From positions 6,626,001 through 6,690,000 of the forward strand of contig NC_009445.1 of NCBI RefSeq assembly GCF_000026145.1: DNA of 64,000 bases. Reading direction: 5' to 3'. Within the stretch, counting starts at the first letter, position 1. Every line of letters starts with the position of its first letter. Positions 1 to 64,000 of this stretch are shown here, piece after piece. The notes beneath the pieces were generated by a model that was given only the letters and a program-made list of their open reading frames with translations, had not been told where the DNA came from and did no database searches. The position numbers were made by a program, and so were the translations under genes. This stretch comes from Bradyrhizobium sp. ORS 278. Its GTDB lineage: Bacteria; Pseudomonadota; Alphaproteobacteria; Rhizobiales; Xanthobacteraceae.

Positions 1-1
1 C

Positions 2-799
2 GTTCGCGGCGCCGCATCCAACCATGCGGCCTATCCGATCCGGATGAGCGCGCGTGATCTGGCCCGTTTTGCGCTGCTCTATCTGCATGACGGCAGATGG
101 GGGGACCGCCAGGTCATTCCCGCGGCCTGGGTGCGTGAGAGCACGCGCGCCTATTCGGACGCGTATACGGAGTTCGCGCGCGGCCTCGGATACGGTTATC
201 TGTGGTGGGTCGGATTTCCGCATCACCTCTCCGGCGCTCCGGCGGTCCAGGTGCCGGCCGGCACCTACGCGGCGATGGGCGCTGAAGGGCAATATGCCTT
301 CGTCATCCCGAGCCTCGATCTCGTCATCGTGCACCGGATCAACAGCGATCCCGCGCTCGAACCGGTCGGGCCGCGCAAGCGGGAGCCGACGTTCCGACAA
401 ATCGCCCGGTTGCTTTGGCTGATCCTTTCGGCGGCCGGCGACCGAGACGTCGGTCCGGACGCCAGCATCGCGCGCGCCGATGGGGCACGACCAGATGTTT
501 CCGGGCTGAAGACGGCGATGTCCGGCAAGAGCCTGCGTACAGGCTCATCCTTGAAAGATGGCGCTTATGCCTGGGAGCTCCATGCCGACGGCACATTGTC
601 CATGGTCACCGGCGCCGACCGTCATGAGCGCTGGCATGGCAATTGGAGAGTCGACGATGGGGCCCGGTTCTGTCGTTCCCTCGATGATGGCGACGCGCAA
701 CTCGCCCGCGAGCGTTGTTACGACGTCGTGCTCAAGGATGCCGCAGTCCAGTTGTTCGGCCCCGATGGGCTGATGGAATTCGATATGCGGGTGGAGTAG
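2..799 (+). CDS. Serine hydrolase, beta-lactamase family (C-terminal part, cut by window edge)
   Basis: The frame is open from the first bases of the window, so the gene starts upstream and only about 265 C-terminal residues are seen. The segment around SARDLARFALLYLHDGRWG followed by GLGYGYLWWVG and GAEGQYAFVIPSLDLVIVHR is the typical C-terminal half of class C beta-lactamase/serine hydrolase proteins (family PF00144). The SxxK nucleophile region lies outside the window, so catalytic competence cannot be judged. A C-terminal extension of about 110 residues after the core (LLWLILSAAG onward) is beta-rich and of unknown role. The substrate is unknown. Confidence 0.8.
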   Translation, partial: VRGAASNHAAYPIRMSARDLARFALLYLHDGRWGDRQVIPAAWVRESTRAYSDAYTEFARGLGYGYLWWVGFPHHLSGAPAVQVPAGTYAAMGAEGQYAFVIPSLDLVIVHRINSDPALEPVGPRKREPTFRQIARLLWLILSAAGDRDVGPDASIARADGARPDVSGLKTAMSGKSLRTGSSLKDGAYAWELHADGTLSMVTGADRHERWHGNWRVDDGARFCRSLDDGDAQLARERCYDVVLKDAAVQLFGPDGLMEFDMRVE

Positions 800-1232
800 A
801 TCGCCGCGTCACCAACCAAACCAGAACGCGCAGGCATTCCGGTTTGGATCTCCGGAGCGATCGGCCGGTGAGTCGTAACCCCGATACCGACATTGTCTGC
901 GATACCGATCTACGCCCATCTTGCCGGGGCCAGACACAAGGCAAACGGCAAGTCAGCAACGAAATCGGTGCGTCGGACCTTCCGCGGCAGCGTTCCGCAA
1001 GTGACAAGGACGCATGTTGACCATCTCTTCTGCTGCACAATCAGGTTTCGCATACTGACGCCGACTACGTCGTCAGCCCACCCTCCATCCGAGCTTTGCA
1101 CCGACTTCTGCGCGGTCCAATCGACTATCATTCCGAATTTTTGCATCAGTCAGAAGTGCTCGCCATAGTTGCATCTTTAATTGAACACTCGACACAATCA
1201 CTATCTTAAGTGTTCATCGCTAAATTGGCCGC
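800..1232. other. Intergenic region without a supported gene
   Basis: No reading frame here looks coding. The AT-richer last 60 bases before the acyltransferase gene contain an inverted repeat, listed separately, and are the likely promoter region. Confidence 0.5.
1182..1216 (+). promoter_or_regulatory. Inverted repeat, possible operator
   Basis: TGAACACT at 1182-1189 and AGTGTTCA at 1209-1216 form a perfect 8-bp inverted repeat with a 19-bp spacer, ending 16 bp before the start codon of the acyltransferase gene. The position fits an operator, but no cognate regulator is visible. Confidence 0.35.
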
Positions 1233-2513
1233 ATGCATGAATCCCTGCGCGAAAAAAGCCGCTTGCGAGCCGTCACGCCTTTCTCCCAGGTGATCATCGG
1301 TGAGAGAACCGCTTATCTCGACTCCATACGGGCATTTGCTGCTATTCAGGTCCTGCTGCTGCACTTCGCTTCGGGGTTCTTGCCGGACCTGGTCGCGCCC
1401 TCACCCGCCTCGCGCTTGGCAGCTGCTATTCACGGCTCCCCGCTCAGTTTCCTCTACGACGGCACTTCGGCAGTCTACATTTTCTTCTGCTTGAGCGGCT
1501 ACGTCTTGACCCGATCGTTCCAGCGCGATCCCTGCTCCATGCCGCGGCAGATGGCTGCGCGAGCCGTCCGCCTCGGATTGCCAGCATTGGCCGCCACGGT
1601 GTTTGCCGCGAGCGTCATCCTGCTGTTTGGCAAGGCCAATGTGCAAGCCGGTTTGCTCACCGACAACGCTTGGCTGAGCAAACAATGGAATATCGATGTC
1701 TCAATGTTGTCTCTCTTGAAAGACGGAGTCTTCAACGCGCTTTTTCTGGGCTATCGCGATGTCCCGGGCATCGGGCTTCTCGCTCCATGGCAGAACAGGT
1801 TGAACGAGTCTTTTGTTGCACCGTTCTGGACGCTCAGCACTGAGTTTTATGGATCAGTCATGATTCTCGTCCTCTGCCGGTGCGCCCGGCAGGCGCCACG
1901 GATTTGGCTTGCGATTGCGATCCTGGGAACGCTCTACACGATACGGAGCGCCTATATATGCTTTTTCGTCGGGCATCTGCTCGCTTCGGTCCGTTACGCC
2001 GACAGGCCGGCGTCTCAACGAAGGCCAATAGCGACCATCTTTATCCTCACTGGATTATTCTTATGCGTGATCGCCGAGGTGTGGCAGCCGGCCTGGCTTA
2101 TTCGTTTGTGCTCTCTGGATACGGTATGGTTGTTTCCAGGGCAGTTTCCTCCGATGCAGCACAAGGCGTTCGGCGCCATATTGATCCTGATCGGCATCAT
2201 GGATCATCAAGCCTGCCGGGATTTCCTGGGCCATCCGCGACTCGTCGGGCTGTCGAAATTCTCGTTCCCGCTCTATCTTGTTCATTGGCCTGTTTTATGT
2301 GGCCTTTCATCGACAGCCTTCGTGGCATTGAGCGAGATCTGGAGCACCGAGTCGGCAAGGATCCCTGCCATCTTGCTAGGCCTAGCAGCGAGTGCCGCAG
2401 TCAGCTATGCATTCCGGCCGGTCGATCGGTGCGCGATTTGGCTATCGTCCCGGATACGTATCTCACGCCTACAACAGCAATTGAGTTTGCCGATCAGTGA
2501 GGCACGGGCCTAG
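1233..2513 (+). CDS. Acyltransferase 3 family membrane protein
   Basis: A 426-residue polytopic membrane protein of the acyltransferase-3 family (PF01757, OafA/YrhL type), which moves acyl groups onto sugars or lipids from the inner membrane. The N-terminal family signature is clear: D30, R33 and H44 in YLDSIRAFAAIQVLLLHF, followed by about ten hydrophobic segments. A second conserved block, FWTLSTEFYGS, lies near residues 197-207. It has no linked pathway genes that would name the acceptor. The start gives a natural cytoplasmic N-terminus of about 25 residues. The role in O-acetylation of exopolysaccharide or LPS is inference from the family only. Confidence 0.85.
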   Translation: MHESLREKSRLRAVTPFSQVIIGERTAYLDSIRAFAAIQVLLLHFASGFLPDLVAPSPASRLAAAIHGSPLSFLYDGTSAVYIFFCLSGYVLTRSFQRDPCSMPRQMAARAVRLGLPALAATVFAASVILLFGKANVQAGLLTDNAWLSKQWNIDVSMLSLLKDGVFNALFLGYRDVPGIGLLAPWQNRLNESFVAPFWTLSTEFYGSVMILVLCRCARQAPRIWLAIAILGTLYTIRSAYICFFVGHLLASVRYADRPASQRRPIATIFILTGLFLCVIAEVWQPAWLIRLCSLDTVWLFPGQFPPMQHKAFGAILILIGIMDHQACRDFLGHPRLVGLSKFSFPLYLVHWPVLCGLSSTAFVALSEIWSTESARIPAILLGLAASAAVSYAFRPVDRCAIWLSSRIRISRLQQQLSLPISEARA

Positions 2514-2743
2514 CCGGAACCTCAAATCTCACCGGACATGACCTGAGCTTTGCATTCACCCATGCCATGGCGGCGACAGAGTAGATCGCAGTTCGACCGT
2601 CATCGCAGGTGACCCGAAACCGTTAAATAGCCAAGATTCTCATATGGCAGCATCGAAGCTGACTTCGGCGGTCCTTCCGACTCAGCAGATGGCGTCACCA
2701 GAGACGGAGCCGACGGTCGACCCGCAGCGCGGATGTCTCCAAA

Positions 2744-4276
2744 CTACTCATGCGGATCGATCTTGACTTGCCTGACATAGACTTCGACGTCCCGGATCGT
2801 CTCCGTCAGGCGATAATCCATCAGCAGCGCGTCGAGTTCGGGACTTTCATGCAGCCATTTTCTCCACGGACCTGTCATATTGTCGACGAGCACGATGTCG
2901 GGACGCACCCGTCGAAAGTCCTCGATCATCCATCTTCGTTCCCGCTGCGCGTAATCATCGACGATCGTAAGCGACTGCGAACTGAACATGCCGCTTTCGC
3001 GTGCATAGTCCTCATAGCTCGCAACCAGCAAGCTCTGCTGGCGAGAGGCCCAGATGCCGCCAACTCTTCGAGTGAGGGGGTGGGCGAGACCGCCATTGCC
3101 GGAGATGGCCAGCACTGTCGGGTGTTCGATTCCGATCCTGGCGATGGCCGGTTGCAGGAAGCTGGCATCGAGTGCGTGATTGAACCAGGAGACCGTCGGT
3201 ACAACGAGCGCCATCGCCAGGATGCCTCTCGCGAATCCCAAGGGCGAGACCAACGAGGCCGCAGCCGGCGAGCTCATGGCAAAGCCAAGACTCAGCCAGG
3301 CAAAGGCGAGCATCGGGTAAGAATGGTAGGGCCAGCCTTTACGCTGCAGGAGGTAGACGACGAAAAAGGCGACCGATGTCGTGATCAGCAGCAGAAGCAC
3401 GGGATCGAGCTCCCGGCCGCGCTTCCGGACGAGTGTCAAAGTCAGGATCAGGCCCCAGAGCGCAGGTGCCGGTTTCATCAGCATCAGGCTGAGCGGCAAT
3501 CCGATCGAATACACATCGCGGACCAGCGGCAGCATGTCCGTGATGTATTCGGGGAAGAGCAGTACGGTGCAGACGCCATAGATTGACACGACGGCAGCTG
3601 CCACGAGGTTCTCGGGTGACAGCAGCGTACGCGGGGATCTCAGGTAAGCTGCAACGAAACCCACGCCACCAGCAGCGACCAAAGCGAAGTGAGGCTTGAA
3701 GCACAGGGCCAAGCCAAGACCGGCACCGGCAACCCAGGTCGCCCATCGGGGCGGCAACTCACGATGGAGCCGCACGGCCAGGAGTGCGATGAACGGCATC
3801 AGCTCGATCACGGCGATATGCTCGCGCTGCCCGAAGGACTGCAGCGGCAACAAGGCGAGTGCCATGATCGCTGCGATCGCCAGCCCCCATGCCTGATAGC
3901 GGGATAGCTCGATCGACGGGCGCAGGATCAGTAGACTGGCAGCGAGCGAGGCCGCGATTGCGAAGAACACCAGACTGTCGAGAACGATCTCCGGCGAGAG
4001 ACCCAGCTGGCGAGCGATGAGGAGAGCAGGCACATAGACCAAAACCGCCATCGGCGGGTTGGTCTCCAGTATTTCCGAATAGAGGCGCTGACCGTCGAGC
4101 CAGCGTTCACCGGCGATCAGCAGCCAGCTCACATCGCTATTACCTGCCGTGAGATGGCGGAGGATGATGCCCGTGCCGAAAACGACGATGACCAATATCC
4201 AGCACGACATTTGTGGATATGCGACGGCCCGGAGCGTTCGAAGGCCCGCGTGTTCTTCAGCCAGGTGCAGGGTCAT
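2744..4276 (-). CDS. Polytopic membrane protein, glycosyltransferase-like (GT-C type)
   Basis: 510 residues with about ten transmembrane segments, the first at residues 26-44. The periplasmic loop after segment 1 (GNSDVSWLLIAGERWLDGQRLYSEILETNPP) resembles the first loop of GT-C fold mannosyl/arabinosyl transferases, which often carries an acidic catalytic residue and a NPP motif near segment 2. The soluble C-terminus (about residues 390-510) contains DDYAQRERRWMIEDF and RVRPDIVLVDN. It is alone and opposite in direction to its neighbours. The exact donor and acceptor cannot be told from sequence; membrane glycosyltransferase or related sugar-handling protein is the best call. Confidence 0.6.
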   Translation of the reverse strand: MTLHLAEEHAGLRTLRAVAYPQMSCWILVIVVFGTGIILRHLTAGNSDVSWLLIAGERWLDGQRLYSEILETNPPMAVLVYVPALLIARQLGLSPEIVLDSLVFFAIAASLAASLLILRPSIELSRYQAWGLAIAAIMALALLPLQSFGQREHIAVIELMPFIALLAVRLHRELPPRWATWVAGAGLGLALCFKPHFALVAAGGVGFVAAYLRSPRTLLSPENLVAAAVVSIYGVCTVLLFPEYITDMLPLVRDVYSIGLPLSLMLMKPAPALWGLILTLTLVRKRGRELDPVLLLLITTSVAFFVVYLLQRKGWPYHSYPMLAFAWLSLGFAMSSPAAASLVSPLGFARGILAMALVVPTVSWFNHALDASFLQPAIARIGIEHPTVLAISGNGGLAHPLTRRVGGIWASRQQSLLVASYEDYARESGMFSSQSLTIVDDYAQRERRWMIEDFRRVRPDIVLVDNMTGPWRKWLHESPELDALLMDYRLTETIRDVEVYVRQVKIDPHE

Positions 4277-5067
4277 TGATGCTATCCCGTAAATCTACGG
4301 GACCTTACCTGGACACCATTAACAGATTGCTTATGATGTCCGTGACAATCTCTGGTTTACGCGGGCAGCTGACGATCAGGTGCGGACGGCAACTGTAGGA
4401 GTTCGGGTTCTCGCTCCTTTTTGCTGATTGCGAGGCCGTCCAGCCGTAGAAAGCTGCACAACTCTCCGTCGAGTTTGGTACACTGTCAGATCTGCTAGAT
4501 ATGCCCCGATCACGCGCCTACGAGACAGCTTCAATTGGATCTGTGATGTTCAACGAACACACTCCCACCGCGTGATCATCCGTCGGTAGAAGAAAGTCGG
4601 ACAGCGGCTTCCTATTGCTGACAGCCAAGCCTGATTTCGCGCATCACAAACCCCGCGAATCGCAGTCTATCCGGCCTGTCCATCGTTTCGCCGATCGGCC
4701 GCCCTAATTCATCCGAATGCCACCGCTCTCTGGAATCGCGCCGCGCTCGCGCACCGAACACCTCAACAGCGATCGGTACAGACCAGCTTCCAAAAACTCT
4801 CGTTCGCGATTACGCGTCAGATTACCCAGCGAAGACCGCGGCATACGATGAGATGGCGTTCCGAGAACGACGTCGAACGTCAGTGGACACCACGCTTCAA
4901 CAAGTCGAGCCGAAACCCTCGACGCCGCCCGCGTTATATTTGCTTAAGCATCATCTCACGGTATCTATGTATTTCGCTCGCCGAGGTTGATTTTCGAACG
5001 CTGAACGCCGTAACAAGGCACCGACAGAAACCAGTAGAAATACGTGGAAATGCGAGAGCGGACGACC
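4277..5067. other. Intergenic region without a supported gene
   Basis: About 790 bp between two divergently read genes. A plus-strand frame from 4848 overlaps the PAP2 gene in another frame and has no protein-like character. I see no RNA gene or repeat. Confidence 0.45.
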
Positions 5068-6156
5068 ATGTCGGAAACCGCCAAAGGTGGACTGTTGCCC
5101 GATTTCGGAAGCTTCTGGCTGGTCTTGGCCAGGGCCATCCCGGTCAAGCCTCAGAACAGCAGCGAGACTGCAGCGGCATGGAGCGTTTTTCGTCTCAACT
5201 GGTTGGTCCTGGCCGGCCTATGGATGACTTTTGGGCTCTGCTTGCTGCTGACGGATTTCCGCGTTCGATCGCAGGGTTACATTGCGCTTCTGTGCGTGAC
5301 GCTCGTATATGGTTGCATCGGATACGCGAAGGCACACTCAGGCGCCCGCGCCAAGCCCTGGCTCTTCTCGTTCCTCACTGGGCTGGCTCAGACAGTCCTC
5401 GCATTCAGCGTGCTCGCCTCGTTGTCTTACATCGTCACCGCGGCCGGCCTGCCGCTGCAGGACGCAAATCTGCTCGCGATTGACCAGTCACTCGGTTTCG
5501 ACTTCCGCCACTACCTGTCCTTTGTCAACGATCGCCCCTGGTTGATCACGGTTCTCGGCTTCGGCTATCGATCGATCGCATGGTCGATCGTGGTCATCGT
5601 TGTGGCACTCCCTTTGTTGGGCCACTGTCGCAGAATTGCCGAATTCAATCTTGCAATCAGCCTCACAGCCGCGCTGACCTGCTGTATGACGCTGATCGTT
5701 CCAGCAGTCGGCGTCTATTACGCGTTGGGACTGACCCCTTCCGACTACCCCAATCTTCTTCCACAGGCCTATTACGATACCGCGCGCGACATGCCTCTTG
5801 TTCGCGATGGGACGTTGCGTCTGCTCGACATCAGCCAACTTGTGGGTATCGTCACCTTTCCAAGCTTTCACGCGGCAGCCGTCGTCCTATACGGATGGGC
5901 ACTATGGCCACTGCGCTGGCTTCGCCCTTTCAATGTCATACTCAACGGGACCATGTTACTTTCGACGCCGGTCGGCGGCGGGCATTTCCTCATAGACATC
6001 ATCGCAGGTATTGTAATCGCGCTCGTGTCAATTCTCGTCGCCCGCTTCGTCGCACAACGTGCGGATACACTCAAAGCGTTGGATCAGCGCCCCGCCGAAG
6101 GGTGCAGTGCGTTTCTGAAGACACTGCGCGGCTTTCACCAGCATCAGCGAGCTTGA
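5068..6156 (+). CDS. PAP2-superfamily phosphatase / inositolphosphotransferase-like membrane protein
   Basis: About 362 residues with six or more transmembrane helices. The C-terminal half carries PAP2-type motifs: FPSFHAA and, further on, GGGHFLIDIIAG, where the two histidines and the aspartate form the phosphatase catalytic site (PAP2_3 family, PF14378). Such proteins dephosphorylate or exchange phospho-headgroups of membrane lipids. GTG at 5044 and ATG at 5050 are alternative in-frame starts; 5068 is chosen for the GAGAGCGGA stretch before it. It is the last chromosomal gene before the island. Confidence 0.75.
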   Translation: MSETAKGGLLPDFGSFWLVLARAIPVKPQNSSETAAAWSVFRLNWLVLAGLWMTFGLCLLLTDFRVRSQGYIALLCVTLVYGCIGYAKAHSGARAKPWLFSFLTGLAQTVLAFSVLASLSYIVTAAGLPLQDANLLAIDQSLGFDFRHYLSFVNDRPWLITVLGFGYRSIAWSIVVIVVALPLLGHCRRIAEFNLAISLTAALTCCMTLIVPAVGVYYALGLTPSDYPNLLPQAYYDTARDMPLVRDGTLRLLDISQLVGIVTFPSFHAAAVVLYGWALWPLRWLRPFNVILNGTMLLSTPVGGGHFLIDIIAGIVIALVSILVARFVAQRADTLKALDQRPAEGCSAFLKTLRGFHQHQRA

Positions 6157-6570
6157 CGCGCAGCCCGGAGCTATCGGAGATGCGTGCTCCCGTATGCCAG
6201 TCTCATCTCGATGAGTTGGTCGAGACTGGTCGGCCTGCAGGCGCGACGGCGACAAGGCCTAAGTCCTCGTCGATCGGGCGACCGCGTCGATCAACCTGGC
6301 GAGACGTTAGCGTTGCGTGAATGTCAATGCTCCCGCTGATACGCATGGCAAGCGGCCGAGGGCTTCGCAACTTTCCGCGAAGAAGGTCGTCTATCTCACA
6401 GACGCTTTGAACCGTCCGGATGACTGAGCAGAAGCCACATGTTCTCCCGTAGCTGATCGATCGTCTCGTGCTCCGCCGAGGAGCAAGCGACGGCTGATCG
6501 ATGCCTCGGGGAACTCGGCATCCCCTTCCAGTGCACAGCGGCTCGAAAGGACAAGGGGGCAAGAACCAAA
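6157..6570. other. Intergenic region before the island, no supported gene
   Basis: Short frames on both strands do not look coding. A minus-strand frame at 6396-6671 runs through the terminator hairpin and the attachment repeat and is treated as spurious. Confidence 0.45.
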
Positions 6571-6599
6571 ACTCCCACAGCCGAGGCGGCTGCGGGAGT
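6571..6599 (-). terminator. Probable former terminator of tRNA-fMet, displaced by the island
   Basis: On the minus strand the arms ACTCCCGCAGCC and GGCTGTGGGAGT pair over 11 of 12 positions around a 5-nt loop and are followed by TTTGGTTCTT, a rho-independent terminator. It starts 12 bp beyond the 12-bp repeat that matches the tRNA-fMet 3' end. This is exactly where the tRNA terminator would be if the island were removed. Confidence 0.6.
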
Positions 6600-6610
6600 G
6601 TCGGTCTCAG

Positions 6611-6622
6611 TGGTTGCGGGGA
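6611..6622. repeat. Candidate attL: copy of the tRNA-fMet 3' end
   Basis: TGGTTGCGGGGA is identical to 45825-45836, which is the CCA end of tRNA-fMet plus nine more bases. The match begins exactly at the tRNA terminus. Note that GTTGCGGG GA CCCGCAAC at 6613-6630 is also a palindrome, so part of the match could reflect a hairpin rather than an att core. Confidence 0.65.
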
Positions 6623-6775
6623 CCCGCAACAGCCACTCCCAGAGACTGCCGCCGCTGGTGATTTCGGTCATGTCTAAGTAGCCATGGCATCGCGCAGCCT
6701 AGTTTGACCGGAATGTAGGTGATTTGCGTCGGCGGTCGACGCTCCAGTGAAAAAGTGCGCTATTCACTTCTAATT

Positions 6776-7300
6776 CTATCTGCTTCTGTCGCGTACCTTT
6801 TCGGATACCCGCTCTGGGGTCGCTTCTAGGTCTTCGCGTAGCCAATCCAAATCGTCGTCTCTGACGCGATCGCCAAATTTAGGGGTCTTGGCTGGCTCAG
6901 CTTCACGAGTGCCAGGCTTTTGGGAAAGCCAATCGAGTTCGCTGGTACGGTTCAGCTGCGGTTGGCTACGAGTTCTGACTTCCTCTGGTACGCGAGCGGC
7001 GCTTATCGCTTCCTTCTCATCGTGCCAACGGCCAGACTTCTCCACCTCAACCTCCGGCTCCTGGTCGACCTGGCGGGCGCGCAGGTCCTCCAGGCGCACG
7101 GCTACCCGTCCCATTTCGTACGAGATATCGACCCGCTCATCTTGGAGGTCACCAATGTATTCAAGGAGCCGGCGCCGCTCGGGATCATTCTTCAAGAGAG
7201 CCATTTCTGCTGCGGCGATATCGCCTTTCAGCCGCGAGTCTGAGGCTGATAGCTGCTGCAGCCGCTCTTCAAGTGCCTTGACTTGCTGATCCAGCGTCAT
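6776..7300 (-). CDS. Coiled-coil protein of unknown function
   Basis: 174 residues. ATG at 7300 is preferred because GGAG lies 6 nt before it; an in-frame TTG at 7312 is the alternative. Residues 1-90 are a heptad-rich coiled coil (TLDQQVKALEERLQQLSASD and on), followed by a charged, low-complexity tail with repeated DWL motifs (ELDWLSQK, DLDWLRED). It lies 21 bp downstream of the next minus-strand gene and probably shares its transcript. I do not recognise a family; a structural partner of the adjacent VirD4-like ATPase is only a guess from position. Confidence 0.6.
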   Translation of the reverse strand: MTLDQQVKALEERLQQLSASDSRLKGDIAAAEMALLKNDPERRRLLEYIGDLQDERVDISYEMGRVAVRLEDLRARQVDQEPEVEVEKSGRWHDEKEAISAARVPEEVRTRSQPQLNRTSELDWLSQKPGTREAEPAKTPKFGDRVRDDDLDWLREDLEATPERVSEKVRDRSR

Positions 7301-7321
7301 TTGTAGCTCCAATGAGCGGGG

Positions 7322-7765
7322 CTAGTTCTTGTGGTGATAGGTGGGCTGATAGCTCTCTTGGTTCAACAATTCGGCGTAGAGCGTGGCCCTCAGGCGCTCA
7401 CCGGTGAAAAGCAGTCTCCGATACCCCTCATATGCCTTGACGGTACCAGAACGGACATCGGCTGGCATATCGGAGTACCTGTCCATATTCTCGAAGCGTC
7501 GCTTCCATTTTTCGTACAGCGCACGACGACGGGGCATGTCGGCCTCAATCTCTTTGATTTCGGCCATCAATTCGTCAATGCCCGCCGCGTCCAGTTGTTG
7601 GACTTTGAAAACCGGACCGAGCAAGACCTTGGTCATACAGCTAGTCTGGTGCGGGAATGCTACAACCGCAAGTGTGTAGTCCAAGATTTTTGCGTGGCTC
7701 ATACCTTCAAAGCGATTGTTTTCGAACGATTCCACCTCTAGTTTATTGGCTTTCAGCGGGGGCAT
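7322..7765 (-). CDS. Conserved-looking hypothetical protein next to the VirD4-like gene
   Basis: 147 residues from ATG 7765; the frame stays open to 7900 but that part overlaps the divergent VirD4-like gene. Predicted soluble, mostly helical, with EIKEIEADMPRRRALYEKWKRRFENMD and a basic C-terminus. No ribosome-binding site is evident before 7765, and ATG at 7702 is another option, so the start is uncertain. It is divergent from the VirD4-like gene with only 3 bp between start codons, so promoters must lie inside coding sequence. The function is not recognised. Confidence 0.55.
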   Translation of the reverse strand: MPPLKANKLEVESFENNRFEGMSHAKILDYTLAVVAFPHQTSCMTKVLLGPVFKVQQLDAAGIDELMAEIKEIEADMPRRRALYEKWKRRFENMDRYSDMPADVRSGTVKAYEGYRRLLFTGERLRATLYAELLNQESYQPTYHHKN

Positions 7766-7768
7766 TTC

Positions 7769-9385
7769 ATGAGTAGTTTCGATCCCTTCGGGGACATGAA
7801 GCGAGCGTGGAGCGTCTTTTCGAGCACGCAAAAAGCGGTCAACAAGGCCATCAACGCTCATCATCAGCGTCAACAGCGTAGGGAAGCGGAAGAGCATCAT
7901 CGACGGCAGCGCGAAGAGCAGGAAGAACTGCTGCGCAATCCACCACCGTTACACGGATCCGCAGCTTGGGCCTCACCGAGTGAGCTTACGAAGTTCCTGA
8001 AAGGACGAGAGGCATTCGACAATCCATCATCGATCTTGCTGGGTGCTATGAAGGACGAGACTGGCGTGGTGCGTTTCGTACACTGGGACGACGCAGGCCA
8101 TCTCCTCACGGTCGCGCCTACCCGCTCGGGTAAAGCGGTAACGACGCTCATTCCAAACCTGCTGCGATACAAGGGCAGCGTCGTTGTCATAGACCCCAAG
8201 TCGGAGCTCTACGAGCAGACATCCGCATGGCGGGCGGCGAACGTCGGACCGGTTTACCGGATCGCTCCGTTCGACAGGGGCGACAATCCGAAAACAGCCA
8301 ATTTCCCGCAGCATGGTTTCAATCCGCTGACCCGTATCCGGACACAAGCGGACGCGAGAGCGCTGGCGCAACTGATGTTCCCACGCGATGCGAACGCAGC
8401 GGAGTTCTTTATTGAGGACGCAGTGGCCTTCCTGACTGCACTCATCATGTACGTGCTGGACGAAGCGCCACCTGAACGCCGCACGCTTGCGGCAGTAATC
8501 CAGGCCTGCAACCTGCCGATCGGTCAATTCAAGCATCTGGCCGAGCGCATGGCCAATTCCAAGCGCAGCAGCATTGCCGCCGCTGCAACCAATGTGCTTG
8601 GCAAGTCCGAGGATCGGGGGCTGCCGAACATCCGCGATACGCTGCATAGCAAGCTTTCGCTGTGGGATGACGAAGAGCTTCTTGCCTGCCTGAAATTGCA
8701 CGACTTCAATTTTGAGGACCTGAAGGACAGTCCAGCGACGGTTTACCTGGATGTACCGTTTGACCTCATTGGTCCCTACTCACCATGGTTGCGCGTCGTC
8801 CTCAAGTCGGCGCTGGATGCCATGCTCCGCAACACGCGGACCCCAGACATTCCAGTGCTGTTCGCGCTCGACGAATTTCTGCAGCTCGGGCCTTTTCCAG
8901 AATTCCGGGACGCAATCCGTACCCACGCAGGGGCAGGCGTACGGCTCTGGTTCTTCCTGCAGGACGTTGCCTCGCTTGAGGAACACTACCCAAGGAATAG
9001 CTGGCGGCCGTTCTTGAACACCTCGATCAAGCAATTCTTCGGCATCGACGACCCGTTTACGGCTGAACTCGTCGGGAAATATCTTGGCACCACGACAGTA
9101 GCCTACCGATCGACCAATGCCGGCAACAATACCTCTGCCGGTCGCGGCAGCTACTTTGAAAACGATGGCAACACGAGCTACTCTTCAGGCGAGTCCGTGC
9201 AATTTGTCGGGCGCCCTTTGCTGACGCCGGACGAAGTCATGGCGCTGCTGTCTGACTGGAGCGGGAAGGGTGAGCGCATCGGGATTGTCCATGCGCGTGG
9301 GCCTCGCCCGTTCAAGGTTCATCTCACCGCATTCGATAAGAGCGAGACATGCCGGGCACGAACCGGGGCATTCCTCAATAAATAG
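7769..9385 (+). CDS. VirD4/TraG-like coupling ATPase without transmembrane region
   Basis: 538 residues of the type IV coupling protein family (TraG/VirD4, PF02534 group). Walker A is APTRSGKAV with K122; Walker B is VLFALDEFLQLG near residue 366; the RVLRYKGSVVVIDPKSELYEQT-type region follows Walker A as in TraG. Family members normally have two N-terminal membrane helices; here residues 1-60 are a charged helix (HHQRQQRREAEEHHRRQ) with no hydrophobic segment. A usual GKS/GKG after Walker A is GKA here. The next gene, 9 bp downstream, encodes a membrane M48 protease. It may couple DNA or protein substrates to a channel encoded elsewhere; no channel genes are in the island. Confidence 0.85.
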   Translation: MSSFDPFGDMKRAWSVFSSTQKAVNKAINAHHQRQQRREAEEHHRRQREEQEELLRNPPPLHGSAAWASPSELTKFLKGREAFDNPSSILLGAMKDETGVVRFVHWDDAGHLLTVAPTRSGKAVTTLIPNLLRYKGSVVVIDPKSELYEQTSAWRAANVGPVYRIAPFDRGDNPKTANFPQHGFNPLTRIRTQADARALAQLMFPRDANAAEFFIEDAVAFLTALIMYVLDEAPPERRTLAAVIQACNLPIGQFKHLAERMANSKRSSIAAAATNVLGKSEDRGLPNIRDTLHSKLSLWDDEELLACLKLHDFNFEDLKDSPATVYLDVPFDLIGPYSPWLRVVLKSALDAMLRNTRTPDIPVLFALDEFLQLGPFPEFRDAIRTHAGAGVRLWFFLQDVASLEEHYPRNSWRPFLNTSIKQFFGIDDPFTAELVGKYLGTTTVAYRSTNAGNNTSAGRGSYFENDGNTSYSSGESVQFVGRPLLTPDEVMALLSDWSGKGERIGIVHARGPRPFKVHLTAFDKSETCRARTGAFLNK

Positions 9386-9394
9386 GATCGAACC

Positions 9395-10672
9395 ATGCGT
9401 TTCGAATATTTTTTTCCCAATGATTGGGCGACGTTGGCCAAGCGCTATCTCGTGGTCAGCGCCATCCGTTACATTTGGATTTTGTCTTTCTCGTTTGATT
9501 TTTGGGCATCTGCTAGCGTCTTGTACCCCAACCCTCAAGTTCTGGTCGTGCTGCAGCGAATAAGCGTCAATCCCTTACTCTTGATCGATGGCAGGTTCTT
9601 GCCGGCGCTGTTCAACTTGGTGCTGGCATTGATGCAGGCCGGCATTGCTGCCGGAGCAATACGACTGATCGTAAGAATGTTTACCGGCCAAGGCGAGAAC
9701 GCCAGCGGGGCTTCTGTGGCTGAGGTCGATGGTCGCAAGCTACGGCGGCCGTGGTGGCTAACCCCGATCGCGATGACATTCTCACTTATCATCTCGGCTT
9801 ACATACTCGTCTGGGTCGCACTGCTGGTCTTCCAGGGCCCTAAAATGCAAACGCCCCGTTTGGGTTATGCGTTCTACAGTGCAGGATCCATCCCCCTCTA
9901 TATCGGGCTCGCACTTGGCTTTCTCGGGCTATTGTGGGGAAGCCGGTTCAATGCTTCCGCACGCGCCATGGTCGGGAAGACGGCTGGCGTCCAACACCTG
10001 GCAAATGACCACTGGTTGACGCAGCGCGTCCACGCGTTGGCGGCCAAGCTCGACCTGCCGCCTCCAACCGTGGGCGTGATGAACGCAGTGAACGCCTACG
10101 CGGCTGGCTCGAAGCCAGAAGACGCAGCGGTGGTCCTTGGCGTTCCCCTCGTGAAGAAACTATCACCTGAAGAGCTGGACGCCGTCATCGGGCATGAACT
10201 CGGCCACATTGCATCCGGCGACATGCGCCGGATGCAGTTTGCGGAAGGCTATCAACGTATGTTTGGTACCATCCTGGGCATGATTGGAACAATCGGGGTA
10301 TCCATTGCGGCGCGCCAGAATGCGAGGGCAGCACCGCTCGTGCACCTGTTCAGCAACCTCGCGAGGTTCACCTTCGCGATAGGTTCAGAGGTGATGGTCA
10401 AGGGACTATCTCGGTCCCGCGAGTACTATGCAGACGCGATAGGCGCTTCGGTCTCGTCACCCGAGGCGATGATCAGCGCCTTGCGCAGGCTCAGCAAGAT
10501 CGAGGATGTGCCGACGGCGGTCGAGAACGAGTACGCCTACATGATGTTCAGGAACGGCCTGAAATTCTCCAGCCTGTTCTCGACCCATCCTACGATGGAC
10601 AGGCGGTGTGCGGCACTGGAGGCCGGAACACACTTGAGGGCAATGCCACTCAAGAAACTGCCTACAGGCTAA
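9395..10672 (+). CDS. M48-family (HtpX/Ste24-like) membrane metalloprotease
   Basis: 425 residues. HELGHIASGD at about residues 266-275 is the zinc-binding HEXXH motif of M48 peptidases, and the third ligand region SREYYADAIGA follows about 75 residues later. Several hydrophobic segments occur in the first 190 residues (around 22-50, 70-90, 125-145, 165-185), so the active site sits on the cytoplasmic face of the membrane. AGGAT precedes the ATG. It is directly behind the VirD4-like gene and surely cotranscribed. Chromosomal HtpX is usually about 300 residues, so this is a longer, element-borne version. Confidence 0.85.
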   Translation: MRFEYFFPNDWATLAKRYLVVSAIRYIWILSFSFDFWASASVLYPNPQVLVVLQRISVNPLLLIDGRFLPALFNLVLALMQAGIAAGAIRLIVRMFTGQGENASGASVAEVDGRKLRRPWWLTPIAMTFSLIISAYILVWVALLVFQGPKMQTPRLGYAFYSAGSIPLYIGLALGFLGLLWGSRFNASARAMVGKTAGVQHLANDHWLTQRVHALAAKLDLPPPTVGVMNAVNAYAAGSKPEDAAVVLGVPLVKKLSPEELDAVIGHELGHIASGDMRRMQFAEGYQRMFGTILGMIGTIGVSIAARQNARAAPLVHLFSNLARFTFAIGSEVMVKGLSRSREYYADAIGASVSSPEAMISALRRLSKIEDVPTAVENEYAYMMFRNGLKFSSLFSTHPTMDRRCAALEAGTHLRAMPLKKLPTG

Positions 10673-10925
10673 AGGTCGCACCCCGCGCCCAGGACGTTCT
10701 GGATGCCGATGCTGCGCGTCAAGCAGGTTGTCGACTAACGGCGGGCCGCCATGTTCCGCTCGCCGCGGAGCTCGGGGCGGGTATACCATTCGGGGCTAGA
10801 ACCACGGCCGTTAAGCCGAAGTGCCGGCGAATTCCGGTTTGTCGCGCCAGATTCGAATCGGTACCGCCGACGTCGGTCGACTTGTAAAACACGTTTGTTG
10901 GCCCATACTGGCATCATCACGCATC

Positions 10926-10981
10926 CCGTTTCCTCCTCTGAGGTACGGCCCCCGTTCACGCCTTCCGGCGTGACGGAAGGC
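10926..10981 (+). ncRNA. Two-hairpin leader RNA element, copy A
   Basis: CCGTTTC at 10926 is followed by a small hairpin (CCTC / GAGG, 10932-10943) and a second hairpin GCCTTCC / GGAAGGC (10960-10966 with 10975-10981) with loop GGCGTGAC. An alternative pairing CACGCC / GGCGTG is mutually exclusive with the second hairpin. The element ends 12 nt before the start codon of the next gene. A second copy with compensatory stem changes lies at 17215-17270. Confidence 0.55.
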
Positions 10982-10993
10982 ACAATCAGAGAG

Positions 10994-11287
10994 ATGACCA
11001 TGGGAGAACTGTCGTCGTATCTGGCGATTGCCGGACTTGCTCATCGCCAGGCAGCCGAACTCAAGCAGGCCGTTGCCGACGGTGCGCAACACTTTCCGAA
11101 CGGAGAGCAGACTTTCCTTGCCAGCGAGATCGCGTGCTGCGAGGCGGTCATCGCTTCGGTCCGTGCGGTGTTCGCACAGCACTTCAGGGTTCTGGAGTTC
11201 TCTGCCGATGGAAAGGCGGCAGCTCGTATCCCGCCTGCTCTGCGGGATCTGATGAGCGAGGAGGAACCTACCATCGTCGAAACATGA
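10994..11287 (+). CDS. Small hypothetical protein behind a structured leader
   Basis: 97 residues from ATG 10994 (ATG 11000 is an alternative). Predicted all-helical: GELSSYLAIAGLAHRQAAELKQ, then a region with paired cysteines (EIACCEAVIASVRAVF) and an acidic C-terminus. No family is recognised. It is preceded by the leader element at 10926-10981 and followed at once by a terminator at 11292, so it is a single-gene unit. Such isolated, leader-controlled small genes are typical island accessory genes. Confidence 0.6.
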   Translation: MTMGELSSYLAIAGLAHRQAAELKQAVADGAQHFPNGEQTFLASEIACCEAVIASVRAVFAQHFRVLEFSADGKAAARIPPALRDLMSEEEPTIVET

Positions 11288-11291
11288 CGGA

Positions 11292-11310
11292 TGCCCCGCT
11301 TTGCGGGGCA
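11292..11310 (+). terminator. Stem-loop terminator
   Basis: TGCCCCGC and GCGGGGCA form a perfect 8-bp stem with loop TTT, 4 bp after the preceding stop codon; the following T-run is weak (CTCGTCGTTT). It may serve both converging genes. Confidence 0.6.
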
Positions 11311-11320
11311 CTCGTCGTTT

Positions 11321-12079
11321 CTATGGCCTGAAAAGCTCTATCAAATTGAATGATTCAACGTTCTTTTCGCAGTCACGGGCAAGTTCTGCGAGGTCTTCCT
11401 CGAACTGCTTATAGATGTACAACGACTCATCTTCCCCGACGCCCCTTTCATACACATGAACGAAACCGGCGTTGTAGCGCTTTTCAATCGGGTAGTAGAT
11501 GGCCATGACCTTCTTCTCGGTCATCACTGCCGAATAGGTATTGAAGCGTCGATGTCCGTAGATGCGGAGATTCTTCAAGTTGTCCCATATCCCGTCACAT
11601 AGAAGCCGAATGGAATCTCCGATCTCGGCTTGTTGGACCTCAGTGTTCTTCGTGCTCACGTCCGCAATCGGTTTGATGAATGGATTCTGCGGGTGAAGCA
11701 CGAAAATGTCCGTGCGACGCCCCTCTTGCAGTCGGCCACGAAGAGTTTCCAGGTGTCTGGGCAACCACATTTTCATGTCGTTAAATACAAGTGTGAGATG
11801 TTCCGCACTTGCAAGTTCGGGATTGTAGTTTCGGCCGTTCGCCGGATACAGCAATCCGGATAAGCCGTACGGAAGCGACGACTTTCCCTGAGCTGGGAAT
11901 AGCTTCTCGTAGAGATGATCTACCGCCGTCCGAACTACTTCGCTTCGGTGGCCCATTTTGACGGGGTCTATGGGGATGCCAAGCGGCTCCGCCAGCTCGT
12001 CGACTTTCTTGCGGTACGGCTGCTTTGCGTAAATGACCATTCTGTTCTCGTCCGAACGTCTACCTTTCCCTTCTGCCAT
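11321..12079 (-). CDS. Hypothetical protein with ribbon-helix-helix-like N-terminus
   Basis: 252 residues from ATG 12079, chosen because a GGGGGG run lies just before it; the frame stays open to 12127. Residues 12-60 (MVIYAKQPYRKKVDELAEPLGIP then RSEVVRTAVDHLYEKLF) look like a ribbon-helix-helix or similar small DNA-binding segment. The rest, from LTLVFNDMKMWLPRHLETLRGR, has alternating strands and helices with a short FVLHPQNPF segment. It may be a ligand-sensing or phospholipase D-like fold, but the HxK motif of that family is missing. Function unknown. It converges on the small gene before it. Confidence 0.55.
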   Translation of the reverse strand: MAEGKGRRSDENRMVIYAKQPYRKKVDELAEPLGIPIDPVKMGHRSEVVRTAVDHLYEKLFPAQGKSSLPYGLSGLLYPANGRNYNPELASAEHLTLVFNDMKMWLPRHLETLRGRLQEGRRTDIFVLHPQNPFIKPIADVSTKNTEVQQAEIGDSIRLLCDGIWDNLKNLRIYGHRRFNTYSAVMTEKKVMAIYYPIEKRYNAGFVHVYERGVGEDESLYIYKQFEEDLAELARDCEKNVESFNLIELFRP

Positions 12080-12322
12080 TAAGCCCCCCTGACCTGCCAC
12101 GCCATCGATTACAGCACCAAAAGCCACGTTGTAATACCTCTATGTCACCACCACGCACACCCTACTGCACTAACCACGGCACTACCTGAGGCACGCAGCA
12201 GGACGCCAGCTGTAACACCTTGTGGCATCTTCACTTCTACCCGCATCAAATGGCTTTCTCCGCAAACCTTCGAGGCTCGACCCTCTCGAAGCCCATGAAA
12301 AGCGCCTGACGCGGAGCCCTCC

Positions 12323-12700
12323 ATGACAGACTTCAGCCATTTGCTGCTGCATTTCCTCGCCCTTGAAATCAAAAGCGAAATCCTTGAGTGGCCCGCGGTC
12401 TCTACTCCAGATACCGCGATCGATCCCACCGAAGAAGCCTTGCTAAGGGAATTTCGTCCCATCCATCAATCATCCGCTGGTCCGCGTGAAGGCCGGTTTC
12501 AGCGAATGGAGAAGTGGAGCAACGGCAACCCCGTCGCCTACTATCAGGCGTTCTGCCGTAACCCGGAGACCGGAAAATTCGAGCGGTATGGCTGGCGCTA
12601 CATGCTGTCAAACGGCCAGCTGATCCTGCACAAGACATTCCCTGTCCTGAACAAGGATTACGAGAAACGAGAATCAAGGAGCGCACGGGCCGCCAGATAG
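12323..12700 (+). CDS. Hypothetical protein upstream of the rolling-circle Rep
   Basis: 125 residues, with GGAG 6 nt before the ATG. The C-terminal half is aromatic-rich (WSNGNPVAYYQAFCRNPETGKFERYGWRYML), the N-terminal half acidic. It ends 12 bp before the Rep gene and starts the plus-strand block that runs through Rep to the FtsK-like gene. No family recognised; an accessory replication or regulatory role is suggested only by position. Confidence 0.6.
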   Translation: MTDFSHLLLHFLALEIKSEILEWPAVSTPDTAIDPTEEALLREFRPIHQSSAGPREGRFQRMEKWSNGNPVAYYQAFCRNPETGKFERYGWRYMLSNGQLILHKTFPVLNKDYEKRESRSARAAR

Positions 12701-12712
12701 GGGAGCCGAGCG

Positions 12713-13930
12713 ATGCTCTCCGAGCCCAGCATCGACCCGCTCCAGCACGAATGGATGGGAGCTGCGAGCAGCCAAGTTCTGCTCGGCCTCGATGCTCGAC
12801 CGGATTTCATCTGTGAGCAGATCGACCCGCCCGTAGATTTACGGGATCGGGACAATCTGCCCGACGTCGGCAAACGACTTGGCAAGGTCGGACGGCGCGA
12901 CTTCCAACGCCTTCAGCAGGAAAAGCTCGCAATCGCCGAGAGCCTGAAGGAAGCCGGCCGCGACGAAGACGCCGGCCTGCTCCGAAACTGCTGCACCAAC
13001 CTCATCATCGATAAGTACGAGAAGGGTCGCCGGGTACGCGGCCCCAATGAATGCAAGCACCCTCTGTGCCCGACCGCGCAATTGGCACGCCAGCGGCGGA
13101 CCTATCGACGCGTCGCACAGGCATTGGAGCGCTACCTGCGACGCAAAGAGGGAATGGTGGGCATCATGCTTACCACCACCATGGAGAGCTGCCCGTCGCA
13201 TGAACTGCGCTACCGCACGGGCCAGCTGATCGCAGCCTGTTCACGGCTCATGACCTTTGCCCCGGTCAAGCGGGCGGTCGCCGCCTACGTCAGGGTCATT
13301 GAATTCACCCGCAACGCGGTGACACAGCTGTGGCACCCTCATGCCCATTGGCTTCTGCTGGTGCCGAAGTCCTACTTTGCCAAGGGCAGCAAGACCTTCA
13401 TCGACCATGACCGATGGAGCAAGCTGTTCCGCAAAGCGCTGCGCTGCGCGTACACGCCTATCGTTGATGTCCGTGTCGCGAAAGGGGTGTCGTCCCCGCT
13501 TTCCGAGGCGGGACTCAAGCCCCTCCGTGAGATCGCCAAGTACACCACCAAGCCCGGCACGCTGGTCTACTGGGACAACGGCATGCCGTACGCGGTCGGC
13601 CGGCAACGGCCTGAGCTGTATCGCAAAGCCAAGGGCGCGCCGCTAGAGCCGATGTTCAACGTGCCGGTGATGGCGCTGGCAGACGCCGTCAAAGGCCGCC
13701 GCCTGGTCGCTCTGTCGCGCAATCTCGAAACCGACGAAGAGCTGGATTTCACGGACGACCCTCGCGGCGACGAGCTTGATCAGACCACCGAAGATCTCGG
13801 CGCCTTCATCTGCACCGAGTTCTACGAGTGGCGCGGTCGCGGGCGGCACGGCGATTACTTTCTCGTCGGTCGCTCGTTCGACGAGCCCGGTCAACACAAA
13901 CGCAAGGAGGGATTCGCAATGGGGCCGTGA
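12713..13930 (+). CDS. Rolling-circle replication initiator (HUH endonuclease)
   Basis: 405 residues. HPHAHWLLLVP at about residues 208-218 is the HUH metal-binding motif of Rep_1-type rolling-circle initiators, and EIAKYTTKP at about 271-279 supplies the Y-x-x-K active-site tyrosine motif. Such proteins nick a double-strand origin and stay covalently bound to the 5' end. Upstream, a Cys/His patch (CCTNLIIDKYEKGRRVRGPNECKHPLCPTAQLARQ) probably binds zinc. The downstream genes encode small proteins and an FtsK-like translocase. A Rep of this type could also act as a relaxase for conjugation; sequence alone does not decide. Confidence 0.85.
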   Translation: MLSEPSIDPLQHEWMGAASSQVLLGLDARPDFICEQIDPPVDLRDRDNLPDVGKRLGKVGRRDFQRLQQEKLAIAESLKEAGRDEDAGLLRNCCTNLIIDKYEKGRRVRGPNECKHPLCPTAQLARQRRTYRRVAQALERYLRRKEGMVGIMLTTTMESCPSHELRYRTGQLIAACSRLMTFAPVKRAVAAYVRVIEFTRNAVTQLWHPHAHWLLLVPKSYFAKGSKTFIDHDRWSKLFRKALRCAYTPIVDVRVAKGVSSPLSEAGLKPLREIAKYTTKPGTLVYWDNGMPYAVGRQRPELYRKAKGAPLEPMFNVPVMALADAVKGRRLVALSRNLETDEELDFTDDPRGDELDQTTEDLGAFICTEFYEWRGRGRHGDYFLVGRSFDEPGQHKRKEGFAMGP

Positions 13931-13999
13931 GCATGGATCTCGAGTTCGGTTGCGTTAGTTGCGTTGCGTTTCCCTCTCACCATCCACATGGAGACTGAC

Positions 14000-14335
14000 A
14001 TGTCTGACTTTACTGATGCTGATATCGTCGTCCGCGGCACGAGCCGTGGCGTCCGCGAGAGCCGCAACGAGCGGGGCCAGATTGTCGGCCACTCGGTGCA
14101 GCTGGTCAAGCGCAATGCCAAGAATGGCATTGAGGTCTTGCAGGTGCGCCTGCCTGAGGGCGCCGATCCCGCCAACTACGCCGACGGTAAGCCGGTCGAG
14201 CTGGTGGCGGATATCTCCTCGTACGAGGGCACGATGTACTACCGCGCCACCCGGGAGATCCTGCACGCCAAGCCGGTCGACAGCCGCACGGCTGAGCCGG
14301 CGCGCAAGCCGTCGACCGCGACCGCTCTGAGCTAA
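14000..14335 (+). CDS. Small protein, possible single-stranded DNA-binding protein
   Basis: 111 residues starting MSDFTDADIVVRG, with GGAG 5 nt before the ATG. The body is beta-rich (GHSVQLVKRNAKNGIEVLQVRLPEG, then PVELVADISSYEGTMYYRATREI), consistent with a small OB-like or gene-5-type fold, and the C-terminal 20 residues are basic and flexible. Rolling-circle elements often encode a single-strand binding protein at this place, directly after Rep. That role is inference from fold and context, not from a recognised motif. Confidence 0.5.
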   Translation: MSDFTDADIVVRGTSRGVRESRNERGQIVGHSVQLVKRNAKNGIEVLQVRLPEGADPANYADGKPVELVADISSYEGTMYYRATREILHAKPVDSRTAEPARKPSTATALS

Positions 14336-14398
14336 GCGCATACAGCGGGTCGGGCAATGGCGCCCGGCCCGGTTCTCTCGATCTCAGGAGATGAAACC

Positions 14399-14623
14399 AT
14401 GAGTGATGCGGATGTTGCGGCGGCGAAGTTCGCCGCGATCAACTGGGAGACCCTCGACGTCAGCGCGGTGTGCGCGTTCTACGACCAGATCGGTCGACCG
14501 CCGGGGGAGCGCGCTCTCCTAGTGGCGCCGATCGACCCAGCGAAGCGCGACGCCTGGAAGCGGCGGTGTATCGCCGATCTTTCGGCCATGCAGGTCCGTG
14601 CCTGTCCGACATGCGGGGCGTGA
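14399..14623 (+). CDS. Small protein with C-terminal CPTCG motif
   Basis: 74 residues from the ATG preceded by AGGAG at 8 nt. It is acidic to neutral and helical, and ends with RACPTCGA, a CxxC pair that could bind zinc alone or with a partner. A GC-rich hairpin (14349-14366) sits between it and the previous gene. It belongs to the Rep-FtsK transcription block. No family is recognised. Confidence 0.6.
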   Translation: MSDADVAAAKFAAINWETLDVSAVCAFYDQIGRPPGERALLVAPIDPAKRDAWKRRCIADLSAMQVRACPTCGA

Positions 14624-14627
14624 ATGC

Positions 14628-14653
14628 AAGGCCGCGCAATGCCGCGCGGCCTT
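14628..14653 (+). promoter_or_regulatory. GC-rich stem-loop inside the Rep-FtsK gene block
   Basis: AAGGCCGCGC and GCGCGGCCTT pair perfectly over 10 bp with a 6-nt loop, between two small genes and 27 bp before the next start codon. There is no U-run, so it is more likely an attenuator or mRNA-stability element than a strong terminator. Confidence 0.4.
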
Positions 14654-14680
14654 GGCCTCATTGGCAGGGGAGACAAAATC

Positions 14681-14917
14681 ATGAACGACAATGCGGAGAA
14701 AAGGCTGGCGGCGTACGAGACCGGCTATATGTGCGGCCCCGCGTTCGTGGCGTTGGATGACGTGCTGATCTGGGCGCGAGCGGTTGCCGAATTGCCCAGG
14801 CAACCGCTCGCCGACCGATCCGGCGATGACGGCGACGCAGCCGGCCACGAACAACACGACATGCATGTGGCCGCGCGGCAAGAGCGCCTTGCGGCGTTAA
14901 GGAGGGCCGCAGAATGA
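14681..14917 (+). CDS. Small hypothetical protein, overlaps the FtsK-like gene
   Basis: 78 residues from the ATG with AGGGGAG 8 nt before it. Contains a predicted amphipathic helix (GPAFVALDDVLIWARAVAELPRQ) and a His/Asp-rich stretch (DDGDAAGHEQHDMH). Its stop overlaps the start of the FtsK-like gene in ATGA, so the two are translationally coupled and the product is probably an accessory to the translocase. No known family. Confidence 0.6.
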   Translation: MNDNAEKRLAAYETGYMCGPAFVALDDVLIWARAVAELPRQPLADRSGDDGDAAGHEQHDMHVAARQERLAALRRAAE

Positions 14918-16386
14918 GCGCCTTCAGCCGCGGCGAGCAGGTGTACGACAGTAGGATTTACGATGTCGCGAGATGGGGATTCGGGGTGCCTACCGTGTAT
15001 TGGGACCCGCCACCCCGCCCAGCGGAGTTCGCCTTCGGGCCGGAGCCCTTCGAGATGTGGGGCGTGCCTTTCGAATATTATATTCCGAAGGGGTCGCGGC
15101 AGGCGTACCTGGTGCGATCCGGGCACAGCGAGGTTTACGCCGATTTCGCCATGAAGCTCATGCTCGGCCGCTTCGCGCGCGAGGCGACGAGGACCTTCGC
15201 CGTGAAAGCGTACGCCGGCGTGACCGAGCATGAGAGAAAGCAGACGATTCTGCGCGAGGCGGCGACGTTGGCCGAGACCAAGTGGTTTGGTGACCTGGAG
15301 GCCGACAAGGAGCGCGTTCTCCGCGAGCTGCGCGCCGGCCGCGAGGCGAAGCTGTCCCGCGACTGGGCTAAAGAAGCATCTCAACCAGATGCCGATGCCG
15401 CCAAGCGCAAGGAGGCGCTGACGACGGCCGAACGGGAGATCGGCCAGGCCGATAAGTCTCGCCTCCAGGCGCTGCGCAAAGCAGAGCAGGAGATCGCGGC
15501 CGCGCAGCAAGCGCGCGAGAAAGCTGCACGCGAGGCGCAATGGGCGATCGAGAGCGCTGCACGCGATCGAGAAAGCCAGGCACGGGAGGCTGCCGAGCAG
15601 GCGCGTGTCCTGAAGCTCTCCCGGCCGATTCCGCTGGCACCGCAGCCTGGCGGAATTGTCTTCGGCACGCGCATCAAGGATGGCGTCGATTTCGTGGTGC
15701 CGCTGGCGCACCTCCAGCACATCTTGCTCAGTGGCGTCTCGGGCGCCGGCAAGACCGTGCTGCTCCATGCGCTGCTCCATCAACTGGTGCAGTCCGACCA
15801 GGTTGAACGGCTGGTGCTGATCGATCTCAAGGGGGGCGTATCGTTCAACAGGTATCGCATCAGCCCCAAGGTCGAGGTGATCTATGAGATGGCCGACGTC
15901 ATCAGGGTCATTGACCAGGTGATGGCACTGATGGTGCAGCGGCAGAACTATATGCGCGAGAACGGCATCGAGTTCTGGCGGCAACGCCGTACGTTCCTGG
16001 TGATCGACGAATATGCGGAAATCCAGACCGAGATCGACGCGGCCGACACCAAGGAAGCCAAGGCAGAAGCCAGACGCCTTGCGGCGAACCTGGCGAGCAT
16101 TTCCCGGCGAGCGAGGGCGCTGGGAATCGTCATGGTCTGTGCCCTGCAACGGCCGACGACGGACGCCATGGACGCGGCCGTGAGAAACAACCTGAGCTGC
16201 CGGATCTGCCTGCGGGCGGCGACGAGCCAACTCGCGGCCTCGATGCTGGACGACCTGGAGCGGCTGCCCGTACGGCCCACCGAGCTGCCGACCGGCGAAT
16301 TCTACTACTATGACGCCAGCCGGGGTCTGACCCGGCTGCTCAAGGCCCAAATTGCGCCTGGCGTCGATCTCGCGGATCTTTTCTGA
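14914..16386 (+). CDS. FtsK/SpoIIIE-like DNA translocase
   Basis: 490 residues. Residues 1-110 are unassigned, 120-240 form a long charged coiled coil (KRKEALTTAEREIGQADKSRLQ and on), and 245-470 are the FtsK/HerA ATPase with Walker A GVSGAGKT near residue 275 and Walker B FLVIDEY near 361, followed by SISRRARALGIVMVCALQRP, the usual sensor region. No transmembrane helices are obvious. In Rep/FtsK-type integrative elements such ATPases pump double-stranded DNA between cells or assist replication. Here it sits last in the block that begins with the HUH Rep. Confidence 0.85.
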   Translation: MSAFSRGEQVYDSRIYDVARWGFGVPTVYWDPPPRPAEFAFGPEPFEMWGVPFEYYIPKGSRQAYLVRSGHSEVYADFAMKLMLGRFAREATRTFAVKAYAGVTEHERKQTILREAATLAETKWFGDLEADKERVLRELRAGREAKLSRDWAKEASQPDADAAKRKEALTTAEREIGQADKSRLQALRKAEQEIAAAQQAREKAAREAQWAIESAARDRESQAREAAEQARVLKLSRPIPLAPQPGGIVFGTRIKDGVDFVVPLAHLQHILLSGVSGAGKTVLLHALLHQLVQSDQVERLVLIDLKGGVSFNRYRISPKVEVIYEMADVIRVIDQVMALMVQRQNYMRENGIEFWRQRRTFLVIDEYAEIQTEIDAADTKEAKAEARRLAANLASISRRARALGIVMVCALQRPTTDAMDAAVRNNLSCRICLRAATSQLAASMLDDLERLPVRPTELPTGEFYYYDASRGLTRLLKAQIAPGVDLADLF

Positions 16387-16471
16387 CATCGTCGAGGGCG
16401 GAGGTGAGCACGGCGCGCGCCAGCGCGCCGCGCGCAGCCGACGCCCCTTTCGTACATACCTAAGAAACAAA

Positions 16472-16948
16472 TCATGGGATTTGTCCCCCAAGGGCAAGGC
16501 TGGTCCGGTGAACGGGGGTCGAACCGTCCCGGGCAATATAGCTGGAAGGCAACGCGGCGGTCTCAGGGGTGCGCGAGTGGTAGGCAGCAAAGGCGGTAGC
16601 CCCGACAATGAGCAACACTAAGAGCGCGAAGCAATCGACCGCGAATTGTCGGCGGCGTGCAGCGTCTCGGCCAGCCCGTACGGCCTCGGGGGATGGTGGG
16701 TCAGGTTCATAGCCCCGCTGCCAGGGCAAGCGCAGGGGATGAGGACGGCGAACGTCGATGCCGAGGCTCACGCCGTCCCAGTCGTTGTTACTGGTCAGCA
16801 CATTGCGCAGGTACTTGGCCAGCAGGTCATCGTTTCTGCGGGGTTGCGGGTTGTCGGCGTCACGCTCGGCAAACCATTCGCGCAGGTCTTGAATGGTCTG
16901 CTCATCGGTCTTGATGATGAGGGTCGTTTTCCATGTTTGGATGTCCAT
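16472..16948 (-). CDS. Hypothetical membrane-anchored protein
   Basis: 158 residues. The N-terminal half is hydrophilic (TLIIKTDEQTIQDLREWFAERD), one transmembrane helix lies near residues 106-125 (FALLVLLIVGATAFAAYHS) and about 33 residues follow. With positive residues before the helix (RDAARRRQ), the N-terminus is predicted cytoplasmic. It points against the FtsK-like gene. The ribosome-binding site is weak. Function unknown. Confidence 0.55.
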   Translation of the reverse strand: MDIQTWKTTLIIKTDEQTIQDLREWFAERDADNPQPRRNDDLLAKYLRNVLTSNNDWDGVSLGIDVRRPHPLRLPWQRGYEPDPPSPEAVRAGRDAARRRQFAVDCFALLVLLIVGATAFAAYHSRTPETAALPSSYIARDGSTPVHRTSLALGGQIP

Positions 16949-17214
16949 GGGTCACACTTTCTGTCATTGGTTCTTCTTGGTTGGCCAATGCAGCGACCGA
17001 CCGGGCGCGCAAGCGCACGGGCGGAGCTGCAATTTCCTTGATACCTCGGCGTTTTTGACTGGGACTTGGCGGCCGTTTCCGCTCAAGCTAGTATGCAGGC
17101 ACGGCTTCGATTGCGAGCAACCGAAGTCGAGAGCCCCGATTGGATGCGGGGCTTTTTCATCGTTAGTGCTTGTAAAAGACCCCAACCGTCCCACAATAGA
17201 TTCATCCACACCTG

Positions 17215-17270
17215 CCGTTTCGCCCCTGGGCGATCGGTCTCTCGTCACCGCCTCCGGGCGTGACGGAGGC
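17215..17270 (+). ncRNA. Two-hairpin leader RNA element, copy B
   Basis: CCGTTTC at 17215 is followed by a hairpin CGCCC / GGGCG (17221-17232) and a second hairpin GCCTCC / GGAGGC (17250-17255 with 17265-17270) around loop GGGCGTGAC. Motif order and spacing match copy A at 10926-10981 (34 and 35 nt from CCGTTTC to the second stem), while both stems differ in sequence and keep pairing. It ends 20 nt before the ankyrin gene. Confidence 0.55.
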
Positions 17271-17290
17271 CTATCCACGGGGAATTTACT

Positions 17291-17869
17291 ATGAACGAGC
17301 TACTCAATGCCGCTCGCGAGGGCGACACAGCCATGGTCGAATCCTTGCTCAGCGAGGGTGTGGCGATCGATCTCCAAGACAAGTACGGCACCACCGCGCT
17401 GATGCTGGCGGCCCTTAACGGCCGCACCGCCACCGTGGAAGCTCTGCTCGCCAAGGGCGCCGCAATCGATCTCCAAGACAAGTACGGCGAAACCGCGCTG
17501 ATGCTGGCCACGCACAATGGCCACACCGCCGTTGTGGAAGCCCTACTTGCCAAGGGAGCGGCGATCGACCTCCAGAGCAACAACGGCTTCACCGCGCTGA
17601 TCTGGGCGGCTTACTACAAACACACCGCCACCGTGGAAGCTCTGCTCGCCAAGGGTGCGGCGATCAATCTCCAGGACAGCGACGGCTTCACCGCGCTGAT
17701 CTGGGCGGCTTATCGCGGACACATCGCGATCGCGGAGGCGCTGCTCGCCAAGGGAGCGGCGATCGACCTCCAGGACAGCGACGGCAGAACCGCGCTGACG
17801 TTGGCGGCCTTCGTGGGTCACACCGACATCGTCAACCTGCTCAAGGCGGCGAAGCAGCCTACGGCCTGA
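17291..17869 (+). CDS. Ankyrin-repeat protein
   Basis: 192 residues made almost wholly of five to six ankyrin repeats of 33 residues with the phrase TALMLAALNGRTATVEALLAKGAAIDLQDKYG recurring in variants. No signal peptide, so probably cytoplasmic; ankyrin repeats mediate protein binding. The DNA repeats are very similar to one another, which suggests recent duplication or gene conversion. The gene has its own leader element and terminator and so is a free-standing unit of island cargo. In many elements a small ankyrin protein acts as an immunity or inhibitor protein, but no partner is adjacent. Confidence 0.85.
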   Translation: MNELLNAAREGDTAMVESLLSEGVAIDLQDKYGTTALMLAALNGRTATVEALLAKGAAIDLQDKYGETALMLATHNGHTAVVEALLAKGAAIDLQSNNGFTALIWAAYYKHTATVEALLAKGAAINLQDSDGFTALIWAAYRGHIAIAEALLAKGAAIDLQDSDGRTALTLAAFVGHTDIVNLLKAAKQPTA

Positions 17870-17890
17870 CTCTTCCGCTCGAACACCTGG

Positions 17891-17915
17891 ACGGCCCCTC
17901 GCGGGGCCGTTCTTT
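17891..17915 (+). terminator. Rho-independent terminator after the ankyrin gene
   Basis: ACGGCCCC and GGGGCCGT form a perfect 8-bp stem with loop TCGC, followed by TCTTT. Confidence 0.75.
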
Positions 17916-17936
17916 CGTCGTAAAATCGCAAACTCA

Positions 17937-17951
17937 CAAAATCGTAAAATC
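17937..17951. repeat. 15-bp direct repeat, copy 1 (left of nitrilase gene)
   Basis: CAAAATCGTAAAATC is exactly repeated at 18981-18995, and a shorter form (AATCGTAAAATC) occurs at 28509-28520. An extra TCGTAAAATCG is found at 17918-17928. Confidence 0.6.
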
Positions 17952-18182
17952 ATGCAGAAGATAGGCGGCGCAGTCCGCAATTCCTCTGCGAGAACAGATT
18001 CGTAGACAATTTGACCGGCCGCTCACTGAGACCTAAAGTAGCGTCGGCCACAGGAACTCGACGCTAGAACCTAACGTCCCGATTCGGAGCATAGGGAAGG
18101 TTCCCGACAATAAACTTGCCGATCTGCGGGCGATGACTCATCATCCTCTCTGAGAACAACGCAAACGATCCCCAATAATTCC

Positions 18183-18962
18183 ATGACAACGCTCACGATC
18201 GCCGCTGTATCAAGCGCCATCACGTCCGACGTCAGAGTCAATGGCGCTCATATACGCGATTGCATGACGAAGGCGGCAGATCTAGGCGCGCGCCTTGTAC
18301 ATTTTCCCGAAGGTGCTTTGTCCGGCTACGTAAAGGCTCAAATCCAACATTGGGATCAGGTGGACTGGTCTATCCTCCAGGCCGAGTTGGACGCAATCGC
18401 CGCGAATGCAAGAAAGCTCGGGATCTGGGTCGTTGTCGGAGCCAACCACCAGCGCATAGCACCACTGTGGCCGCATAACTCTTTGTATGTTATTTCCGAA
18501 AATGGCATCATTATCGGTCGCTATGATAAGCGGCTAATCTCCCACGCAGAATCAATCAGCTGGTACACGCCCGGTTCGGACCCAATCGTGTTCGAGGTCG
18601 ATGGCTTCCGATTCGGTTGTGCGCTCTGCATCGAAATCCATTTTCCGGAACTGTTCATGGAATATGGAAGGCTGGGGGTCGATGGCGTACTTTTCTCAGC
18701 CTACGCCGAGGACCCGATCTTCGCAGTGACTGCCCAGGCCCACGCAGCAACCAATAACATCTGGATGAGCGTATCCACTCCTGCCGCCTGTCGCCCTAGA
18801 CTACCTTGCAGCTTGATCGGGCCAGACGGCTACGTGTTCGGCCAATCAACGCTGGAGCAGGATCTTGTCTACGGGACGCTGGACCGTTCGAAATACGAAA
18901 TTGCTTTGACAAAGGCCCGTCCTTGGCGGGCTTCTGTCCGCGAGAACAAGAAAGGACCGTAG
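18183..18962 (+). CDS. Nitrilase-superfamily carbon-nitrogen hydrolase
   Basis: 259 residues with the full E-K-C catalytic triad of the nitrilase superfamily: E43 in FPEGALSGY, K116 in YDKRLIS and C149 in ALCIEIHFPE. These enzymes hydrolyse nitriles or amides. The closest subgroup (aliphatic amidase, N-carbamoyl hydrolase or other) cannot be told. The gene lies alone between two exact 15-bp direct repeats, which suggests that it arrived as a separate cassette. Its base composition is slightly more AT-rich than neighbouring chromosomal genes. Confidence 0.85.
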   Translation: MTTLTIAAVSSAITSDVRVNGAHIRDCMTKAADLGARLVHFPEGALSGYVKAQIQHWDQVDWSILQAELDAIAANARKLGIWVVVGANHQRIAPLWPHNSLYVISENGIIIGRYDKRLISHAESISWYTPGSDPIVFEVDGFRFGCALCIEIHFPELFMEYGRLGVDGVLFSAYAEDPIFAVTAQAHAATNNIWMSVSTPAACRPRLPCSLIGPDGYVFGQSTLEQDLVYGTLDRSKYEIALTKARPWRASVRENKKGP

Positions 18963-18980
18963 GACCAGTATCTGTCTTTC

Positions 18981-18995
18981 CAAAATCGTAAAATC
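18981..18995. repeat. 15-bp direct repeat, copy 2 (right of nitrilase gene)
   Basis: CAAAATCGTAAAATC, identical to 17937-17951; 18 bp after the nitrilase stop codon. Confidence 0.6.
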
Positions 18996-19011
18996 CTCTT
19001 TCAAAGGCCCG

Positions 19012-19902
19012 CTAAGCGGCCCTGGCCTCGTTCGGTTGAAGCCCATGCAGGAAGTCCGCCGCGCGCTGGGCGTGCGAAGCTGCCGTGAAGATCGCGCGCT
19101 TGTCGTCCTTGAGCACCTTGATCCAGCTGGCGACGTAGGCGGCGTGATCCTCCCGGACTTCCGGGGTGAGGCCGAGATCCGCCAGCAGGAACGCCGCGCC
19201 AAGCTCGGCGACGAGCTCCTCCATGGCGTATCCTTCATCGCCGAACCGTTTGCGCCCGAATTCCCGGGCGAGCCGCGAGGGATGCCGGGTCCAGTGGATG
19301 CTCTCGTGTCCGAGCACCGCGTAATAGCTCAACGCATCGCGGAAGAACTCAATGGCAGGCATGTGCACGCGGTCGACCAACGGGCTGTAGAACGCCTTAC
19401 CGCCGCCATGCACCACGTCAACAGCCGCAGCCTTGAAGAACGCCTCGGCAAGCTCGATCCGCTCAACCGGGCGCAGGGGCGCTTGCGGAGCGTCGCGGTA
19501 CTGGTCGGGCAAACCATCAATCTGCTCGACGTTGAACACGGTGTAGCCGTTCATGAAGGGAATGGCGTGCTCGGCTTCTTCGCCCTGCTCGTTGGTTTCC
19601 GTCCGGATGATGCGGTCGGCGTAGACCACCAAGGTGCCGGTTTCGCCCTTGCGGACGTTGCCACCCACCGCCAGCGCTTGGCGGAACGTCATCCAGGTTG
19701 CCGAGCCGTAGCCCATTTCCAACGCGGCAGACCACAGCATCAGCACGTTGATCCCCTGGTACGGCAGGCCGTTGGCTCGCAGGGGACGGGTGATCCGCCC
19801 CTCGCCATGAGGCGCACTCCAGGGCTTCTGCCAGGGCCGCACGCCCTGCTCTAAGAATGTGACGATCGTATCGGTGATCTTTTGATAAACGTCCTTCTTC
19901 AC
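19012..19902 (-). CDS. ardC: ArdC-like antirestriction protein
   Basis: About 296 residues. The N-terminus (KITDTIVTFLEQGVRPWQKPW, then GLPYQGINVLMLWSAALEMGYGSATWMTFRQA) is the ArdC single-strand DNA-binding domain (PF08401), and the C-terminus is a zincin-like peptidase domain with HESIH near residue 200 and EELVAELGAAFLLADLG as the third-ligand helix. ArdC enters the recipient with conjugating DNA and protects it from restriction. GTG at 19902 with AGGAG 8 nt before it is chosen; ATG at 19929 is possible. Its presence supports a conjugative past for the island. Confidence 0.85.
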   Translation of the reverse strand: MKKDVYQKITDTIVTFLEQGVRPWQKPWSAPHGEGRITRPLRANGLPYQGINVLMLWSAALEMGYGSATWMTFRQALAVGGNVRKGETGTLVVYADRIIRTETNEQGEEAEHAIPFMNGYTVFNVEQIDGLPDQYRDAPQAPLRPVERIELAEAFFKAAAVDVVHGGGKAFYSPLVDRVHMPAIEFFRDALSYYAVLGHESIHWTRHPSRLAREFGRKRFGDEGYAMEELVAELGAAFLLADLGLTPEVREDHAAYVASWIKVLKDDKRAIFTAASHAQRAADFLHGLQPNEARAA

Positions 19903-20415
19903 CTTCGCTTCTCCTGTCCGGTTGCGCATGCAACCGGAACTAGGCGAGCGCCGATGAGCGGGGGTTGGCTGTCACAGGCCGGAATGCGCCGGGTTGGTGC
20001 GGGCCGGAGGACGCGAAGCGACCGACTACCCGGCCGGCGTATTCCGCCCGCAGGGCCTGGCCTTGACAGCCTGGGGGCCGCAGGCCCCGCTTTGCCGGGT
20101 AATGCCCCATGATCAGCTGAGATTGCAACGGCAACTGTGGCTATAGCCAGTGCTGTGGACTATGCGTTGCAAACGCTTTCGGATCGGGACCGAGGCCATC
20201 TTACAGCCATTGACCTGCGCATCCGATGGCTTATCTTGAGCCCCGGATCGGGAATGCTCGATTAGGCGCTGGGCCTCGGTGAAGATCGGGGCCTTTCGCA
20301 TTTTTCCGGCCGTGGACCCTTCGCATCACCTGAACGAATTTTTAGGCCGACTTTGCTGAAAGTTGTGCCGATCGGTTGACGGCCGGGTTAGAATCTCCTT
20401 CGGGGGACGTAGAAG
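19903..20415. other. Structured intergenic region between ardC and the XRE-ImmA gene
   Basis: No coding frame is convincing. It holds the long nested inverted repeat at 19967-20071 and further GC-rich inverted repeats to about 20105. Confidence 0.5.
19967..20071. other. Long nested stem-loop, 105 bp
   Basis: GGCTGTCA (19967-19974) pairs with TGACAGCC (20064-20071); CAGGCC (19975-19980) with GGCCTG (20055-20060); and GGAATGCGCCGG (19981-19992) with CCGGCGTATTCC over 12 pairs including one G-U. It could be a structured RNA, a single-strand origin for the rolling-circle module, or a transfer-origin hairpin. Confidence 0.45.
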
Positions 20416-21588
20416 ATGGCTAAGAGCGCGAAGGCCTTGATCAACCCGGCCATGCTCGCATGGGCGCGGGAACAAGCCGGGATCAGCCCGGACGAAGCCG
20501 CTCGTCGTCTTCACATCGAAGAAGACCGCCTGAGCGCCCTTGAAAAAGGGGATGAGACACCGACCTTCGCCAAGCTGCTGGAGATTGCGGATCTCTATAA
20601 GCGCCCGGTCAGCCTGTTCTACCTAAAAACCCCCCCTAAGGGTTGGCAGCCGATACAGGACTTTCGGCGGCTACCTGGCGTCGACAGCGGCTTTTCTCCG
20701 CAGCTTACTTACGCCATTCGACAGGCTCGGGAGCGCCGTGAAATCGCGCTCACCGTCCGCGACGAACTTGGCGAGCCGGCCCGGCCCTTCGAGTTGAAGG
20801 CCACGCTGAAGACCGATGTTGAAATGCTCGGCCAGGAGATCCGAGAATACGTTGGCGTGACCGAAGCCAAGCAACAGCGTTTCGGCCGCAAGGCGTTCGA
20901 TGGCTGGCGAACGGCTATAGAAGCCAAGGACATTCTCGTGTTCGTGGTGCCCCGGCTAAAGATCCGTGAGATGCGTGGCACGGCTCTGGCCGAACAGAAA
21001 ATGCCGGTGATCCTTATCAATGGCAAGGATCGGAGCAATGGCCGCGTGTTCACGCTTCTGCACGAGTTCTGTCACTTGGCCCTAAGGCAAAGCGGCGTGA
21101 GCAACATGGGCGGCGACAGAAACGACGCGCCTCACCCCGACGTCGAGAAATTCTGCAACGCGGTCGCGGCCGCTGCCCTTATGCCGCGCGACTGGCTGCT
21201 TCGAGAACAACTAGTTGCGCAGAAAGGCAGCCAGAAGAGTTGGCGGGACGACGAATTGGACGCTTTAGCTCTGCGCTTCGGCGTCAGTCAGGAAGCTGTA
21301 CTGCGACGGCTGCTGACGCTGGGGCGAACGACCCAGGCCTTCTATGACAGCAAGCGCGTCGATTTCCAGAAGATCTATGCGCAACTCGATGAGCAGAAGG
21401 AGCCTTCCGAAGGTGGGCCAAAGTACCACCATGTTGTGCTTAGTCAGCTCGGCAGGACGTTCACCCAGCTTATCTTTCAAGGCTATCACGATCGCTACTT
21501 TACGCTGCGCGATGTCGCAGGTCTTCTGAACATGAAGGTTACGACCGTTCCCGTGATGGAAAAGGCAGCCTTTGGCATGGCGGGATAG
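20416..21588 (+). CDS. XRE-family regulator with ImmA/IrrE metallopeptidase domain
   Basis: 390 residues. Residues 10-65 are an XRE helix-turn-helix (AWAREQAGISPDEAARRLHIEEDRLSALEKG). The C-terminal part has the ImmA/IrrE zincin motif HEFCH (in LLHEFCHLALRQSG) and the downstream helix EKFCNAVAAAALMPRDWL. This HTH plus COG2856 architecture is the usual antitoxin partner of PIN-like DUF4411 toxins, and the DUF4411 gene follows after only 6 bp. It may repress its own operon and be inactivated by cleavage. GGGGGA precedes the ATG. Confidence 0.85.
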   Translation: MAKSAKALINPAMLAWAREQAGISPDEAARRLHIEEDRLSALEKGDETPTFAKLLEIADLYKRPVSLFYLKTPPKGWQPIQDFRRLPGVDSGFSPQLTYAIRQARERREIALTVRDELGEPARPFELKATLKTDVEMLGQEIREYVGVTEAKQQRFGRKAFDGWRTAIEAKDILVFVVPRLKIREMRGTALAEQKMPVILINGKDRSNGRVFTLLHEFCHLALRQSGVSNMGGDRNDAPHPDVEKFCNAVAAAALMPRDWLLREQLVAQKGSQKSWRDDELDALALRFGVSQEAVLRRLLTLGRTTQAFYDSKRVDFQKIYAQLDEQKEPSEGGPKYHHVVLSQLGRTFTQLIFQGYHDRYFTLRDVAGLLNMKVTTVPVMEKAAFGMAG

Positions 21589-21594
21589 CCTGGC

Positions 21595-22065
21595 ATGGCT
21601 AAGAAGATCTACTGCATCGATACAAGCGCTCTGATCGCCGCCTGGTACGAGCGGTACAAACCCAACCGCTTTCCGAAGCTATGGGACCAACTTGATCAGC
21701 TGGTAACGGATGGGAGGCTGGTCTCATCGACCCTCGTCCTGCGCGAATGCAACAAGCAGAGATCAGAAGAACTGCATGGCTGGCTAAAGCCACGCGAGGC
21801 CATGTTCATCTCGCCTGACGAAGCGGTGCAGCTGCAAGTTGACCACATCGTCAACACCTACACGGGCCTTGTTTCGGCCGGTAAGCAGAAGTTTCAGGCC
21901 GATCCGTTCGTGATCGCCCTAGCCAAAGTGAACAGCTACACGGTCATCACCGAAGAAACCGGTATCGGTAGTCTTGGCAAGATTCCCGGTGTCTGCAACC
22001 ACATGAAGGTGGAGTGCATCAACCTAATGCAGTTGATCGATGAAGAGGACTGGGTGCTCGGTTGA
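21595..22065 (+). CDS. DUF4411 PIN-like protein, probable toxin
   Basis: 156 residues. The N-terminal KIYCIDTSALIAAWYERY with the conserved D, a mid-protein LRECNKQ with the acidic residue, and FQADPFVIALAKVN with a further D fit the PIN-like ribonuclease fold of DUF4411. It is 6 bp behind the XRE-ImmA gene in the same direction, the classical two-gene arrangement. Expected activity is endoribonuclease cleavage of RNA, kept in check by the upstream protein. This is family knowledge and has not been shown for this pair. Confidence 0.8.
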   Translation: MAKKIYCIDTSALIAAWYERYKPNRFPKLWDQLDQLVTDGRLVSSTLVLRECNKQRSEELHGWLKPREAMFISPDEAVQLQVDHIVNTYTGLVSAGKQKFQADPFVIALAKVNSYTVITEETGIGSLGKIPGVCNHMKVECINLMQLIDEEDWVLG

Positions 22066-22191
22066 GCTGACCTGCCCTCACGGATCTCTGGGAGATGGAA
22101 ATCGAGATCTGATAAGATCCGATTCCACCTGAGGAGCAATCGCCCCGGAAAGCCGGACGCCGACATAGGCGGATAGACCGCCGGACCTGAC

Positions 22192-23067
22192 CTAAGCGGT
22201 AAGAACCGCCGAGGTATCAAAAGAGATTTTGGCGTGGAGCATCTCGCGGGCCAGCTCCGTTTTCCAGGACGTACCCTGTCCATAGGAAATGTAGGCGATA
22301 CCGTCAAAATCGGACGGCTTCTCCACGCCTGATTTCAGGAGCGCTGCGACATGTGCCGGGCCGAGTTTCCCGATGAAGAAGCCAAGCTCGAACACAACGT
22401 TCTGTCGCGCTCTGGGCTGAACGTCCGCGCCTGCAATGCCTCCAACATCATCTGGCGTCATCAAGACAACAGCGAAGTTGGCTCCGTCTGACTCTTCCCT
22501 GAACTTTGTCAGCAGATGGCGACCACCGTTAGGTTGCAGGTGAAGAACGATAGGAGCGAGCCCAAGGTTACGCAGAAAAAGCGCCACTTCATTCCTTGCG
22601 GCCTCGTCGCGACCGTGAACAAGAAATATCTTATTGCTCCCCGGAGTGGGCTCTGGAGCGGCTGGTGGGGCGTCTTCAGGGATCATGATTTCGATGTCCT
22701 CGCGAACAAATGATACACCGAAGGCGCGGTGCTCAATATCATTGATGTAAGTGCTAAAGCTGCCGGTTGCCCAGTCCTGGGTCAGGGCTGCATGACCTTT
22801 GGCCCACCAAAACACGTGAGGGATCGCAGTGTCATCGCGAATTTCATCGCCGATTATATACCGGCGCGCCTTGGACCGAATGAGCTTGCCGTAGGCATGC
22901 TCACAAATCCGCATTTGGGCAGCGTGTCCTGAATTTTTGAGATGCGGCTTCAACCGAGACACGGCTGAGGCCGCACCTATCCATTCAAGGCTGGCCGCGG
23001 ACTTCATGGCCTCCTGCGCCTCCTGAAGCGCCCTCGCAACGTCAACGCGCCGATCGCCGACAGCCAT
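22192..23067 (-). CDS. TIR-like nucleotide-binding domain protein (CAP12/PCTIR type)
   Basis: 291 residues. Residues 145-285 form the TIR-like domain (PF10137): NKIFLVHGRDEAARNEVALFLRNLG, then FAVVLMTPDDVGG, then NVVFELGFFIGKLG whose glutamate is the expected NADase catalytic residue. The N-terminal 140 residues are helical and unassigned. In other bacteria such domains degrade NAD+ when triggered by phage sensing or a cyclic nucleotide, often fused to STING. Here no cyclase is next to it, so it is either a stand-alone effector or works with an unlinked sensor. Confidence 0.75.
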   Translation of the reverse strand: MAVGDRRVDVARALQEAQEAMKSAASLEWIGAASAVSRLKPHLKNSGHAAQMRICEHAYGKLIRSKARRYIIGDEIRDDTAIPHVFWWAKGHAALTQDWATGSFSTYINDIEHRAFGVSFVREDIEIMIPEDAPPAAPEPTPGSNKIFLVHGRDEAARNEVALFLRNLGLAPIVLHLQPNGGRHLLTKFREESDGANFAVVLMTPDDVGGIAGADVQPRARQNVVFELGFFIGKLGPAHVAALLKSGVEKPSDFDGIAYISYGQGTSWKTELAREMLHAKISFDTSAVLTA

Positions 23068-23105
23068 GGTTCATAAAGCCCCTGGTTTCATACGTGCAAA
23101 ATCCG

Positions 23106-24236
23106 TTAGGTGGGCCGATCAGTTTGGTCTAGCTCACCAAGCACAAGAGAATAACTGGTGCTTCGGCCGCCCGCGGCGTCTTTCTGCAGGATGCCACGCT
23201 TGATCAAGTCGTCAATGTCGCGCGTGGCGGTCGGCTGCGAGACTTTGGCTATCTTCGCCCATTTCGACGAGGTGAGCTTCCCCTCGAAGCCGTCGAGCAC
23301 GCGATTCAGCAGCAATCTCTGCCGGTCGTTGAGAGCGGTTGCCCCGTGCTTCTCCCAGAAGGATGCCTTCTGCAAGACATTCCTCAGTATCGTGTCGGCA
23401 CCGTCGAACGCCCTCCCCAGGCAACTGAGAAACCAGTCGAGCCAGCTGGTAATGTCGAGGCTCCCACGCTGGGTTCGCTCAAGGATGTCGTAGTACGCTT
23501 TCCGCTCCTTCCGGATCTGAGCGGACATGCTGTAGAAGCGCTGTGTGCTTTCTTCGGAACGAGCGAGCGCCAGATCGGCGATTGCACGCCCGATTCGTCC
23601 ATTGCCGTCCTCGAAGGGATGGATAGTCACAAACCACAGATGGGCAAGCGCGGCCTTGATCACAGGGTCCTGGCCCTGGTCGGCGTTGAACCACTCCAGG
23701 AAGCCCTTCATCTCGGCTTCAAGCCGCCTGGCAGCCGGCGCTTCAAAGTGAACGCGCTCGCGACCAAAGGCTCCTGACACCACTTGCATGGGCCCCGTCT
23801 GGTCGGTACGCCATCCGCCAACCGTGATCTTTTGCATCCCGCTTCGTCCCGTCGGGAAGAGGGAGGCATGCCAGCCGAAAAGCCGTTCCGCGGTCAAGGC
23901 CTGGTCGTATTTCTGGGTTGCATCGAGCATCAGCTCGACCACTCCCTCGACGTGCCGTTCAGAGGGCGTAAGGGCGCCAATGTCCATCCCGAGCCGGCGG
24001 GCGATCGACGATCGCACCTGGTCGCGGTCCAGGATCTCGCCCTCGATCTCGCTCGACTTGACTACCTCCTCGGTCAACGTCTGGAGGGAAGCCTCCGCCT
24101 TCAGCTGGAACCCCAGACGCTCCATCCGACCAAGCAGCCGCCCCTGCTTATGGCGAACCAGAGCGAGCGTTTCGGTCAGCTTTTCGGTGTTCCACTCGAA
24201 GTCCGGCCACTCCGCTCTTTCATGAATATAAACCAC
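23106..24236 (-). CDS. Fic-family protein with DUF4172 N-terminus
   Basis: 376 residues. HPFEDGNGR at residues 206-214 is the complete Fic AMP-transferase motif, and SSEIEG at 61-66 matches the inhibitory helix motif (S/T-x-x-x-E-G/N), so this is a self-inhibited class II Fic protein. Residues 1-85 fit DUF4172. The C-terminal about 70 residues contain a winged-helix-like segment (QPTATRDIDDLIKRGIL). Target unknown; AMPylation of a host or phage protein is the expected activity. It is divergent from the XRE/nuclease-like gene with 144 bp between them, which suggests shared control. Confidence 0.85.
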   Translation of the reverse strand: MVYIHERAEWPDFEWNTEKLTETLALVRHKQGRLLGRMERLGFQLKAEASLQTLTEEVVKSSEIEGEILDRDQVRSSIARRLGMDIGALTPSERHVEGVVELMLDATQKYDQALTAERLFGWHASLFPTGRSGMQKITVGGWRTDQTGPMQVVSGAFGRERVHFEAPAARRLEAEMKGFLEWFNADQGQDPVIKAALAHLWFVTIHPFEDGNGRIGRAIADLALARSEESTQRFYSMSAQIRKERKAYYDILERTQRGSLDITSWLDWFLSCLGRAFDGADTILRNVLQKASFWEKHGATALNDRQRLLLNRVLDGFEGKLTSSKWAKIAKVSQPTATRDIDDLIKRGILQKDAAGGRSTSYSLVLGELDQTDRPT

Positions 24237-24360
24237 GATCTTTGCCCCCTCGACCGATTATGGGGCTAATCTCTTCATCTTCAAGGCATTCCGATCATCT
24301 GGTGATTGGAATAAGGGCATTTATCTCTTCATCGCCAAAGACTTGCGCAGCGAAATAGGA

Positions 24361-24381
24361 TGTCATATAAATAATATGACA
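24361..24381 (+). promoter_or_regulatory. Perfect inverted repeat overlapping the start codon of the XRE/nuclease gene
   Basis: Arms TGTCATAT (24361-24368) and ATATGACA (24374-24381) surround AAATA. The right arm ends on the A of the ATG at 24381. It is the likely operator of the XRE domain encoded by the following gene. The direct repeat ATCTCTTCATC at 24269 and 24323 lies further upstream. Confidence 0.6.
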
Positions 24382-27300
24382 TGAAGAAGCCCAGTTCCGC
24401 TCCTCCCTCGGATCTCACGCCCGCGCAGGCCCGTGCTGCCAGGGCCCTCTTGGCTTGGTCCCAACAGGACCTGGCGACCCATGCCAATGTCGCAACCTCT
24501 ACCGTGGCCGACTTCGAACGGGGCCGCAGAACGCCGGTTCCACAGAACGCGGAAGCCATGCGGACGGCTTTCGAACGTGCCGGGATCTCGTTTCCGGCAG
24601 GAGGCGCCGTACTGGGGCCGGCGCTGCCGAAGCTTGCCGATCTGACCAAGTCCGGGGCGCCAATCCGATATGTAAACGGCACCGACCTGGCTCAATGGGC
24701 GGAGCGGCGCGACGGTCAGGCTTCAATGCCGACCCTGCTCTCGAAGCTTATTCGGGCGAGCGGTGGCGCCACCCCGCACTTCCCTTCTGATGAAGCCGTC
24801 CAGTTTGCAGGCTGGGATGGCATTACCCAAGCCACCACTGGATCCGAATATGTCCCCGCTGGCTCTGCGGGCTGGGAGATCGGCACGCAACGCGAGGGTG
24901 TCGCCGGCAAAGCCAATGAGGATTACGTCAAGCGAACCAAGGATGCGCTCGGCCTAAAACAGAGCGAAACCACCTTCGTTTTCGTCACACCGCGCCCTTG
25001 GCCCAAGAAAGACGAATGGGCTCAAGAGAAGCGCGCTGAAGGCGTCTGGAAGGACGTCAAGGCCTACGACGGCACGGATCTGGTCCACTGGATCGAACAG
25101 TACCCGGCGGTGGGCCAGTGGCTGGCGAGCGCCCTAGGGAGGCGTCCAGCTGGCGTGCGACAACTAGAAGAAGTGTGGGACGAGTGGTCCCGCGCCACCC
25201 AGTGGCCGCTTCCTCCCGACGTGGTCCTCAGCGACCGTAGCGAGGACAGCGCTGTCCTGCTCCGTTGGTTGCGCGGCGAGCATTCGCACATCGCCTTCCA
25301 GAGCGAAAGCTCCGAGGAAGTTGCGGCCTTCGCCTACGCCACAATCGATCAGCTGCCTACCGATATCGCGGAGCATTATTTCGCGCGCTGTGTCGTTGCC
25401 TCTAGCTCCGACGCAGCCCGGCAGCTTGCGAGCAGTCGTACACCACTGATCATCGTGATCCTCGAACCCGAAGCCGGGGTTGCAGAGGCCATCTCGGCAA
25501 AAGGTCATCACGTTCTGGCGGCGTTCGGCCAGAACCCTGGCTCAATCGGCACTGTGCGGAAGCTGAGTCGTCCATCGCGCGACGGGATCGAAGCCGCGCT
25601 GATCGATAGTGGCCTTCCGGAAGACAAGGCAAAGACTTTTGCTCGGGATTCTGCGCGAAGCTTAGCGATTCTGCGCCGGTTGATGCCAGGGGTTGCGAGC
25701 CGACTGCCGCATTGGGCTCAGGGTACGATTTCCCGGTCATTACTCGGGGCGTTGTTGGCGGGCATGTGGGATGAAGACAAAGAGGCCGACAAGGTGATCC
25801 TGTCGCGCCTGTCTGAGATGTCGTATGAAGCCTTCATCGCCAGTATCGCGCCGTACGTCAGCGAATTCGACAGCCCGATCCGTAAGGTTGGAACAGCCTG
25901 GAAAGTCGCTTCGCCACGGGACGCCTGGTTGCTTCTGGCCTCTCATTTAACGACCGCAGATATCGAGCGATACCAGGCCGCCATCGTCGACGTGCTGAGT
26001 GCAACCGATCCGCGATACACCCTGAGCCCCGAAGACCGTTGGTACGCGTCGATGCGAGGCATCGTACCGGCCTATTCCGCCTACTTGCGACATGGCTTGG
26101 GCGAGACCCTTATTTTGCTTGCGCTCTTCGGGGATCGCGCGGCCATGGTGCCCCACGCCTCTCAATATCCCGACATGATCGTCCGGAAGGTGCTGCGAGG
26201 TGCCGACGGCCAGCGTTGGTGGTCCTTGTCGCGAGATTTCCAGCTGCTCGCGGAAGCTTCCCCGGATGAATTTCTCTCGGCAGTGGACGACAGCCTCGAT
26301 AGTGAAGATCAACCAATCGCGGCACTCTTCAAGCCTGACGAGAACCCTGTTTTCGGCAGCGCCGAGCACATCTCGGACTTGCTCTGGGCGCTGGAGTCGC
26401 TCGCCTGGTCGCCGCAGCTTTTGCTTCATGTTTCCCTCGTACTGGCCCGACTCGACGAAATCGATCGAGGCGGCCGGTATCTGAACCGACCGGCCGCAAG
26501 CCTTCGCACCGCTTTCCTGCTCTGGAGCCCGCAGACAAACGCCACCTTCAGCCAGCGTCTCAAAGTTCTGGACCGGATCAGGAAGCGATATCCGACTCCC
26601 GCGTGGAAGCTGATGCTTGGTATCTTGCCCACCGGTCACGATTCTTTCTCGCCAACGCCGTCCACGCGGTGGCGAGACTTTTCGACCGACAAGAAGGAAG
26701 TCGTCACCTATCAGCTCATCGGCAAAGGGGCGGAAGCGGTTCTGGATCGCCTTTTGGAAGACATTGGCTCGAACGCCGCCCGCTGGGTCGCGCTACTTGA
26801 CCGATGGAGTGATTTGGGCGACCGCCGCCAAAAAGCGGCCGAGCAGCTAAAGCAAGTCGCTCAGGGCAATCCCACAAAGGACGACCGCGAGCTGCTTCGC
26901 GCCAAACTTAGGGGCGTGCTGCACCATCATCGCAGCTTCAGGGATGCCGATTGGGCTCTTCCCGAGGAGGACATCGCAGCACTTCAGGCCATTTACGACG
27001 CCCTCGCGCCGCTGGATCCAATCGAGAGTGTTGCTTGGTTGTTTGACCCATCGGTGTCCCTGCCCAACCCTACTGGCGACTGGGACAAGGATGAGAAGCT
27101 CCTTCACTCTCAAAGAGCGGCTGCAGCATCTGCTCTCCTCCGGGACTATGGCACAGAGAGATTCTTCGACCTGATCGGGACGGTCCGTGAACCCGGATTT
27201 CTCGGTCAGGCGATCGCGGAATCTGATACACGTGAAGATGTTCGGAGAACACTTCTGGTGCAGGCGCTACGCAGCGAACGAGATGCGGATCAGGTCTTCG

Positions 27301-28439
27301 CGCGAGGTTTGGTCTGGACCAAGTACCGGAGTGCTGGCCGCGCATGGGCCGAAGGCTTGTTCGATGAGGCGGTGTCGGGTCACTGGGGCGATAAGGCGCT
27401 CCTAACGATCCTTCTGGCGCTGCCCTCAACAGGTTGGGTGTGGGCCCTGACCAGACGGGCTGGCGAGACCAACGAAGGGTCCTATTGGAAGCGGCTGAAC
27501 AGCTTTTGGAGCAAGGAAGACGATGCCGACCCCGCCTACGCCATTGAGAAGCTGATCGAGGCCGGACGGGCTCGAGCCAGTATTCACTTCATTGGTCATC
27601 ACCTGAATGACGGAACGACATTCGCCTCTGAGCTGCTGGCTAGAGCACTGTTCGAGGCAGGGAGCCGGCCAGTCGAGAGCGATCCGGAGGGGAACGACCA
27701 GATGCTCCAGTACTATGCGGAGGAGATATTCAAACGCCTGGACGAGGCGAAAGATGTGTCGACTGATACCCTCGTCAAGCTGGAATGGCTCTATCTGCCT
27801 CTATTTGAGCACTCACAGCGCAAAGCAAAGTGGGTCATGGCAGAGCTTGCTTCCAATCCCGACCTTTTCGTTCAACTGATCGCGGCGGTCTATCGGCCGA
27901 GCCCGGACAGTGGGGTTGTCGATCCCCCCGCCGAAAATGAGGAGCATGCGCGGGCCGTCGCAAACCAGGCCTATAGGCTCCTGAGGCTATGGGATGTGAT
28001 CCCAGGTACCCAACCCGACGGATCTATTGACGGCGCGAAGCTCGAAGGCTGGATCAAAGAAGCCCGCAAACTCGCCCATACGGTGGGACGAGGGTTGATT
28101 GCCGATCAGAAGATTGGGGAGATGCTGTCGGCCTCTGAGGTTGACGCAGACGGCATCTGGCCCGCTGTTGCCGTCCGTGAGGTAATCGAAGCGATCCGCA
28201 GTCGCGACCTCGAAACCGGAGTCATGGTCGGGAAGTTTAACCGCCGGGGTGTGACGTCGCGTCCATCTGGGGCTGGCGGTGGTCAGGAACGGAGACTCGC
28301 CAAGCAATACCGTGATTGGTCCGAGGCCACGGCCTTCGATTGGCCGCGTACGTCGGGAATACTAGAGAATCTTGCCAAAGATTATGATCGTCAGGCAAAG
28401 GCTCACGACGAAGACGCGGAGCGGCTGGATTGGCGGTGA
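24381..28439 (+). CDS. Large XRE-domain protein with putative PD-(D/E)XK nuclease region, defence candidate
   Basis: 1352 residues. Residues 12-75 are an XRE helix-turn-helix (LTPAQARAARALLAWSQQDLA). Residues 112-250 contain GWDG (D146), WEIGT (E166) and K177 in a spacing compatible with a PD-(D/E)XK nuclease, plus ETTFVFVTPRPWPKKDEW. From 250 on the protein is a long, mainly helical region with many Trp and acidic residues and no clear Walker A. The layout (sensor DNA-binding end, nuclease, giant helical body) is like single-protein anti-phage systems. No strong ribosome-binding site is seen, and the start sits in an inverted repeat, so expression is probably self-repressed. Function is inference. 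Confidence 0.7.
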   Translation: MKKPSSAPPSDLTPAQARAARALLAWSQQDLATHANVATSTVADFERGRRTPVPQNAEAMRTAFERAGISFPAGGAVLGPALPKLADLTKSGAPIRYVNGTDLAQWAERRDGQASMPTLLSKLIRASGGATPHFPSDEAVQFAGWDGITQATTGSEYVPAGSAGWEIGTQREGVAGKANEDYVKRTKDALGLKQSETTFVFVTPRPWPKKDEWAQEKRAEGVWKDVKAYDGTDLVHWIEQYPAVGQWLASALGRRPAGVRQLEEVWDEWSRATQWPLPPDVVLSDRSEDSAVLLRWLRGEHSHIAFQSESSEEVAAFAYATIDQLPTDIAEHYFARCVVASSSDAARQLASSRTPLIIVILEPEAGVAEAISAKGHHVLAAFGQNPGSIGTVRKLSRPSRDGIEAALIDSGLPEDKAKTFARDSARSLAILRRLMPGVASRLPHWAQGTISRSLLGALLAGMWDEDKEADKVILSRLSEMSYEAFIASIAPYVSEFDSPIRKVGTAWKVASPRDAWLLLASHLTTADIERYQAAIVDVLSATDPRYTLSPEDRWYASMRGIVPAYSAYLRHGLGETLILLALFGDRAAMVPHASQYPDMIVRKVLRGADGQRWWSLSRDFQLLAEASPDEFLSAVDDSLDSEDQPIAALFKPDENPVFGSAEHISDLLWALESLAWSPQLLLHVSLVLARLDEIDRGGRYLNRPAASLRTAFLLWSPQTNATFSQRLKVLDRIRKRYPTPAWKLMLGILPTGHDSFSPTPSTRWRDFSTDKKEVVTYQLIGKGAEAVLDRLLEDIGSNAARWVALLDRWSDLGDRRQKAAEQLKQVAQGNPTKDDRELLRAKLRGVLHHHRSFRDADWALPEEDIAALQAIYDALAPLDPIESVAWLFDPSVSLPNPTGDWDKDEKLLHSQRAAAASALLRDYGTERFFDLIGTVREPGFLGQAIAESDTREDVRRTLLVQALRSERDADQVFARGLVWTKYRSAGRAWAEGLFDEAVSGHWGDKALLTILLALPSTGWVWALTRRAGETNEGSYWKRLNSFWSKEDDADPAYAIEKLIEAGRARASIHFIGHHLNDGTTFASELLARALFEAGSRPVESDPEGNDQMLQYYAEEIFKRLDEAKDVSTDTLVKLEWLYLPLFEHSQRKAKWVMAELASNPDLFVQLIAAVYRPSPDSGVVDPPAENEEHARAVANQAYRLLRLWDVIPGTQPDGSIDGAKLEGWIKEARKLAHTVGRGLIADQKIGEMLSASEVDADGIWPAVAVREVIEAIRSRDLETGVMVGKFNRRGVTSRPSGAGGGQERRLAKQYRDWSEATAFDWPRTSGILENLAKDYDRQAKAHDEDAERLDWR

Positions 28440-28508
28440 GTGTTGGCTGGCACGCTCATTCATGAACGGCCTGTTGAAGACAATAGTGAGTTCATTAGCC
28501 TATGGAAG

Positions 28509-28520
28509 AATCGTAAAATC
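28509..28520. repeat. Partial copy of the TCGTAAAATC repeat
   Basis: AATCGTAAAATC shares 12 bases with the two 15-bp repeats at 17937 and 18981. It lies 70 bp after the XRE/nuclease gene, so the defence block 19.0-28.4 kb is flanked by copies of the motif. Confidence 0.4.
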
Positions 28521-28546
28521 GTAACTGCGATTGCAGGGTACTTTAG

Positions 28547-28771
28547 CTACCGATAGCCCTTCTTGAGCCTGCGTACCCAATTCGAAGCCAAGGCCAGATC
28601 GGCACTGCCCCGCGTCTGGTGCGTTTCAACGCGAACGGTGCCAGCCCGCCCAATACGACCCCACTCCTTCACAAACGACCACTCGCCGAAGAGCGTCGGC
28701 TGGACGTCCAGCTTGTAGAACCGCGCCATGTTGCGGCTGTCATTGATGCGGGTGAGCATGATGGCGGTCAT
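28547..28771 (-). CDS. WGR-domain protein
   Basis: 74 residues. MARFYKLDVQPTLFGEWSFVKEWGRIGRAGTVR is a WGR domain (PF05406) with the name-giving W-G-R. WGR domains bind DNA ends or nucleic acid and occur in small stand-alone proteins and in PARP-like enzymes. The start overlaps the resolvase stop by 4 bp (ATGA), so it is cotranslated with the resolvase; an internal ATG before ARFYKL is an alternative. A small accessory of the resolvase is possible but not known. Confidence 0.75.
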   Translation of the reverse strand: MTAIMLTRINDSRNMARFYKLDVQPTLFGEWSFVKEWGRIGRAGTVRVETHQTRGSADLALASNWVRRLKKGYR

Positions 28772-29373
28772 GCAGTTTCCTCCTCTTGTTGTTCTTGTTC
28801 GGCGGCAGCGGCCGAAGCCGCAGCCCGTAGGTAGCGGTGAATAGTCTCGCGACTGACGCCGAAGTCGCGGGCAAGCTTGGCCTTCTTCGCCCTGGCGTCG
28901 ACCTGCTTGACGATCTCAGCGACTTGATCAGGCGTGAGAACGCGCTTACGCCCTTTATAAACGCCCTTGCGCTTGGCCACTGCGATGCCTTCCCGCTGGC
29001 GCTCGCGGATGAGCGCCCGCTCAAACTCGGCAAAGGAGCCCATGACGTTGAGCAACAGCTGGGACATAGGCGAGGCCTCAGCCGTAAACGTGAGGCTCTC
29101 CTTCACGAACTGCACGCGGACGCCCTTCACGGTGAGCGTCCGCACCAAGGCCCGCAGATCTTCAAGATTGCGCGCCAAGCGATCCATTGAATGGACCACC
29201 ACCGTGTCGCCCTCGCGCACATAGGCGATCATCTGGGCAAGCTGGGGCCGATCGGTATCTTTACCGGAGGCGTGGTCGGTGAAGGTGCGATGAAGGTCGA
29301 CGCCAACAAGCTGCCGATCGGTCTTCTGGTCGAGTGTGCTCACCCGTACATAACCGACAACCTGTCCCGTCAC
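28768..29373 (-). CDS. Small serine recombinase (resolvase/invertase family)
   Basis: 201 residues. GYVRVSTLDQ carries the catalytic serine (S12), followed by HSMDRLARN and the long E helix (SQLLLNVMGSFAEFERALIRERQREGIAVAKRKG), then a C-terminal helix-turn-helix (LARDFGVSRETIHRYL). Typical of Tn3-type resolvases and related enzymes. A candidate binding site lies 50 bp upstream at 29424-29458. No transposase is adjacent, so it may be a left-over of a Tn3-like transposon or a multimer-resolution gene of the element. Confidence 0.9.
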   Translation of the reverse strand: MTGQVVGYVRVSTLDQKTDRQLVGVDLHRTFTDHASGKDTDRPQLAQMIAYVREGDTVVVHSMDRLARNLEDLRALVRTLTVKGVRVQFVKESLTFTAEASPMSQLLLNVMGSFAEFERALIRERQREGIAVAKRKGVYKGRKRVLTPDQVAEIVKQVDARAKKAKLARDFGVSRETIHRYLRAAASAAAAEQEQQEEETA

Positions 29374-29423
29374 CTTCCCATGCTTTCATTCTGTGGCGTG
29401 GATTCTGAGAGGTGATGACTCAC

Positions 29424-29458
29424 GTGTCAACAATAGCCAGCATCGATTTATGTGACAC
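29424..29458. promoter_or_regulatory. Candidate res/operator site upstream of the resolvase
   Basis: GTGTCA (29424-29429) and TGACAC (29453-29458) form an inverted repeat with a 23-bp spacer, a layout like a resolvase subsite, in the intergenic region between the resolvase and the HEXXH gene. Confidence 0.4.
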
Positions 29459-29610
29459 ACTTTTTTGGGCCAGACCCACTGTGGCAATTGGGTGCACCCC
29501 AGAGCCGCAACGAACATGAGCCTAGCCGACACTTTTTTGAACAATTTCATTTCGTTTCACGGACTAGCGATGCTACCATGCGCAACAACCTGCTTCTTGG
29601 AGGGTCTCCG

Positions 29611-30747
29611 ATGGACAGGGAACTTTCTGACGCGATTGCCGAAGCCCAAGCAGAATTTCTACGTGCACAGATATTTCAACAGATCCAAGCAGAACTCTCA
29701 TTTCGCCTATCTAACCTGACCTACCAGCTAAAACCGCCGCGCCGGGCGAGCCTTTCGCTTTTAAGGACATATGATTCAACGGCATATGTAGACAAAGGAC
29801 TTTTAAAGACTGCGAAAGTCACCCTCTCGGTAGGTCTCGCCATTCAAGCATTTTACTACGCAAACGCGGTCGCCAGAACGATCGAGACGCTATTTCCGCT
29901 AGCCATAAATTTAGGTCATTACGATCCGTCTGTTAGGGCCACGGTAAACGAAGGCCATGAGCGAACATTAGAGATGCTACGCTTTGGCATCTTTGGCCCA
30001 ATTTTGCCGCAGGAACGTTGGCGGCAAGTTTTAATTTACACGCTGATGTACAAGGCTCTGGAATGGATACTCGTCCACGAGACAACCCACATCGTATGGG
30101 GACACTACGAGATGCCAGACGCCCTCAGGTCGTCAGATTGGGTCGCTCAGCTAATCGAATCACAATCAGATGACTTCGCCACCCTCCGCTTCCTAACATC
30201 CCTTAGAATCTTCGAGAAGGAGCACGATTATCAAGCTAAGCCGTGGCAGCAAGACCCTGGTCATTTCGCATTTTGCAAGAAGAGCGACCGCCTCAATATA
30301 ACGCTCATCTCCATGATTCTATCAATTGCACTTGTCGGCAAGGGTAACGATGACAAGTTCTTTTCCGATCCGCGGTCTCCCGACGTCCCCAAACGCTCCC
30401 ACCCCCCAAGCGCTTACCGCCTGTGGCGTTCATTGAACTTGCTTACGACGCCGGTTCGCACCAACCCGGGGATGCCGCCGCTTCACCCGCTTACGCCCGC
30501 GACAGACGGAATATTGTCTGGACGAGACCTTTATTCATTTGTCGGAGGTCTCTTGGCTCGCATAAGCACTGGTGGGAATGGGCCAATCACCCGATTGGAT
30601 TCCTCACATCATGCCACCCTGCTTGAATACAACCAAACACTAATGGATAATCTCGCGCCTGTCGCTGCATACGAAGCGAGTTGGCGCGCTCGAAACATCG
30701 ATCCCGACCGGCACCCGCAAAACGAGCGGGCGTACGGCAATCAGTGA
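29611..30747 (+). CDS. HEXXH putative metallopeptidase
   Basis: 378 residues from ATG 29611, which has GGAGGG 6 nt before it; the longer in-frame starts lack a site. HETTHIVWGH at residues 156-165 is a zinc-binding HEXXH motif, and ESQSDDFATLRF near 183 supplies the likely third ligand, as in M48/ImmA-type gluzincins. A long amphipathic helix precedes it (residues 60-100). It resembles phage-exclusion peptidases such as Lit only at the motif level. AT-rich relative to its neighbours, so recently acquired. A convergent small membrane-protein gene overlaps its last 7 bases. Confidence 0.65.
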   Translation: MDRELSDAIAEAQAEFLRAQIFQQIQAELSFRLSNLTYQLKPPRRASLSLLRTYDSTAYVDKGLLKTAKVTLSVGLAIQAFYYANAVARTIETLFPLAINLGHYDPSVRATVNEGHERTLEMLRFGIFGPILPQERWRQVLIYTLMYKALEWILVHETTHIVWGHYEMPDALRSSDWVAQLIESQSDDFATLRFLTSLRIFEKEHDYQAKPWQQDPGHFAFCKKSDRLNITLISMILSIALVGKGNDDKFFSDPRSPDVPKRSHPPSAYRLWRSLNLLTTPVRTNPGMPPLHPLTPATDGILSGRDLYSFVGGLLARISTGGNGPITRLDSSHHATLLEYNQTLMDNLAPVAAYEASWRARNIDPDRHPQNERAYGNQ

Positions 30748-31004
30748 GAGCGGTTTCGAGTTTTGGACCGCACCTCTGTCAACGCCTGCTTCTCGCCAAA
30801 GAGCAGCCCAACCAAGCCTCCCAAGGCGATCTTGCTGAAGTCTAGTAGCGTGTCAGCTCCACCCGACCAATCCATCCGTTTGGCAAGAAACGATGCGCCG
30901 ATAAGACCACCGACAAGGAAAAGACCTATAAAGAACCTCGCAAGGTTAAACCTATAGATCGCATCATCCTCGCGCAGGCCAAGCGATCTTGTGTAGAAAA
31001 TCAT
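30741..31004 (-). CDS. Small two-helix membrane protein
   Basis: 87 residues with GGAG about 6 nt before the ATG. Two transmembrane helices, near residues 24-42 (FFIGLFLVGGLIGASFLA) and 56-70 (FSKIALGGLVGLLFG), with a basic C-terminus. It overlaps the end of the HEXXH gene on the other strand. The pairing of a cytoplasmic protease candidate with a small membrane protein is noted in the findings. No family is recognised. Confidence 0.65.
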   Translation of the reverse strand: MIFYTRSLGLREDDAIYRFNLARFFIGLFLVGGLIGASFLAKRMDWSGGADTLLDFSKIALGGLVGLLFGEKQALTEVRSKTRNRSH

Positions 31005-31484
31005 TGCTTCTCCACCTGTTGGCTACATCTAGCAAGTATTGCAGTGTAGCGTTATTTCCGTGAGCCGCTCAAGTCCCGTATGCCCGGCCTGGCCGCCTCG
31101 CTAGGTACATCAGCTGGCGAGCCGGCCACGGACTTTCCCAACAGTCAAAGCCCCGGCACCCCCCGTCACTACCAGTCTTGCAGTTCTTTAGATTCATGCA
31201 ACGGAGAGACAGCTGCTCGCCAATTGGGCGCATGCGCAGACACCACCCACGACATCATCCTAAGGTCGCCTGGGGCTTAACACCCCCGCCAGATGGCAGA
31301 AACCGCCAGAAAGAGTGTGGTTGTGGGAACACAAACCCTTGGCCTGTGGCCGGGTGGCGGTGTTCTGTCCAGGGCGCCAGCCTAAAGGCATCGCGCCGTT
31401 CTGACCGGCGGTCTGAACCCTGAGGTCGTTCCATCGCTGGGCTGATCGTCCTAAGGAGCCCCAGAACTCTCCGCATGCAGCTGC
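31005..31484. other. Intergenic region with possible RNA structure
   Basis: No gene is supported. CCTGG (31269) with CCAGG (31369), AACACC..CGCCA (31279-31291) with TGGCGGTGTT (31355-31364), and a GGAA-capped hairpin near 31318-31336 could fold into a branched RNA of about 105 nt. A second stem lies near 31437-31467. Confidence 0.3.
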
Positions 31485-32384
31485 TTACCCTCCGGCTGCG
31501 ACCGCAGCAAGGCTTGGGAAGAACGGCTCCTTGACCATTGCCGTCGATATCCGGTTGCGGATAAAGCGATCCTGAGATCGATCGCTGGCGTAGACGAACC
31601 GGCGAGCCGCAGCGACCGTTGCGGCGTTCATCGTTTTCACAACCTCATCCGGCTTCTCTTGGCGCATTTTCTGCAAGATGTCGGGATGCGTAACAGCCGT
31701 GAAAAGCTTAGTCGGACTAATAGGCAACGCGAACAACATTCGCTCTCCTTTGAGTTCCCGGAAGAGAGGCCAGTCAGAGGTCAGCAATCGAAATCGGGAT
31801 GCGCTAAGGTCCAGCACATTCCAGTTCATGCCATTCAACCTGCCGCCTACGCGTATATTATCCATCACGCTTTGGATCAGGCGAATTCGTATCCGGTCTG
31901 CCAGGTGCTCACCTTGAGCGAGAACCCACTCCTCGAATGTCGCCGGATCGTCAGGACGTCTCAGCTCCTCGTATCTTTGCTGAGTTATTCCGTCCGGCTG
32001 CAGCCACGCTGCATGGGCGACAGCCTTGATCTCCGCGAACGGATCTGGATGCCGAACGAGAAAGTTCATCACAAACCTCGACCAGGCACTCCTTATCTCC
32101 GGCGTCCAAGGCGTTGCCGTGCCCAACAATAGCTTCTTGTGGACTATCGATGCCAGTTCGTCTGCTTTGGCGAGGAAGTGGGATTCAAGAAACTGGGCCG
32201 TTTCTTCCGGCAAGTCCAAAAACGCATAAAGGTCCCGTTTGAATCCCGTGGCCTTCGGTCCGACGTCCTTGACGACCACCTTGCGACCTATCGGCCTCGC
32301 GTACTCGACCAGCTTTTCGTTCGGCCCACACCAGTGATTCAAATAGAACACCGGGATATAATGGTGGTCTCTCGGAACACTCAT
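31485..32384 (-). CDS. DUF4238 protein
   Basis: 299 residues starting MSVPRDHHYIPVFYLNHW, the N-terminal signature of DUF4238 (PF14022), with ATG at 32384 chosen because the signature starts there; the frame is open further upstream. Conserved-looking motifs are HHYIP, SRFVMNFLVRHPD and LLTSDWPLF. DUF4238 proteins are common in defence and mobile gene neighbourhoods and have been proposed to be nucleases, but no activity is established. It stands alone at the right edge of the cargo block. Confidence 0.8.
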   Translation of the reverse strand: MSVPRDHHYIPVFYLNHWCGPNEKLVEYARPIGRKVVVKDVGPKATGFKRDLYAFLDLPEETAQFLESHFLAKADELASIVHKKLLLGTATPWTPEIRSAWSRFVMNFLVRHPDPFAEIKAVAHAAWLQPDGITQQRYEELRRPDDPATFEEWVLAQGEHLADRIRIRLIQSVMDNIRVGGRLNGMNWNVLDLSASRFRLLTSDWPLFRELKGERMLFALPISPTKLFTAVTHPDILQKMRQEKPDEVVKTMNAATVAAARRFVYASDRSQDRFIRNRISTAMVKEPFFPSLAAVAAGG

Positions 32385-32809
32385 GGCGGACAATCCGTTG
32401 GGTTGTGATGACCTCTTGGGCAACCCGGCATTTAGCACACTCAGTCGCGGATAGGTTGCGCGGCACGCTCCCGCGGCACCGGGGCAATCGCCGCAAAACG
32501 GGAGCCATTGCCCTCCCCCCAGCTGGCCGTGACCTGGACTTCTCACACCGATGATTCGCCCGCAAGGTTAGCAGCGCGCGCGAAAAGCGCCAGCGTCGCC
32601 CTGCTCAGCATTCCACAGCTCACTTCATCTGCACCCGATAAACACACGATTTGCCGTCACTCTACATCATCTCCGCAAGGGTACGGAGTTGCGCCCCCGG
32701 CGGGTGGCCGATATTGAGCGCAGACAAGCTGGCGGCTGTCCTGAACCCGCCGCCGGCCGAAAGCCCCGCAACCAGCCCTGCGGGGCTTTCTTTTGCGAGC
32801 TACAACCCA
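32385..32809. other. Intergenic region without a supported gene
   Basis: Apart from the stem-loop at 32760-32789 nothing is recognised. Confidence 0.45.
32760..32789 (+). terminator. Perfect 11-bp stem-loop, possible bidirectional terminator
   Basis: AAAGCCCCGCA and TGCGGGGCTTT pair perfectly around an 8-nt loop, followed on the plus strand by CTTTT and on the minus strand by a shorter T-tract. It lies 20 bp after the end of the minus-strand fibre gene. Confidence 0.6.
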
Positions 32810-34702
32810 TTACGGCCGACACATCTCCAGTCGCTGTGTGGTCGGATTAATGCGCAGCGTGTAGTAATGGGCTGCGTCGCACACCTCATTCCCTGTATTA
32901 TTGAGCGCCAAGGTGCCGCTCACCCGCACCGTGCCGCTGGTCTGCTCGGCGATCATATTGATACTGCCGCTGACAATCCGGTCGTTATTGTTGGCGACTA
33001 CACCGGTCAGGCCGGAGCCGTTGCCCACAAAGTTGGTGGCGCTGATGGTGCCGGAGACTTCGAGAGCCGTCGTGGGAGTGAGGGTTCCAATGCCTACAAG
33101 GCCGGTGGAAGTAATGCGCATACGCTCGGTCGAGCCGGTGCCAAGCACCAGCGGGTAAGCCCCTCCGCCCATCACGTTTGCGGCACCGCCTACAGGACCA
33201 TTATATGAAATGTAAACGTAGTTTGAGCCGCCTCCGAACGTTCCCGAACCGTTTATTTTAGCGCTACCATTTACTTCAAGCTTAGAAGCTGGCGTAGCCG
33301 TGCCGATACCGACGTTACCGCTGCTGACGATGCGCATCGCCTCGGTGCCGGAAGTGGTGAGAATGATGGTGCCAGAGGTGAGGCTGACATTCTGCTGACC
33401 GCCGGAGAACAGGCCCATGGTATTCGGCGTCGCCAGATCGATGCGGGTTTGCGGCGTACCTGAGCCCAGCGCTCCAGTGCCCAAGCCATAGGCTGTGCGG
33501 AACCAACGAACTGCATTTACTTCGTCGGAGCTATACAGCTCGGTTGCACTAACGGGACCGGTTGTGGAAATTCCGACCGCCACCAGCCCGAGTTGGGGAT
33601 GAAAATACGCTGTATTCGTGCCGTTCTGTGTCACCGAGATGATGCCGGTGGTGCTGATGGCGACCATGGAGGTGGCGTTTCCGGTGCCACTCACAATCCG
33701 GTCGCTGCTGCCGGCTACAACACCGGTCAGGCCAGAGCCGTTACCGACGAAATTCGTGGCGCTGATCGTGCCCGAGACTTCGAGCGCGGTGGTGGGCGTT
33801 GCTGTTCCGATGCCGACATTGCCGGTACTGTCGATACGCATAAATTCGGCGAGCGCAAGGTTGCTGGTTACATTGAACGTCAATGCCGTATCCCCTGCCT
33901 GCGGCGAGTTTATTCGGATCGCCCTAATGTCCGCAGAATTCGTACTGCTCGCGCTTGCCGAATTGCGGAATCCCAGGATCGCAGCGTTATTCGTTAATGA
34001 ACCCGTCCGTCTAATTTGGAGGCCATTCACGTTAGACGCTGTCAATAATTCGAGCAGATTTCCGGGTGTGCTCGTTCCGATGCCGACGTAACCGGAGCTG
34101 ACGATGCGCATGGCCTCCGTGCCAGAGGTATAAAATGTTATGTACTTCTGAGTGGCATGCCCGGTGATGCTATTGTTACTGTTGTTTCCCCAATACATCC
34201 CCTGCAGAGAGTTCATGTAGATCGGGTTGTTAACAATTGTGAGCCCACCGCTCAGATAGCCACTTGTGCCGCTGATCGGCCCGGTGCTGCTGACACCGAC
34301 CGTGACTAGGCCCATGCTGGGATGGAAATAAGCTGTATTGGTGCCATTCTGCGTCACCGAGATGATGCCAGTATCACTGATAGCGACCATGCTGGTGGCG
34401 CTGCCGGTGCCGCTGACGATGCGATCGGAGCGGCCTGCCGCGCCGATATTGGTGAGACCCGAGCCGTCACCAACAAACGCAGCAGCGCTGACCATGCCGC
34501 TCACCGTCAAGTCACCCGCCGTGGTCAGACTGGGCGCATACGTCGGACAACCGATGTCTCCCGCCCGGGAGTGATCGCCGATGCAGAGCCGATTGGTGTT
34601 ATTGCCAAGCGTCGACGAGATAATCGCCATGTTGCCCCAATCCTGGGCCACGGCAGCGCTGGCCACACCGGCCAGCATCACCCCGAGCAAAAGCGCACGC
34701 AT
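32810..34702 (-). CDS. Secreted fibre-like repeat protein with VGIGTxTP repeats
   Basis: 630 residues. A signal peptide (MRALLLGVMLAGVASAAVAQ) ends near residue 20. The rest is Ser/Thr/Gly/Asn-rich beta repeats: four copies of a phrase ending in VGIGTxTP, three copies of FVGxGSGLT, and two near-identical blocks of about 70 residues containing SDRIVSGTG and VTQNGTNTAYFHP. VGIGTxTP repeats are typical of phage tail fibres and related trimeric surface proteins. No chaperone of endosialidase type and no membrane anchor is seen at the C-terminus (RLEMCRP). Likely an exported, self-assembling surface or adhesion protein; its role on a plasmid-like island is unknown. Confidence 0.7.
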   Translation of the reverse strand: MRALLLGVMLAGVASAAVAQDWGNMAIISSTLGNNTNRLCIGDHSRAGDIGCPTYAPSLTTAGDLTVSGMVSAAAFVGDGSGLTNIGAAGRSDRIVSGTGSATSMVAISDTGIISVTQNGTNTAYFHPSMGLVTVGVSSTGPISGTSGYLSGGLTIVNNPIYMNSLQGMYWGNNSNNSITGHATQKYITFYTSGTEAMRIVSSGYVGIGTSTPGNLLELLTASNVNGLQIRRTGSLTNNAAILGFRNSASASSTNSADIRAIRINSPQAGDTALTFNVTSNLALAEFMRIDSTGNVGIGTATPTTALEVSGTISATNFVGNGSGLTGVVAGSSDRIVSGTGNATSMVAISTTGIISVTQNGTNTAYFHPQLGLVAVGISTTGPVSATELYSSDEVNAVRWFRTAYGLGTGALGSGTPQTRIDLATPNTMGLFSGGQQNVSLTSGTIILTTSGTEAMRIVSSGNVGIGTATPASKLEVNGSAKINGSGTFGGGSNYVYISYNGPVGGAANVMGGGAYPLVLGTGSTERMRITSTGLVGIGTLTPTTALEVSGTISATNFVGNGSGLTGVVANNNDRIVSGSINMIAEQTSGTVRVSGTLALNNTGNEVCDAAHYYTLRINPTTQRLEMCRP

Positions 34703-34815
34703 AAGCCGGACAATAGGACTAAGCCGCTGAACTGTCTCACCGCCCGCCTCGTTAGGCGTCAGTGGTGTGGCGTACCGAAGCCGCAGCCCGGCTTAGACCA
34801 ACGGCAGACGATACT

Positions 34816-34891
34816 CCACACCACGCACCGAGCGGGTCAAGGCCGCGTAGCGCCCGAAGGGCTTGGCCTTGATGCGCTCGGTCGGGTGTGG
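34816..34891. other. Long imperfect stem-loop
   Basis: CCACACC (34816) pairs with GGTGTGG (34885), and ACCGAGCGGGTCAAGGCC (34827-34844) with GGCCTTGATGCGCTCGGT (34865-34882) over 16 of 18 positions. Loop about 20 nt. No U-run, so not a plain terminator. Confidence 0.4.
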
Positions 34892-35142
34892 TCTTCCTGA
34901 GAGAAAGAGCGGCGTATCAGCCGCAGCGAAGCGCAGGCCATTCGCCAGCCCGAGGATCGGTTAAGAGCGCAGCCGCAGGAGCATCAGCATAGCGCCGCGC
35001 CCGCGGGATGCGGGACCGACTGCGCCCGGCCGAGGGCTCCGGATGCCTTCGCGTGAGGGATTATGACCCGCAAGGGCGGAGACGCCACAGCGGCTCCGGG
35101 CGCAGCCTTAAGCCCGGCCGCAGGACACGCCCGACATAAAAC

Positions 35143-35162
35143 GGCTCTCCCGAAGGAGAGCC
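35143..35162 (-). terminator. Rho-independent terminator with UUCG loop
   Basis: On the minus strand GGCTCTCC / GGAGAGCC with a TTCG tetraloop, followed by GTTTTAT. It lies about 30 bp after the stop of the small gene at 35194. Confidence 0.75.
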
Positions 35163-35193
35163 TGGCACGTCGCGAGTAGGATCAAGGCCGCCT

Positions 35194-35394
35194 CTACTCG
35201 CCTTCCGGATCGGTCGGAGCGCGTGGCTCGCGCAGGACGATTTTGCCCGACACCGCCACACCTGGCGCGATGACGATATTGAAGCCCTTCCCGTCTTCGT
35301 TCGGCCAGGCAGCCCCAATACGCGTCCACGTCGCGTTTCGACCAGTACCGGCGACCGCGAAGGCATCGTGCGATGGCTTTCGACTCTCGGACAT
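35194..35394 (-). CDS. Small conserved-type element protein
   Basis: 66 residues (MSESRKPSHDAFAVAGTGRN, then TRIGAAWPNEDGKGFNIVIAPGVAVSGKIVLREPR). This WTRIGAAWP..DGKGF..IVLREP pattern is familiar from small proteins of alphaproteobacterial plasmids and integrative elements, where the function is not known. AAGGAAT lies 6 nt before the ATG, and a UUCG terminator follows. Predicted beta-rich and cytoplasmic. Confidence 0.75.
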   Translation of the reverse strand: MSESRKPSHDAFAVAGTGRNATWTRIGAAWPNEDGKGFNIVIAPGVAVSGKIVLREPRAPTDPEGE

Positions 35395-35925
35395 AGCTAT
35401 TCCTTTACAAAACGAGGGGTGTTTCCAGCGAGATGCTGTGGTCCGATGCTGCGCCGATGGCGTTCGGGGTAAAGCGGTCAGCGGCGTTTGTTGCTGAACA
35501 AGTAAGCACGCATAACTAACCGTTCGTGGCGCTGGGGGGGGGCCGGGGCGTCCCCGGTCGCAGGGAGGGCGGAGGCCTGCGCAAGGCCGCCGCTGGCCGC
35601 TGGATGGCAGAGCCCTAAGCGGCCATGGGAAGGGTTCGGGGAGGCTCCCCGCCCCGATGCCGACAAGTCGGCAACAGGCGCTGAATGCGCCCTCACTACC
35701 TTCTTGCTACGGTAGTGAGGGCGCAAGCTCCGGGCACGCTGCAGGATTTGTCAGACAGATTTGGCCCAATTCCGCGCAAATATTCTGCACGACGTGCCGA
35801 TTAGGCACGGTCTCTGCAAGCTATGAGTGCCGGCGAGTGCCAGAAGCCAATCGCCAGGCTGTTGTACGACCATCACGCAACATCCCCGGCCGTGAGGCCA
35901 CGACCTTTTCCAACGGAGCAAACCG
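35395..35925. other. Non-coding region with candidate oriT
   Basis: No gene is supported. It contains the hairpins and nic-like motif listed at 35658-35724. Confidence 0.45.
35658..35724 (+). other. Candidate origin of transfer (MobQ/IncQ-like nic region)
   Basis: An inverted repeat TGCCGAC / GTCGGCA (35658-35673, 2-nt loop) is followed after 10 nt by CTGAATGCGCCCT. MobQ-family oriT sites such as that of RSF1010 have an inverted repeat followed by a TAAxTGCG/CCCT nick sequence. The nick would fall between 35689 and 35690. The same bases start a perfect 14-bp stem GCGCCCTCACTACC / GGTAGTGAGGGCGC (35687-35724). Confidence 0.45.
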
Positions 35926-36024
35926 ATGACCACGAGACGCAAGCGAGCTGGGCGCCTCCCAGCAATCCCGCCGCCAGTGCAACCCTACGGGCAATGCCGG
36001 CCGCGACCCATACGAGGTGAGTAA
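35926..36024 (+). CDS. Possible 32-residue peptide
   Basis: ATG at 35926 with GGAG 7 nt upstream. The product is very basic and proline-rich (MTTRRKRAGRLPAIPPPVQP...). Its stop overlaps the start of a second mini-frame (TAATG). Length gives little statistical support. Confidence 0.3.
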   Translation: MTTRRKRAGRLPAIPPPVQPYGQCRPRPIRGE

Positions 36025-36113
36025 TGACAAGGAATGGCTATAGACTCGGCAATGCCCGTGCCCAGCCTGGAAGGAGCTGGCCGCATGCCGGTAGCGAACC
36101 GATTACAGACTAG
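36024..36113 (+). CDS. Possible 29-residue peptide
   Basis: Starts on the A of the preceding stop codon (TAATG), giving MTRNGYRLGNARAQPGRSWP and nine more residues. It is followed by a strong hairpin at 36121-36145. Could be a leader peptide for the recombinase gene; support is weak. Confidence 0.25.
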   Translation: MTRNGYRLGNARAQPGRSWPHAGSEPITD

Positions 36114-36120
36114 AACGCGA

Positions 36121-36145
36121 CAACGCGGCGTCGCTCGCCGCGTTG
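36121..36145 (+). promoter_or_regulatory. Perfect 10-bp stem-loop
   Basis: CAACGCGGCG and CGCCGCGTTG around loop TCGCT, about 80 bp before the tyrosine recombinase gene and 7 bp after the mini-frame. No U-run follows. Confidence 0.45.
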
Positions 36146-36227
36146 CCACGACCTCTCCGCCATGTTGGCGGGCCGTATCATGCCAAGGCTGGTACGGCGG
36201 TCATGAACACTAACGGAGACAACGACG

Positions 36228-37148
36228 ATGGACGCGCTGGCCTACGATCTCAAACGCATCGCCCTGGGCGATGGCGAAGGGTCGTACCTGACGCGTAACC
36301 AGCGGCACCGGGGCTTGCAACTGATGGCGCGCGAACTGCGCGGCCTGGGGTTCAAGCTCCCGGCCGCGTCGTCGTTGAAGCCGCGCCACGTCGAGGCGCT
36401 GATCAGCCACTGGCAGACCGCCGAGCTCTCGACCGGCACCCTGAAAAACCGCATGGGCTGGCTGCGCTGGTGGGCGGGCCGCGTCCGCAAGGCCAATGTG
36501 GTGCCCCGCGGTAACGAGAGCGCCGGCATTGAGAACCGCACCGCGTTCAACGGCAACCGCGCCCACACCACACAAGCTGAGAAGATGGCCGCCCTGCCCC
36601 ACCGCATTCAGCTGGCGCTGCGGCTGCAAATGGCCTTCGGCATGCGATTGGAGGAAAGCCTCAAGTTTCGGGTCAGCCAGGCCGACAAGGGCCACCGCCT
36701 GGCGATGCAGTCGAGCTGGTGCAAAGGCGGTCGCGCCCGCGAGATCCCGGTAACGCATCCGCGCCAGCGAGCATTGCTGGATGAGCTGCGCCAGGTCTGC
36801 GGCGACGGCTCGCTCATCCCGCAGGGCCAGAAGTACGTGGATTTTCGCAAAGAGGTTGAGCGTGTGACCTGGGGCGCCGGCATTCGTAACATGCACGGCC
36901 ACCGGCACTGGTACGCCCAGTGGCGCTATGAGACACTCACCGGCCGCCCCTGCCCTGCATCCGGCGGGGCGACCTATGAGCGTTTGAGCCGTACCGAGAA
37001 AGCGGCGGACTTCCGCGCCCGGCGACAGATTTCCAGCGAGCTCGGCCATGCTCGGCTGGCCATTACCGACACCTATCTTGGCAGCCGCTTCGCAAAGGCG
37101 CAGAGTCGTCCGCGACATGAAAGCCCCTCTCTCGAAGCTCGTGCCTGA
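36228..37148 (+). CDS. Tyrosine recombinase (integrase family)
   Basis: 306 residues. The N-terminal 110 residues form an unusual SAM-like core-binding domain (DALAYDLKRIALGDGEGSYLTRNQRHRGLQLMARELR). The catalytic part has the first Arg in GMRLEES, a Lys in WCKGGRAREIP, H-x-x-[HR] in GHRHWYAQWR, a second box SSELGHARLAITDTYLG with H, R and the tyrosine. This matches the Integrase_1/Phage_int_SAM_2 type found on plasmids. It is unlikely to be the enzyme that placed the island in tRNA-fMet because it is far from that end. A role in dimer resolution or in cassette exchange is possible. A second gene overlaps its 3' end. Confidence 0.8.
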   Translation: MDALAYDLKRIALGDGEGSYLTRNQRHRGLQLMARELRGLGFKLPAASSLKPRHVEALISHWQTAELSTGTLKNRMGWLRWWAGRVRKANVVPRGNESAGIENRTAFNGNRAHTTQAEKMAALPHRIQLALRLQMAFGMRLEESLKFRVSQADKGHRLAMQSSWCKGGRAREIPVTHPRQRALLDELRQVCGDGSLIPQGQKYVDFRKEVERVTWGAGIRNMHGHRHWYAQWRYETLTGRPCPASGGATYERLSRTEKAADFRARRQISSELGHARLAITDTYLGSRFAKAQSRPRHESPSLEARA

Positions 37149-37425
37149 ACTTGAGCGCTCCTGCGCGCATGCGCTCGAAGACCTGGCAGCCAAACACCTG
37201 CGTAGCGACAAAATCAAGATGGAGTTGCACAGCGCTGCCAAGAAGGGCCACCGCGCGCTCCGCATTCTGCTGCCCGATGGAATTGACCTGCGCAAGACGG
37301 ACGGCGCTGAGATTTTCAAGGCGTGGGCCAAGGAAAATGGCCTGCACCTCGATTGGATAAGCCGCACCGCGACTGTGGAAGGTGGTCGGCAGGCCGATGG
37401 CTTCGACGTCGAGATCTCTTGGTAG
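37117..37425 (+). CDS. Small protein overlapping the tyrosine recombinase
   Basis: 102 residues starting MKAPLSKLVPELERSCAHALEDL, overlapping the recombinase end by 32 bp in another frame. Predicted mixed alpha-beta; contains GHRALRILLPDGIDLRKTDGAEIFKAWAKENGLHLDW. No ribosome-binding site is seen, so it probably depends on translational coupling. Unrecognised; a recombination accessory is plausible from position only. Confidence 0.6.
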   Translation: MKAPLSKLVPELERSCAHALEDLAAKHLRSDKIKMELHSAAKKGHRALRILLPDGIDLRKTDGAEIFKAWAKENGLHLDWISRTATVEGGRQADGFDVEISW

Positions 37426-37473
37426 GCCCGAGATCCATCGTCCGAAAGCAGCAGCGTGTTAGTATGCTGCCAT

Positions 37474-37487
37474 GCTGCTATAGCAGC
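37474..37487. repeat. 14-bp palindrome, candidate partition/operator site
   Basis: GCTGCTATAGCAGC is a perfect palindrome overlapping the stop of the small DNA-binding gene. Related AGCAG/CTGCT motifs (ATAGCAGC) recur at 37447-37490 and through 38500-38710 on the other side of parA. Confidence 0.45.
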
Positions 37488-37831
37488 CCGGGATGGCCTA
37501 GCTTTTCCAGGTATTCCCGCAATGCTTCAAGATAGATGTCGTGCTCTTTACGGTCAGAGATGAAGGCAATCTCCTTGAATTTCTTCTTTGCCTTTGGAGG
37601 CAGATACAGCATAGAGCGCTTGTATGTCGTCCGGACCTTGCCTTCCGATGCCTTGGCGGGCTTGCCCCGTTCTTTCGGCGTGGTCTCGATATCCACGGGC
37701 GCGGCCTCAGGCTTGATTTCCACCACGTTGCCAGATCGCCCCTCGACGGGCTGAGCCGGTTTGGGCCGCAGAAATCCATTGGCCGCAGCCGCGGCTACGG
37801 CATTACGCGCGGCGTCGCTCTTGCTGCTCAC
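37478..37831 (-). CDS. Small DNA-binding partition partner (ParB/ParG-like)
   Basis: 117 residues from GTG 37831, which has AAGGAGA 6 nt before it and overlaps the parA stop by 29 bp. The N-terminal 65 residues are flexible and basic, the C-terminal part (RTTYKRSMLYLPPKAKKKFKEIAFISDRKEHDIYLEALREYLEKLG) reads like a ribbon-helix-helix domain. This layout is that of small ParB-type centromere-binding proteins that pair with short ParA proteins. Centromere candidates are the AGCAG repeats flanking the cassette. Confidence 0.7.
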   Translation of the reverse strand: MSSKSDAARNAVAAAAANGFLRPKPAQPVEGRSGNVVEIKPEAAPVDIETTPKERGKPAKASEGKVRTTYKRSMLYLPPKAKKKFKEIAFISDRKEHDIYLEALREYLEKLGHPGLL

Positions 37832-38465
37832 CGTTTTTCTCCTTGTTGATACGTTTCCGGCACCAGGCCCAAAGCTCCGCGATTTCCTCCGCTGCTTTCG
37901 ACGATGGCGCATGCTCAGCAACCCCCTGCCCGAGAGCGTAACTGTATTGAAAGTCCATCCGTGAGGCCAACGGGATCGGGACGACCGTCCCGCTCTGCGC
38001 CAAGCCTGCCATGACGGCTGACGTCAGTTTTGCCGCCTTGTTCGGCGTGGCTTGGTTGACCACAAGGGCAAAGTCCCGCCGCATCGTCCGCAACGCGTCC
38101 ATGGTTGTGCGCGTCGCATGAAGGTCGGGCCCCGCCGGACGTACCGGAATCAGGCAAAGGTCCGCCTCGCGCATGGCGGCGCGGGTTGCGTGCCCGTCTT
38201 CCCCCTTGGTGTCGATGATAACGAGGGTGAACCCTGCCTTCTCCAGCGCGGTCAGGGTCCTCGTCAAATCCGTCGCGGATTCGTAGCTGACAACCGGCGG
38301 CGTCTCTGCCGTCCGCGTATCAAACCAGTTGCTCACCGTCCCTTGTGGGTCGAGGTCGACCAGGCAGGCGCGCTCGCCCGTACCCTCGGCCGCCACGGCG
38401 ATGTTGATGGCAAGCATACTCTTGCCGGTACCACCCTTCTGATTAACGAAGCTGATCACTTTCAT
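37803..38465 (-). CDS. parA: ParA-family partition ATPase
   Basis: 220 residues from ATG 38465. KGGTGKSMLAINIAVAAEG is the deviant Walker A of ParA/MinD ATPases (two lysines), LVDLDPQGT is Walker A-prime, and LVIIDTKGEDG is Walker B with a K in place of the usual P. Short ParA proteins of this type (no N-terminal HTH) work with a small DNA-binding partner, and the next gene is just that. Function: segregation of the plasmid form, or stabilisation of the excised circle. Confidence 0.88.
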   Translation of the reverse strand: MKVISFVNQKGGTGKSMLAINIAVAAEGTGERACLVDLDPQGTVSNWFDTRTAETPPVVSYESATDLTRTLTALEKAGFTLVIIDTKGEDGHATRAAMREADLCLIPVRPAGPDLHATRTTMDALRTMRRDFALVVNQATPNKAAKLTSAVMAGLAQSGTVVPIPLASRMDFQYSYALGQGVAEHAPSSKAAEEIAELWAWCRKRINKEKNGEQQERRRA

Positions 38466-38499
38466 GCATCCACCATAGCGGCAAGCTGGATGCGACGAC

Positions 38500-38710
38500 C
38501 ATGACAGCACAGCAGTTCACTGACAGGCTGTTACAACACTACAACAGCCTGTTGCCATACTGCTGTGTCAGTACACTAAGACGACAGCATAGCAGCCCGG
38601 CACCCCGCGTTCAGAACAGCAGCAGGGCAGCATTTTGCTACAACGCCATCCTGCGATGGCAGCATGGCAGGACACCATGATGACAGTATATCAGCATGCA
38701 AGTATAGCAG
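38500..38710. repeat. Cluster of AGCAG/CTGCT repeats between parA and repA
   Basis: Motifs such as CAGCACAGCAG, ACTGCTGTGTC, AGCATAGCAGC, CAGCAGCAGGGCAGC, TATCAGCATGC and TATAGCAGCA recur at short intervals in the divergent promoter region of parA and repA. They resemble the palindrome at 37474 and are candidate sites for the small DNA-binding protein (partition and autorepression). Confidence 0.5.
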
Positions 38711-40068
38711 CACGAACGACGGATTCCGCTGAAAGCCGCCAGTTTTTCGCGAACTGTGCGATCGACAAGGCTGCCCAAATGATTGGCGGCTCCCTCGTGA
38801 GCGGGAAGGGGACGCGGTATTCTGCGGACATGCAACCGCTCAAGCTCGATCTGATGTCTCGCGATGCTTTCGCGGCGCTGAACTTGCAAGAGCGCAATGA
38901 ATACCTGCAAAAGCTCACGGCCGAATTTGCTGAGAAGACCGGTCGCGCGCCCGTCGCCTTGGACAAGGACGGCCTGGCCCGTCTGCGGCGGTTCTACTTG
39001 CGCCGCAGTTTCGCTGACTTGGAGCGGGGGAAGACCGATCTCAATATCGCTGACCCCGATTTGGCTGCAGCCTTACGGAGCCTTGGGGAGACCATCAAGG
39101 ATAGCGAGCGGAAAGATGATCTCGTAGGCATGCTGAAATCGGAGCTACCGGGTCCGATCCTGCGCAAAGCGCCTACGGATGATCAGCAACTGTCGCTTTT
39201 CGTTCCCGTCATCTATGACGCTCCGCTCAAAGACGACGTCAACCTGATGGATGTCGCCCCGTTCACAATCTCCAAAAGTCGCCGGAATACCGCGATCAGG
39301 TATGAACTGAACGACTGCATTGTCACCGTCGATGGGAGCGCGGAGCACGGCCTTGCCACCGTTTTCGACTACGACATCTTCCTGCACATGGTCACGTATC
39401 TGGCTGAGGAGGCTAGGCGCTATCATATCGAAGCTGCCAAGGGACTTCGCCCAAGTCTGCCGGCGCAGGTTTACCGCCCCAAAGCCTCGCACATCCTCAA
39501 ATTCTGCCGGCGCGGCTCAGGCGGTCTGCAATACAAGAGCCTAGAAGCCGCGCTGGATCGTCTGTCAGGCACACGCTTGAAGGTCGCGAATCTCCGGGGC
39601 GGACGACGCCGAGAGGTGGTCAATGTCCCGCTGATCGACAAGTACCGTGTGGTAAGCGCCACTTCCACGGGCCACGTCGACGACATCGAGATCTATATTC
39701 CCAGCTGGGTCTATGAATCGGTGGTACGGGAGAAAGGAACGCCGCAGATCCTGACACTCAATCCCGACTATTTCCTCATTAGCCAAGGCCTCGGCCGCAT
39801 GGTCTACCGCTTGGCGCGGCGGGCGGCGGGGCGCACAGAGGCCCGATACTCAATTTTGGAGGTCCACAAGCGTAGCGGGTCACCCCAGGCATTGCCTCAG
39901 TTCGCACAGATCCTGCGAAAGCTGGTGGCCCATTGCAAAATGTTTCCACTTCCCGACTATGACATCGATCTGATCGAAGGCCAGAGCGGAGAACTGTTGT
40001 GGATGCGCTATCGCGGGGAAGGGACCAAGGCGCCCAAGGCTAAAGCTTCGATCCCCTTGCTGGGCTGA
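38677..40068 (+). CDS. repA: RepA-type plasmid replication initiator (RPA family)
   Basis: 463 residues from ATG 38677 (AGGA 3 nt before it; the frame is open from TTG 38635 and later ATGs at 38779 and 38830 are possible). The C-terminal 300 residues (QLSLFVPVIYDAPLKDDVNLMDVAPFTISK and on) match replication initiator protein A (PF10134) of proteobacterial plasmids. Such proteins bind iterons to start theta replication; seven iterons follow 25 bp after the stop. Divergent from parA. This is the second replication initiator of the island. Confidence 0.85.
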   Translation: MMTVYQHASIAARTTDSAESRQFFANCAIDKAAQMIGGSLVSGKGTRYSADMQPLKLDLMSRDAFAALNLQERNEYLQKLTAEFAEKTGRAPVALDKDGLARLRRFYLRRSFADLERGKTDLNIADPDLAAALRSLGETIKDSERKDDLVGMLKSELPGPILRKAPTDDQQLSLFVPVIYDAPLKDDVNLMDVAPFTISKSRRNTAIRYELNDCIVTVDGSAEHGLATVFDYDIFLHMVTYLAEEARRYHIEAAKGLRPSLPAQVYRPKASHILKFCRRGSGGLQYKSLEAALDRLSGTRLKVANLRGGRRREVVNVPLIDKYRVVSATSTGHVDDIEIYIPSWVYESVVREKGTPQILTLNPDYFLISQGLGRMVYRLARRAAGRTEARYSILEVHKRSGSPQALPQFAQILRKLVAHCKMFPLPDYDIDLIEGQSGELLWMRYRGEGTKAPKAKASIPLLG

Positions 40069-40092
40069 TTTTGACAAACGGTTTTGACAAAA

Positions 40093-40294
40093 CCGTATAT
40101 CACCTATCCGACTTCCGGTTTTTGACAGAGAATTTTTGACAAAACCGTATATCACCTATCGTCCAGTCGGGGTGGCGGTCGAATTTTGACAAAGCCGTAT
40201 ATCACCTACCAAAGGCCGTATATCACCTATGACAAACCGTATATCGCCTATGACAAACCGTATATCACCTATTTTGGCGCCGTATATCGCCTAT
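40093..40294. repeat. Seven clustered iterons, candidate oriV
   Basis: CCGTATATCRCCTAT occurs at 40093, 40145, 40195 (last base C), 40216, 40237, 40258 and 40280. The last five are spaced 21, 21, 21 and 22 bp, about two helical turns. Most are preceded by TTTTGACAAA or GACAAA. An AT-rich tract at 40361-40395 follows and could be the melting region. No clear DnaA box was found. Confidence 0.8.
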
Positions 40295-40488
40295 CGCTTT
40301 TCCAACCAAGCGCATGAATTGATTCGGGCCGATTTGACATATCCCCAGGCTCGGCGGAGCTAAAACTATTTAAAACTATGAATACCTCTTAAAACGCCTT
40401 CGGCTGTTTTCTTCTTTCTTCAAAAAAGAAGAGAAGGGGAAGAGCTAATGGACGTCCATGGTCGTCCAAAGCTTGTAAGTCATCTATG

Positions 40489-40640
40489 CGATCTGCACTC
40501 ACTGACGCATACACCACCGACGATACCAAACGCCGCTCAAAGCACTTTTCCGCTCCCAGGCGAAGGCCGTCTCAGGATGGGCTGCTAAAGCGCTTTTAAA
40601 GCCCGTGCAAGGCGTTCGGGCAGTGAGCCGCGCAGCCCTT
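40489..40640 (+). repeat. 150-bp diverged direct repeat, unit 1
   Basis: Begins with 33 bases identical to those starting at 40859 (GATCTGCACTCACTGACGCA and on), then continues with scattered matches to the shared CCGCGCAGC near the end. Non-coding. Confidence 0.6.
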
Positions 40641-40711
40641 GGATCAAACTGCACGCTCTACTATCTGCTTTTCCCCAAAATACCCATTTTTGACAAACGG
40701 TTTTGACAAAA

Positions 40712-40761
40712 CCGTATATCACCTATCGAGGTTTGTTTTTGACAAACCGTACTTCGACTAT
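40712..40761. repeat. Outlying iteron and degenerate copy
   Basis: CCGTATATCACCTAT at 40712-40726 with the same TTTTGACAAAA lead, and a degenerate CCGTACTTCGACTAT at 40747-40761. They precede unit 2 of the duplicated segment. Confidence 0.6.
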
Positions 40762-40858
40762 CGAAATAGCCGACAACTTCATGCTGAGATGCGAAAGGTT
40801 CTGCCACATCCACAGGGTCCGGTTTCCCAAACTGGATACGCTCGCACGTCCACCTATC

Positions 40859-41011
40859 CGATCTGCACTCACTGACGCATACACCACCGACGTCCCCAAA
40901 CGTCGTTTTAAGCATTTGTCGGCGCGAAGGCGAAACTCTCCTCAGTACGGGCCACTACAATGCTTCTAAATCAATGCCAGGCGTTCAGGCGATGGGCCGC
41001 GCAGCACTCGG
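40859..41011 (+). repeat. 150-bp diverged direct repeat, unit 2
   Basis: Copy of 40489-40640, with 33 identical bases at its start and diverged afterwards. Suggests an old duplication of the origin region including iterons. Confidence 0.6.
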
Positions 41012-41033
41012 AGCGACCGCGCGGCCGTTATCA

Positions 41034-41264
41034 TCAGTCCTTCGAATGGGTCGGGGTTGATTGGCCGCAAACCCGTTCGCCTAAGCTGGCCCTGTGCGTC
41101 GGCGTTGATGAACCCGAGGCACGCTGCCCCGCGGAGGCGGCGGAGACTTGAACAGCCGCGCCCGTCGCCCGTTCACCGAACGAGGCAGCGTGAGTGGGCG
41201 TCGACCTGCCCGTTGCCCTGTCGCCGAAGGAAGAAGAATGCGTAGGCTTACCGAAGATACTCAT
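41034..41264 (-). CDS. Small protein built from four 18-19-residue repeats
   Basis: 76 residues from ATG 41264, with AGGAGAG 6 nt before it. After MSIFGKPTHS the sequence is four imperfect repeats of the form ASFGxRATGxSTPTHx (SSFGDRATGRSTPTHA, ASFGERATGAAVQVSA, ASAGQRASGSSTPTHR, ASLGERVCGQSTPTH). Low complexity, probably disordered, Ser/Thr-rich, one Cys. No known family. It heads a minus-strand run on the far side of the origin region. Confidence 0.6.
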   Translation of the reverse strand: MSIFGKPTHSSSFGDRATGRSTPTHAASFGERATGAAVQVSAASAGQRASGSSTPTHRASLGERVCGQSTPTHSKD

Positions 41265-41389
41265 CGGATCTCTCCTGTGTATCAGCTGCGGCACCATGCC
41301 GGGCTGATGGCGTGACCCTTGCTCGGACGGCGCTGGCGCGGTGCGAGAGGATATTCGTGAACTGACGCTGCCGCTGCCCTCCGCGCTCG

Positions 41390-41545
41390 CTAGGGAAGAC
41401 GAAAGATGTAGTTGAGAAGGGCGAGGAAGCCCCAGATTCCCAACGGGACGATAATGAGCATGGCGAGCCCATCGAGCCAGTTGTCGGCGTGGACGAGGGC
41501 GCCGCCAACCACGGCGATGATCACGAGCACCAACAAGAAAATCAT
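41390..41545 (-). CDS. Small hydrophobic membrane protein
   Basis: 51 residues (MIFLLVLVIIAVVGGALVHA, then DNWLDGLAMLIIVPLGIWGFLALLNYIFRLP). Two transmembrane helices separated by a short DNWLDG loop. A weak GGGAG lies 11 nt before the ATG. It lies between the repeat protein and the secreted-protein gene and reads in the same direction, so they may form one transcript. Function unknown. Confidence 0.6.
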   Translation of the reverse strand: MIFLLVLVIIAVVGGALVHADNWLDGLAMLIIVPLGIWGFLALLNYIFRLP

Positions 41546-41590
41546 GACACTACAGACTCCCGGTAGGGGATGCGGAACTTCCTTGGTGCG

Positions 41591-42325
41591 TTAGTGGGGC
41601 GCGCAGGTGTCGCTGATCGTCCTGTTCAGCGCCGAGAAATACTGGCGTTCCTGCGCGGCATTGCCGAGAACGGGGCAAGCCTCAAAAATCAGGGTACGCC
41701 TGGCCTTCTCCTGGGCGCTGATAGCGTAGTACAAGCAGTTCTTGGCGTGGTCGACGCGGCCACCGTCAACGCCCGTGACCATGCCAAGCATGTCGCCGAG
41801 CATTCCCCGCGCAAAATCTTCCGCCCTGCTCTTGGGCCGCTCGGCCCTCCAGCGTTCGGTTAGCTCGGCTTCGAACTTCTTTGACTTCTCCACGGCGGCC
41901 GATAGCGCAGAACAGTTTGGCTTGTTGGCGGGCGTGGTCAGCTCGACGATCTCACCGAGCGCCGATTTGCGCAACCAGGCGCAGTCGGCACCGAGCCTGG
42001 GCCTGAGGCAGGCGTAGTTCCCATTGGACTGGTCGAAGAACATCCACTGCCCCTCGGGCGCGTTTCCGCACTCGCCCGTGAATGTCGCCATGGTGTTGAT
42101 GCCTGAGAGCGTTTCGGTGCGCTGCTCGCGGATGAGCGAGTCGCGATACTGCACGCTGGCGAGATTCCGGCAGGCGGCGGTGGTCTGCTTGACGTAGACC
42201 GGCGCGTAAAGCTTGGCGGCATGGGCGCTGGTGGCGAGCATGCAGAGCAGTGCGGCGATGACTTGGACCGCCCTTCTTCGCAAGAACAGGGCCGGCCACG
42301 GCAGCAAAACAGCGACGGCACTCAT
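41591..42325 (-). CDS. Exported hypothetical protein
   Basis: 244 residues from ATG 42325 with GAGGGG in front. A long N-terminal signal sequence (hydrophobic RRRAVQVIAALLCMLATSAHA, cleavage after SAHA) is followed by a periplasmic part with six or more cysteines spread in pairs (TTAACRN, FTGECGN, NYACLRP, ADCAWLR, KPNCSA, KNCLYY, EACPV, DTCAPH), probably disulphide-bonded. A small structured protein of the conjugation or envelope type is possible; no family recognised. A hairpin covers its translation start region. Confidence 0.65.
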   Translation of the reverse strand: MSAVAVLLPWPALFLRRRAVQVIAALLCMLATSAHAAKLYAPVYVKQTTAACRNLASVQYRDSLIREQRTETLSGINTMATFTGECGNAPEGQWMFFDQSNGNYACLRPRLGADCAWLRKSALGEIVELTTPANKPNCSALSAAVEKSKKFEAELTERWRAERPKSRAEDFARGMLGDMLGMVTGVDGGRVDHAKNCLYYAISAQEKARRTLIFEACPVLGNAAQERQYFSALNRTISDTCAPH

Positions 42326-42351
42326 CGGAGACCCCTCAGAAAAGGTCTCCG
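42326..42351 (-). promoter_or_regulatory. Hairpin enclosing the ribosome-binding site of the exported-protein gene
   Basis: CGGAGACC (42326-42333) and GGTCTCCG (42344-42351) form a perfect 8-bp stem directly before the start codon at 42325 (minus strand), with the GAGG of the ribosome-binding site in the loop. Confidence 0.45.
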
Positions 42352-42357
42352 TTTCTA

Positions 42358-42374
42358 TGCAAAACTCCTGAATT
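42358..42374 (-). repeat. Inverted recombination-site-like repeat, left copy
   Basis: TGCAAAACTCCTGAATT is present here and in exact inverted orientation at 42517-42533, 143 bp away. Confidence 0.6.
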
Positions 42375-42429
42375 GCGCACACGGCGGTCTGAGCGCAGAA
42401 TTAGCTTTGGATGAAAACAATCGCAGGCC

Positions 42430-42464
42430 CTGAGTCAGTTGTACAAGCTGTTGATCAGACTCAG
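42430..42464. repeat. 35-bp inverted repeat, possible accessory recombinase site
   Basis: CTGAGTC (42430-42436) and GACTCAG (42458-42464) are perfect arms around a 21-bp centre, between the two TGCAAAACTCC copies. It has the dimensions of a resolvase accessory subsite. Confidence 0.45.
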
Positions 42465-42510
42465 GAAAGCGGCGATTTGTTGCCCCCTCGCCTATCCATT
42501 GCCGATGGCC

Positions 42511-42534
42511 TTGCAAAATTCAGGAGTTTTGCAA
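42511..42534 (+). repeat. Inverted recombination-site-like repeat, right copy
   Basis: TTGCAAAA (42511) and TTTTGCAA (42527) form perfect arms around TTCAGGAG, making a dyad of 24 bp, 16 bp before the serine recombinase start codon. Its inner 17 bp are the inverted copy of 42358-42374. Confidence 0.6.
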
Positions 42535-42550
42535 CAGGTGGCCGGCGGCA

Positions 42551-43114
42551 ATGACCATCTTCGGTTACGCCCGCGTCAGTACGTCCGGCCAGGAGTTGGA
42601 TATTCAGATCGCGCAGCTCGAAGCGGCGGGCTGCGAGCGCATCCTTTGCGAGAAGCAGAGCGGGGTTAACGATCAACGCCGAGAACTGGCGCGGTTGCTG
42701 CGCCGTCTCCGCAAGGGCGATACCGTCATCGTCCCTGCGCTCGATCGGCTTACCCGTGGCGGCCCCTTCAAGATGCTGAGCGTGCTCGCCGACATCACCT
42801 CTCGCGGCGCCAGCTACAGATCTCTTGCTGAGCCCTGGGCAGATACCACGCATGAGCTCGGCGAAGTGCTGGCGGCGCTGGTGGGCTACATTGCCCGAAA
42901 GACGCGCGAGGATATTCTTCGCCGCACAAGTGCAGGCCGCGAACGGGCGCTCAAGAACGGAGTCCGGTTCGGTCGAAAGCCGAAGCTTACGGCCGAGCAA
43001 CGGTCATCTGCTCTTGCCCGTAGGCGTTCCGGTGAGCCGCAGAAGCTCATTGCGCGTGACTATGACGTGAGCTGTTCGACAATTTCGAGATTGAAAGATC
43101 CTGAGCGCGGATGA
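42551..43114 (+). CDS. Small serine recombinase (resolvase/DNA-invertase)
   Basis: 187 residues. GYARVSTSGQELDIQIAQLEAAGC carries the catalytic serine (S10) and the Pin/Hin/resolvase signature; PALDRLTRGG and the E helix LGEVLAALVGYIARKTREDILRRTSAG follow; the C-terminus is a helix-turn-helix (QKLIARDYDVSCSTISRLK). The start codon is 16 bp after a dyad whose inverted copy lies 150 bp upstream, so it could invert the intervening 140 bp or resolve dimers at a res site. Family alone does not decide between the two. Confidence 0.9.
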   Translation: MTIFGYARVSTSGQELDIQIAQLEAAGCERILCEKQSGVNDQRRELARLLRRLRKGDTVIVPALDRLTRGGPFKMLSVLADITSRGASYRSLAEPWADTTHELGEVLAALVGYIARKTREDILRRTSAGRERALKNGVRFGRKPKLTAEQRSSALARRRSGEPQKLIARDYDVSCSTISRLKDPERG

Positions 43115-43173
43115 TGCTTAAATAATGTGCACCGGATCAGTACCAACACTTGTGAGGCTGACGAGCTGAGCGC

Positions 43174-43410
43174 ATGTGTCGTCCTATGGACCTAAAAAAT
43201 CTCCAAACAGCCTACGATGATTTCAACAAGCGTGATGCCGAGCTCGTCGCAAGGCAGGAACTGGCCACGACAGATCGCGAGCGTTACCTGCTCGAACGGT
43301 TACGGCGCGGCTTACTCGTTCATCTGGAGGCGACCGTCCAGGAAGAGAGCGACCGTGATTTTATTGGACAGATTGAACGCCAGATTGCTGGACAACAAAG
43401 AGCGGCTTAG
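43174..43410 (+). CDS. Small helical protein, gene 1 of an overlapping pair
   Basis: 78 residues (ATG at 43186 is an alternative). Charged, heptad-like helix from DLKNLQTAYDDFNKRDAELVARQEL to the end, no membrane segment. It overlaps the next gene by 56 bp in another frame and shares its terminator. Function unknown. Confidence 0.5.
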   Translation: MCRPMDLKNLQTAYDDFNKRDAELVARQELATTDRERYLLERLRRGLLVHLEATVQEESDRDFIGQIERQIAGQQRAA

Positions 43411-43582
43411 GCGTCTCGAAAGTACCATCGATGACGTGGTAAAAGCCGCAGCTGAGGTGGGTACCGATGCCGGATCGGCACATTATCTCAGGTTGGCTGA
43501 CGAGTTGAAAGGCGACGCCGAACGAACGCGCAAGCTGATCGAACGGTTTGAGCAGCTCCGTAGGAAAATCTTGGCACGGTAA
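43355..43582 (+). CDS. Small helical protein, gene 2 of an overlapping pair
   Basis: 75 residues from GTG 43355, with AGGAAG 9 nt before it. Reads LLDRLNARLLDNKERLRRLE, then DELKGDAERTRKLIERFEQLRRKILAR, a long charged coiled coil. The frame is open upstream to 43217 but that part reads as non-protein. Followed by a strong terminator. Function unknown; could pair with the first gene as a helical complex. Confidence 0.5.
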   Translation: MILLDRLNARLLDNKERLRRLESTIDDVVKAAAEVGTDAGSAHYLRLADELKGDAERTRKLIERFEQLRRKILAR

Positions 43583-44028
43583 GCTGTTGCACCCAAAGCG
43601 AAAGGGGCCGCACGAACGGCCCCTTTTTGCTAACGCCATGAAAGTCAGTGGCAGAACCTGTATAGGTCGTCCAACCACAAACTTCAACTACAAGCTCCCC
43701 GACGGCTAAACCGAGCCCTTCGCTTCAACTCCTCGCACAGTGGAGCGCAACCGTCTTGAAAGGATAGGCTACTTACGATAGGTTCCGAGTCGCTAAGGGC
43801 TCTACAGAAGCGCTTTAAAATTGATATCGGCCACCCGGTGGTAATCACCTCATCCCAGGCCAGCAAAAGCTTCTTAAAACCGAACCAGCCCGTCTGAGCA
43901 GCAACTTCCCAAGCCATAGCCGCTGAACATTCAGCTACGTGTTTCCGAGCGGATGCGCCCTGCACGCAGTGGCGCATGCCATGCCCTGACATGGGGCCGT
44001 GGTCGGCAATACGTGCGATTGCGCTTTG
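43583..44028. other. Intergenic region with terminator and one doubtful frame
   Basis: A minus-strand frame at 43684-43992 (102 residues, WEVAAQTGWFGFKKLLLAWDE) has fair composition but no ribosome-binding site and no family; it is left as a possible remnant. Confidence 0.4.
43604..43628 (+). terminator. Rho-independent terminator
   Basis: GGGGCCG (43604-43610) and CGGCCCC (43617-43623), loop CACGAA, followed by TTTTT. Confidence 0.85.
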
Positions 44029-44257
44029 ATGGGAGTGATCAGCTTGGCTGGTCGCGAGCAGGACGAGCTTTGCCGCGTCGATTTTCGGCCTTCGTCGCTC
44101 CAGGGAAGCGGCGACGGAGCCGCGCCCGGCGTTCAGGATACGACCAGCGAGAGCGATTCCAAGGACGCATTGCTGCGATTCGTTCGTGCCCTTGCTCGCG
44201 CGGCGGCAATCGCCGATTATGAGCGGCAGAACCGCCTAACGGACGCGAGTAGCGACA

Positions 44258-44286
<29 letters not shown>
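44029..44286 (+). CDS. Small protein coupled to the integrating recombinase
   Basis: 85 residues from ATG 44029 (an upstream start at 43999 is possible). Acidic N-terminal half (DGAAPGVQDTTSESDSKDALLRFVR) and a short C-terminal helix (ALARAAAIADYERQNR). It overlaps the recombinase start by 29 bp, so they are translationally coupled. Its position suggests a regulator or directionality factor, but it is not basic as most excisionases are, so this is a guess. Confidence 0.55.
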
Positions 44287-45901
<1,615 letters not shown>

Positions 45902-46397
45902 TTAACTGGTGCACGGCCTTCAGAGAATTATCGGGCGCTCCTGGCTAGCGCTCCTGAGCGCTGCCGATCCATCCCAAAGGCTTCCTGAGAAGGCTTGAGC
46001 CCGTTGGCCGCGTCGGCCATCGGGTGCGGGCGGTATGTACCAATGCGAAGCCGGTTTGGAAAGGGCTTTCGGGAAGTTTTTTTGCCTTATTGTGACAGTC
46101 GCCGCGAGACTTTTTACCGGTGAAATGTTCTCGTTCAGTCAATAGTTTATAGCGAAACCGAGATGATTGCTGGTTGTGCCTGGGGAGCAAACTTTCGCTC
46201 GCGCACGGCGTTTCCGGACGATCGTGGACGACGGCACGCGGATGACCAGCGCGGACTGCGGCAGGAGTTCCGCAACGCGGATCGCCCCCTGTCGCCAGAC
46301 CTAGCCCGCTTGCGCTTGCCAAGGGTTCCGCAACGCGGCAGCTTCGACAGAGAACGACGGCCCGGCCACGGCCGCCAGCACACAGGAGGAGACGGCG
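45902..46397. other. Intergenic region upstream of tRNA-fMet and the aldehyde dehydrogenase
   Basis: GATAAT at 45932-45927 on the minus strand, about 26 bp from the tRNA 5' end, is a possible -10 box. No gene is supported. Confidence 0.4.
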
Positions 46398-47831
46398 ATG
46401 GATCAATCCCTGAAGAGCCCCCCGGTGTCGGCGCTCGATGACGCCTTCCACGCCATGGTGGAGGCGTCGCGGAGCGCGCCTCCGCCGCCGCTGGCGGACC
46501 GGCTGGATCGCCTCAAGCGTTTGCGCGCGATGATCTCCGACAATGAGAAACAGCTGGAGCAGGCGATCTCGGCCGATTTCGGTCATCGCTGCGCGGTCGA
46601 GACCACGATCGCCGAGACGCTGTTCCTGCAGACCGAGACCAAGCACACGATGACGATGCTGCCGCGCTGGATGGCGCCGCGGCGGATCGCGACCTCGCTG
46701 CAGTTCTTTCCCGCCCGCAATCGGCTGATCCCGCAACCGCTCGGGGTCGTCGGCATCATCGCGCCCTGGAATTATCCGCTGCAGCTGACGCTCGCGCCCG
46801 CCATCGGCGCCATCGCGGCCGGCAATCGCGTGCTGATCAAGCCGAGCGAGCTGACGCCGGGCTTCTCGGCGCTGCTCAAGGAGCTGGTCGCCGCGCATTT
46901 CGATCCGAACGATCTCACGGTGACCGGCATCGAGGATGGAATCGCGCAGGCCTTCGCCGCGCTGCCATTCGATCATCTCGTGTTCACCGGCTCAACCCGC
47001 GTCGGTCGCATCGTCGCCGAGGCAGCGGGACGCAATCTCACTCCGGTCACGCTCGAGCTGGGCGGCAAGTCGCCGACCATCGTCGATGTCTCTGCCAATA
47101 TCGATGAGGCCGCGGAGCGCATCGCCTATGCCAAGCTGATGAACGCCGGCCAGACCTGCATCGCGCCGGACTATGTCTTCGTGACGGAAGCGCAGCGTGA
47201 CGCGTTCGCCGGCAAGGTGCACGGCCACATGGTCCGCATGTTCGGCACCCATCCGGCGAATGGCGACTATACCTCGATCATTTCCGAGCGGCACTATCAG
47301 CGCCTCGAAGGCCTGCTGCGCGATGCGATCGCCCGCGGCGCCAAGCCGCTGACCGTCACCAGCCCGGAAGATCCCGCCTGGAAGAAGCTGCGCAAATTCC
47401 CGCCGACGGTCGTCGTCGGCGCGACGTCCGACATGGCGATCATGCAGGAGGAGATCTTCGGTCCGCTGCTGCCGATCCTGTCCTATCGCGACGCCGACGA
47501 GGCGATTCGCTTCATCAACGCGCATGACCGGCCGCTGGCGCTGTACTGGTTCGGCACCGACGAGGCGGCGCGCGACAAGGTGCTGGCACGCACCGTCTCC
47601 GGCGGCGTCACGATCAACGACTGCCTGCTGCACTTCGCCCAGATGAACCAGCCGATGGGCGGCGTCGGCGCCTCCGGCATCGGCCACTATCACGGCGAAT
47701 GGGGCTTCAACAGCTTCAGCAAGCTGAAGCCGGTGTTCTACCGCTCGCCGTTCAACCGCATGAAGGATCTCTATCCGCCCTATGGCGCCAGCGTCGCGAG
47801 AATCGAGAAGCTGCTGCGGTTTCTGAGCTAG
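46398..47831 (+). CDS. Coniferyl aldehyde dehydrogenase-like NAD(P)-dependent aldehyde dehydrogenase
   Basis: 477 residues, usual length for this branch. The NAD-binding/active-site signatures are LELGGKSP (catalytic general-base Glu) and NAGQTCIAPDYV (nucleophilic Cys). The C-terminus SKLKPVFYRSPFNRMKDLYPPYG is typical of the coniferyl aldehyde dehydrogenase group, which oxidises aromatic aldehydes to acids. AGGAG lies 8 nt before ATG. It is followed by a GMC oxidoreductase that could form the aldehyde from an alcohol, so the pair may act in sequence. Confidence 0.85.
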   Translation: MDQSLKSPPVSALDDAFHAMVEASRSAPPPPLADRLDRLKRLRAMISDNEKQLEQAISADFGHRCAVETTIAETLFLQTETKHTMTMLPRWMAPRRIATSLQFFPARNRLIPQPLGVVGIIAPWNYPLQLTLAPAIGAIAAGNRVLIKPSELTPGFSALLKELVAAHFDPNDLTVTGIEDGIAQAFAALPFDHLVFTGSTRVGRIVAEAAGRNLTPVTLELGGKSPTIVDVSANIDEAAERIAYAKLMNAGQTCIAPDYVFVTEAQRDAFAGKVHGHMVRMFGTHPANGDYTSIISERHYQRLEGLLRDAIARGAKPLTVTSPEDPAWKKLRKFPPTVVVGATSDMAIMQEEIFGPLLPILSYRDADEAIRFINAHDRPLALYWFGTDEAARDKVLARTVSGGVTINDCLLHFAQMNQPMGGVGASGIGHYHGEWGFNSFSKLKPVFYRSPFNRMKDLYPPYGASVARIEKLLRFLS

Positions 47832-47846
47832 CGACGGAGACATCCG

Positions 47847-47952
47847 TCATTCCGGGGGGCGCGCGTAGCGCGAAACTGGAATCCGGAGATGATTGCGACG
47901 CAAGCCAAGCTCGAGATTCCAGGTTCGCCGCTGCGCGGCGCCCCGGAATGAC
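47847..47952. repeat. Long palindromic intergenic repeat
   Basis: GTCATTCCGGGG at 47847-47858 is matched by CCCCGGAATGAC at 47941-47952, with CTGGAATC and GATTCCAG inside. One of several such elements in the chromosomal part. Confidence 0.7.
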
Positions 47953-47990
47953 TTCAACAAACAAAAAGACACATCAGGGAGAACACGCGC

Positions 47991-49595
47991 GTGGCGGACG
48001 AGGTCGATTTCATCGTCGTGGGTGGCGGCAGTGGCGGAGCGACCGTCGCGGGACGGCTGTCGGAGGATCCGGGCACATCGGTGATGCTGCTCGATGCCGG
48101 CGGGCGCAACGACAATTGGATCGTCACCACCCCCTATATGCTGTTCCTGATGGTCGCCGGCCCCGTCAACAACTGGTCGTTCACGACGGTGCCGCAGCCG
48201 GGACTCAACGGCCGCATCGGCTATCAGCCGCGCGGCCGCGGCCTCGGCGGCTCCTCCGCGATCAACGCCATGGTCTACATCCGCGGCCACCGCGCCGACT
48301 ACGATCAGTGGGCCGCGCTCGGCAACGCCGGCTGGTCGTATGAGGACGTGCTGCCCTATTTCAAGCGCGCAGAGAACAATGCCGAGTTCAACGGCGTATA
48401 TCACGGCCAGTCGGGCCCGCTGCCGGTCAATCGCCTGCGCACCGACAATCCCGTCCACGAGATCTTCCTGCAGGCGGCGCGCGAGGCGCAGTTTCCGATC
48501 CGCGAGGACTTCAATGCCGAGACCCAGGAAGGTCTCGGCCTGTATCAGGTCACCCAGCAGAATGGCGAGCGCTGGAGCGCAGCGCGCGCCTACATCCAGC
48601 CGCATCTGGGTCAGCGCCGCAATCTGCGCGTCGAGACCAGGGCCCAGGCCTCGCTGATCCTGTTCGATGGCAAGCGCGCCGTCGGCGTGAAGTATCGCCA
48701 GGGCAAGGAGATCAAGGAGATCCGCTGCCGCCGCGAGGTGATCCTGGCGTCCGGCGCCTTCCAGACGCCGCAGCTCTTGATGCTCTCCGGCGTGGGCGAT
48801 GCGGGCGCCTTGGCAAGGCACGGCATCGCCAGCGTCCATCACCTGCCGGGCGTCGGCCAGAACCTGCAGGACCATCCCGACTTCATCTTCGCCTATACGT
48901 CCGACAATCCCAACTTCAACTCGCTTTCGCCAAAGGGCATCCGCAGGCTGCTGGCCGGGATCGGGCAGTATCGGCGCGAGCGCCGCGGCGTGCTGACATC
49001 GAACTTCGCCGAGTGCGGCGGCTTCCTGAAGAGCGCTCCGAATCTCGACATTCCCGACATCCAGCTGCATTTCGGCATGGCCGTCACCGATGATCATGGC
49101 CGCAAGCGCCACGGCAACGGCTTCTCGTGTCATTTCTGCCTGCTGCGGCCGAAGAGCCGCGGCAGGGTGGCGCTCGGAAGCGCCGATCCGCTGGCGCCGC
49201 CGCTGATCGATCCGAACTTCCTCGGCGAGCAGGACGACGTCGAAACCATGGTCGCAGGCTACAAGACAACGCGGCGGCTGATGGAGACGCCGGCGATGCG
49301 CAGCCTCGCCACGCGCGACCTGTTCACCGCCGACGTCAGGACCGACGACGATATCCGCAGCGTCCTGCGGGCCCGCGTGGACACCGTCTATCACCCGGTC
49401 GGCACCTGCAAGATGGGCAGTGCCGATCCGCTCGCGGTGGTCGATCCGAGCCTCAAGGTGCACGGACTCTCCGGCCTGCGCATCGTCGATGCCTCGGTCA
49501 TGCCGACTTTGATCGGCGGCAACACCAACGCCCCGACGATCATGATCGGCGAGAAGGCGGCCGATATGATCAAGGCGGAGCTGCGCGAGTCCTGA
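47991..49595 (+). CDS. GMC-family FAD-dependent oxidoreductase
   Basis: 534 residues from GTG 47991 with GGGAG before it. DFIVVGGGSGGATVAGRLSEDP is the FAD-binding dinucleotide motif, GLGGSSAINAMVYIRG the GMC signature, and VYHPVGTCKMG with the active-site His near 465 the C-terminal block, followed by GGNTNAPTIMIGEKAADMI. Family members oxidise alcohols such as choline, glucose or polyethylene glycol. The substrate is not defined; cofunction with the upstream aldehyde dehydrogenase is likely. Confidence 0.88.
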   Translation: MADEVDFIVVGGGSGGATVAGRLSEDPGTSVMLLDAGGRNDNWIVTTPYMLFLMVAGPVNNWSFTTVPQPGLNGRIGYQPRGRGLGGSSAINAMVYIRGHRADYDQWAALGNAGWSYEDVLPYFKRAENNAEFNGVYHGQSGPLPVNRLRTDNPVHEIFLQAAREAQFPIREDFNAETQEGLGLYQVTQQNGERWSAARAYIQPHLGQRRNLRVETRAQASLILFDGKRAVGVKYRQGKEIKEIRCRREVILASGAFQTPQLLMLSGVGDAGALARHGIASVHHLPGVGQNLQDHPDFIFAYTSDNPNFNSLSPKGIRRLLAGIGQYRRERRGVLTSNFAECGGFLKSAPNLDIPDIQLHFGMAVTDDHGRKRHGNGFSCHFCLLRPKSRGRVALGSADPLAPPLIDPNFLGEQDDVETMVAGYKTTRRLMETPAMRSLATRDLFTADVRTDDDIRSVLRARVDTVYHPVGTCKMGSADPLAVVDPSLKVHGLSGLRIVDASVMPTLIGGNTNAPTIMIGEKAADMIKAELRES

Positions 49596-49641
49596 ATCGT
49601 GCCATCACAGACCGCAGCCGCGGCTATCGGCGCTGAGAGCC

Positions 49642-49884
49642 TCAGCGCCCCATCGGCTTGTAGCCGCCGGAGCCCATCGGCTGGTAGGAGGCGGCGCCGC
49701 CCCGCGTAACGGTCGTCGTGTATGTCGTCGTGTTGCCGTTGCGCGACATCTGCGTCGTCGCAACCGTGCCGTTCGAGGCCGTGGTCGTCACCGTGTCGGC
49801 GCTCCGGTTGACGGTGGTCGTGTAGGTTTCGGCCGAAGCCGCGGTGGCTGCAAACAACACAGCTGCGCAAACCAGGTACTTCAT
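49642..49884 (-). CDS. Small secreted Thr-rich protein
   Basis: 80 residues starting MKYLVCAAVLFAATAASAET; signal peptide cleaved after ASA. The mature part consists of Thr/Val-rich beta repeats (ETYTTTVNRSADTVTTTASNG, NGNTTTYTTTVTRGG) and ends GGYKPMGR. ATG at 49893 (MSEMKYL) is an alternative. Function unknown; similar short exported proteins are common in Bradyrhizobium-type genomes. Confidence 0.65.
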   Translation of the reverse strand: MKYLVCAAVLFAATAASAETYTTTVNRSADTVTTTASNGTVATTQMSRNGNTTTYTTTVTRGGAASYQPMGSGGYKPMGR

Positions 49885-50073
49885 TTCAGACATCCCCTGT
49901 TCCGACTTGCTCGATCGAGCCAGGGACAGCCTGGCCATCAGGCCTGCCCCTCTTCTGTCACCAACTCCAGGGAACGCTGTCGCATCCTGCCGACAGGTCT
50001 CCCTCGAGATCCCGCCAGCAATACCGCACGCCTTTTGAGGAAGCTTTGCCGGATTGATTCAAATCCGAATGGA

Positions 50074-50835
50074 TCAAGTCAGCAGGAAGCCGCCGTCCAC
50101 GGTGATGACGCTGCCGGTCATGTAGCGCGAGGCGTTCGACGCCAGCAGCAAGATGGCGCCGTCGAGATCGCTCTCATGGCCGACGCGGCGCTGCGGGATG
50201 CGCTTGATCAGCTTCTCGCCGGCCGGCGTCTCCCAGACATCGTGGTTGATGTCGGTGTCGATATAGCCCGGCGCCAGCGCGTTGACGCGGATGTTGTTGC
50301 TGGCAAGCTCCAGCGCGAGCGCCTTGGTCGCCTGCACCACGCCGGCCTTGGAGATCGCATAGGGCGCGATGAACTTCACCACGCTCAAGCCGAGCACGGA
50401 GGCGATGTTGATGATGTTGCCCGGCGCTTTCCGCGCGATCATGCGGCGCGCGACTTCGGTCGCGGCGAAATAGGCGCCCTTCAGATTGGCGCCGATCACG
50501 GCGTCCCAGTCGGCCTCGCTCTGTTCGAGCGCGAGCTTCTCGACTGCGATGCCGGCATTGTTGACGAGCACCGTGACCGGGCCGAGCGCGGCCTCCGCGG
50601 CATCGAGGCCTCTTGCGATCGAGGCGGTATTCGTCACGTCCATCTCGACCGCGACCGCGCGACCACCCTTGGCCTTGATCTCGTCCTCCAGTGCCTTGAG
50701 CTTGCCGATCTGCCGCGCCGCGAGCACGACCGCTGCGCCATGCGCCGCCAGCACCCGCGCGAACTGCCGGCCGAGTCCCTGGCTTGCGCCGGTGATCAGG
50801 ATCACCTCACGGCTGACATCGAACAGGTCGGACAT
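50074..50835 (-). CDS. Short-chain dehydrogenase/reductase (SDR)
   Basis: 253 residues. TGASQGLGRQFA is the NAD(P)-binding motif, NNAGIAV follows, and the catalytic S-Y-K set is visible as IASVLGLS, Y in APYAISKAG and the K four residues on. The C-terminus GSVITVDGGFLLT is standard. The substrate is not predictable. Divergent from the CvpA gene with 111 bp between. Confidence 0.88.
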   Translation of the reverse strand: MSDLFDVSREVILITGASQGLGRQFARVLAAHGAAVVLAARQIGKLKALEDEIKAKGGRAVAVEMDVTNTASIARGLDAAEAALGPVTVLVNNAGIAVEKLALEQSEADWDAVIGANLKGAYFAATEVARRMIARKAPGNIINIASVLGLSVVKFIAPYAISKAGVVQATKALALELASNNIRVNALAPGYIDTDINHDVWETPAGEKLIKRIPQRRVGHESDLDGAILLLASNASRYMTGSVITVDGGFLLT

Positions 50836-50946
50836 GATATTACCCTCGTGTTTCCTCTCTTGTTGCGGCGCATTGATACAGACGATTTGAAGCAGCGCAA
50901 ACCGGATTTGTTTACTCGGGCTGTCTACAACCACAGCATAACAGCC

Positions 50947-51462
50947 ATGAATAGTTTCGACCTCGCCGCTTGTGCCGCCCTCATGATTGCCGTCTACAGC
51001 GGCTTCTCGACCGGGCTGCTGCGCAGCGCCATCACGATCCTCGCATATCTCCTGGCCATGCCGCTGGCGATGGGCGCGGTCGCGGCGATGAGCCCGCAGT
51101 TGCAGGACGTGCATGGCGCGCCGCTGGCGCAGAACTGGCTGCAGTTCTTCGCCGCCTTTCTGGTCATCGGCGTCGCGCTTGGCAAGGTCGGCCGCATGAT
51201 GCTGGACGAGGCGATCGGCCCCGACGCCGGCTTCGGCGACCGGCTCGCCGGCGCCCTGCTCGGCGCGGTGCGCGTCGGCATGGTTGCGATCACGCTCGTT
51301 TTGGTGTTCGACCGGATCGTCCCGCCGGACCGCCAGCCGCGCTTCCTGGACGGCTCGCGGCTGCGGCCGATCCTCTCGCTCGCGGGCGCGAAAGGCTTCC
51401 GCTCGCTGCCGCCGGAGGTGGCGAGCCTGATCGATCGCCTGAAGCAGGAACGGCGGATCTGA
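50947..51462 (+). CDS. CvpA-family membrane protein
   Basis: 171 residues with four transmembrane helices (residues 3-20, 26-47, 65-82, 100-122) in the CvpA arrangement (PF02674), for example AVYSGFSTGLLRSAITILAYLLAMPLA and FVLGKVGRMMLDEAIG-like loops. CvpA proteins are needed for colicin V production and, more generally, envelope homeostasis. Single gene between two SDR genes. The start at ATG 50947 gives the usual short N-terminus. Confidence 0.75.
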   Translation: MNSFDLAACAALMIAVYSGFSTGLLRSAITILAYLLAMPLAMGAVAAMSPQLQDVHGAPLAQNWLQFFAAFLVIGVALGKVGRMMLDEAIGPDAGFGDRLAGALLGAVRVGMVAITLVLVFDRIVPPDRQPRFLDGSRLRPILSLAGAKGFRSLPPEVASLIDRLKQERRI

Positions 51463-51627
51463 CGGTCGATCCGGAAAAACGCGAGCCGGTTTTCCGAAAA
51501 GATGCTGCGCGACGTGCGCTCAGAGCCATGCAATTCGGCACAGGCCGGCTGCTCTTATCAGCCGCGGTCCGGTTGGTTAGAATGCACCCATCGTTTTTCC
51601 ACCCCACACATATCGGAGTGATCAATC

Positions 51628-52410
51628 GTGGATCTCGGGATCAAGGGCCGCCGCGCCATCGTCTGCGCCTCCAGCAAGGGTTTGGGCCGCGCCTGCGCCA
51701 TCGCGCTGGCCAATGAGGGCGTCGACGTCACGATCACCGCGCGTGGCGCCGAGGCGCTGGCCAAGACCGCGGCGGAGATCCGCGCCGCCAATCCCGGCAT
51801 CACCGTGACCGAGGTGCCCGGCGACATCACCACGCCGGAAGGCCGCGCCGCCGTGCTCAAAGCCTGCCCGGATCCGGACATCCTGATCAACAATGCCGGC
51901 GGCCCGCCGCCCGGCGACTTCCGCAACTGGACCCGCGACGACTGGATCAAGGCGCTCGATGCCAACATGCTGACGCCGATCGAGCTGATCAAGGCGACCG
52001 TCGACGGCATGATGGCGCGCAAGTTCGGCCGCATCGTCAACATCACCTCGGCCGCGGTGAAGGCGCCGATCGACATTCTGGGCCTGTCCAACGGCGCCCG
52101 CGCCGGACTCACCGGCTTCGTCGCCGGCCTGTCGCGCAAGACGGTGATCAACAATGTGACGATCAATGCGCTGCTGCCGGGCCCGTTCGAGACCGACCGG
52201 CTGCGCTCGACAGCCAAGGGCGAAGCCGAGAAGCGCGGCGTCACGCCGGAGCAGATCCTGGCCGACCGCGCCAAGACCAACCCCGCCGGCCGCTTCGGCG
52301 ATCCCGAAGAATTTGGCCTCGCCTGTGCCTTCCTGTGCGCCGCCAAGGCCGGCTACATCACCGGGCAGAACATCCTGCTGGACGGTGGTGCATTCCCGGG
52401 CACGCTGTAG
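51628..52410 (+). CDS. SDR-family protein lacking the catalytic Tyr-Lys pair
   Basis: 260 residues from GTG 51628 with GGAG 9 nt before. The cofactor motif ASSKGLGRACA and NNAGGPPPGD are intact, but where Y-x-x-x-K is expected the sequence is LSNGARAGLTG after ITSAAVKAP, so S and R occupy those places. Related 3-oxoacyl-ACP-reductase-like proteins of Rhizobiales share this change, so it may be a natural subfamily with altered chemistry. The C-terminus GQNILLDGGAFPGTL is normal. Confidence 0.82.
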   Translation: MDLGIKGRRAIVCASSKGLGRACAIALANEGVDVTITARGAEALAKTAAEIRAANPGITVTEVPGDITTPEGRAAVLKACPDPDILINNAGGPPPGDFRNWTRDDWIKALDANMLTPIELIKATVDGMMARKFGRIVNITSAAVKAPIDILGLSNGARAGLTGFVAGLSRKTVINNVTINALLPGPFETDRLRSTAKGEAEKRGVTPEQILADRAKTNPAGRFGDPEEFGLACAFLCAAKAGYITGQNILLDGGAFPGTL

Positions 52411-52718
52411 GTCGTATTGCAAGAGTGGAGTAAAGAGCTCTCGCCGCTTGTTCGGTCTGCGCCTCTCCCCGCCTGCGGGGAGAGGTCGGATCGCATCGCC
52501 AGATACGATCCGGGGGGTACAGGTCCGTCCGCGAACACTCCCGGCGCGTGTGCCCTTCTCACACCGCCCGTGCGGCTGCCCCTCACCCCAACCCTCTCCC
52601 GTGAAGAACGGGGAGAGGGAGCGCACTTCCGTTGCGGGAAAAGCTTGCCTCCGGCGAGCGAGCTGACGTGTCGTGACCGGTCGTACGGCGTCGCGCCACC
52701 CGCGGTCCTTCCTTCATC
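52411..52718. other. Intergenic palindromic repeat region
   Basis: CCTCTCCCCGC at 52462-52472 and GCGGGGAGAGG at 52475-52485 form a perfect 11-bp stem; further down CCCTCTCCC and GGGAGAGGG at about 52582-52619 pair. It is a repeat element of the chromosome, without a gene. Confidence 0.55.
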
Positions 52719-53174
52719 CTACTGCTTCGTGATCTCATCCTCGTCGCGCTCGCTCGGGCTCGACGAATCCGCCGTCGTGCGTGCGTCCGTCCAGTCGATG
52801 CCGAACGCGTCAAGGCCCTCCGCCAGGAGGTCGCCCAGCATCGGCTCACCCAGCAGATAGCGCGCGGTGTGGCGGTCGCGCTGGCCGGCGGCTTCGCGGC
52901 GCAGATCGTCCCATTCGTCGATGTCGCCGTCGCCGCGGCCGAGCCGCATCAGGGCGACGAGATCAACCTGCTCGTCCTCGCTCATGGCATTGATGAAACC
53001 GGTGATCTCGCGCACCACCGGATCGTCGCCAGTATCCTCCAGCACGTCGATCATGTCGTCGTCGGCGGCATTGGAGCCGGAGTCGGGGTCGCTCACCTGC
53101 TCCTTGACGTCGAACTCGCGCGCCTTCTCGATCAGGAATGCCACTTTCTCGGGCGATATCGTCAACTCTGGCAT
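52719..53174 (-). CDS. DUF3775 protein
   Basis: 151 residues, acidic, starting MPELTISPEKVAFLIEKAREFDVKE, which is the DUF3775 pattern (PF12616). A central LVALMRLGRGDGDIDEWDDLRREA and a C-terminal YLLGEPMLGDLLAEGLDAFG follow. Function is not known; proteins of this kind are widespread in Rhizobiales. The 113-bp gap to the divergent hydrolase holds the promoters. Confidence 0.85.
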   Translation of the reverse strand: MPELTISPEKVAFLIEKAREFDVKEQVSDPDSGSNAADDDMIDVLEDTGDDPVVREITGFINAMSEDEQVDLVALMRLGRGDGDIDEWDDLRREAAGQRDRHTARYLLGEPMLGDLLAEGLDAFGIDWTDARTTADSSSPSERDEDEITKQ

Positions 53175-53291
53175 GACATGTCTCCTCGTGGACTGGCCAC
53201 GACAACGCGTGTTCCCGCGACTCGATCCATTGCGCTGCGGCGCGCGACGCGGCATCGTCACTTGCAGCGAAGAAACAAGCGGGGAGCGCGC

Positions 53292-54155
53292 ATGCAGTGG
53301 ACGGTGGGCCGGGTCAGGATCACCAAATTCGCCGAGCTGGAAACGGTCGGCGGCACCCGCTTCATCCTGCCGCAGTCGGCCCCCGAGGCCATCCGCGCGC
53401 TGCCCTGGATCACACCGGAGTTCGCCACGGCCGAAGGCAAGCTGAAGATGTCGATCCACACTCTGGTGCTGGAGACCCCGACGCGGCGCATCGTCGTCGA
53501 CACCGGCCTCGGCAATGACAAGCAGGGCCGCAGCGTGCCGGTGTGGAACGGCCGCAGCACGCCGTTCCTGGAGACGATGAGCGCGGCCGGCTTTCCGCCC
53601 GAGAGCATCGACATGGTGATCTGCACGCATCTGCACGTCGACCATGTCGGCTGGAATACGCGGCTGGTCGGCGGCCGCTGGATTCCGACCTTCCCCAACG
53701 CACGCTACGTGTTCGGCCGCACTGAATATGAGCATTGGCGCGATTACAGCGAGGCTGCCGACGAAACCGCGACCTTCGCCGATTCCGTGCAGCCGGTCGT
53801 CGCGGCCGGCAGGGCCGAGCTGGTTGCGAGCGACGCTGTCATCAGCGACGAGATCACGCTGATCCCGACGCCGGGCCACAGCCCCGGTCATGTCAGCCTG
53901 CACATCCGCTCCGGTGGTGCGGAGGCACTGCTGAGCGGCGATGTCGCACATCATCCCTGCCAGATGGCACATCTGGACTGGAGCTCGACCGTCGACTTCA
54001 ACCCTGCCCAGGCCATCGCCACCCGGCAGGCGCTGTTCTCGCGTTTCGCCGATACCGGCACGCTGGTGATCGGCGGCCATTTCGATGCCGGTCAGATCCG
54101 CCGCGACGGCGCGGCGTTCCGCTTTCAGGCAGTGCCGGGCAGCGGCAGCGCATAG
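53292..54155 (+). CDS. Metallo-beta-lactamase-fold hydrolase, paralog 1
   Basis: 287 residues from ATG 53292 with AGCGGGGAG before it. CTHLHVDHVGWN is the HxHxDH metal motif, PTPGHSPGHVSLHI and LLSGDVAHHP give further ligands, GGHF the last. The block WNTRLVGGRWIPTFPNARYVFGRTEYEHW is shared with the paralog at 55848. Such MBL proteins (quorum-quenching lactonase or related esterase type) act in the cytoplasm; the substrate is not predictable. Confidence 0.85.
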   Translation: MQWTVGRVRITKFAELETVGGTRFILPQSAPEAIRALPWITPEFATAEGKLKMSIHTLVLETPTRRIVVDTGLGNDKQGRSVPVWNGRSTPFLETMSAAGFPPESIDMVICTHLHVDHVGWNTRLVGGRWIPTFPNARYVFGRTEYEHWRDYSEAADETATFADSVQPVVAAGRAELVASDAVISDEITLIPTPGHSPGHVSLHIRSGGAEALLSGDVAHHPCQMAHLDWSSTVDFNPAQAIATRQALFSRFADTGTLVIGGHFDAGQIRRDGAAFRFQAVPGSGSA

Positions 54156-54233
54156 CCCGCAAGGTTGAATTTCGTCCCGCCATGCTCCATGACAGGGCTC
54201 TGGAATACCAAGGAACTGAGGGAGAGAAACCAG

Positions 54234-55076
54234 ATGAAGCTCGTTCGCTACGGCGACAAAGGCGCGGAAAAACCGGGCCTGATCGATGCCTCCGGCCAGC
54301 TGCGCGACCTGTCGGCCCACGTGAAGGACCTCGATGGCGCCGCCTATGCGCCGGAGTCCCTGAAGAAGCTCGCCGCGCTCGACCCGGCCTCCCTGCCCGC
54401 CGTCTCCGGCACGCCGCGCCTCGGCGCGCCCGTCACCGGCATCTCGAAATTCGTGGCGATCGGCCTCAACTACTCCGATCATGCCAAGGAGACCGGCAAC
54501 CCGATCCCGGCCGAGCCGATCTTCTTCCTCAAGGCCAACACCTCGCTGTGCGGCCCCTATGACCAGGTCGAGAAGCCGCGCGGCTCGACCAAGCTCGACT
54601 GGGAGGTCGAGATCGCCGCGATCATCGGCACCCGCGCGAAGTACGTGTCCGAGGCCGACGCGCTGAACCACGTCGCCGGCTATACGATCTGCAACGACGT
54701 CTCCGAGCGCAATTTCCAGATCGAGCGCCTCGGCCAGTGGACCAAGGGCAAGTCGCACGACACGTTCGGTCCGGTCGGTCCGTGGCTGGTCACCAAGGAC
54801 GAGATTCCGGACGTGCAGAACCTGTCGATGTGGCTCGACGTCAACGGCCAGCGCCGCCAGACCGGCACCACCGCGACGATGATCTTCTCGATGGCCAAGT
54901 GCATCTCCTACGTCTCGCAGTTCATGACGCTGCTGCCGGGCGACATCGTCACCACGGGCACGCCTCCGGGCGTCGGCATGGGCATGAAGCCGCCGACCTT
55001 CCTCAATGTCGGCGACGTCGTGACGCTCGGCATCGAGCGCCTCGGCGAGCAGCGCCAGGAGATCGTCGAGGCGTGA
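54234..55076 (+). CDS. Fumarylacetoacetate hydrolase (FAH) family protein
   Basis: 281 residues from ATG 54234, preceded by GGGAG. Signatures: IGLNYSDHAKETG, PIFFLKANTSLCGPYD, DWEVEIAAIIG (metal-binding acidic residues), GYTICNDVSERNFQ and GTPPGVGMGMKPP. FAH-family enzymes are hydrolases, decarboxylases or isomerases of 2,4-diketo acids; likely ureidoglycolate lyase or 2-hydroxyhepta-diene-dioate isomerase type, undecided. Its linkage to the MBL hydrolase and GST genes suggests aromatic or related catabolism. Confidence 0.88.
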   Translation: MKLVRYGDKGAEKPGLIDASGQLRDLSAHVKDLDGAAYAPESLKKLAALDPASLPAVSGTPRLGAPVTGISKFVAIGLNYSDHAKETGNPIPAEPIFFLKANTSLCGPYDQVEKPRGSTKLDWEVEIAAIIGTRAKYVSEADALNHVAGYTICNDVSERNFQIERLGQWTKGKSHDTFGPVGPWLVTKDEIPDVQNLSMWLDVNGQRRQTGTTATMIFSMAKCISYVSQFMTLLPGDIVTTGTPPGVGMGMKPPTFLNVGDVVTLGIERLGEQRQEIVEA

Positions 55077-55100
55077 TCGTCGAGGCTTAACGTCACCCTC

Positions 55101-55181
55101 CGTCATTGCGAGCGAAGCGAAGCAATCCAGAGCAACCTCGGGACTCTGGATTGCTTCGTCGCTTCGCTCCTCGCAATGACG
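55101..55181. repeat. Long palindromic intergenic repeat
   Basis: CGTCATTGCGAG (55101) pairs with CTCGCAATGACG (55170-55181), and GCGAAGCGAAGCAATCCAGAG with its complement inside, giving a hairpin of about 35 bp arms. Confidence 0.8.
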
Positions 55182-55217
55182 AACAACAATCCGCATCGAG
55201 CCAACAGGAAGACGTCG

Positions 55218-55832
55218 ATGAAACTCACCTTCTCGCCCGCCTCGCCATTCGCCCGCAAGGTGCGCATCGCCGCCATCGAGCTCGGCCTGATCGACAGACT
55301 CGCGTTCGTGCCAGCGGCCGTCGTGCCCGGTCAGGCCAACGACGAGTATTCGAAGATCACGCCGCTGAAGAAGCTGCCGGTGCTGATCCTCGACAATGGC
55401 GACGTCATCCTGGATTCCTACGTCATCGTTGAATATCTCGACGAGCTCGCTGGCGGCAACAAGCTGATCCCCGCCTCCGGCCCGTCGCGCTGGAAGGTCA
55501 AGAGCGAGCACTCGATGCTGCAGGGCATGCTCGATTCCATGCTGCTGTGCCGCTACGAGGCGCTGGTGCGCCCGGAGGGCCTGCGCTGGCAGGCGTGGTC
55601 CGACGACCATTGGAACCGCGCATGGCTGGGCATGGCGCGCTTCAATGGGCAGAGCGACCTGCTCACGCGCCCGTTCGACATCGTGTCGATCGGCCTCGTC
55701 TGCGTGCTCGGCTACGCAGATTTCCGTTTTGCCGATTGCGGCTGGCGCAAGGCATATCCGGCGCTCGAGGCCTTCTATCAGAAGACGATGCAGCGCGAGT
55801 CGGTGAAGATCTCGGTGCCGCCGGCGGCCTGA
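55218..55832 (+). CDS. Glutathione S-transferase family protein
   Basis: 204 residues from ATG 55218. KLTFSPASPFARKVRIAAIELGL is the start of the thioredoxin-like domain with the active Ser, KKLPVLILDNGDVILDSYVIVEYLDE the conserved cis-Pro and glutathione-binding part, and the C-terminal helical domain contains GLVCVLGYADFRF. Substrate unknown. It stands between the FAH gene and MBL paralog 2 in the same direction. Confidence 0.88.
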   Translation: MKLTFSPASPFARKVRIAAIELGLIDRLAFVPAAVVPGQANDEYSKITPLKKLPVLILDNGDVILDSYVIVEYLDELAGGNKLIPASGPSRWKVKSEHSMLQGMLDSMLLCRYEALVRPEGLRWQAWSDDHWNRAWLGMARFNGQSDLLTRPFDIVSIGLVCVLGYADFRFADCGWRKAYPALEAFYQKTMQRESVKISVPPAA

Positions 55833-55847
55833 TCGTTTCGCAGAGAC

Positions 55848-56717
55848 GTGCCCGTGTTGACATTCTCGATCAACGACACCGCCATCCATCGCATCATCGA
55901 GCAGGAGACCACGTTCCTGCCGGCCCGCGAGATGTTTCCGGATCTCACGCCGGAGATGCTCGCGGCCGAGCGCACCGCGCTGCAAGCGGCGAAGGCGCTG
56001 GACGCACAGGATATGCTGATCCTCTGCTTCCAGTCCTACGTGGTGAAGACGCCTCACCACACCATCCTGATCGACAGCTGCATCGGCAACGACAAGCCGC
56101 GCGCTCGGCCGGTCTGGAACATGAAGAGCGACGAGACCTACATGCGGGCGCTCGCCGCCGCAGGCGTTTCGGTCGACGACATCGACGTCGTGATGTGCAC
56201 GCATCTGCACACCGACCATGTTGGCTGGAACACGCGGCTCGACAACGGCCGCTGGGTGCCGACCTTCCCCCGGGCGCGCTACGTGTTCGCGCAAACCGAA
56301 TATGATTACTGGGTGGCGCAGAACGCCAAGGCCGAGGTGCCGCCCTTTGCCGACAGCGTGCTGCCGGTCGTCGAGGCCAACCGCGCCGATATCGTCGGCG
56401 GCGACTTCGCGATCGGCGACCATGTTCGCCTGCTGCCGACGCCGGGGCATACGCCCGGCCATGTCGCGATCGCCGTCGGCAAGGAGAGGGACGACGCAGT
56501 CTTCGCCGGTGATCTGATCCATTCGCCGCTGCAGCTGGCCTATCCCGAGCTGTCACCGAAGTTCGACGTCGACGGCAAGCTCGCCGCCCTGACCCGACGC
56601 GCTTTTCTCGATCGCTATTGCGGCACGGCGACGCTGTGCTGCACGGCGCATTTCCCCTCGCCCTCCATCGGCCGCATCGGGCGCAAGGGCAACGCATTCG
56701 CCTGCGCGGCGGTCTGA
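55848..56717 (+). CDS. Metallo-beta-lactamase-fold hydrolase, paralog 2
   Basis: 289 residues from GTG 55848. CTHLHTDHVGWNTRL is the metal motif, PTPGHTPGHVAIAV and FAGDLIHSP follow, ending SPSIGRIGRKGNAFACAAV. It shares the block WNTRLDNGRWVPTFPRARYVFAQTEYDYW with the protein at 53292. The two differ in their N-termini (this one has FSINDTAIHRIIEQETTFLP), so they may accept different substrates. It is 15 bp behind the GST gene and likely cotranscribed. Confidence 0.85.
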   Translation: MPVLTFSINDTAIHRIIEQETTFLPAREMFPDLTPEMLAAERTALQAAKALDAQDMLILCFQSYVVKTPHHTILIDSCIGNDKPRARPVWNMKSDETYMRALAAAGVSVDDIDVVMCTHLHTDHVGWNTRLDNGRWVPTFPRARYVFAQTEYDYWVAQNAKAEVPPFADSVLPVVEANRADIVGGDFAIGDHVRLLPTPGHTPGHVAIAVGKERDDAVFAGDLIHSPLQLAYPELSPKFDVDGKLAALTRRAFLDRYCGTATLCCTAHFPSPSIGRIGRKGNAFACAAV

Positions 56718-56727
56718 CTTTAACGCC

Positions 56728-56826
56728 ACTGGATGCCCCGCGAAGGCGGGGCATCCAGTACGCCGTGAACTTTCCGCAGAAAACGACCGCCGGTGGAATA
56801 CTGGGTCACCCGCTTTCGCGGGTGAC
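56728..56826. repeat. Pair of palindromic repeats
   Basis: ACTGGATGCCCCGC / GCGGGGCATCCAGT (56728-56759) and GTCACCCGC / GCGGGTGAC (56805-56826). The first is a relative of a copy near 61357-61440 that shares GCGAAAGCGG, ATCCAATACGCCGTGA. Confidence 0.65.
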
Positions 56827-56856
56827 GACAGCTAAGTGAGCCTCCGAGCTGCGCCT

Positions 56857-57444
56857 TTAATCGAATAGGCTGGGCTGGTGGTTCACCGCCGCGCCCTCGA
56901 TCGCCAGCATCTTCAGCTTGGTATCGACGCCGCCATTGGCGGAGAAGCCGCCCGGCTTGTTGCCTGCCGCCAGCACGCGATGACAGGGCACCACGATCGG
57001 GCACGGGTTGCGCCCGAGCGCCTGGCCGACCTCGCGCGACAGCTCGACGCCGCCAAGCTGCTTGGCGATGTCGCCATAGGTCAAGGTCCGGCCGGGCGGG
57101 ATGCGGCGCGCAATGGCGTAGACGCCGCGCTGGAAGGCGCTGACACCGTCGAGGTCGAGATCGATGTCGGTGAGGTCATCGGGCTCTCCGGCCAGCAACG
57201 CCGTGATGCGGCTGATGACGCGCTGCACATGCTGCGGCGGCTCAGCCTCGTCAATGCCGGCGGAGCGCTGCTGCATCCGCGTGCGGAGCTGCGCCACGCC
57301 GCCCATCGGCAGCTGCACCGCGTTGATGCCGCGCGGGCCCCAGGCGATCGCGCAGGTGCCGATCGCGGTCTCGAACATGGCGTAGCTCTGGTCTGTCATG
57401 AACTGGTCTGACATCAACTGGTCTGTCATGAAGTGGTCTGTCAT
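56857..57444 (-). CDS. ogt: Methylated-DNA-protein cysteine methyltransferase
   Basis: 195 residues with GAGGAG 7 nt before ATG. PIVVPCHRVLAAGNKPGGFSANGG contains the PCHRV active-site cysteine motif, and ALGRNP and LTYGDIAKQLGG the preceding DNA-binding part. It removes O6-alkyl groups from guanine in a suicide reaction. The first 20 residues (MTDHFMTDQLMSDQFMTDQS) are a tandem repeat of 15-18 bp around the start codon, giving several in-frame ATGs. Confidence 0.9.
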   Translation of the reverse strand: MTDHFMTDQLMSDQFMTDQSYAMFETAIGTCAIAWGPRGINAVQLPMGGVAQLRTRMQQRSAGIDEAEPPQHVQRVISRITALLAGEPDDLTDIDLDLDGVSAFQRGVYAIARRIPPGRTLTYGDIAKQLGGVELSREVGQALGRNPCPIVVPCHRVLAAGNKPGGFSANGGVDTKLKMLAIEGAAVNHQPSLFD

Positions 57445-57587
57445 GGCGGGCTCCTCGTCGCTCTGCCCCGTATCATCTGCCGGTCAAAATAGGCTTGGAG
57501 AATGTTGCGATCCACCCGGATTCTGCCAATGTCGACAGCCGCCGCCGGGCGAGGCCCGCCGCGAGCCGCTGAATACAAGGACCCCGG

Positions 57588-58844
57588 ATGACGCCTTCGA
57601 CCTCCCGCCTTGCCGCCCTCGTCCTGTTGGCAAGTTCAGCCACCGTCTCTGCCGCATACGCGGCGCCCGACGACAAGATCAGAGCCGCCGCCGAGCAGGC
57701 CAAGCCGGCGGTGATCGACAGCTTGCGCGAGATGGTGCTGATCGAATCCGGATCGAGCGACGTCGAGGGCTTGAAGAAGATGGCCGACCTCACCGAAGCC
57801 CGGCTCAAGGCGCTCGGCGCGACCACGGAGCGGCGCAAGACCACGCGGGGCGTCGGCGCCGACATGGTGATCGGCACTTTCGAGGGCACCGGCCGCCGCA
57901 AGCTGATGCTGATCGCGCATATGGACACGGTGTATCAGCCCGGCATTCTCAAGACCGAGCCCTATCATGTCGAAGGCGACCTGATCTACGGGCCGGGGAT
58001 CGCCGACGACAAGGGCGGCATCGCGGTGATCCTGCACAGCCTGCAGATCCTGAAGGACATGGGCTGGCGCGACTACGCCAGGCTGACCGTCGCCTTCAAT
58101 CCAGACGAAGAGGTGGGCTCGATCGGCTCCGGCGAGTTCATCGCCGAGCTCGCCGATCAGCACGACGTCGTGCTGTCCTGCGAGCCGACGGCGGCGAAGC
58201 CTGCCGCGCCGGTCGACAGCCTGCTGCTCGGCGCCAGCGGCACGGCTACCGCCACGATGGAGGTGACCGGCCGCGCCGCGCATGCCGGCGCCGCCCCTGA
58301 GCGCGGCCGCAACGCGCTGATCGAGCTGTCGCATCAATTGCTGCAGACCAGGGATATCGCCAAGTCGATCCCGGGCACGCAGCTGAACTGGACGACCGCG
58401 ACCGCCGGCACCGTGCGCAACCAGATTCCCGAGAAGGCCAGCGCCGGCGGCGACGTGCGCCTCACGGTGGCCGACGGCGTCGAGAAGCTGCAGGCCGCGC
58501 TGGACGAGACGATCAAGACTCATCTCGTGCCGGACACCGAGGTCAAGGTCAGGATCGACAAGGGCCGTCCGCCCTTCATCGCCTCGGAGCGCGGCCGTGC
58601 GCTGGGCAAGGAGGCGCAGGCGATCTACGCCGAGATGGAACGGCCGCTCGCGCTGGTCGACATGACCGGCGGCGCCACCGATGCCGGCTTGGCCAATCGC
58701 AGCGGCAAGGCCATCGTGGTCGAGAGTTTTGGTATCGCCGGCTTCAACTACCATGCGCACAACGAGTACATCGACGCGACCACCATCGTCCCTCGCCTGT
58801 ATTTGATGACCCGCATGCTGATCGAGCAGGGCAAGAAGATGTAG
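57588..58844 (+). CDS. Exported M20-family metallopeptidase (glutamate carboxypeptidase-like)
   Basis: 418 residues with a signal peptide (RLAALVLLASSATVSAAYA, cut before APDDK). Metal-site residues are present: H and D in LIAHMDTVY, D in GIADDKGG, EE in FNPDEEVGS, then the dimerisation domain and a final H in FNYHAHNEY. It acts in the periplasm on peptides or N-acyl amino acids; carboxypeptidase G2-like enzymes (folate hydrolysis) are the nearest well-known group. Confidence 0.88.
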   Translation: MTPSTSRLAALVLLASSATVSAAYAAPDDKIRAAAEQAKPAVIDSLREMVLIESGSSDVEGLKKMADLTEARLKALGATTERRKTTRGVGADMVIGTFEGTGRRKLMLIAHMDTVYQPGILKTEPYHVEGDLIYGPGIADDKGGIAVILHSLQILKDMGWRDYARLTVAFNPDEEVGSIGSGEFIAELADQHDVVLSCEPTAAKPAAPVDSLLLGASGTATATMEVTGRAAHAGAAPERGRNALIELSHQLLQTRDIAKSIPGTQLNWTTATAGTVRNQIPEKASAGGDVRLTVADGVEKLQAALDETIKTHLVPDTEVKVRIDKGRPPFIASERGRALGKEAQAIYAEMERPLALVDMTGGATDAGLANRSGKAIVVESFGIAGFNYHAHNEYIDATTIVPRLYLMTRMLIEQGKKM

Positions 58845-58911
58845 CTTCGCGTCGGACGCAGCCCGGCGAAGACCGGGCGCCTCCAAGAGGAAACGAGCAA
58901 GAGAGGCCACC

Positions 58912-59712
58912 ATGAAGCTGACGCCGGAGCAGATCGCATTCTTCAACCGCGAGGGCTGGCTGTTCCTGCCGGAACTGTTCAGCCCGGAGGAGACCGCCTT
59001 CCTCGCCCGCGAGGCGGAGGCGATCTACGCCGCCGACAGGCCCGAGGTCTGGCGCGAGAAGAGCGGCGTACCGCGCACGGCGTTTGCCGCGCATCTGTAC
59101 AATGACGCGTTCCGCGTGCTCGCGGCGCATCCGCGCATGATCGAGCCGATCGAGCAGATCTTCGGCGAGAAGCTCTACATGCATCAGTTCAAGATCAACG
59201 CCAAATCCGCCTTCACCGGCGACGTCTGGCAGTGGCACCAGGACTACGGCACCTGGAAGCGCGACGACGGCATGCCGGAGCCGCGCGCGATGAACATCGC
59301 GATCTTCCTCGACGAGGTGATGCCGATCAACGGCCCGTTGATGCTGGTGCCACGCAGCCAGCACGAAGGCGATCTCGAGGCCTCACACGATCTGGCCACG
59401 ACGTCCTATCCGTTGTGGACGCTCGACGAGGCGACGGTGACGCGGCTGGTCGCCCAAGGCGGCATTGTGGCGCCGACCGGCAAGCGCGGCGGCATGCTGA
59501 TGTTCCACGGCAATCTCGTGCACGGCTCCGCCGGCAACATCACGCCCTACCCGCGTAAGATCGTGTACCTGACGCTGAACGCGGTCTCGAACCACATTCG
59601 CACCCCGACGAGGCCGGAGTACATCGCGCATCGCGACTTCACGCCGATCGAGACGTTGCCGGACGATGCATTGCTGCAGCTGGCGCGGGCGCATCGCGAG
59701 GCGGCGGAGTAA
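58912..59712 (+). CDS. Phytanoyl-CoA dioxygenase (PhyH) family protein
   Basis: 266 residues. The 2-His-1-carboxylate iron site is seen in WQWHQDYGTWKR (H and D) and LVHGSAGN (second H), with PYPRKIVYLTLNAVSNHIRTPTRP supplying the 2-oxoglutarate-binding Arg. Starts MKLTPEQIAFFNREGWLFLP, typical for the family. Fe(II)/2-oxoglutarate oxygenase, substrate unknown. GAGAG precedes the ATG. Confidence 0.88.
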   Translation: MKLTPEQIAFFNREGWLFLPELFSPEETAFLAREAEAIYAADRPEVWREKSGVPRTAFAAHLYNDAFRVLAAHPRMIEPIEQIFGEKLYMHQFKINAKSAFTGDVWQWHQDYGTWKRDDGMPEPRAMNIAIFLDEVMPINGPLMLVPRSQHEGDLEASHDLATTSYPLWTLDEATVTRLVAQGGIVAPTGKRGGMLMFHGNLVHGSAGNITPYPRKIVYLTLNAVSNHIRTPTRPEYIAHRDFTPIETLPDDALLQLARAHREAAE

Positions 59713-59736
59713 GGCACAGCGCTCGCCACAAAAGAG

Positions 59737-59843
59737 GTCGTCATGCCCCGGGCTCGACCAGGCTCGACCCGGGCATCCATCCTCTGAGCAAGAGCGAGCC
59801 TTGTGAGGAGATGGATGGCCGGGTCAAGCCCGGCCATGACGAC
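59737..59843. repeat. Long palindromic intergenic repeat
   Basis: GTCGTCATGCC (59737) pairs with GGCCATGACGAC (59832-59843), with GGATGGCCGGGTCAAGCCCGG inside. Confidence 0.7.
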
Positions 59844-59893
59844 TGGGTTGGTAGCTGCCTGTCACACGACAATCCTTGAAGCCGGATAACAGA

Positions 59894-61198
59894 ATGAACC
59901 TCCACGCCCTCCTCCAAGCCCGCGCCGCTGCCGGCAAGCCGGTGCGCGTCGCACTCATCGGCGCTGGCAAGTTCGGCTCGATGTTCCTGTCGCAGGTGCC
60001 GAATGTCGCCGGTCTCGACGTGCCCGTGATCATCGATCTCGATCCGCAGCGGGCGCGCGAAGCCTGCCGCACGGTCGGCTGGAGCGCCGAGCTGATCGAA
60101 CGCACGACGTTCAGCGCCGACAGCGCCAAGGCGCTCGCCGACTCCATCGATGTCGTCGTCGAAGCGACCGGCAGTCCGGCTGCCGGCATCCGGCATGCGC
60201 GCGCGGCGATCAGGGCCGGCAAGCACATCGTGATGGTCAATGTCGAGGCCGACGTGCTCGCCGGGCCGCTGCTGGCCGACGAGGCGCGCAAGGCCGGCGT
60301 GGTCTATTCGCTCGCCTATGGCGACCAGCCGGCGCTGACGGCCGAGCTCGTCGACTGGGCGCGCGCGACCGGCTTTCATGTCGTGGCCGCGGGCAAGGGC
60401 ACCAAATATCTGCCGGCCTATCACGACGTGACGCCCGATGGCGTCTGGCAGCATTACGGGCTTACCGCGGGCGAGGCGCAGTCCGGCGGCATGAACCCGC
60501 AGATGTTCAACTCCTTTCTCGACGGCACGAAGTCGGCCATCGAGATGGCGGCGATCGCCAATGCGACCGGACTCGACGTGCCGTCCGACGGCCTGTTGTT
60601 TCCGCCCTGCGGCGTCGACGACCTGCCGCAAGTGCTCCGGCCGCGCGAGCGCGGCGGCGTGCTGGAGCGTTCCGGCATGGTCGAGGTGGTGTCGTCGCTC
60701 GAGCGCGACGGTCGCCCGGTGTTTCGTGATTTACGCTGGGGTGTCTATGTCGTGCTCGAAGCACCGAACGACTACGCTGCGGATTGCTTCAAGCAATACG
60801 GACTGAAGACCGACGCGACCGGGCGCTACGCCGCGATGTACAAGCCCTATCATCTGATCGGGCTCGAGCTGAACGTGTCGGTGCTTTCGGCCGCGCTACG
60901 CAGCGAACCAACTGGGCAGCCGCTCTGCTTCCGCGGCGATGTCGTCGCCGTCGCCAAGAAGGATCTGCGCGCAGGCGAGATCCTCGATGGCGAAGGTGGC
61001 TATACGGTGTGGGGCAAGGTGATGCCCGCCAGCGCCAGCCTGCAGCTCGGCGCGCTGCCAATTGGATTGGCGCATCGGGTCAAGCTGGTGAACGACGTTG
61101 CGCACGGCCACGTGGTGCGTTGGAGCGACGTCGCAGCCGATGCGGCGGACGAGACAGTGAAGTATCGCAAGCAGATGGAGACGGCGTTCGCCCGGTGA
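59894..61198 (+). CDS. NAD(P)-dependent oxidoreductase with SAF domain
   Basis: 434 residues from ATG 59894; the frame reaches TTG 59876. VRVALIGAGKFGSMFLSQ is the dinucleotide motif, followed by a homoserine-dehydrogenase-like catalytic part (EATGSPAAGIRHARAAIRAGKHIVMVNVEAD and AAGKGTKYLP). The C-terminal 120 residues (VVAVAKKDLRAGEILDGEGGYTVWGKVMP) form a SAF domain. Such proteins are often mis-named FlgA; the reaction is not defined, but sugar-acid or hydroxy-acid oxidation is likely. Confidence 0.8.
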   Translation: MNLHALLQARAAAGKPVRVALIGAGKFGSMFLSQVPNVAGLDVPVIIDLDPQRAREACRTVGWSAELIERTTFSADSAKALADSIDVVVEATGSPAAGIRHARAAIRAGKHIVMVNVEADVLAGPLLADEARKAGVVYSLAYGDQPALTAELVDWARATGFHVVAAGKGTKYLPAYHDVTPDGVWQHYGLTAGEAQSGGMNPQMFNSFLDGTKSAIEMAAIANATGLDVPSDGLLFPPCGVDDLPQVLRPRERGGVLERSGMVEVVSSLERDGRPVFRDLRWGVYVVLEAPNDYAADCFKQYGLKTDATGRYAAMYKPYHLIGLELNVSVLSAALRSEPTGQPLCFRGDVVAVAKKDLRAGEILDGEGGYTVWGKVMPASASLQLGALPIGLAHRVKLVNDVAHGHVVRWSDVAADAADETVKYRKQMETAFAR

Positions 61199-61511
61199 GC
61201 GTTCGCGCGCCTCGCTCGCGCGAGCCGCATAAAAAAGCCCCGACCGCTGGTCGGGGCTTGGTGGCCTGTAGGCGAGAGGCGAATCTTTTGTCCCTAGCAG
61301 CCGCTGTTCCTAGACGGGCGTTTCCGAGTCCCGGCACACTGATCATATAACCCTGGCTGTCATCGTCCGCGAAAGCGGACGATCCAATACGCCGTGACAC
61401 CTCGGTGAAATCTCTTCTGCCGCGGAGGACTGGATGCCCAGCTTCGCGAAGTTTGACGGCGGTGGAGATGGCGAGAACTCGACCCGGAAACGAGCTGTTC
61501 CAAACGCTCGT
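61199..61511. other. Intergenic region with terminator and repeat
   Basis: Holds the terminator at 61235-61259 and a copy of the palindromic repeat family near 61357-61440 (GTCCGCGAAAGCGGAC). No gene. Confidence 0.5.
61235..61259 (+). terminator. Terminator-like stem-loop after the SAF-domain oxidoreductase
   Basis: AAGCCCCGACC / GGTCGGGGCTT, perfect 11-bp stem with a 3-nt loop, A-tract in front. The tail GGTGG is poor in T, so on the minus strand (CTTTTTT tail) it may be stronger and end the gene at 61512. Confidence 0.6.
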
Positions 61512-62105
61512 CTAGTTGTCGTCCTCGCCGAAAGCCGCGGCAAGCTTGTCGTAATATTTCACGACGAGATCGATGTTGCCTTTGTTCTCGACCTCCGGCG
61601 GCTTCGCCTTCAGGGCCGCGTTGAGATCGTTGAGGACCTGCTTCTTGTCGTCCGGCTTCATCTTCTTGTCGGCCTGGACCTGCTCGATCTGGTCCTTGAT
61701 GACGGCTTCGGGGCCGACATACTTCTTCGTCTTCGGATCGATGCCGCCCATCACCAGGCTGATATTGTCGACCACGACGTTAAAATCGTCGTAGCTGGCG
61801 AAGCCGTATTTCTTGGCGACGCCGTCGAGCTGCGTCACCACCTTCTGGTCCGGCGGCGCGTTGTCCGGCAGCTTGTCGGTGATCGCGTCCATGTCCTTCT
61901 GCGACGCCAGAACGTTCTCGATCTGCTTGTCGGTCAGGGCGATTTGCTTGAGCTGCGGCGGCTGGCTGATGGTCGGACCCGGCGGTTGCGCCGGGGAATC
62001 CTTGGCCGCCTGCGCAAGGGCCGGAAGCGTTGCAAGGGCCGTCATCGCGGCGCCCGAGCCTGCAATGGCCAGCGCGACGAAGGTGGTCCGGACGAACATG
62101 CGCAT
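61512..62105 (-). CDS. Exported helical protein of unknown function
   Basis: 197 residues. Signal peptide (VRTTFVALAIAGSGAAMTALATLPALA, cleavage before QAAKDS). The mature part is helical and charged with many Lys and Asp (DKQIENVLASQKDMDAI, KDQIEQVQADKKMKPDDKKQV). Proteins of this pattern are common in Rhizobiales periplasm. GGAG lies 6 nt before ATG. Function unknown. The IS66-family element inserted upstream of it. Confidence 0.7.
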   Translation of the reverse strand: MRMFVRTTFVALAIAGSGAAMTALATLPALAQAAKDSPAQPPGPTISQPPQLKQIALTDKQIENVLASQKDMDAITDKLPDNAPPDQKVVTQLDGVAKKYGFASYDDFNVVVDNISLVMGGIDPKTKKYVGPEAVIKDQIEQVQADKKMKPDDKKQVLNDLNAALKAKPPEVENKGNIDLVVKYYDKLAAAFGEDDN

Positions 62106-62305
62106 GAGGATCTCCTGTGGGACAATGGCTACGACGACAGACAGCGCAGCATTGCGTACGTTCTGGGGAATGAACCGCGCCTGAATCGGTTCCGCGGAGC
62201 ACGATCACACGCTTGTGCGCCTGCGATGTAACCCCCCGGTGACGGCCGCCTTGCGTCGGCAGTGAGGCTTCGCGAAGCCATAGGATTAGTCCTGGAGCTA
62301 GTCCT

Positions 62306-62671
62306 ATGGCCAAGTCGGAAGTGGAAGTGATCACGTCGGAGCGGCGGCGCCGGCACTGGTCGCGGGCGGACAAGGAGCGCGTCGTGGCTGCAGCGTTGCA
62401 GCCAGGCGCGACGATCCTGGGCGTGGCGCGAGCGTTCGGTGTGCATTCCAGTCAGGTGTTCCGCTGGCGTCAGCAGCTGTGCGGGAAGGAGACGCCGTCG
62501 CCCGGCTTTGCCGCGGTGACGATCGCGGCCGATCCGCATGCGGCGCCAGCCTGCACGCAAGGGCTGATCGAGGTCGAGATCGGGACTGAGACGAAGATCC
62601 GGATCAGCGGCCCGGCGGATGCCGCGACGGTGACGGCGGTGATCGCGGCGCTCCGGGTGGGCTCGCGATGA
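62306..62671 (+). CDS. tnpA: IS66 TnpA
   Basis: 121 residues with an N-terminal helix-turn-helix (RRRHWSRADKERVVAAALQ, then SILGVARAFGVHSSQVFRWRQQL). Its stop overlaps the tnpB start in ATGA, as in other IS66 elements. Confidence 0.88.
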   Translation: MAKSEVEVITSERRRRHWSRADKERVVAAALQPGATILGVARAFGVHSSQVFRWRQQLCGKETPSPGFAAVTIAADPHAAPACTQGLIEVEIGTETKIRISGPADAATVTAVIAALRVGSR

Positions 62672-63018
62672 CGATCCCGATCCCCTCCGGCACCCAGGTC
62701 TGGCTGGCGACCGGGCACACGGATATGCGCAAGGGCTTCGACGGTCTGGCGCTGCTGGTCCAAGAGACGCTGAAGCGCGATCCGCATGGCGGCCATCTGT
62801 TCGTGTTCCGCGGCCGCAGCGGCAGCCTGATCAAGGTGCTGTGGCACGACGGCCAGGGCATGTGCCTGTTCGCTAAGCGGCTGGAGCGTGGCCGCTTCAT
62901 CTGGCCACAGGCTGTGGACGGAGCGTTGACAATCACGCCGGCGCAACTCGGCTATCTGCTCGAAGGCATCGATTGGCGGCATCCGCAGCGGACGTGGCGG
63001 CCGGAAGCTGTTGGTTGA
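62668..63018 (+). CDS. tnpB: IS66 TnpB (Orf2)
   Basis: 116 residues. VWLATGHTDMRKGFDGLALLVQE, then LFVFRGRSGSLIKVLWHDGQG and RFIWP give the full TnpB family pattern. Accessory protein needed for transposition. Confidence 0.93.
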   Translation: MTIPIPSGTQVWLATGHTDMRKGFDGLALLVQETLKRDPHGGHLFVFRGRSGSLIKVLWHDGQGMCLFAKRLERGRFIWPQAVDGALTITPAQLGYLLEGIDWRHPQRTWRPEAVG

Positions 63019-63077
63019 GCGCTCGAACGTGACAGCGCTGATGCGCGCCGACCGGCGCTGTGATTCCATCTCCCGCG

Positions 63078-64000
63078 ATGATCACAGCCGATTCGCTCCC
63101 CGATGATGTCGCGACGCTGAAGGCGCTGGTGCTCGCCGGTCAGGCGGCGCAGCTCGCGGCGGAAGCCAAGGCACGCAATCTTGAAGCCGAGGTCCGCGCC
63201 CGCACGCTCCTGATCGAGCAGATGAAGTTCACGATCGCCAAGCTCAAGCACGAGCAGTATGGGCCGTCGTCGGAGCGGGCGTCGGTGCTGGAGCAACTCG
63301 AGCTCGAACTCGCCGATCTCGAAGAGGATGCGGCCGAGGCTGAAGCTGCGGCGCAGATGGCCGCCGAGCGGGCCAAGGCCGAGACGATCAATGTCCATCC
63401 GTTCGAACGCAGGCGCCCAGCACGGCGGCCGCTGCCCGAGCACTTGCCGCGCGAGCGCGTCGTACATCCCGCACCGGCCAATTGTCCGTGCTGCGGCGGT
63501 GACAGGTTGCGCAAGATCGGCGAGGACGTCACCGAGACGCTGGAGCTCGTGCCACGGCAGTGGAAGGTGATCCAGCATGTGCGCGAGAAGTTCTCCTGTC
63601 GCGGCTGCGAGGCGATCAGCCAGCCGCCGGCGCCGTTCCATCCGATCTCGCGCGGACGTGCGGGGCCGCGCCTGCTCGCACACATCCTGTTCGCCAAATA
63701 CGGGCTGCATCTGCCGCTCAACCGGCAGAGCACGACCTACGCGCATGAGGGCGTGGCGCTGGACGTCTCGACGCTGGCCGACTGGGTCGGCGCGGCGGCT
63801 GCGACGTTGATGCCGCTGGTCGAGGCGATCAAGGCGCACGTGCTTGCCGGCGAGCGCATCCACGCCGACGACACCACGGTGCCGGTTTTGGCCAAGGGCA
63901 AGACGCGCACGGGGCGCGTCTGGACCTATGTGCGCGACGACCGTCCCTTTGCCGGGCACGCGCCGCCGGCTGCCATGTTCTACTACTCGCCCGACCGCGC
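63078..64000 (+). CDS. tnpC: IS66 TnpC transposase (cut by window edge)
   Basis: About 307 residues are visible from ATG 63078. Leucine-rich coiled coil (residues 10-90), zinc-binding CPCCGG, then CRGCEAISQPP, and HADDTTVPVL with the first Asp of the DDE triad. The frame is open to the last base of the window. Confidence 0.93.
   Translation, partial: MITADSLPDDVATLKALVLAGQAAQLAAEAKARNLEAEVRARTLLIEQMKFTIAKLKHEQYGPSSERASVLEQLELELADLEEDAAEAEAAAQMAAERAKAETINVHPFERRRPARRPLPEHLPRERVVHPAPANCPCCGGDRLRKIGEDVTETLELVPRQWKVIQHVREKFSCRGCEAISQPPAPFHPISRGRAGPRLLAHILFAKYGLHLPLNRQSTTYAHEGVALDVSTLADWVGAAAATLMPLVEAIKAHVLAGERIHADDTTVPVLAKGKTRTGRVWTYVRDDRPFAGHAPPAAMFYYSPDR

Follow-up and report, generated by a model that had tools for sequence, protein, structure and literature searches.

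A promoter-leader repeat with two mutually exclusive predicted folds precedes unrelated genes on mobile DNA of Bradyrhizobium and a relative

Why should unrelated genes of Bradyrhizobium sp. ORS 278 be preceded by the same structured leader? In the window analyzed here (64,000 nucleotides of NC_009445.1, positions 6,626,001 to 6,690,000), the original prediction placed two hairpin-bearing leaders upstream of genes that it regarded as unrelated, and both leaders are seen in the sequence, letter for letter. The genes behind them indeed differ: that behind copy A (10994-11287; all features lie on the forward strand) encodes a 97-aa protein without a Pfam family, and that behind copy B (17291-17869) encodes a 192-aa ankyrin-repeat protein. 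A 46% identical homologue of the former in genome G203 and homologues of the latter in G244 have the same leader upstream. The two-hairpin leader is real, but the repeated unit is larger than first described and comprises a promoter-like site, the 5' leader and the Shine-Dalgarno (SD) region, spanning 10881-10993 in copy A and 17169-17290 in copy B. It extends 45 to 46 bases further 5' and opens with a promoter-like CTTGTAAAA-N12-CCCATACT or CCCACAAT. This site, whose position is conserved among copies, lies at 10882-10909 in copy A (TTGTAA 10882-10887, 16 nt, CATACT 10904-10909; the promoter form used comes from an excerpt of PMC4842269) and at 17170-17197 in copy B (TTGTAA 17170-17175, 16 nt, CACAAT 17192-17197). 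A strict sigma-70 scan made no call at either site. Transcription of copy A would probably start near 10916, and the onset of the 5' leader adjoins this predicted start.

The stems named at the outset are all present, as is the competing GGCGTG pairing that had been likened to a switch. Hairpin P1 occupies 10926-10948 in copy A (CCG 10926-10928 with CGG 10946-10948; CCTC 10932-10935 with GAGG 10940-10943) and 17215-17237 in copy B (CCG 17215-17217 with CGG 17235-17237; CGCC 17221-17224 with GGCG 17229-17232). Downstream, GGCGTGAC has two alternative pairings. In the first, S1 forms at 10953-10975 (CGT-t-CACGCC/GGCGTG-ACG) and 17243-17265 (CGTCA-c-CGCC/GGCG-TGACG); in the second, S2 forms at 10960-10981 (GCCTTCC 10960-10966 with GGAAGGC 10975-10981) and 17250-17270 (GCCTCC 17250-17255 with GGAGGC 17265-17270). 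The helix that had been overlooked, P4, joins the loop and 3' arm of P1 to the gene's own SD region, usually over 5 to 8 bp. In copy A, the anti-SD CTCTGA (10936-10941) pairs with TCAGAG (10986-10991), and in copy B, CCCCTGG (17223-17229) pairs with CCACGGGG (17275-17282), with one bulge. Because the paired bases are common to both helices, P1 excludes P4 and S1 excludes S2. Upstream of P1, copy A carries a highly conserved 5'-terminal CACGC (10918-10922), for which the GCGTG of the S2 loop is a possible partner; in copy B, the counterpart of CACGCA is CACACC (17207-17212), with one mismatch to that loop. An attenuator with an intrinsic terminator does not fit, as neither window copy has a U run after S1 or after S2 and a terminator scan called none within leader A or B.

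Equal or better folding was reached in 2 of 200 dinucleotide shuffles for each 56-nt leader and, with flanks (131 and 121 nt), in 7 and 14 of 200. A pattern with the hairpin features, devised post hoc, matched twice in the window and twice in none of 100 shuffles.

The claim that the stems covary was borne out by a swap test, in which each helix was compared with one built from partners exchanged between leaders. The helices were picked after the sequences had been seen, and the P values are inexact because the copies are related; the set of 12 leaders includes four near copies from G244. The best-supported helix is P4: own anti-SD with own SD gives -11.8 kcal/mol, versus -8.4 kcal/mol when swapped, with P values of <5e-5, 5e-5 and 0.0013 for 12 leaders, 8 types and 6 types. 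In the same order, S2 yields <5e-5, 0.0013 and 0.033, and S1 0.0066, 0.015 and 0.033; over 9 types including that of G676, the values are <2e-5 (P4), 8e-5 (S2) and 0.009 (S1). S1 did not pass in one 7-type set (P=0.118), and in 5 of the 9 types the anti-SD finds a stronger partner in the SD of another copy than in its own. P1 has both-sided changes at three of its four inner pairs (15 distinct rows), and S2, with segments placed by hand, has standard pairs in 51 of 52 cells over 8 variants. Sequence comparison indicates good covariation for S2 and weaker covariation for S1. Both of the mutually exclusive folds carry compensatory changes, weakest for S1 (P from 0.0066 to 0.118 by set). The pairing of the 5' end with the S2 loop did no better than swapped controls (P=0.15 with 12 leaders, then 0.054 and 0.11), being mismatched in copy B and lost in G153, nor did a linker/b' pairing (P=0.49, 0.095 and 0.33). 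Taken together, the comparisons support the element, its spread, and helices P1, P4, S2 and, less strongly, S1.

We propose, with a probability of about 0.6, that the promoter-leader cassette is a bistable translational switch governing the downstream gene. The transcript would begin near the conserved CACGCAUNCCGUUU. In an OFF state made of P4 and S1, the loop and 3' arm of P1 would act as the anti-SD, pair with the SD and enclose S1, closing the ribosome site. In the ON state, the anti-SD would be locked within P1 (CCG-UUU-C..G-NN-CGG), leaving the SD free, while S2 (GCCUCC/GGAGGC) would take up the 3' strand adjoining S1 and the 5'-terminal CACGC may pair with GCGUG of the S2 loop. Beyond the helices themselves, we infer a 5'-end pairing, a trigger and the interconversion of the folds in vivo. 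Most likely, the trigger would be a protein or an RNA, from the element or from the cell, with a binding site in the conserved 5' segment or the S2 loop. Neither a ligand nor a trans factor was found; for an antisense partner of the 5' block, the organism's own genome gave 41 matches besides the two leaders, all with 2 mismatches and none standing out, against 28 for a control pattern. If the switch reading is true, two protection patterns are expected for GGCGUGAC.

At 37°C, the modelled SD/anti-SD pairing is 0.55 to 0.93 for 12 copies out of 15 (this model used a wrong start codon for L093, which was later folded again separately). L037c and L043b have nearly none (0.04 and 0.06), and L037c adopts the OFF fold when cut at its first ATG. 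Covariation and folding models together indicate that one fold would close the SD, with L043b and, in part, L037c as exceptions. In most copies, OFF lies far below ON in the energy model; with S2 forced and the SD tail free, 12 copies lie 3.3 to 12.5 kcal/mol above the minimum free energy, the pseudoknot being left out. This predominance of OFF, together with the lack of a trigger among our findings and a divergent copy, L093, that keeps the anti-SD and an S1-like hairpin without P1 and S2, would suit a static damper of translation, in which P4 and S1 would partly block the SD and thereby keep expression of a horizontally transferred gene low, with no switching and S2 a by-product. We nevertheless consider this doubtful, as P1 and S2, superfluous for damping, are retained with compensatory changes, and the 5' block CACGC-AUN-CCGUUU is conserved despite being mostly unpaired in OFF.

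An SD enclosed in a helix also recalls an RNA thermometer, in which heat would melt P4 and free the SD. The ROSE thermometer is an Rfam family; our leaders, like it, are predicted to sequester the SD and occur in the same genus, but they do not match its model at gathering or relaxed thresholds, do not precede small heat-shock genes and have a conserved second fold that a thermometer would not need. ROSE thermometers of Bradyrhizobium are mentioned in a passage of PMC4167512, and some promoters have a CTTG..CCCAT form similar to rhizobial RpoH promoters as given in excerpts of PMC4167512 and PMC4842269. Comparison with these excerpts could not separate an RpoH assignment from RpoD, and the G676 promoter is RpoD-like (CTTGTA-N17-CTATAT). 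From 20 to 45°C, the SD pairing stays nearly flat in the model, falling by at most 0.12 in any copy and rising in L038 and L037c, and no nameable downstream gene is a heat-shock gene. A thermometer is accordingly improbable, and the bistable switch remains the reading that we favor.

How far does the cassette reach? A search with covariance models, as the original prediction had suggested, counted 14 further copies: 13 in five other Bradyrhizobium genomes and 1 in G676, from another family of the same order. Model R1, built from three copies, recovered copies A and B alone at E<=1 in the whole own genome (4.8e-23 and 1.5e-22; R1 was built partly from both), and over 242 genomes of the genus it found new places in five more (G103, which is unclear, G142, G153, G203 and G244). 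Model R2, for which 14 copies were used, detected one more, divergent place in G244 and, among 347 genomes of the order, the G676 copy. Copies in pseudomonad elements, where a search had been proposed, are unsupported: in the sets searched, every copy seen lay within the order. A first, loose pattern gave 65 matches in 60 genomes including the own one, and these matches include three leaders (two own, one in G024); a strict pattern, blind to forms like B, L040 and L048, gave 12 stretches over genome contigs, five being leaders from four Bradyrhizobium genomes and seven chance on reading, and 0 matches in viral contigs. The genes behind the further copies encode ankyrin, LRR-like, 85/97-aa and other unrelated proteins; at G103, promoter and hairpins are retained with no evident SD or gene.

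BLASTN of leader A in plasmids and leader B in phages gave no match. That of L037, L040 and L128 in plasmids gave 33 records with short partial matches, none taken as a leader: the letters of H22, H27, H29 and H30 were read, and the other 29 were judged by the partial matches listed. Thirty weak model loci read letter by letter held no leader (L112 is the promoter-like part only), and L152 was likewise rejected on reading. TBLASTN in plasmids found no match to the 97-aa protein and 19 records for the LRR-like protein of G024. Among 257 genomes of the genus searched, LRR-like homologues in five others have no such leader upstream, and 12 plasmid homologues of the G676 protein (34 records found) have a different upstream region.

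The RNA had been viewed as a shared regulatory module of one element. It is common to unrelated genes but not private to that element, copies occurring at several different loci, most near mobile-element genes; the contig that bears the G676 copy is 33 kb long and also carries mobilization genes. Seven copies within 8 kb in G244, and coupling, relaxase, ArdC or resolvase genes close to several copies, might suggest a repeat acting as DNA, with the palindromes serving as a recombination site, single-strand promoter or cassette boundary, yet this is very improbable, as the conserved block is oriented in the sense of the gene and reaches from where transcription is predicted to start as far as the gene's SD, which itself serves as one of the pairing partners, and the promoter-like site is outside the hairpins. 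Frpo/ssi elements are single-strand promoters of conjugative leading regions; they share hairpins close to mobile-element genes with our leaders, whose promoter-like site, in contrast, is not in the hairpins and whose structure ends at the SD.

The original prediction had held that a match to a known RNA family would remove novelty, and no family matched at the gathering or relaxed threshold: Rfam 15 called only a tRNA in the window at gathering, and a relaxed search of the regions surrounding A, B and the G676 copy gave none at gathering, with a best E of 1.1. SAM-II and preQ1-II are translational riboswitches with pseudoknotted aptamers. They resemble this leader in being short, in closing the SD or its surroundings with a distant loop and in their exclusive folds; unlike them, it has no Rfam match, unrelated downstream genes, no metabolic theme and no known ligand. 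Structured leader motifs of alphaproteobacteria were reportedly found by comparison by Corbino et al. in 2005, with families now in Rfam; ours was also found by comparison in this class, but no Rfam family matches it.

The leader is a newly recognized RNA element that stands before unrelated genes on mobile DNA. To our knowledge, most leader switches serve a single pathway, whereas this one precedes several accessory genes that are unrelated to one another. Their products include ankyrin and LRR-like proteins as well as small plasmid proteins, and some of these genes have an ArdC anti-restriction gene or a coupling-protein gene nearby. Through the cassette, mobile elements could place such genes under one signal. 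That it represents a new class of RNA switch on mobile elements of Hyphomicrobiales, responding, for example, to the arrival of the element in a new cell, is a tentative idea that we regard as unlikely at present. The anti-SD, SD and hairpin variants that occur naturally can serve as ready test constructs, and the covariance model can be used to seek further genes of the set. If the switch is true, symbiotic bacteria and their relatives would have a common control for mobile accessory genes.

The two leaders predicted from the sequence are present at 10926-10981 (copy A) and 17215-17270 (copy B) when the letters are read, and the likeness between them begins farther upstream, at CTTGTAAAA. This shared upstream part holds TTGTAA, then 16 bases, then CATACT or CACAAT, a spacing typical of sigma-70-family promoters. 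A strict sigma-70 consensus scan called no promoter-like site at either window copy. Passages of one source (PMC4842269) give TTG-N(16-18)-TATA for RpoD-type promoters of B. japonicum and CTTG also for RpoH promoters. We infer that transcription would start at the conserved CACGCAUNCCGUUU or a few bases 5' of it, so that the conserved block would span approximately from the RNA start to the Shine-Dalgarno (SD) region. A promoter-like CTTGCAAAA..GTCCCATACT..GCAAT, near the form that precedes the leader, also occurs in Bradyrhizobium sp. CSA207 (G142; locus L112, 1501-1540, minus strand), with no leader after it.

A first covariance model of the leader (R1) was trained on copies A and B and on one from B. 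lablabi (G024). Of 242 genus genomes, 7 had a match to it at E<=0.01, counting G024 and the own genome. The second model (R2), trained on 14 copies and run against 265 genus genomes, gave matches in 19 of them at E<=0.05; a cut-off of E<=1e-7 left 15 places in 7 genomes, 14 of which are the copies used for training. The fifteenth, in G103, lacks a clear SD or gene and was left out of the copy count; this locus (L041, 1501-1605, minus strand) retains the leader's promoter and CCGTTG with hairpins, and is possibly a decayed copy. Locus L093, on contig C96 of B. pachyrhizi PAC 48 (G244), matched R2 at E 1e-4 and was accepted on the reading of its letters rather than on its score. Twelve weaker R2 places in genus genomes, read in the same way, are not leaders. 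Among 347 genomes of the order, the sole match besides the own genome at E<=0.001 was G676, from another family (45.9 bits, E 1.9e-10). In 248 family, 337 class, and 229 phylum genomes, weak matches having been read, the leader was found in the own genome only; since these sets overlap, were each sampled evenly from a larger group, and were searched with strict filters, its absence elsewhere in them is unproven. The total counted is 16 copies in 7 genomes, including the two window copies and L093.

In the gene-bearing copies, a helix is possible between the SD region and hairpin 1 (P1), of which it would use the loop and 3' arm. This helix, P4, reads CUCUGA/UCAGAG in copy A, CCCCUGG/CCACGGGG in copy B, CCUUUGGG/CCCGAGGG in G142, CCAAGGCA/UGCUUUGG in G153, CUCCGG/CCGGAG in G676, and UCCAU/AUGGA in L093, and is limited to 3 + 3 interrupted pairs in copy L043b. 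Because an SD will pair with a pyrimidine-rich loop in any case, partner swaps among copies served as the control. Across 12 leaders, own partners gave -11.8 kcal/mol versus -8.4 (sd 0.8) for swapped ones, and none of 20,000 shuffles equaled the own pairs. With sets of distinct leaders (types), P was 5e-5 (8 types), 0.0013 (6 types), and 8e-5 and 1.8e-4 (two 7-type sets); a separate run with 10 leaders gave 1.5e-4, and for 9 types including G676, 0 of 50,000 shuffles were as good. In 4 of the 9 types no SD scores above the own one, and in the other 5 some other SD outscores it; the match is therefore a tendency.

Two alternative hairpins, S1 and S2, draw on the same strands around GGCGUGAC and are mutually exclusive; by our reasoning they would not coexist as an H-type pseudoknot either, because no loop would separate the two 3' strands. 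Swap tests gave P<5e-5 (12 leaders), 0.0013 (8 types), 0.033 (6 types), 8e-5 (9 types), and 0.005 (7 types, two sets) for S2, and 0.0066 (12 leaders), 0.015 (8 types), 0.033 (6 types), 0.009 (9 types), and 0.024 and 0.118 (two 7-type sets) for S1. With segments placed by hand, and thus biased towards pairing, 51 of 52 cells of S2 are paired over eight variants, with C-G to U-A changes at position 2 (copy C, L045) and position 3 (L048). In an alignment fitted to R2, and so biased towards P1 and S1, 92.9% of cells are paired versus 87.8% in column shuffles (0/500 as high); it holds four pairs changed on both sides, three in P1 and one in S1, versus 1.7 in shuffles (24/500 as high).

The 97-aa protein behind copy A is 46% identical to an 85-aa protein behind the leader of Bradyrhizobium sp. 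YR681 (G203). Ankyrin proteins are encoded behind copy B and, on G244 contig C20, behind six of the seven leaders. At L049 in G244 (6858-12986), six consecutive ankyrin frames, one of just 61 codons, each have their own promoter and leader copy, and the array looks as if it had grown via duplication of leader plus gene. Proteins that we label LRR-like from a reading of their repeats lie behind leaders in G024, G142, and G244 (two, one of them a short form behind L093); the two tested had no Pfam match above cut-off. The G676 leader precedes a 59-aa protein that recurs on many small plasmids and likewise has no Pfam match, the G153 leader a short frame of ~30 codons, and the leader on G244 contig C54 a 32-codon and then a 321-codon frame.

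The window encodes a coupling protein, Rep_1, an FtsK-type ATPase, ArdC, an integrase, ParA, and a replication initiator. Gene order in G203 is as in the window (97-aa-type gene, 125-aa gene, Rep_1, FtsK), G244 contig C54 encodes an integrase, ParA, and initiator homologous to those of the window, the G024 stretch has a coupling-protein homologue, and the G676 leader neighbors a coupling protein and MobA/MobL. ArdC is encoded 1.1 kb beyond the ankyrin gene of copy B and also directly past an LRR-like leader of G244; transfer genes are not among the features shown for the G142 and G153 leaders. A gene for a large serine recombinase (44258-45901), overlapping at its end with an opposite-strand tRNA-Met, possibly marks the end of an integrated element; its product is 95% identical to a G244 protein over 205 aligned residues, both frames being cut by stretch ends. 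A few kilobases past the second leader, genes for an HTH/IrrE-type peptidase protein and a DUF4411 protein (20416-22065), a CAP12/Pycsar-type TIR effector (22192-23067), and a Fic-domain protein (23106-24236) form a possible defense or toxin-antitoxin cluster.

On small plasmids of Rhizobiaceae, Mesorhizobium, Xanthobacteraceae, and Methylorubrum (L140-L146, L149, L151), another conserved region, to which R2 gives no match, lies within 220 bases upstream of a small-protein gene, which in most cases is itself followed by a gene for a DNA methyltransferase or a DUF3768 protein. In this region, a hairpin resembling GACCGGCCGCGAAGGGCGTGGCCGG immediately precedes ACGGGAG, and CTCCCGT or CCCGTTGG, complementary to the SD, lies farther upstream; judged by eye, the region possibly represents a second leader family, more widely spread than the first. 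Among titles and abstracts on Bradyrhizobium RNA thermometers, promoters, and start-site maps, RpoH promoters, riboswitches in connection with mobile elements or with ankyrin genes, and conjugative-element RNA motifs, none describes the present leader, its absence from print being unproven.

Transcripts modeled at 37 C mostly fold into the OFF state (P4 with S1, SD paired), with SD/anti-SD pairing of 0.55-0.93 in 12 of 15 copies; this pairing is low in L037c (0.04) and L043b (0.06) and present in L093 folded with a corrected start. Imposing S2 while leaving the SD tail free, as in the ON state (P1 with S2), costs 3.3 kcal/mol in copy A, 4.0 in copy C, and at most 12.5 (L037c) among 12 copies, excluding any 5'-end pseudoknot, which the folding program is unable to score. 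OFF is therefore the default in the model, and ON would thus need energy from something, unless co-transcriptional folding decides. Modeled SD pairing depends only slightly on temperature, and among antisense matches to the 5' block in the own genome (7.46 Mb, window included) none is conspicuous; no result indicates a candidate trigger. The conserved 5' block, mostly unpaired when OFF, would be the likeliest contact site for a trans-acting factor.
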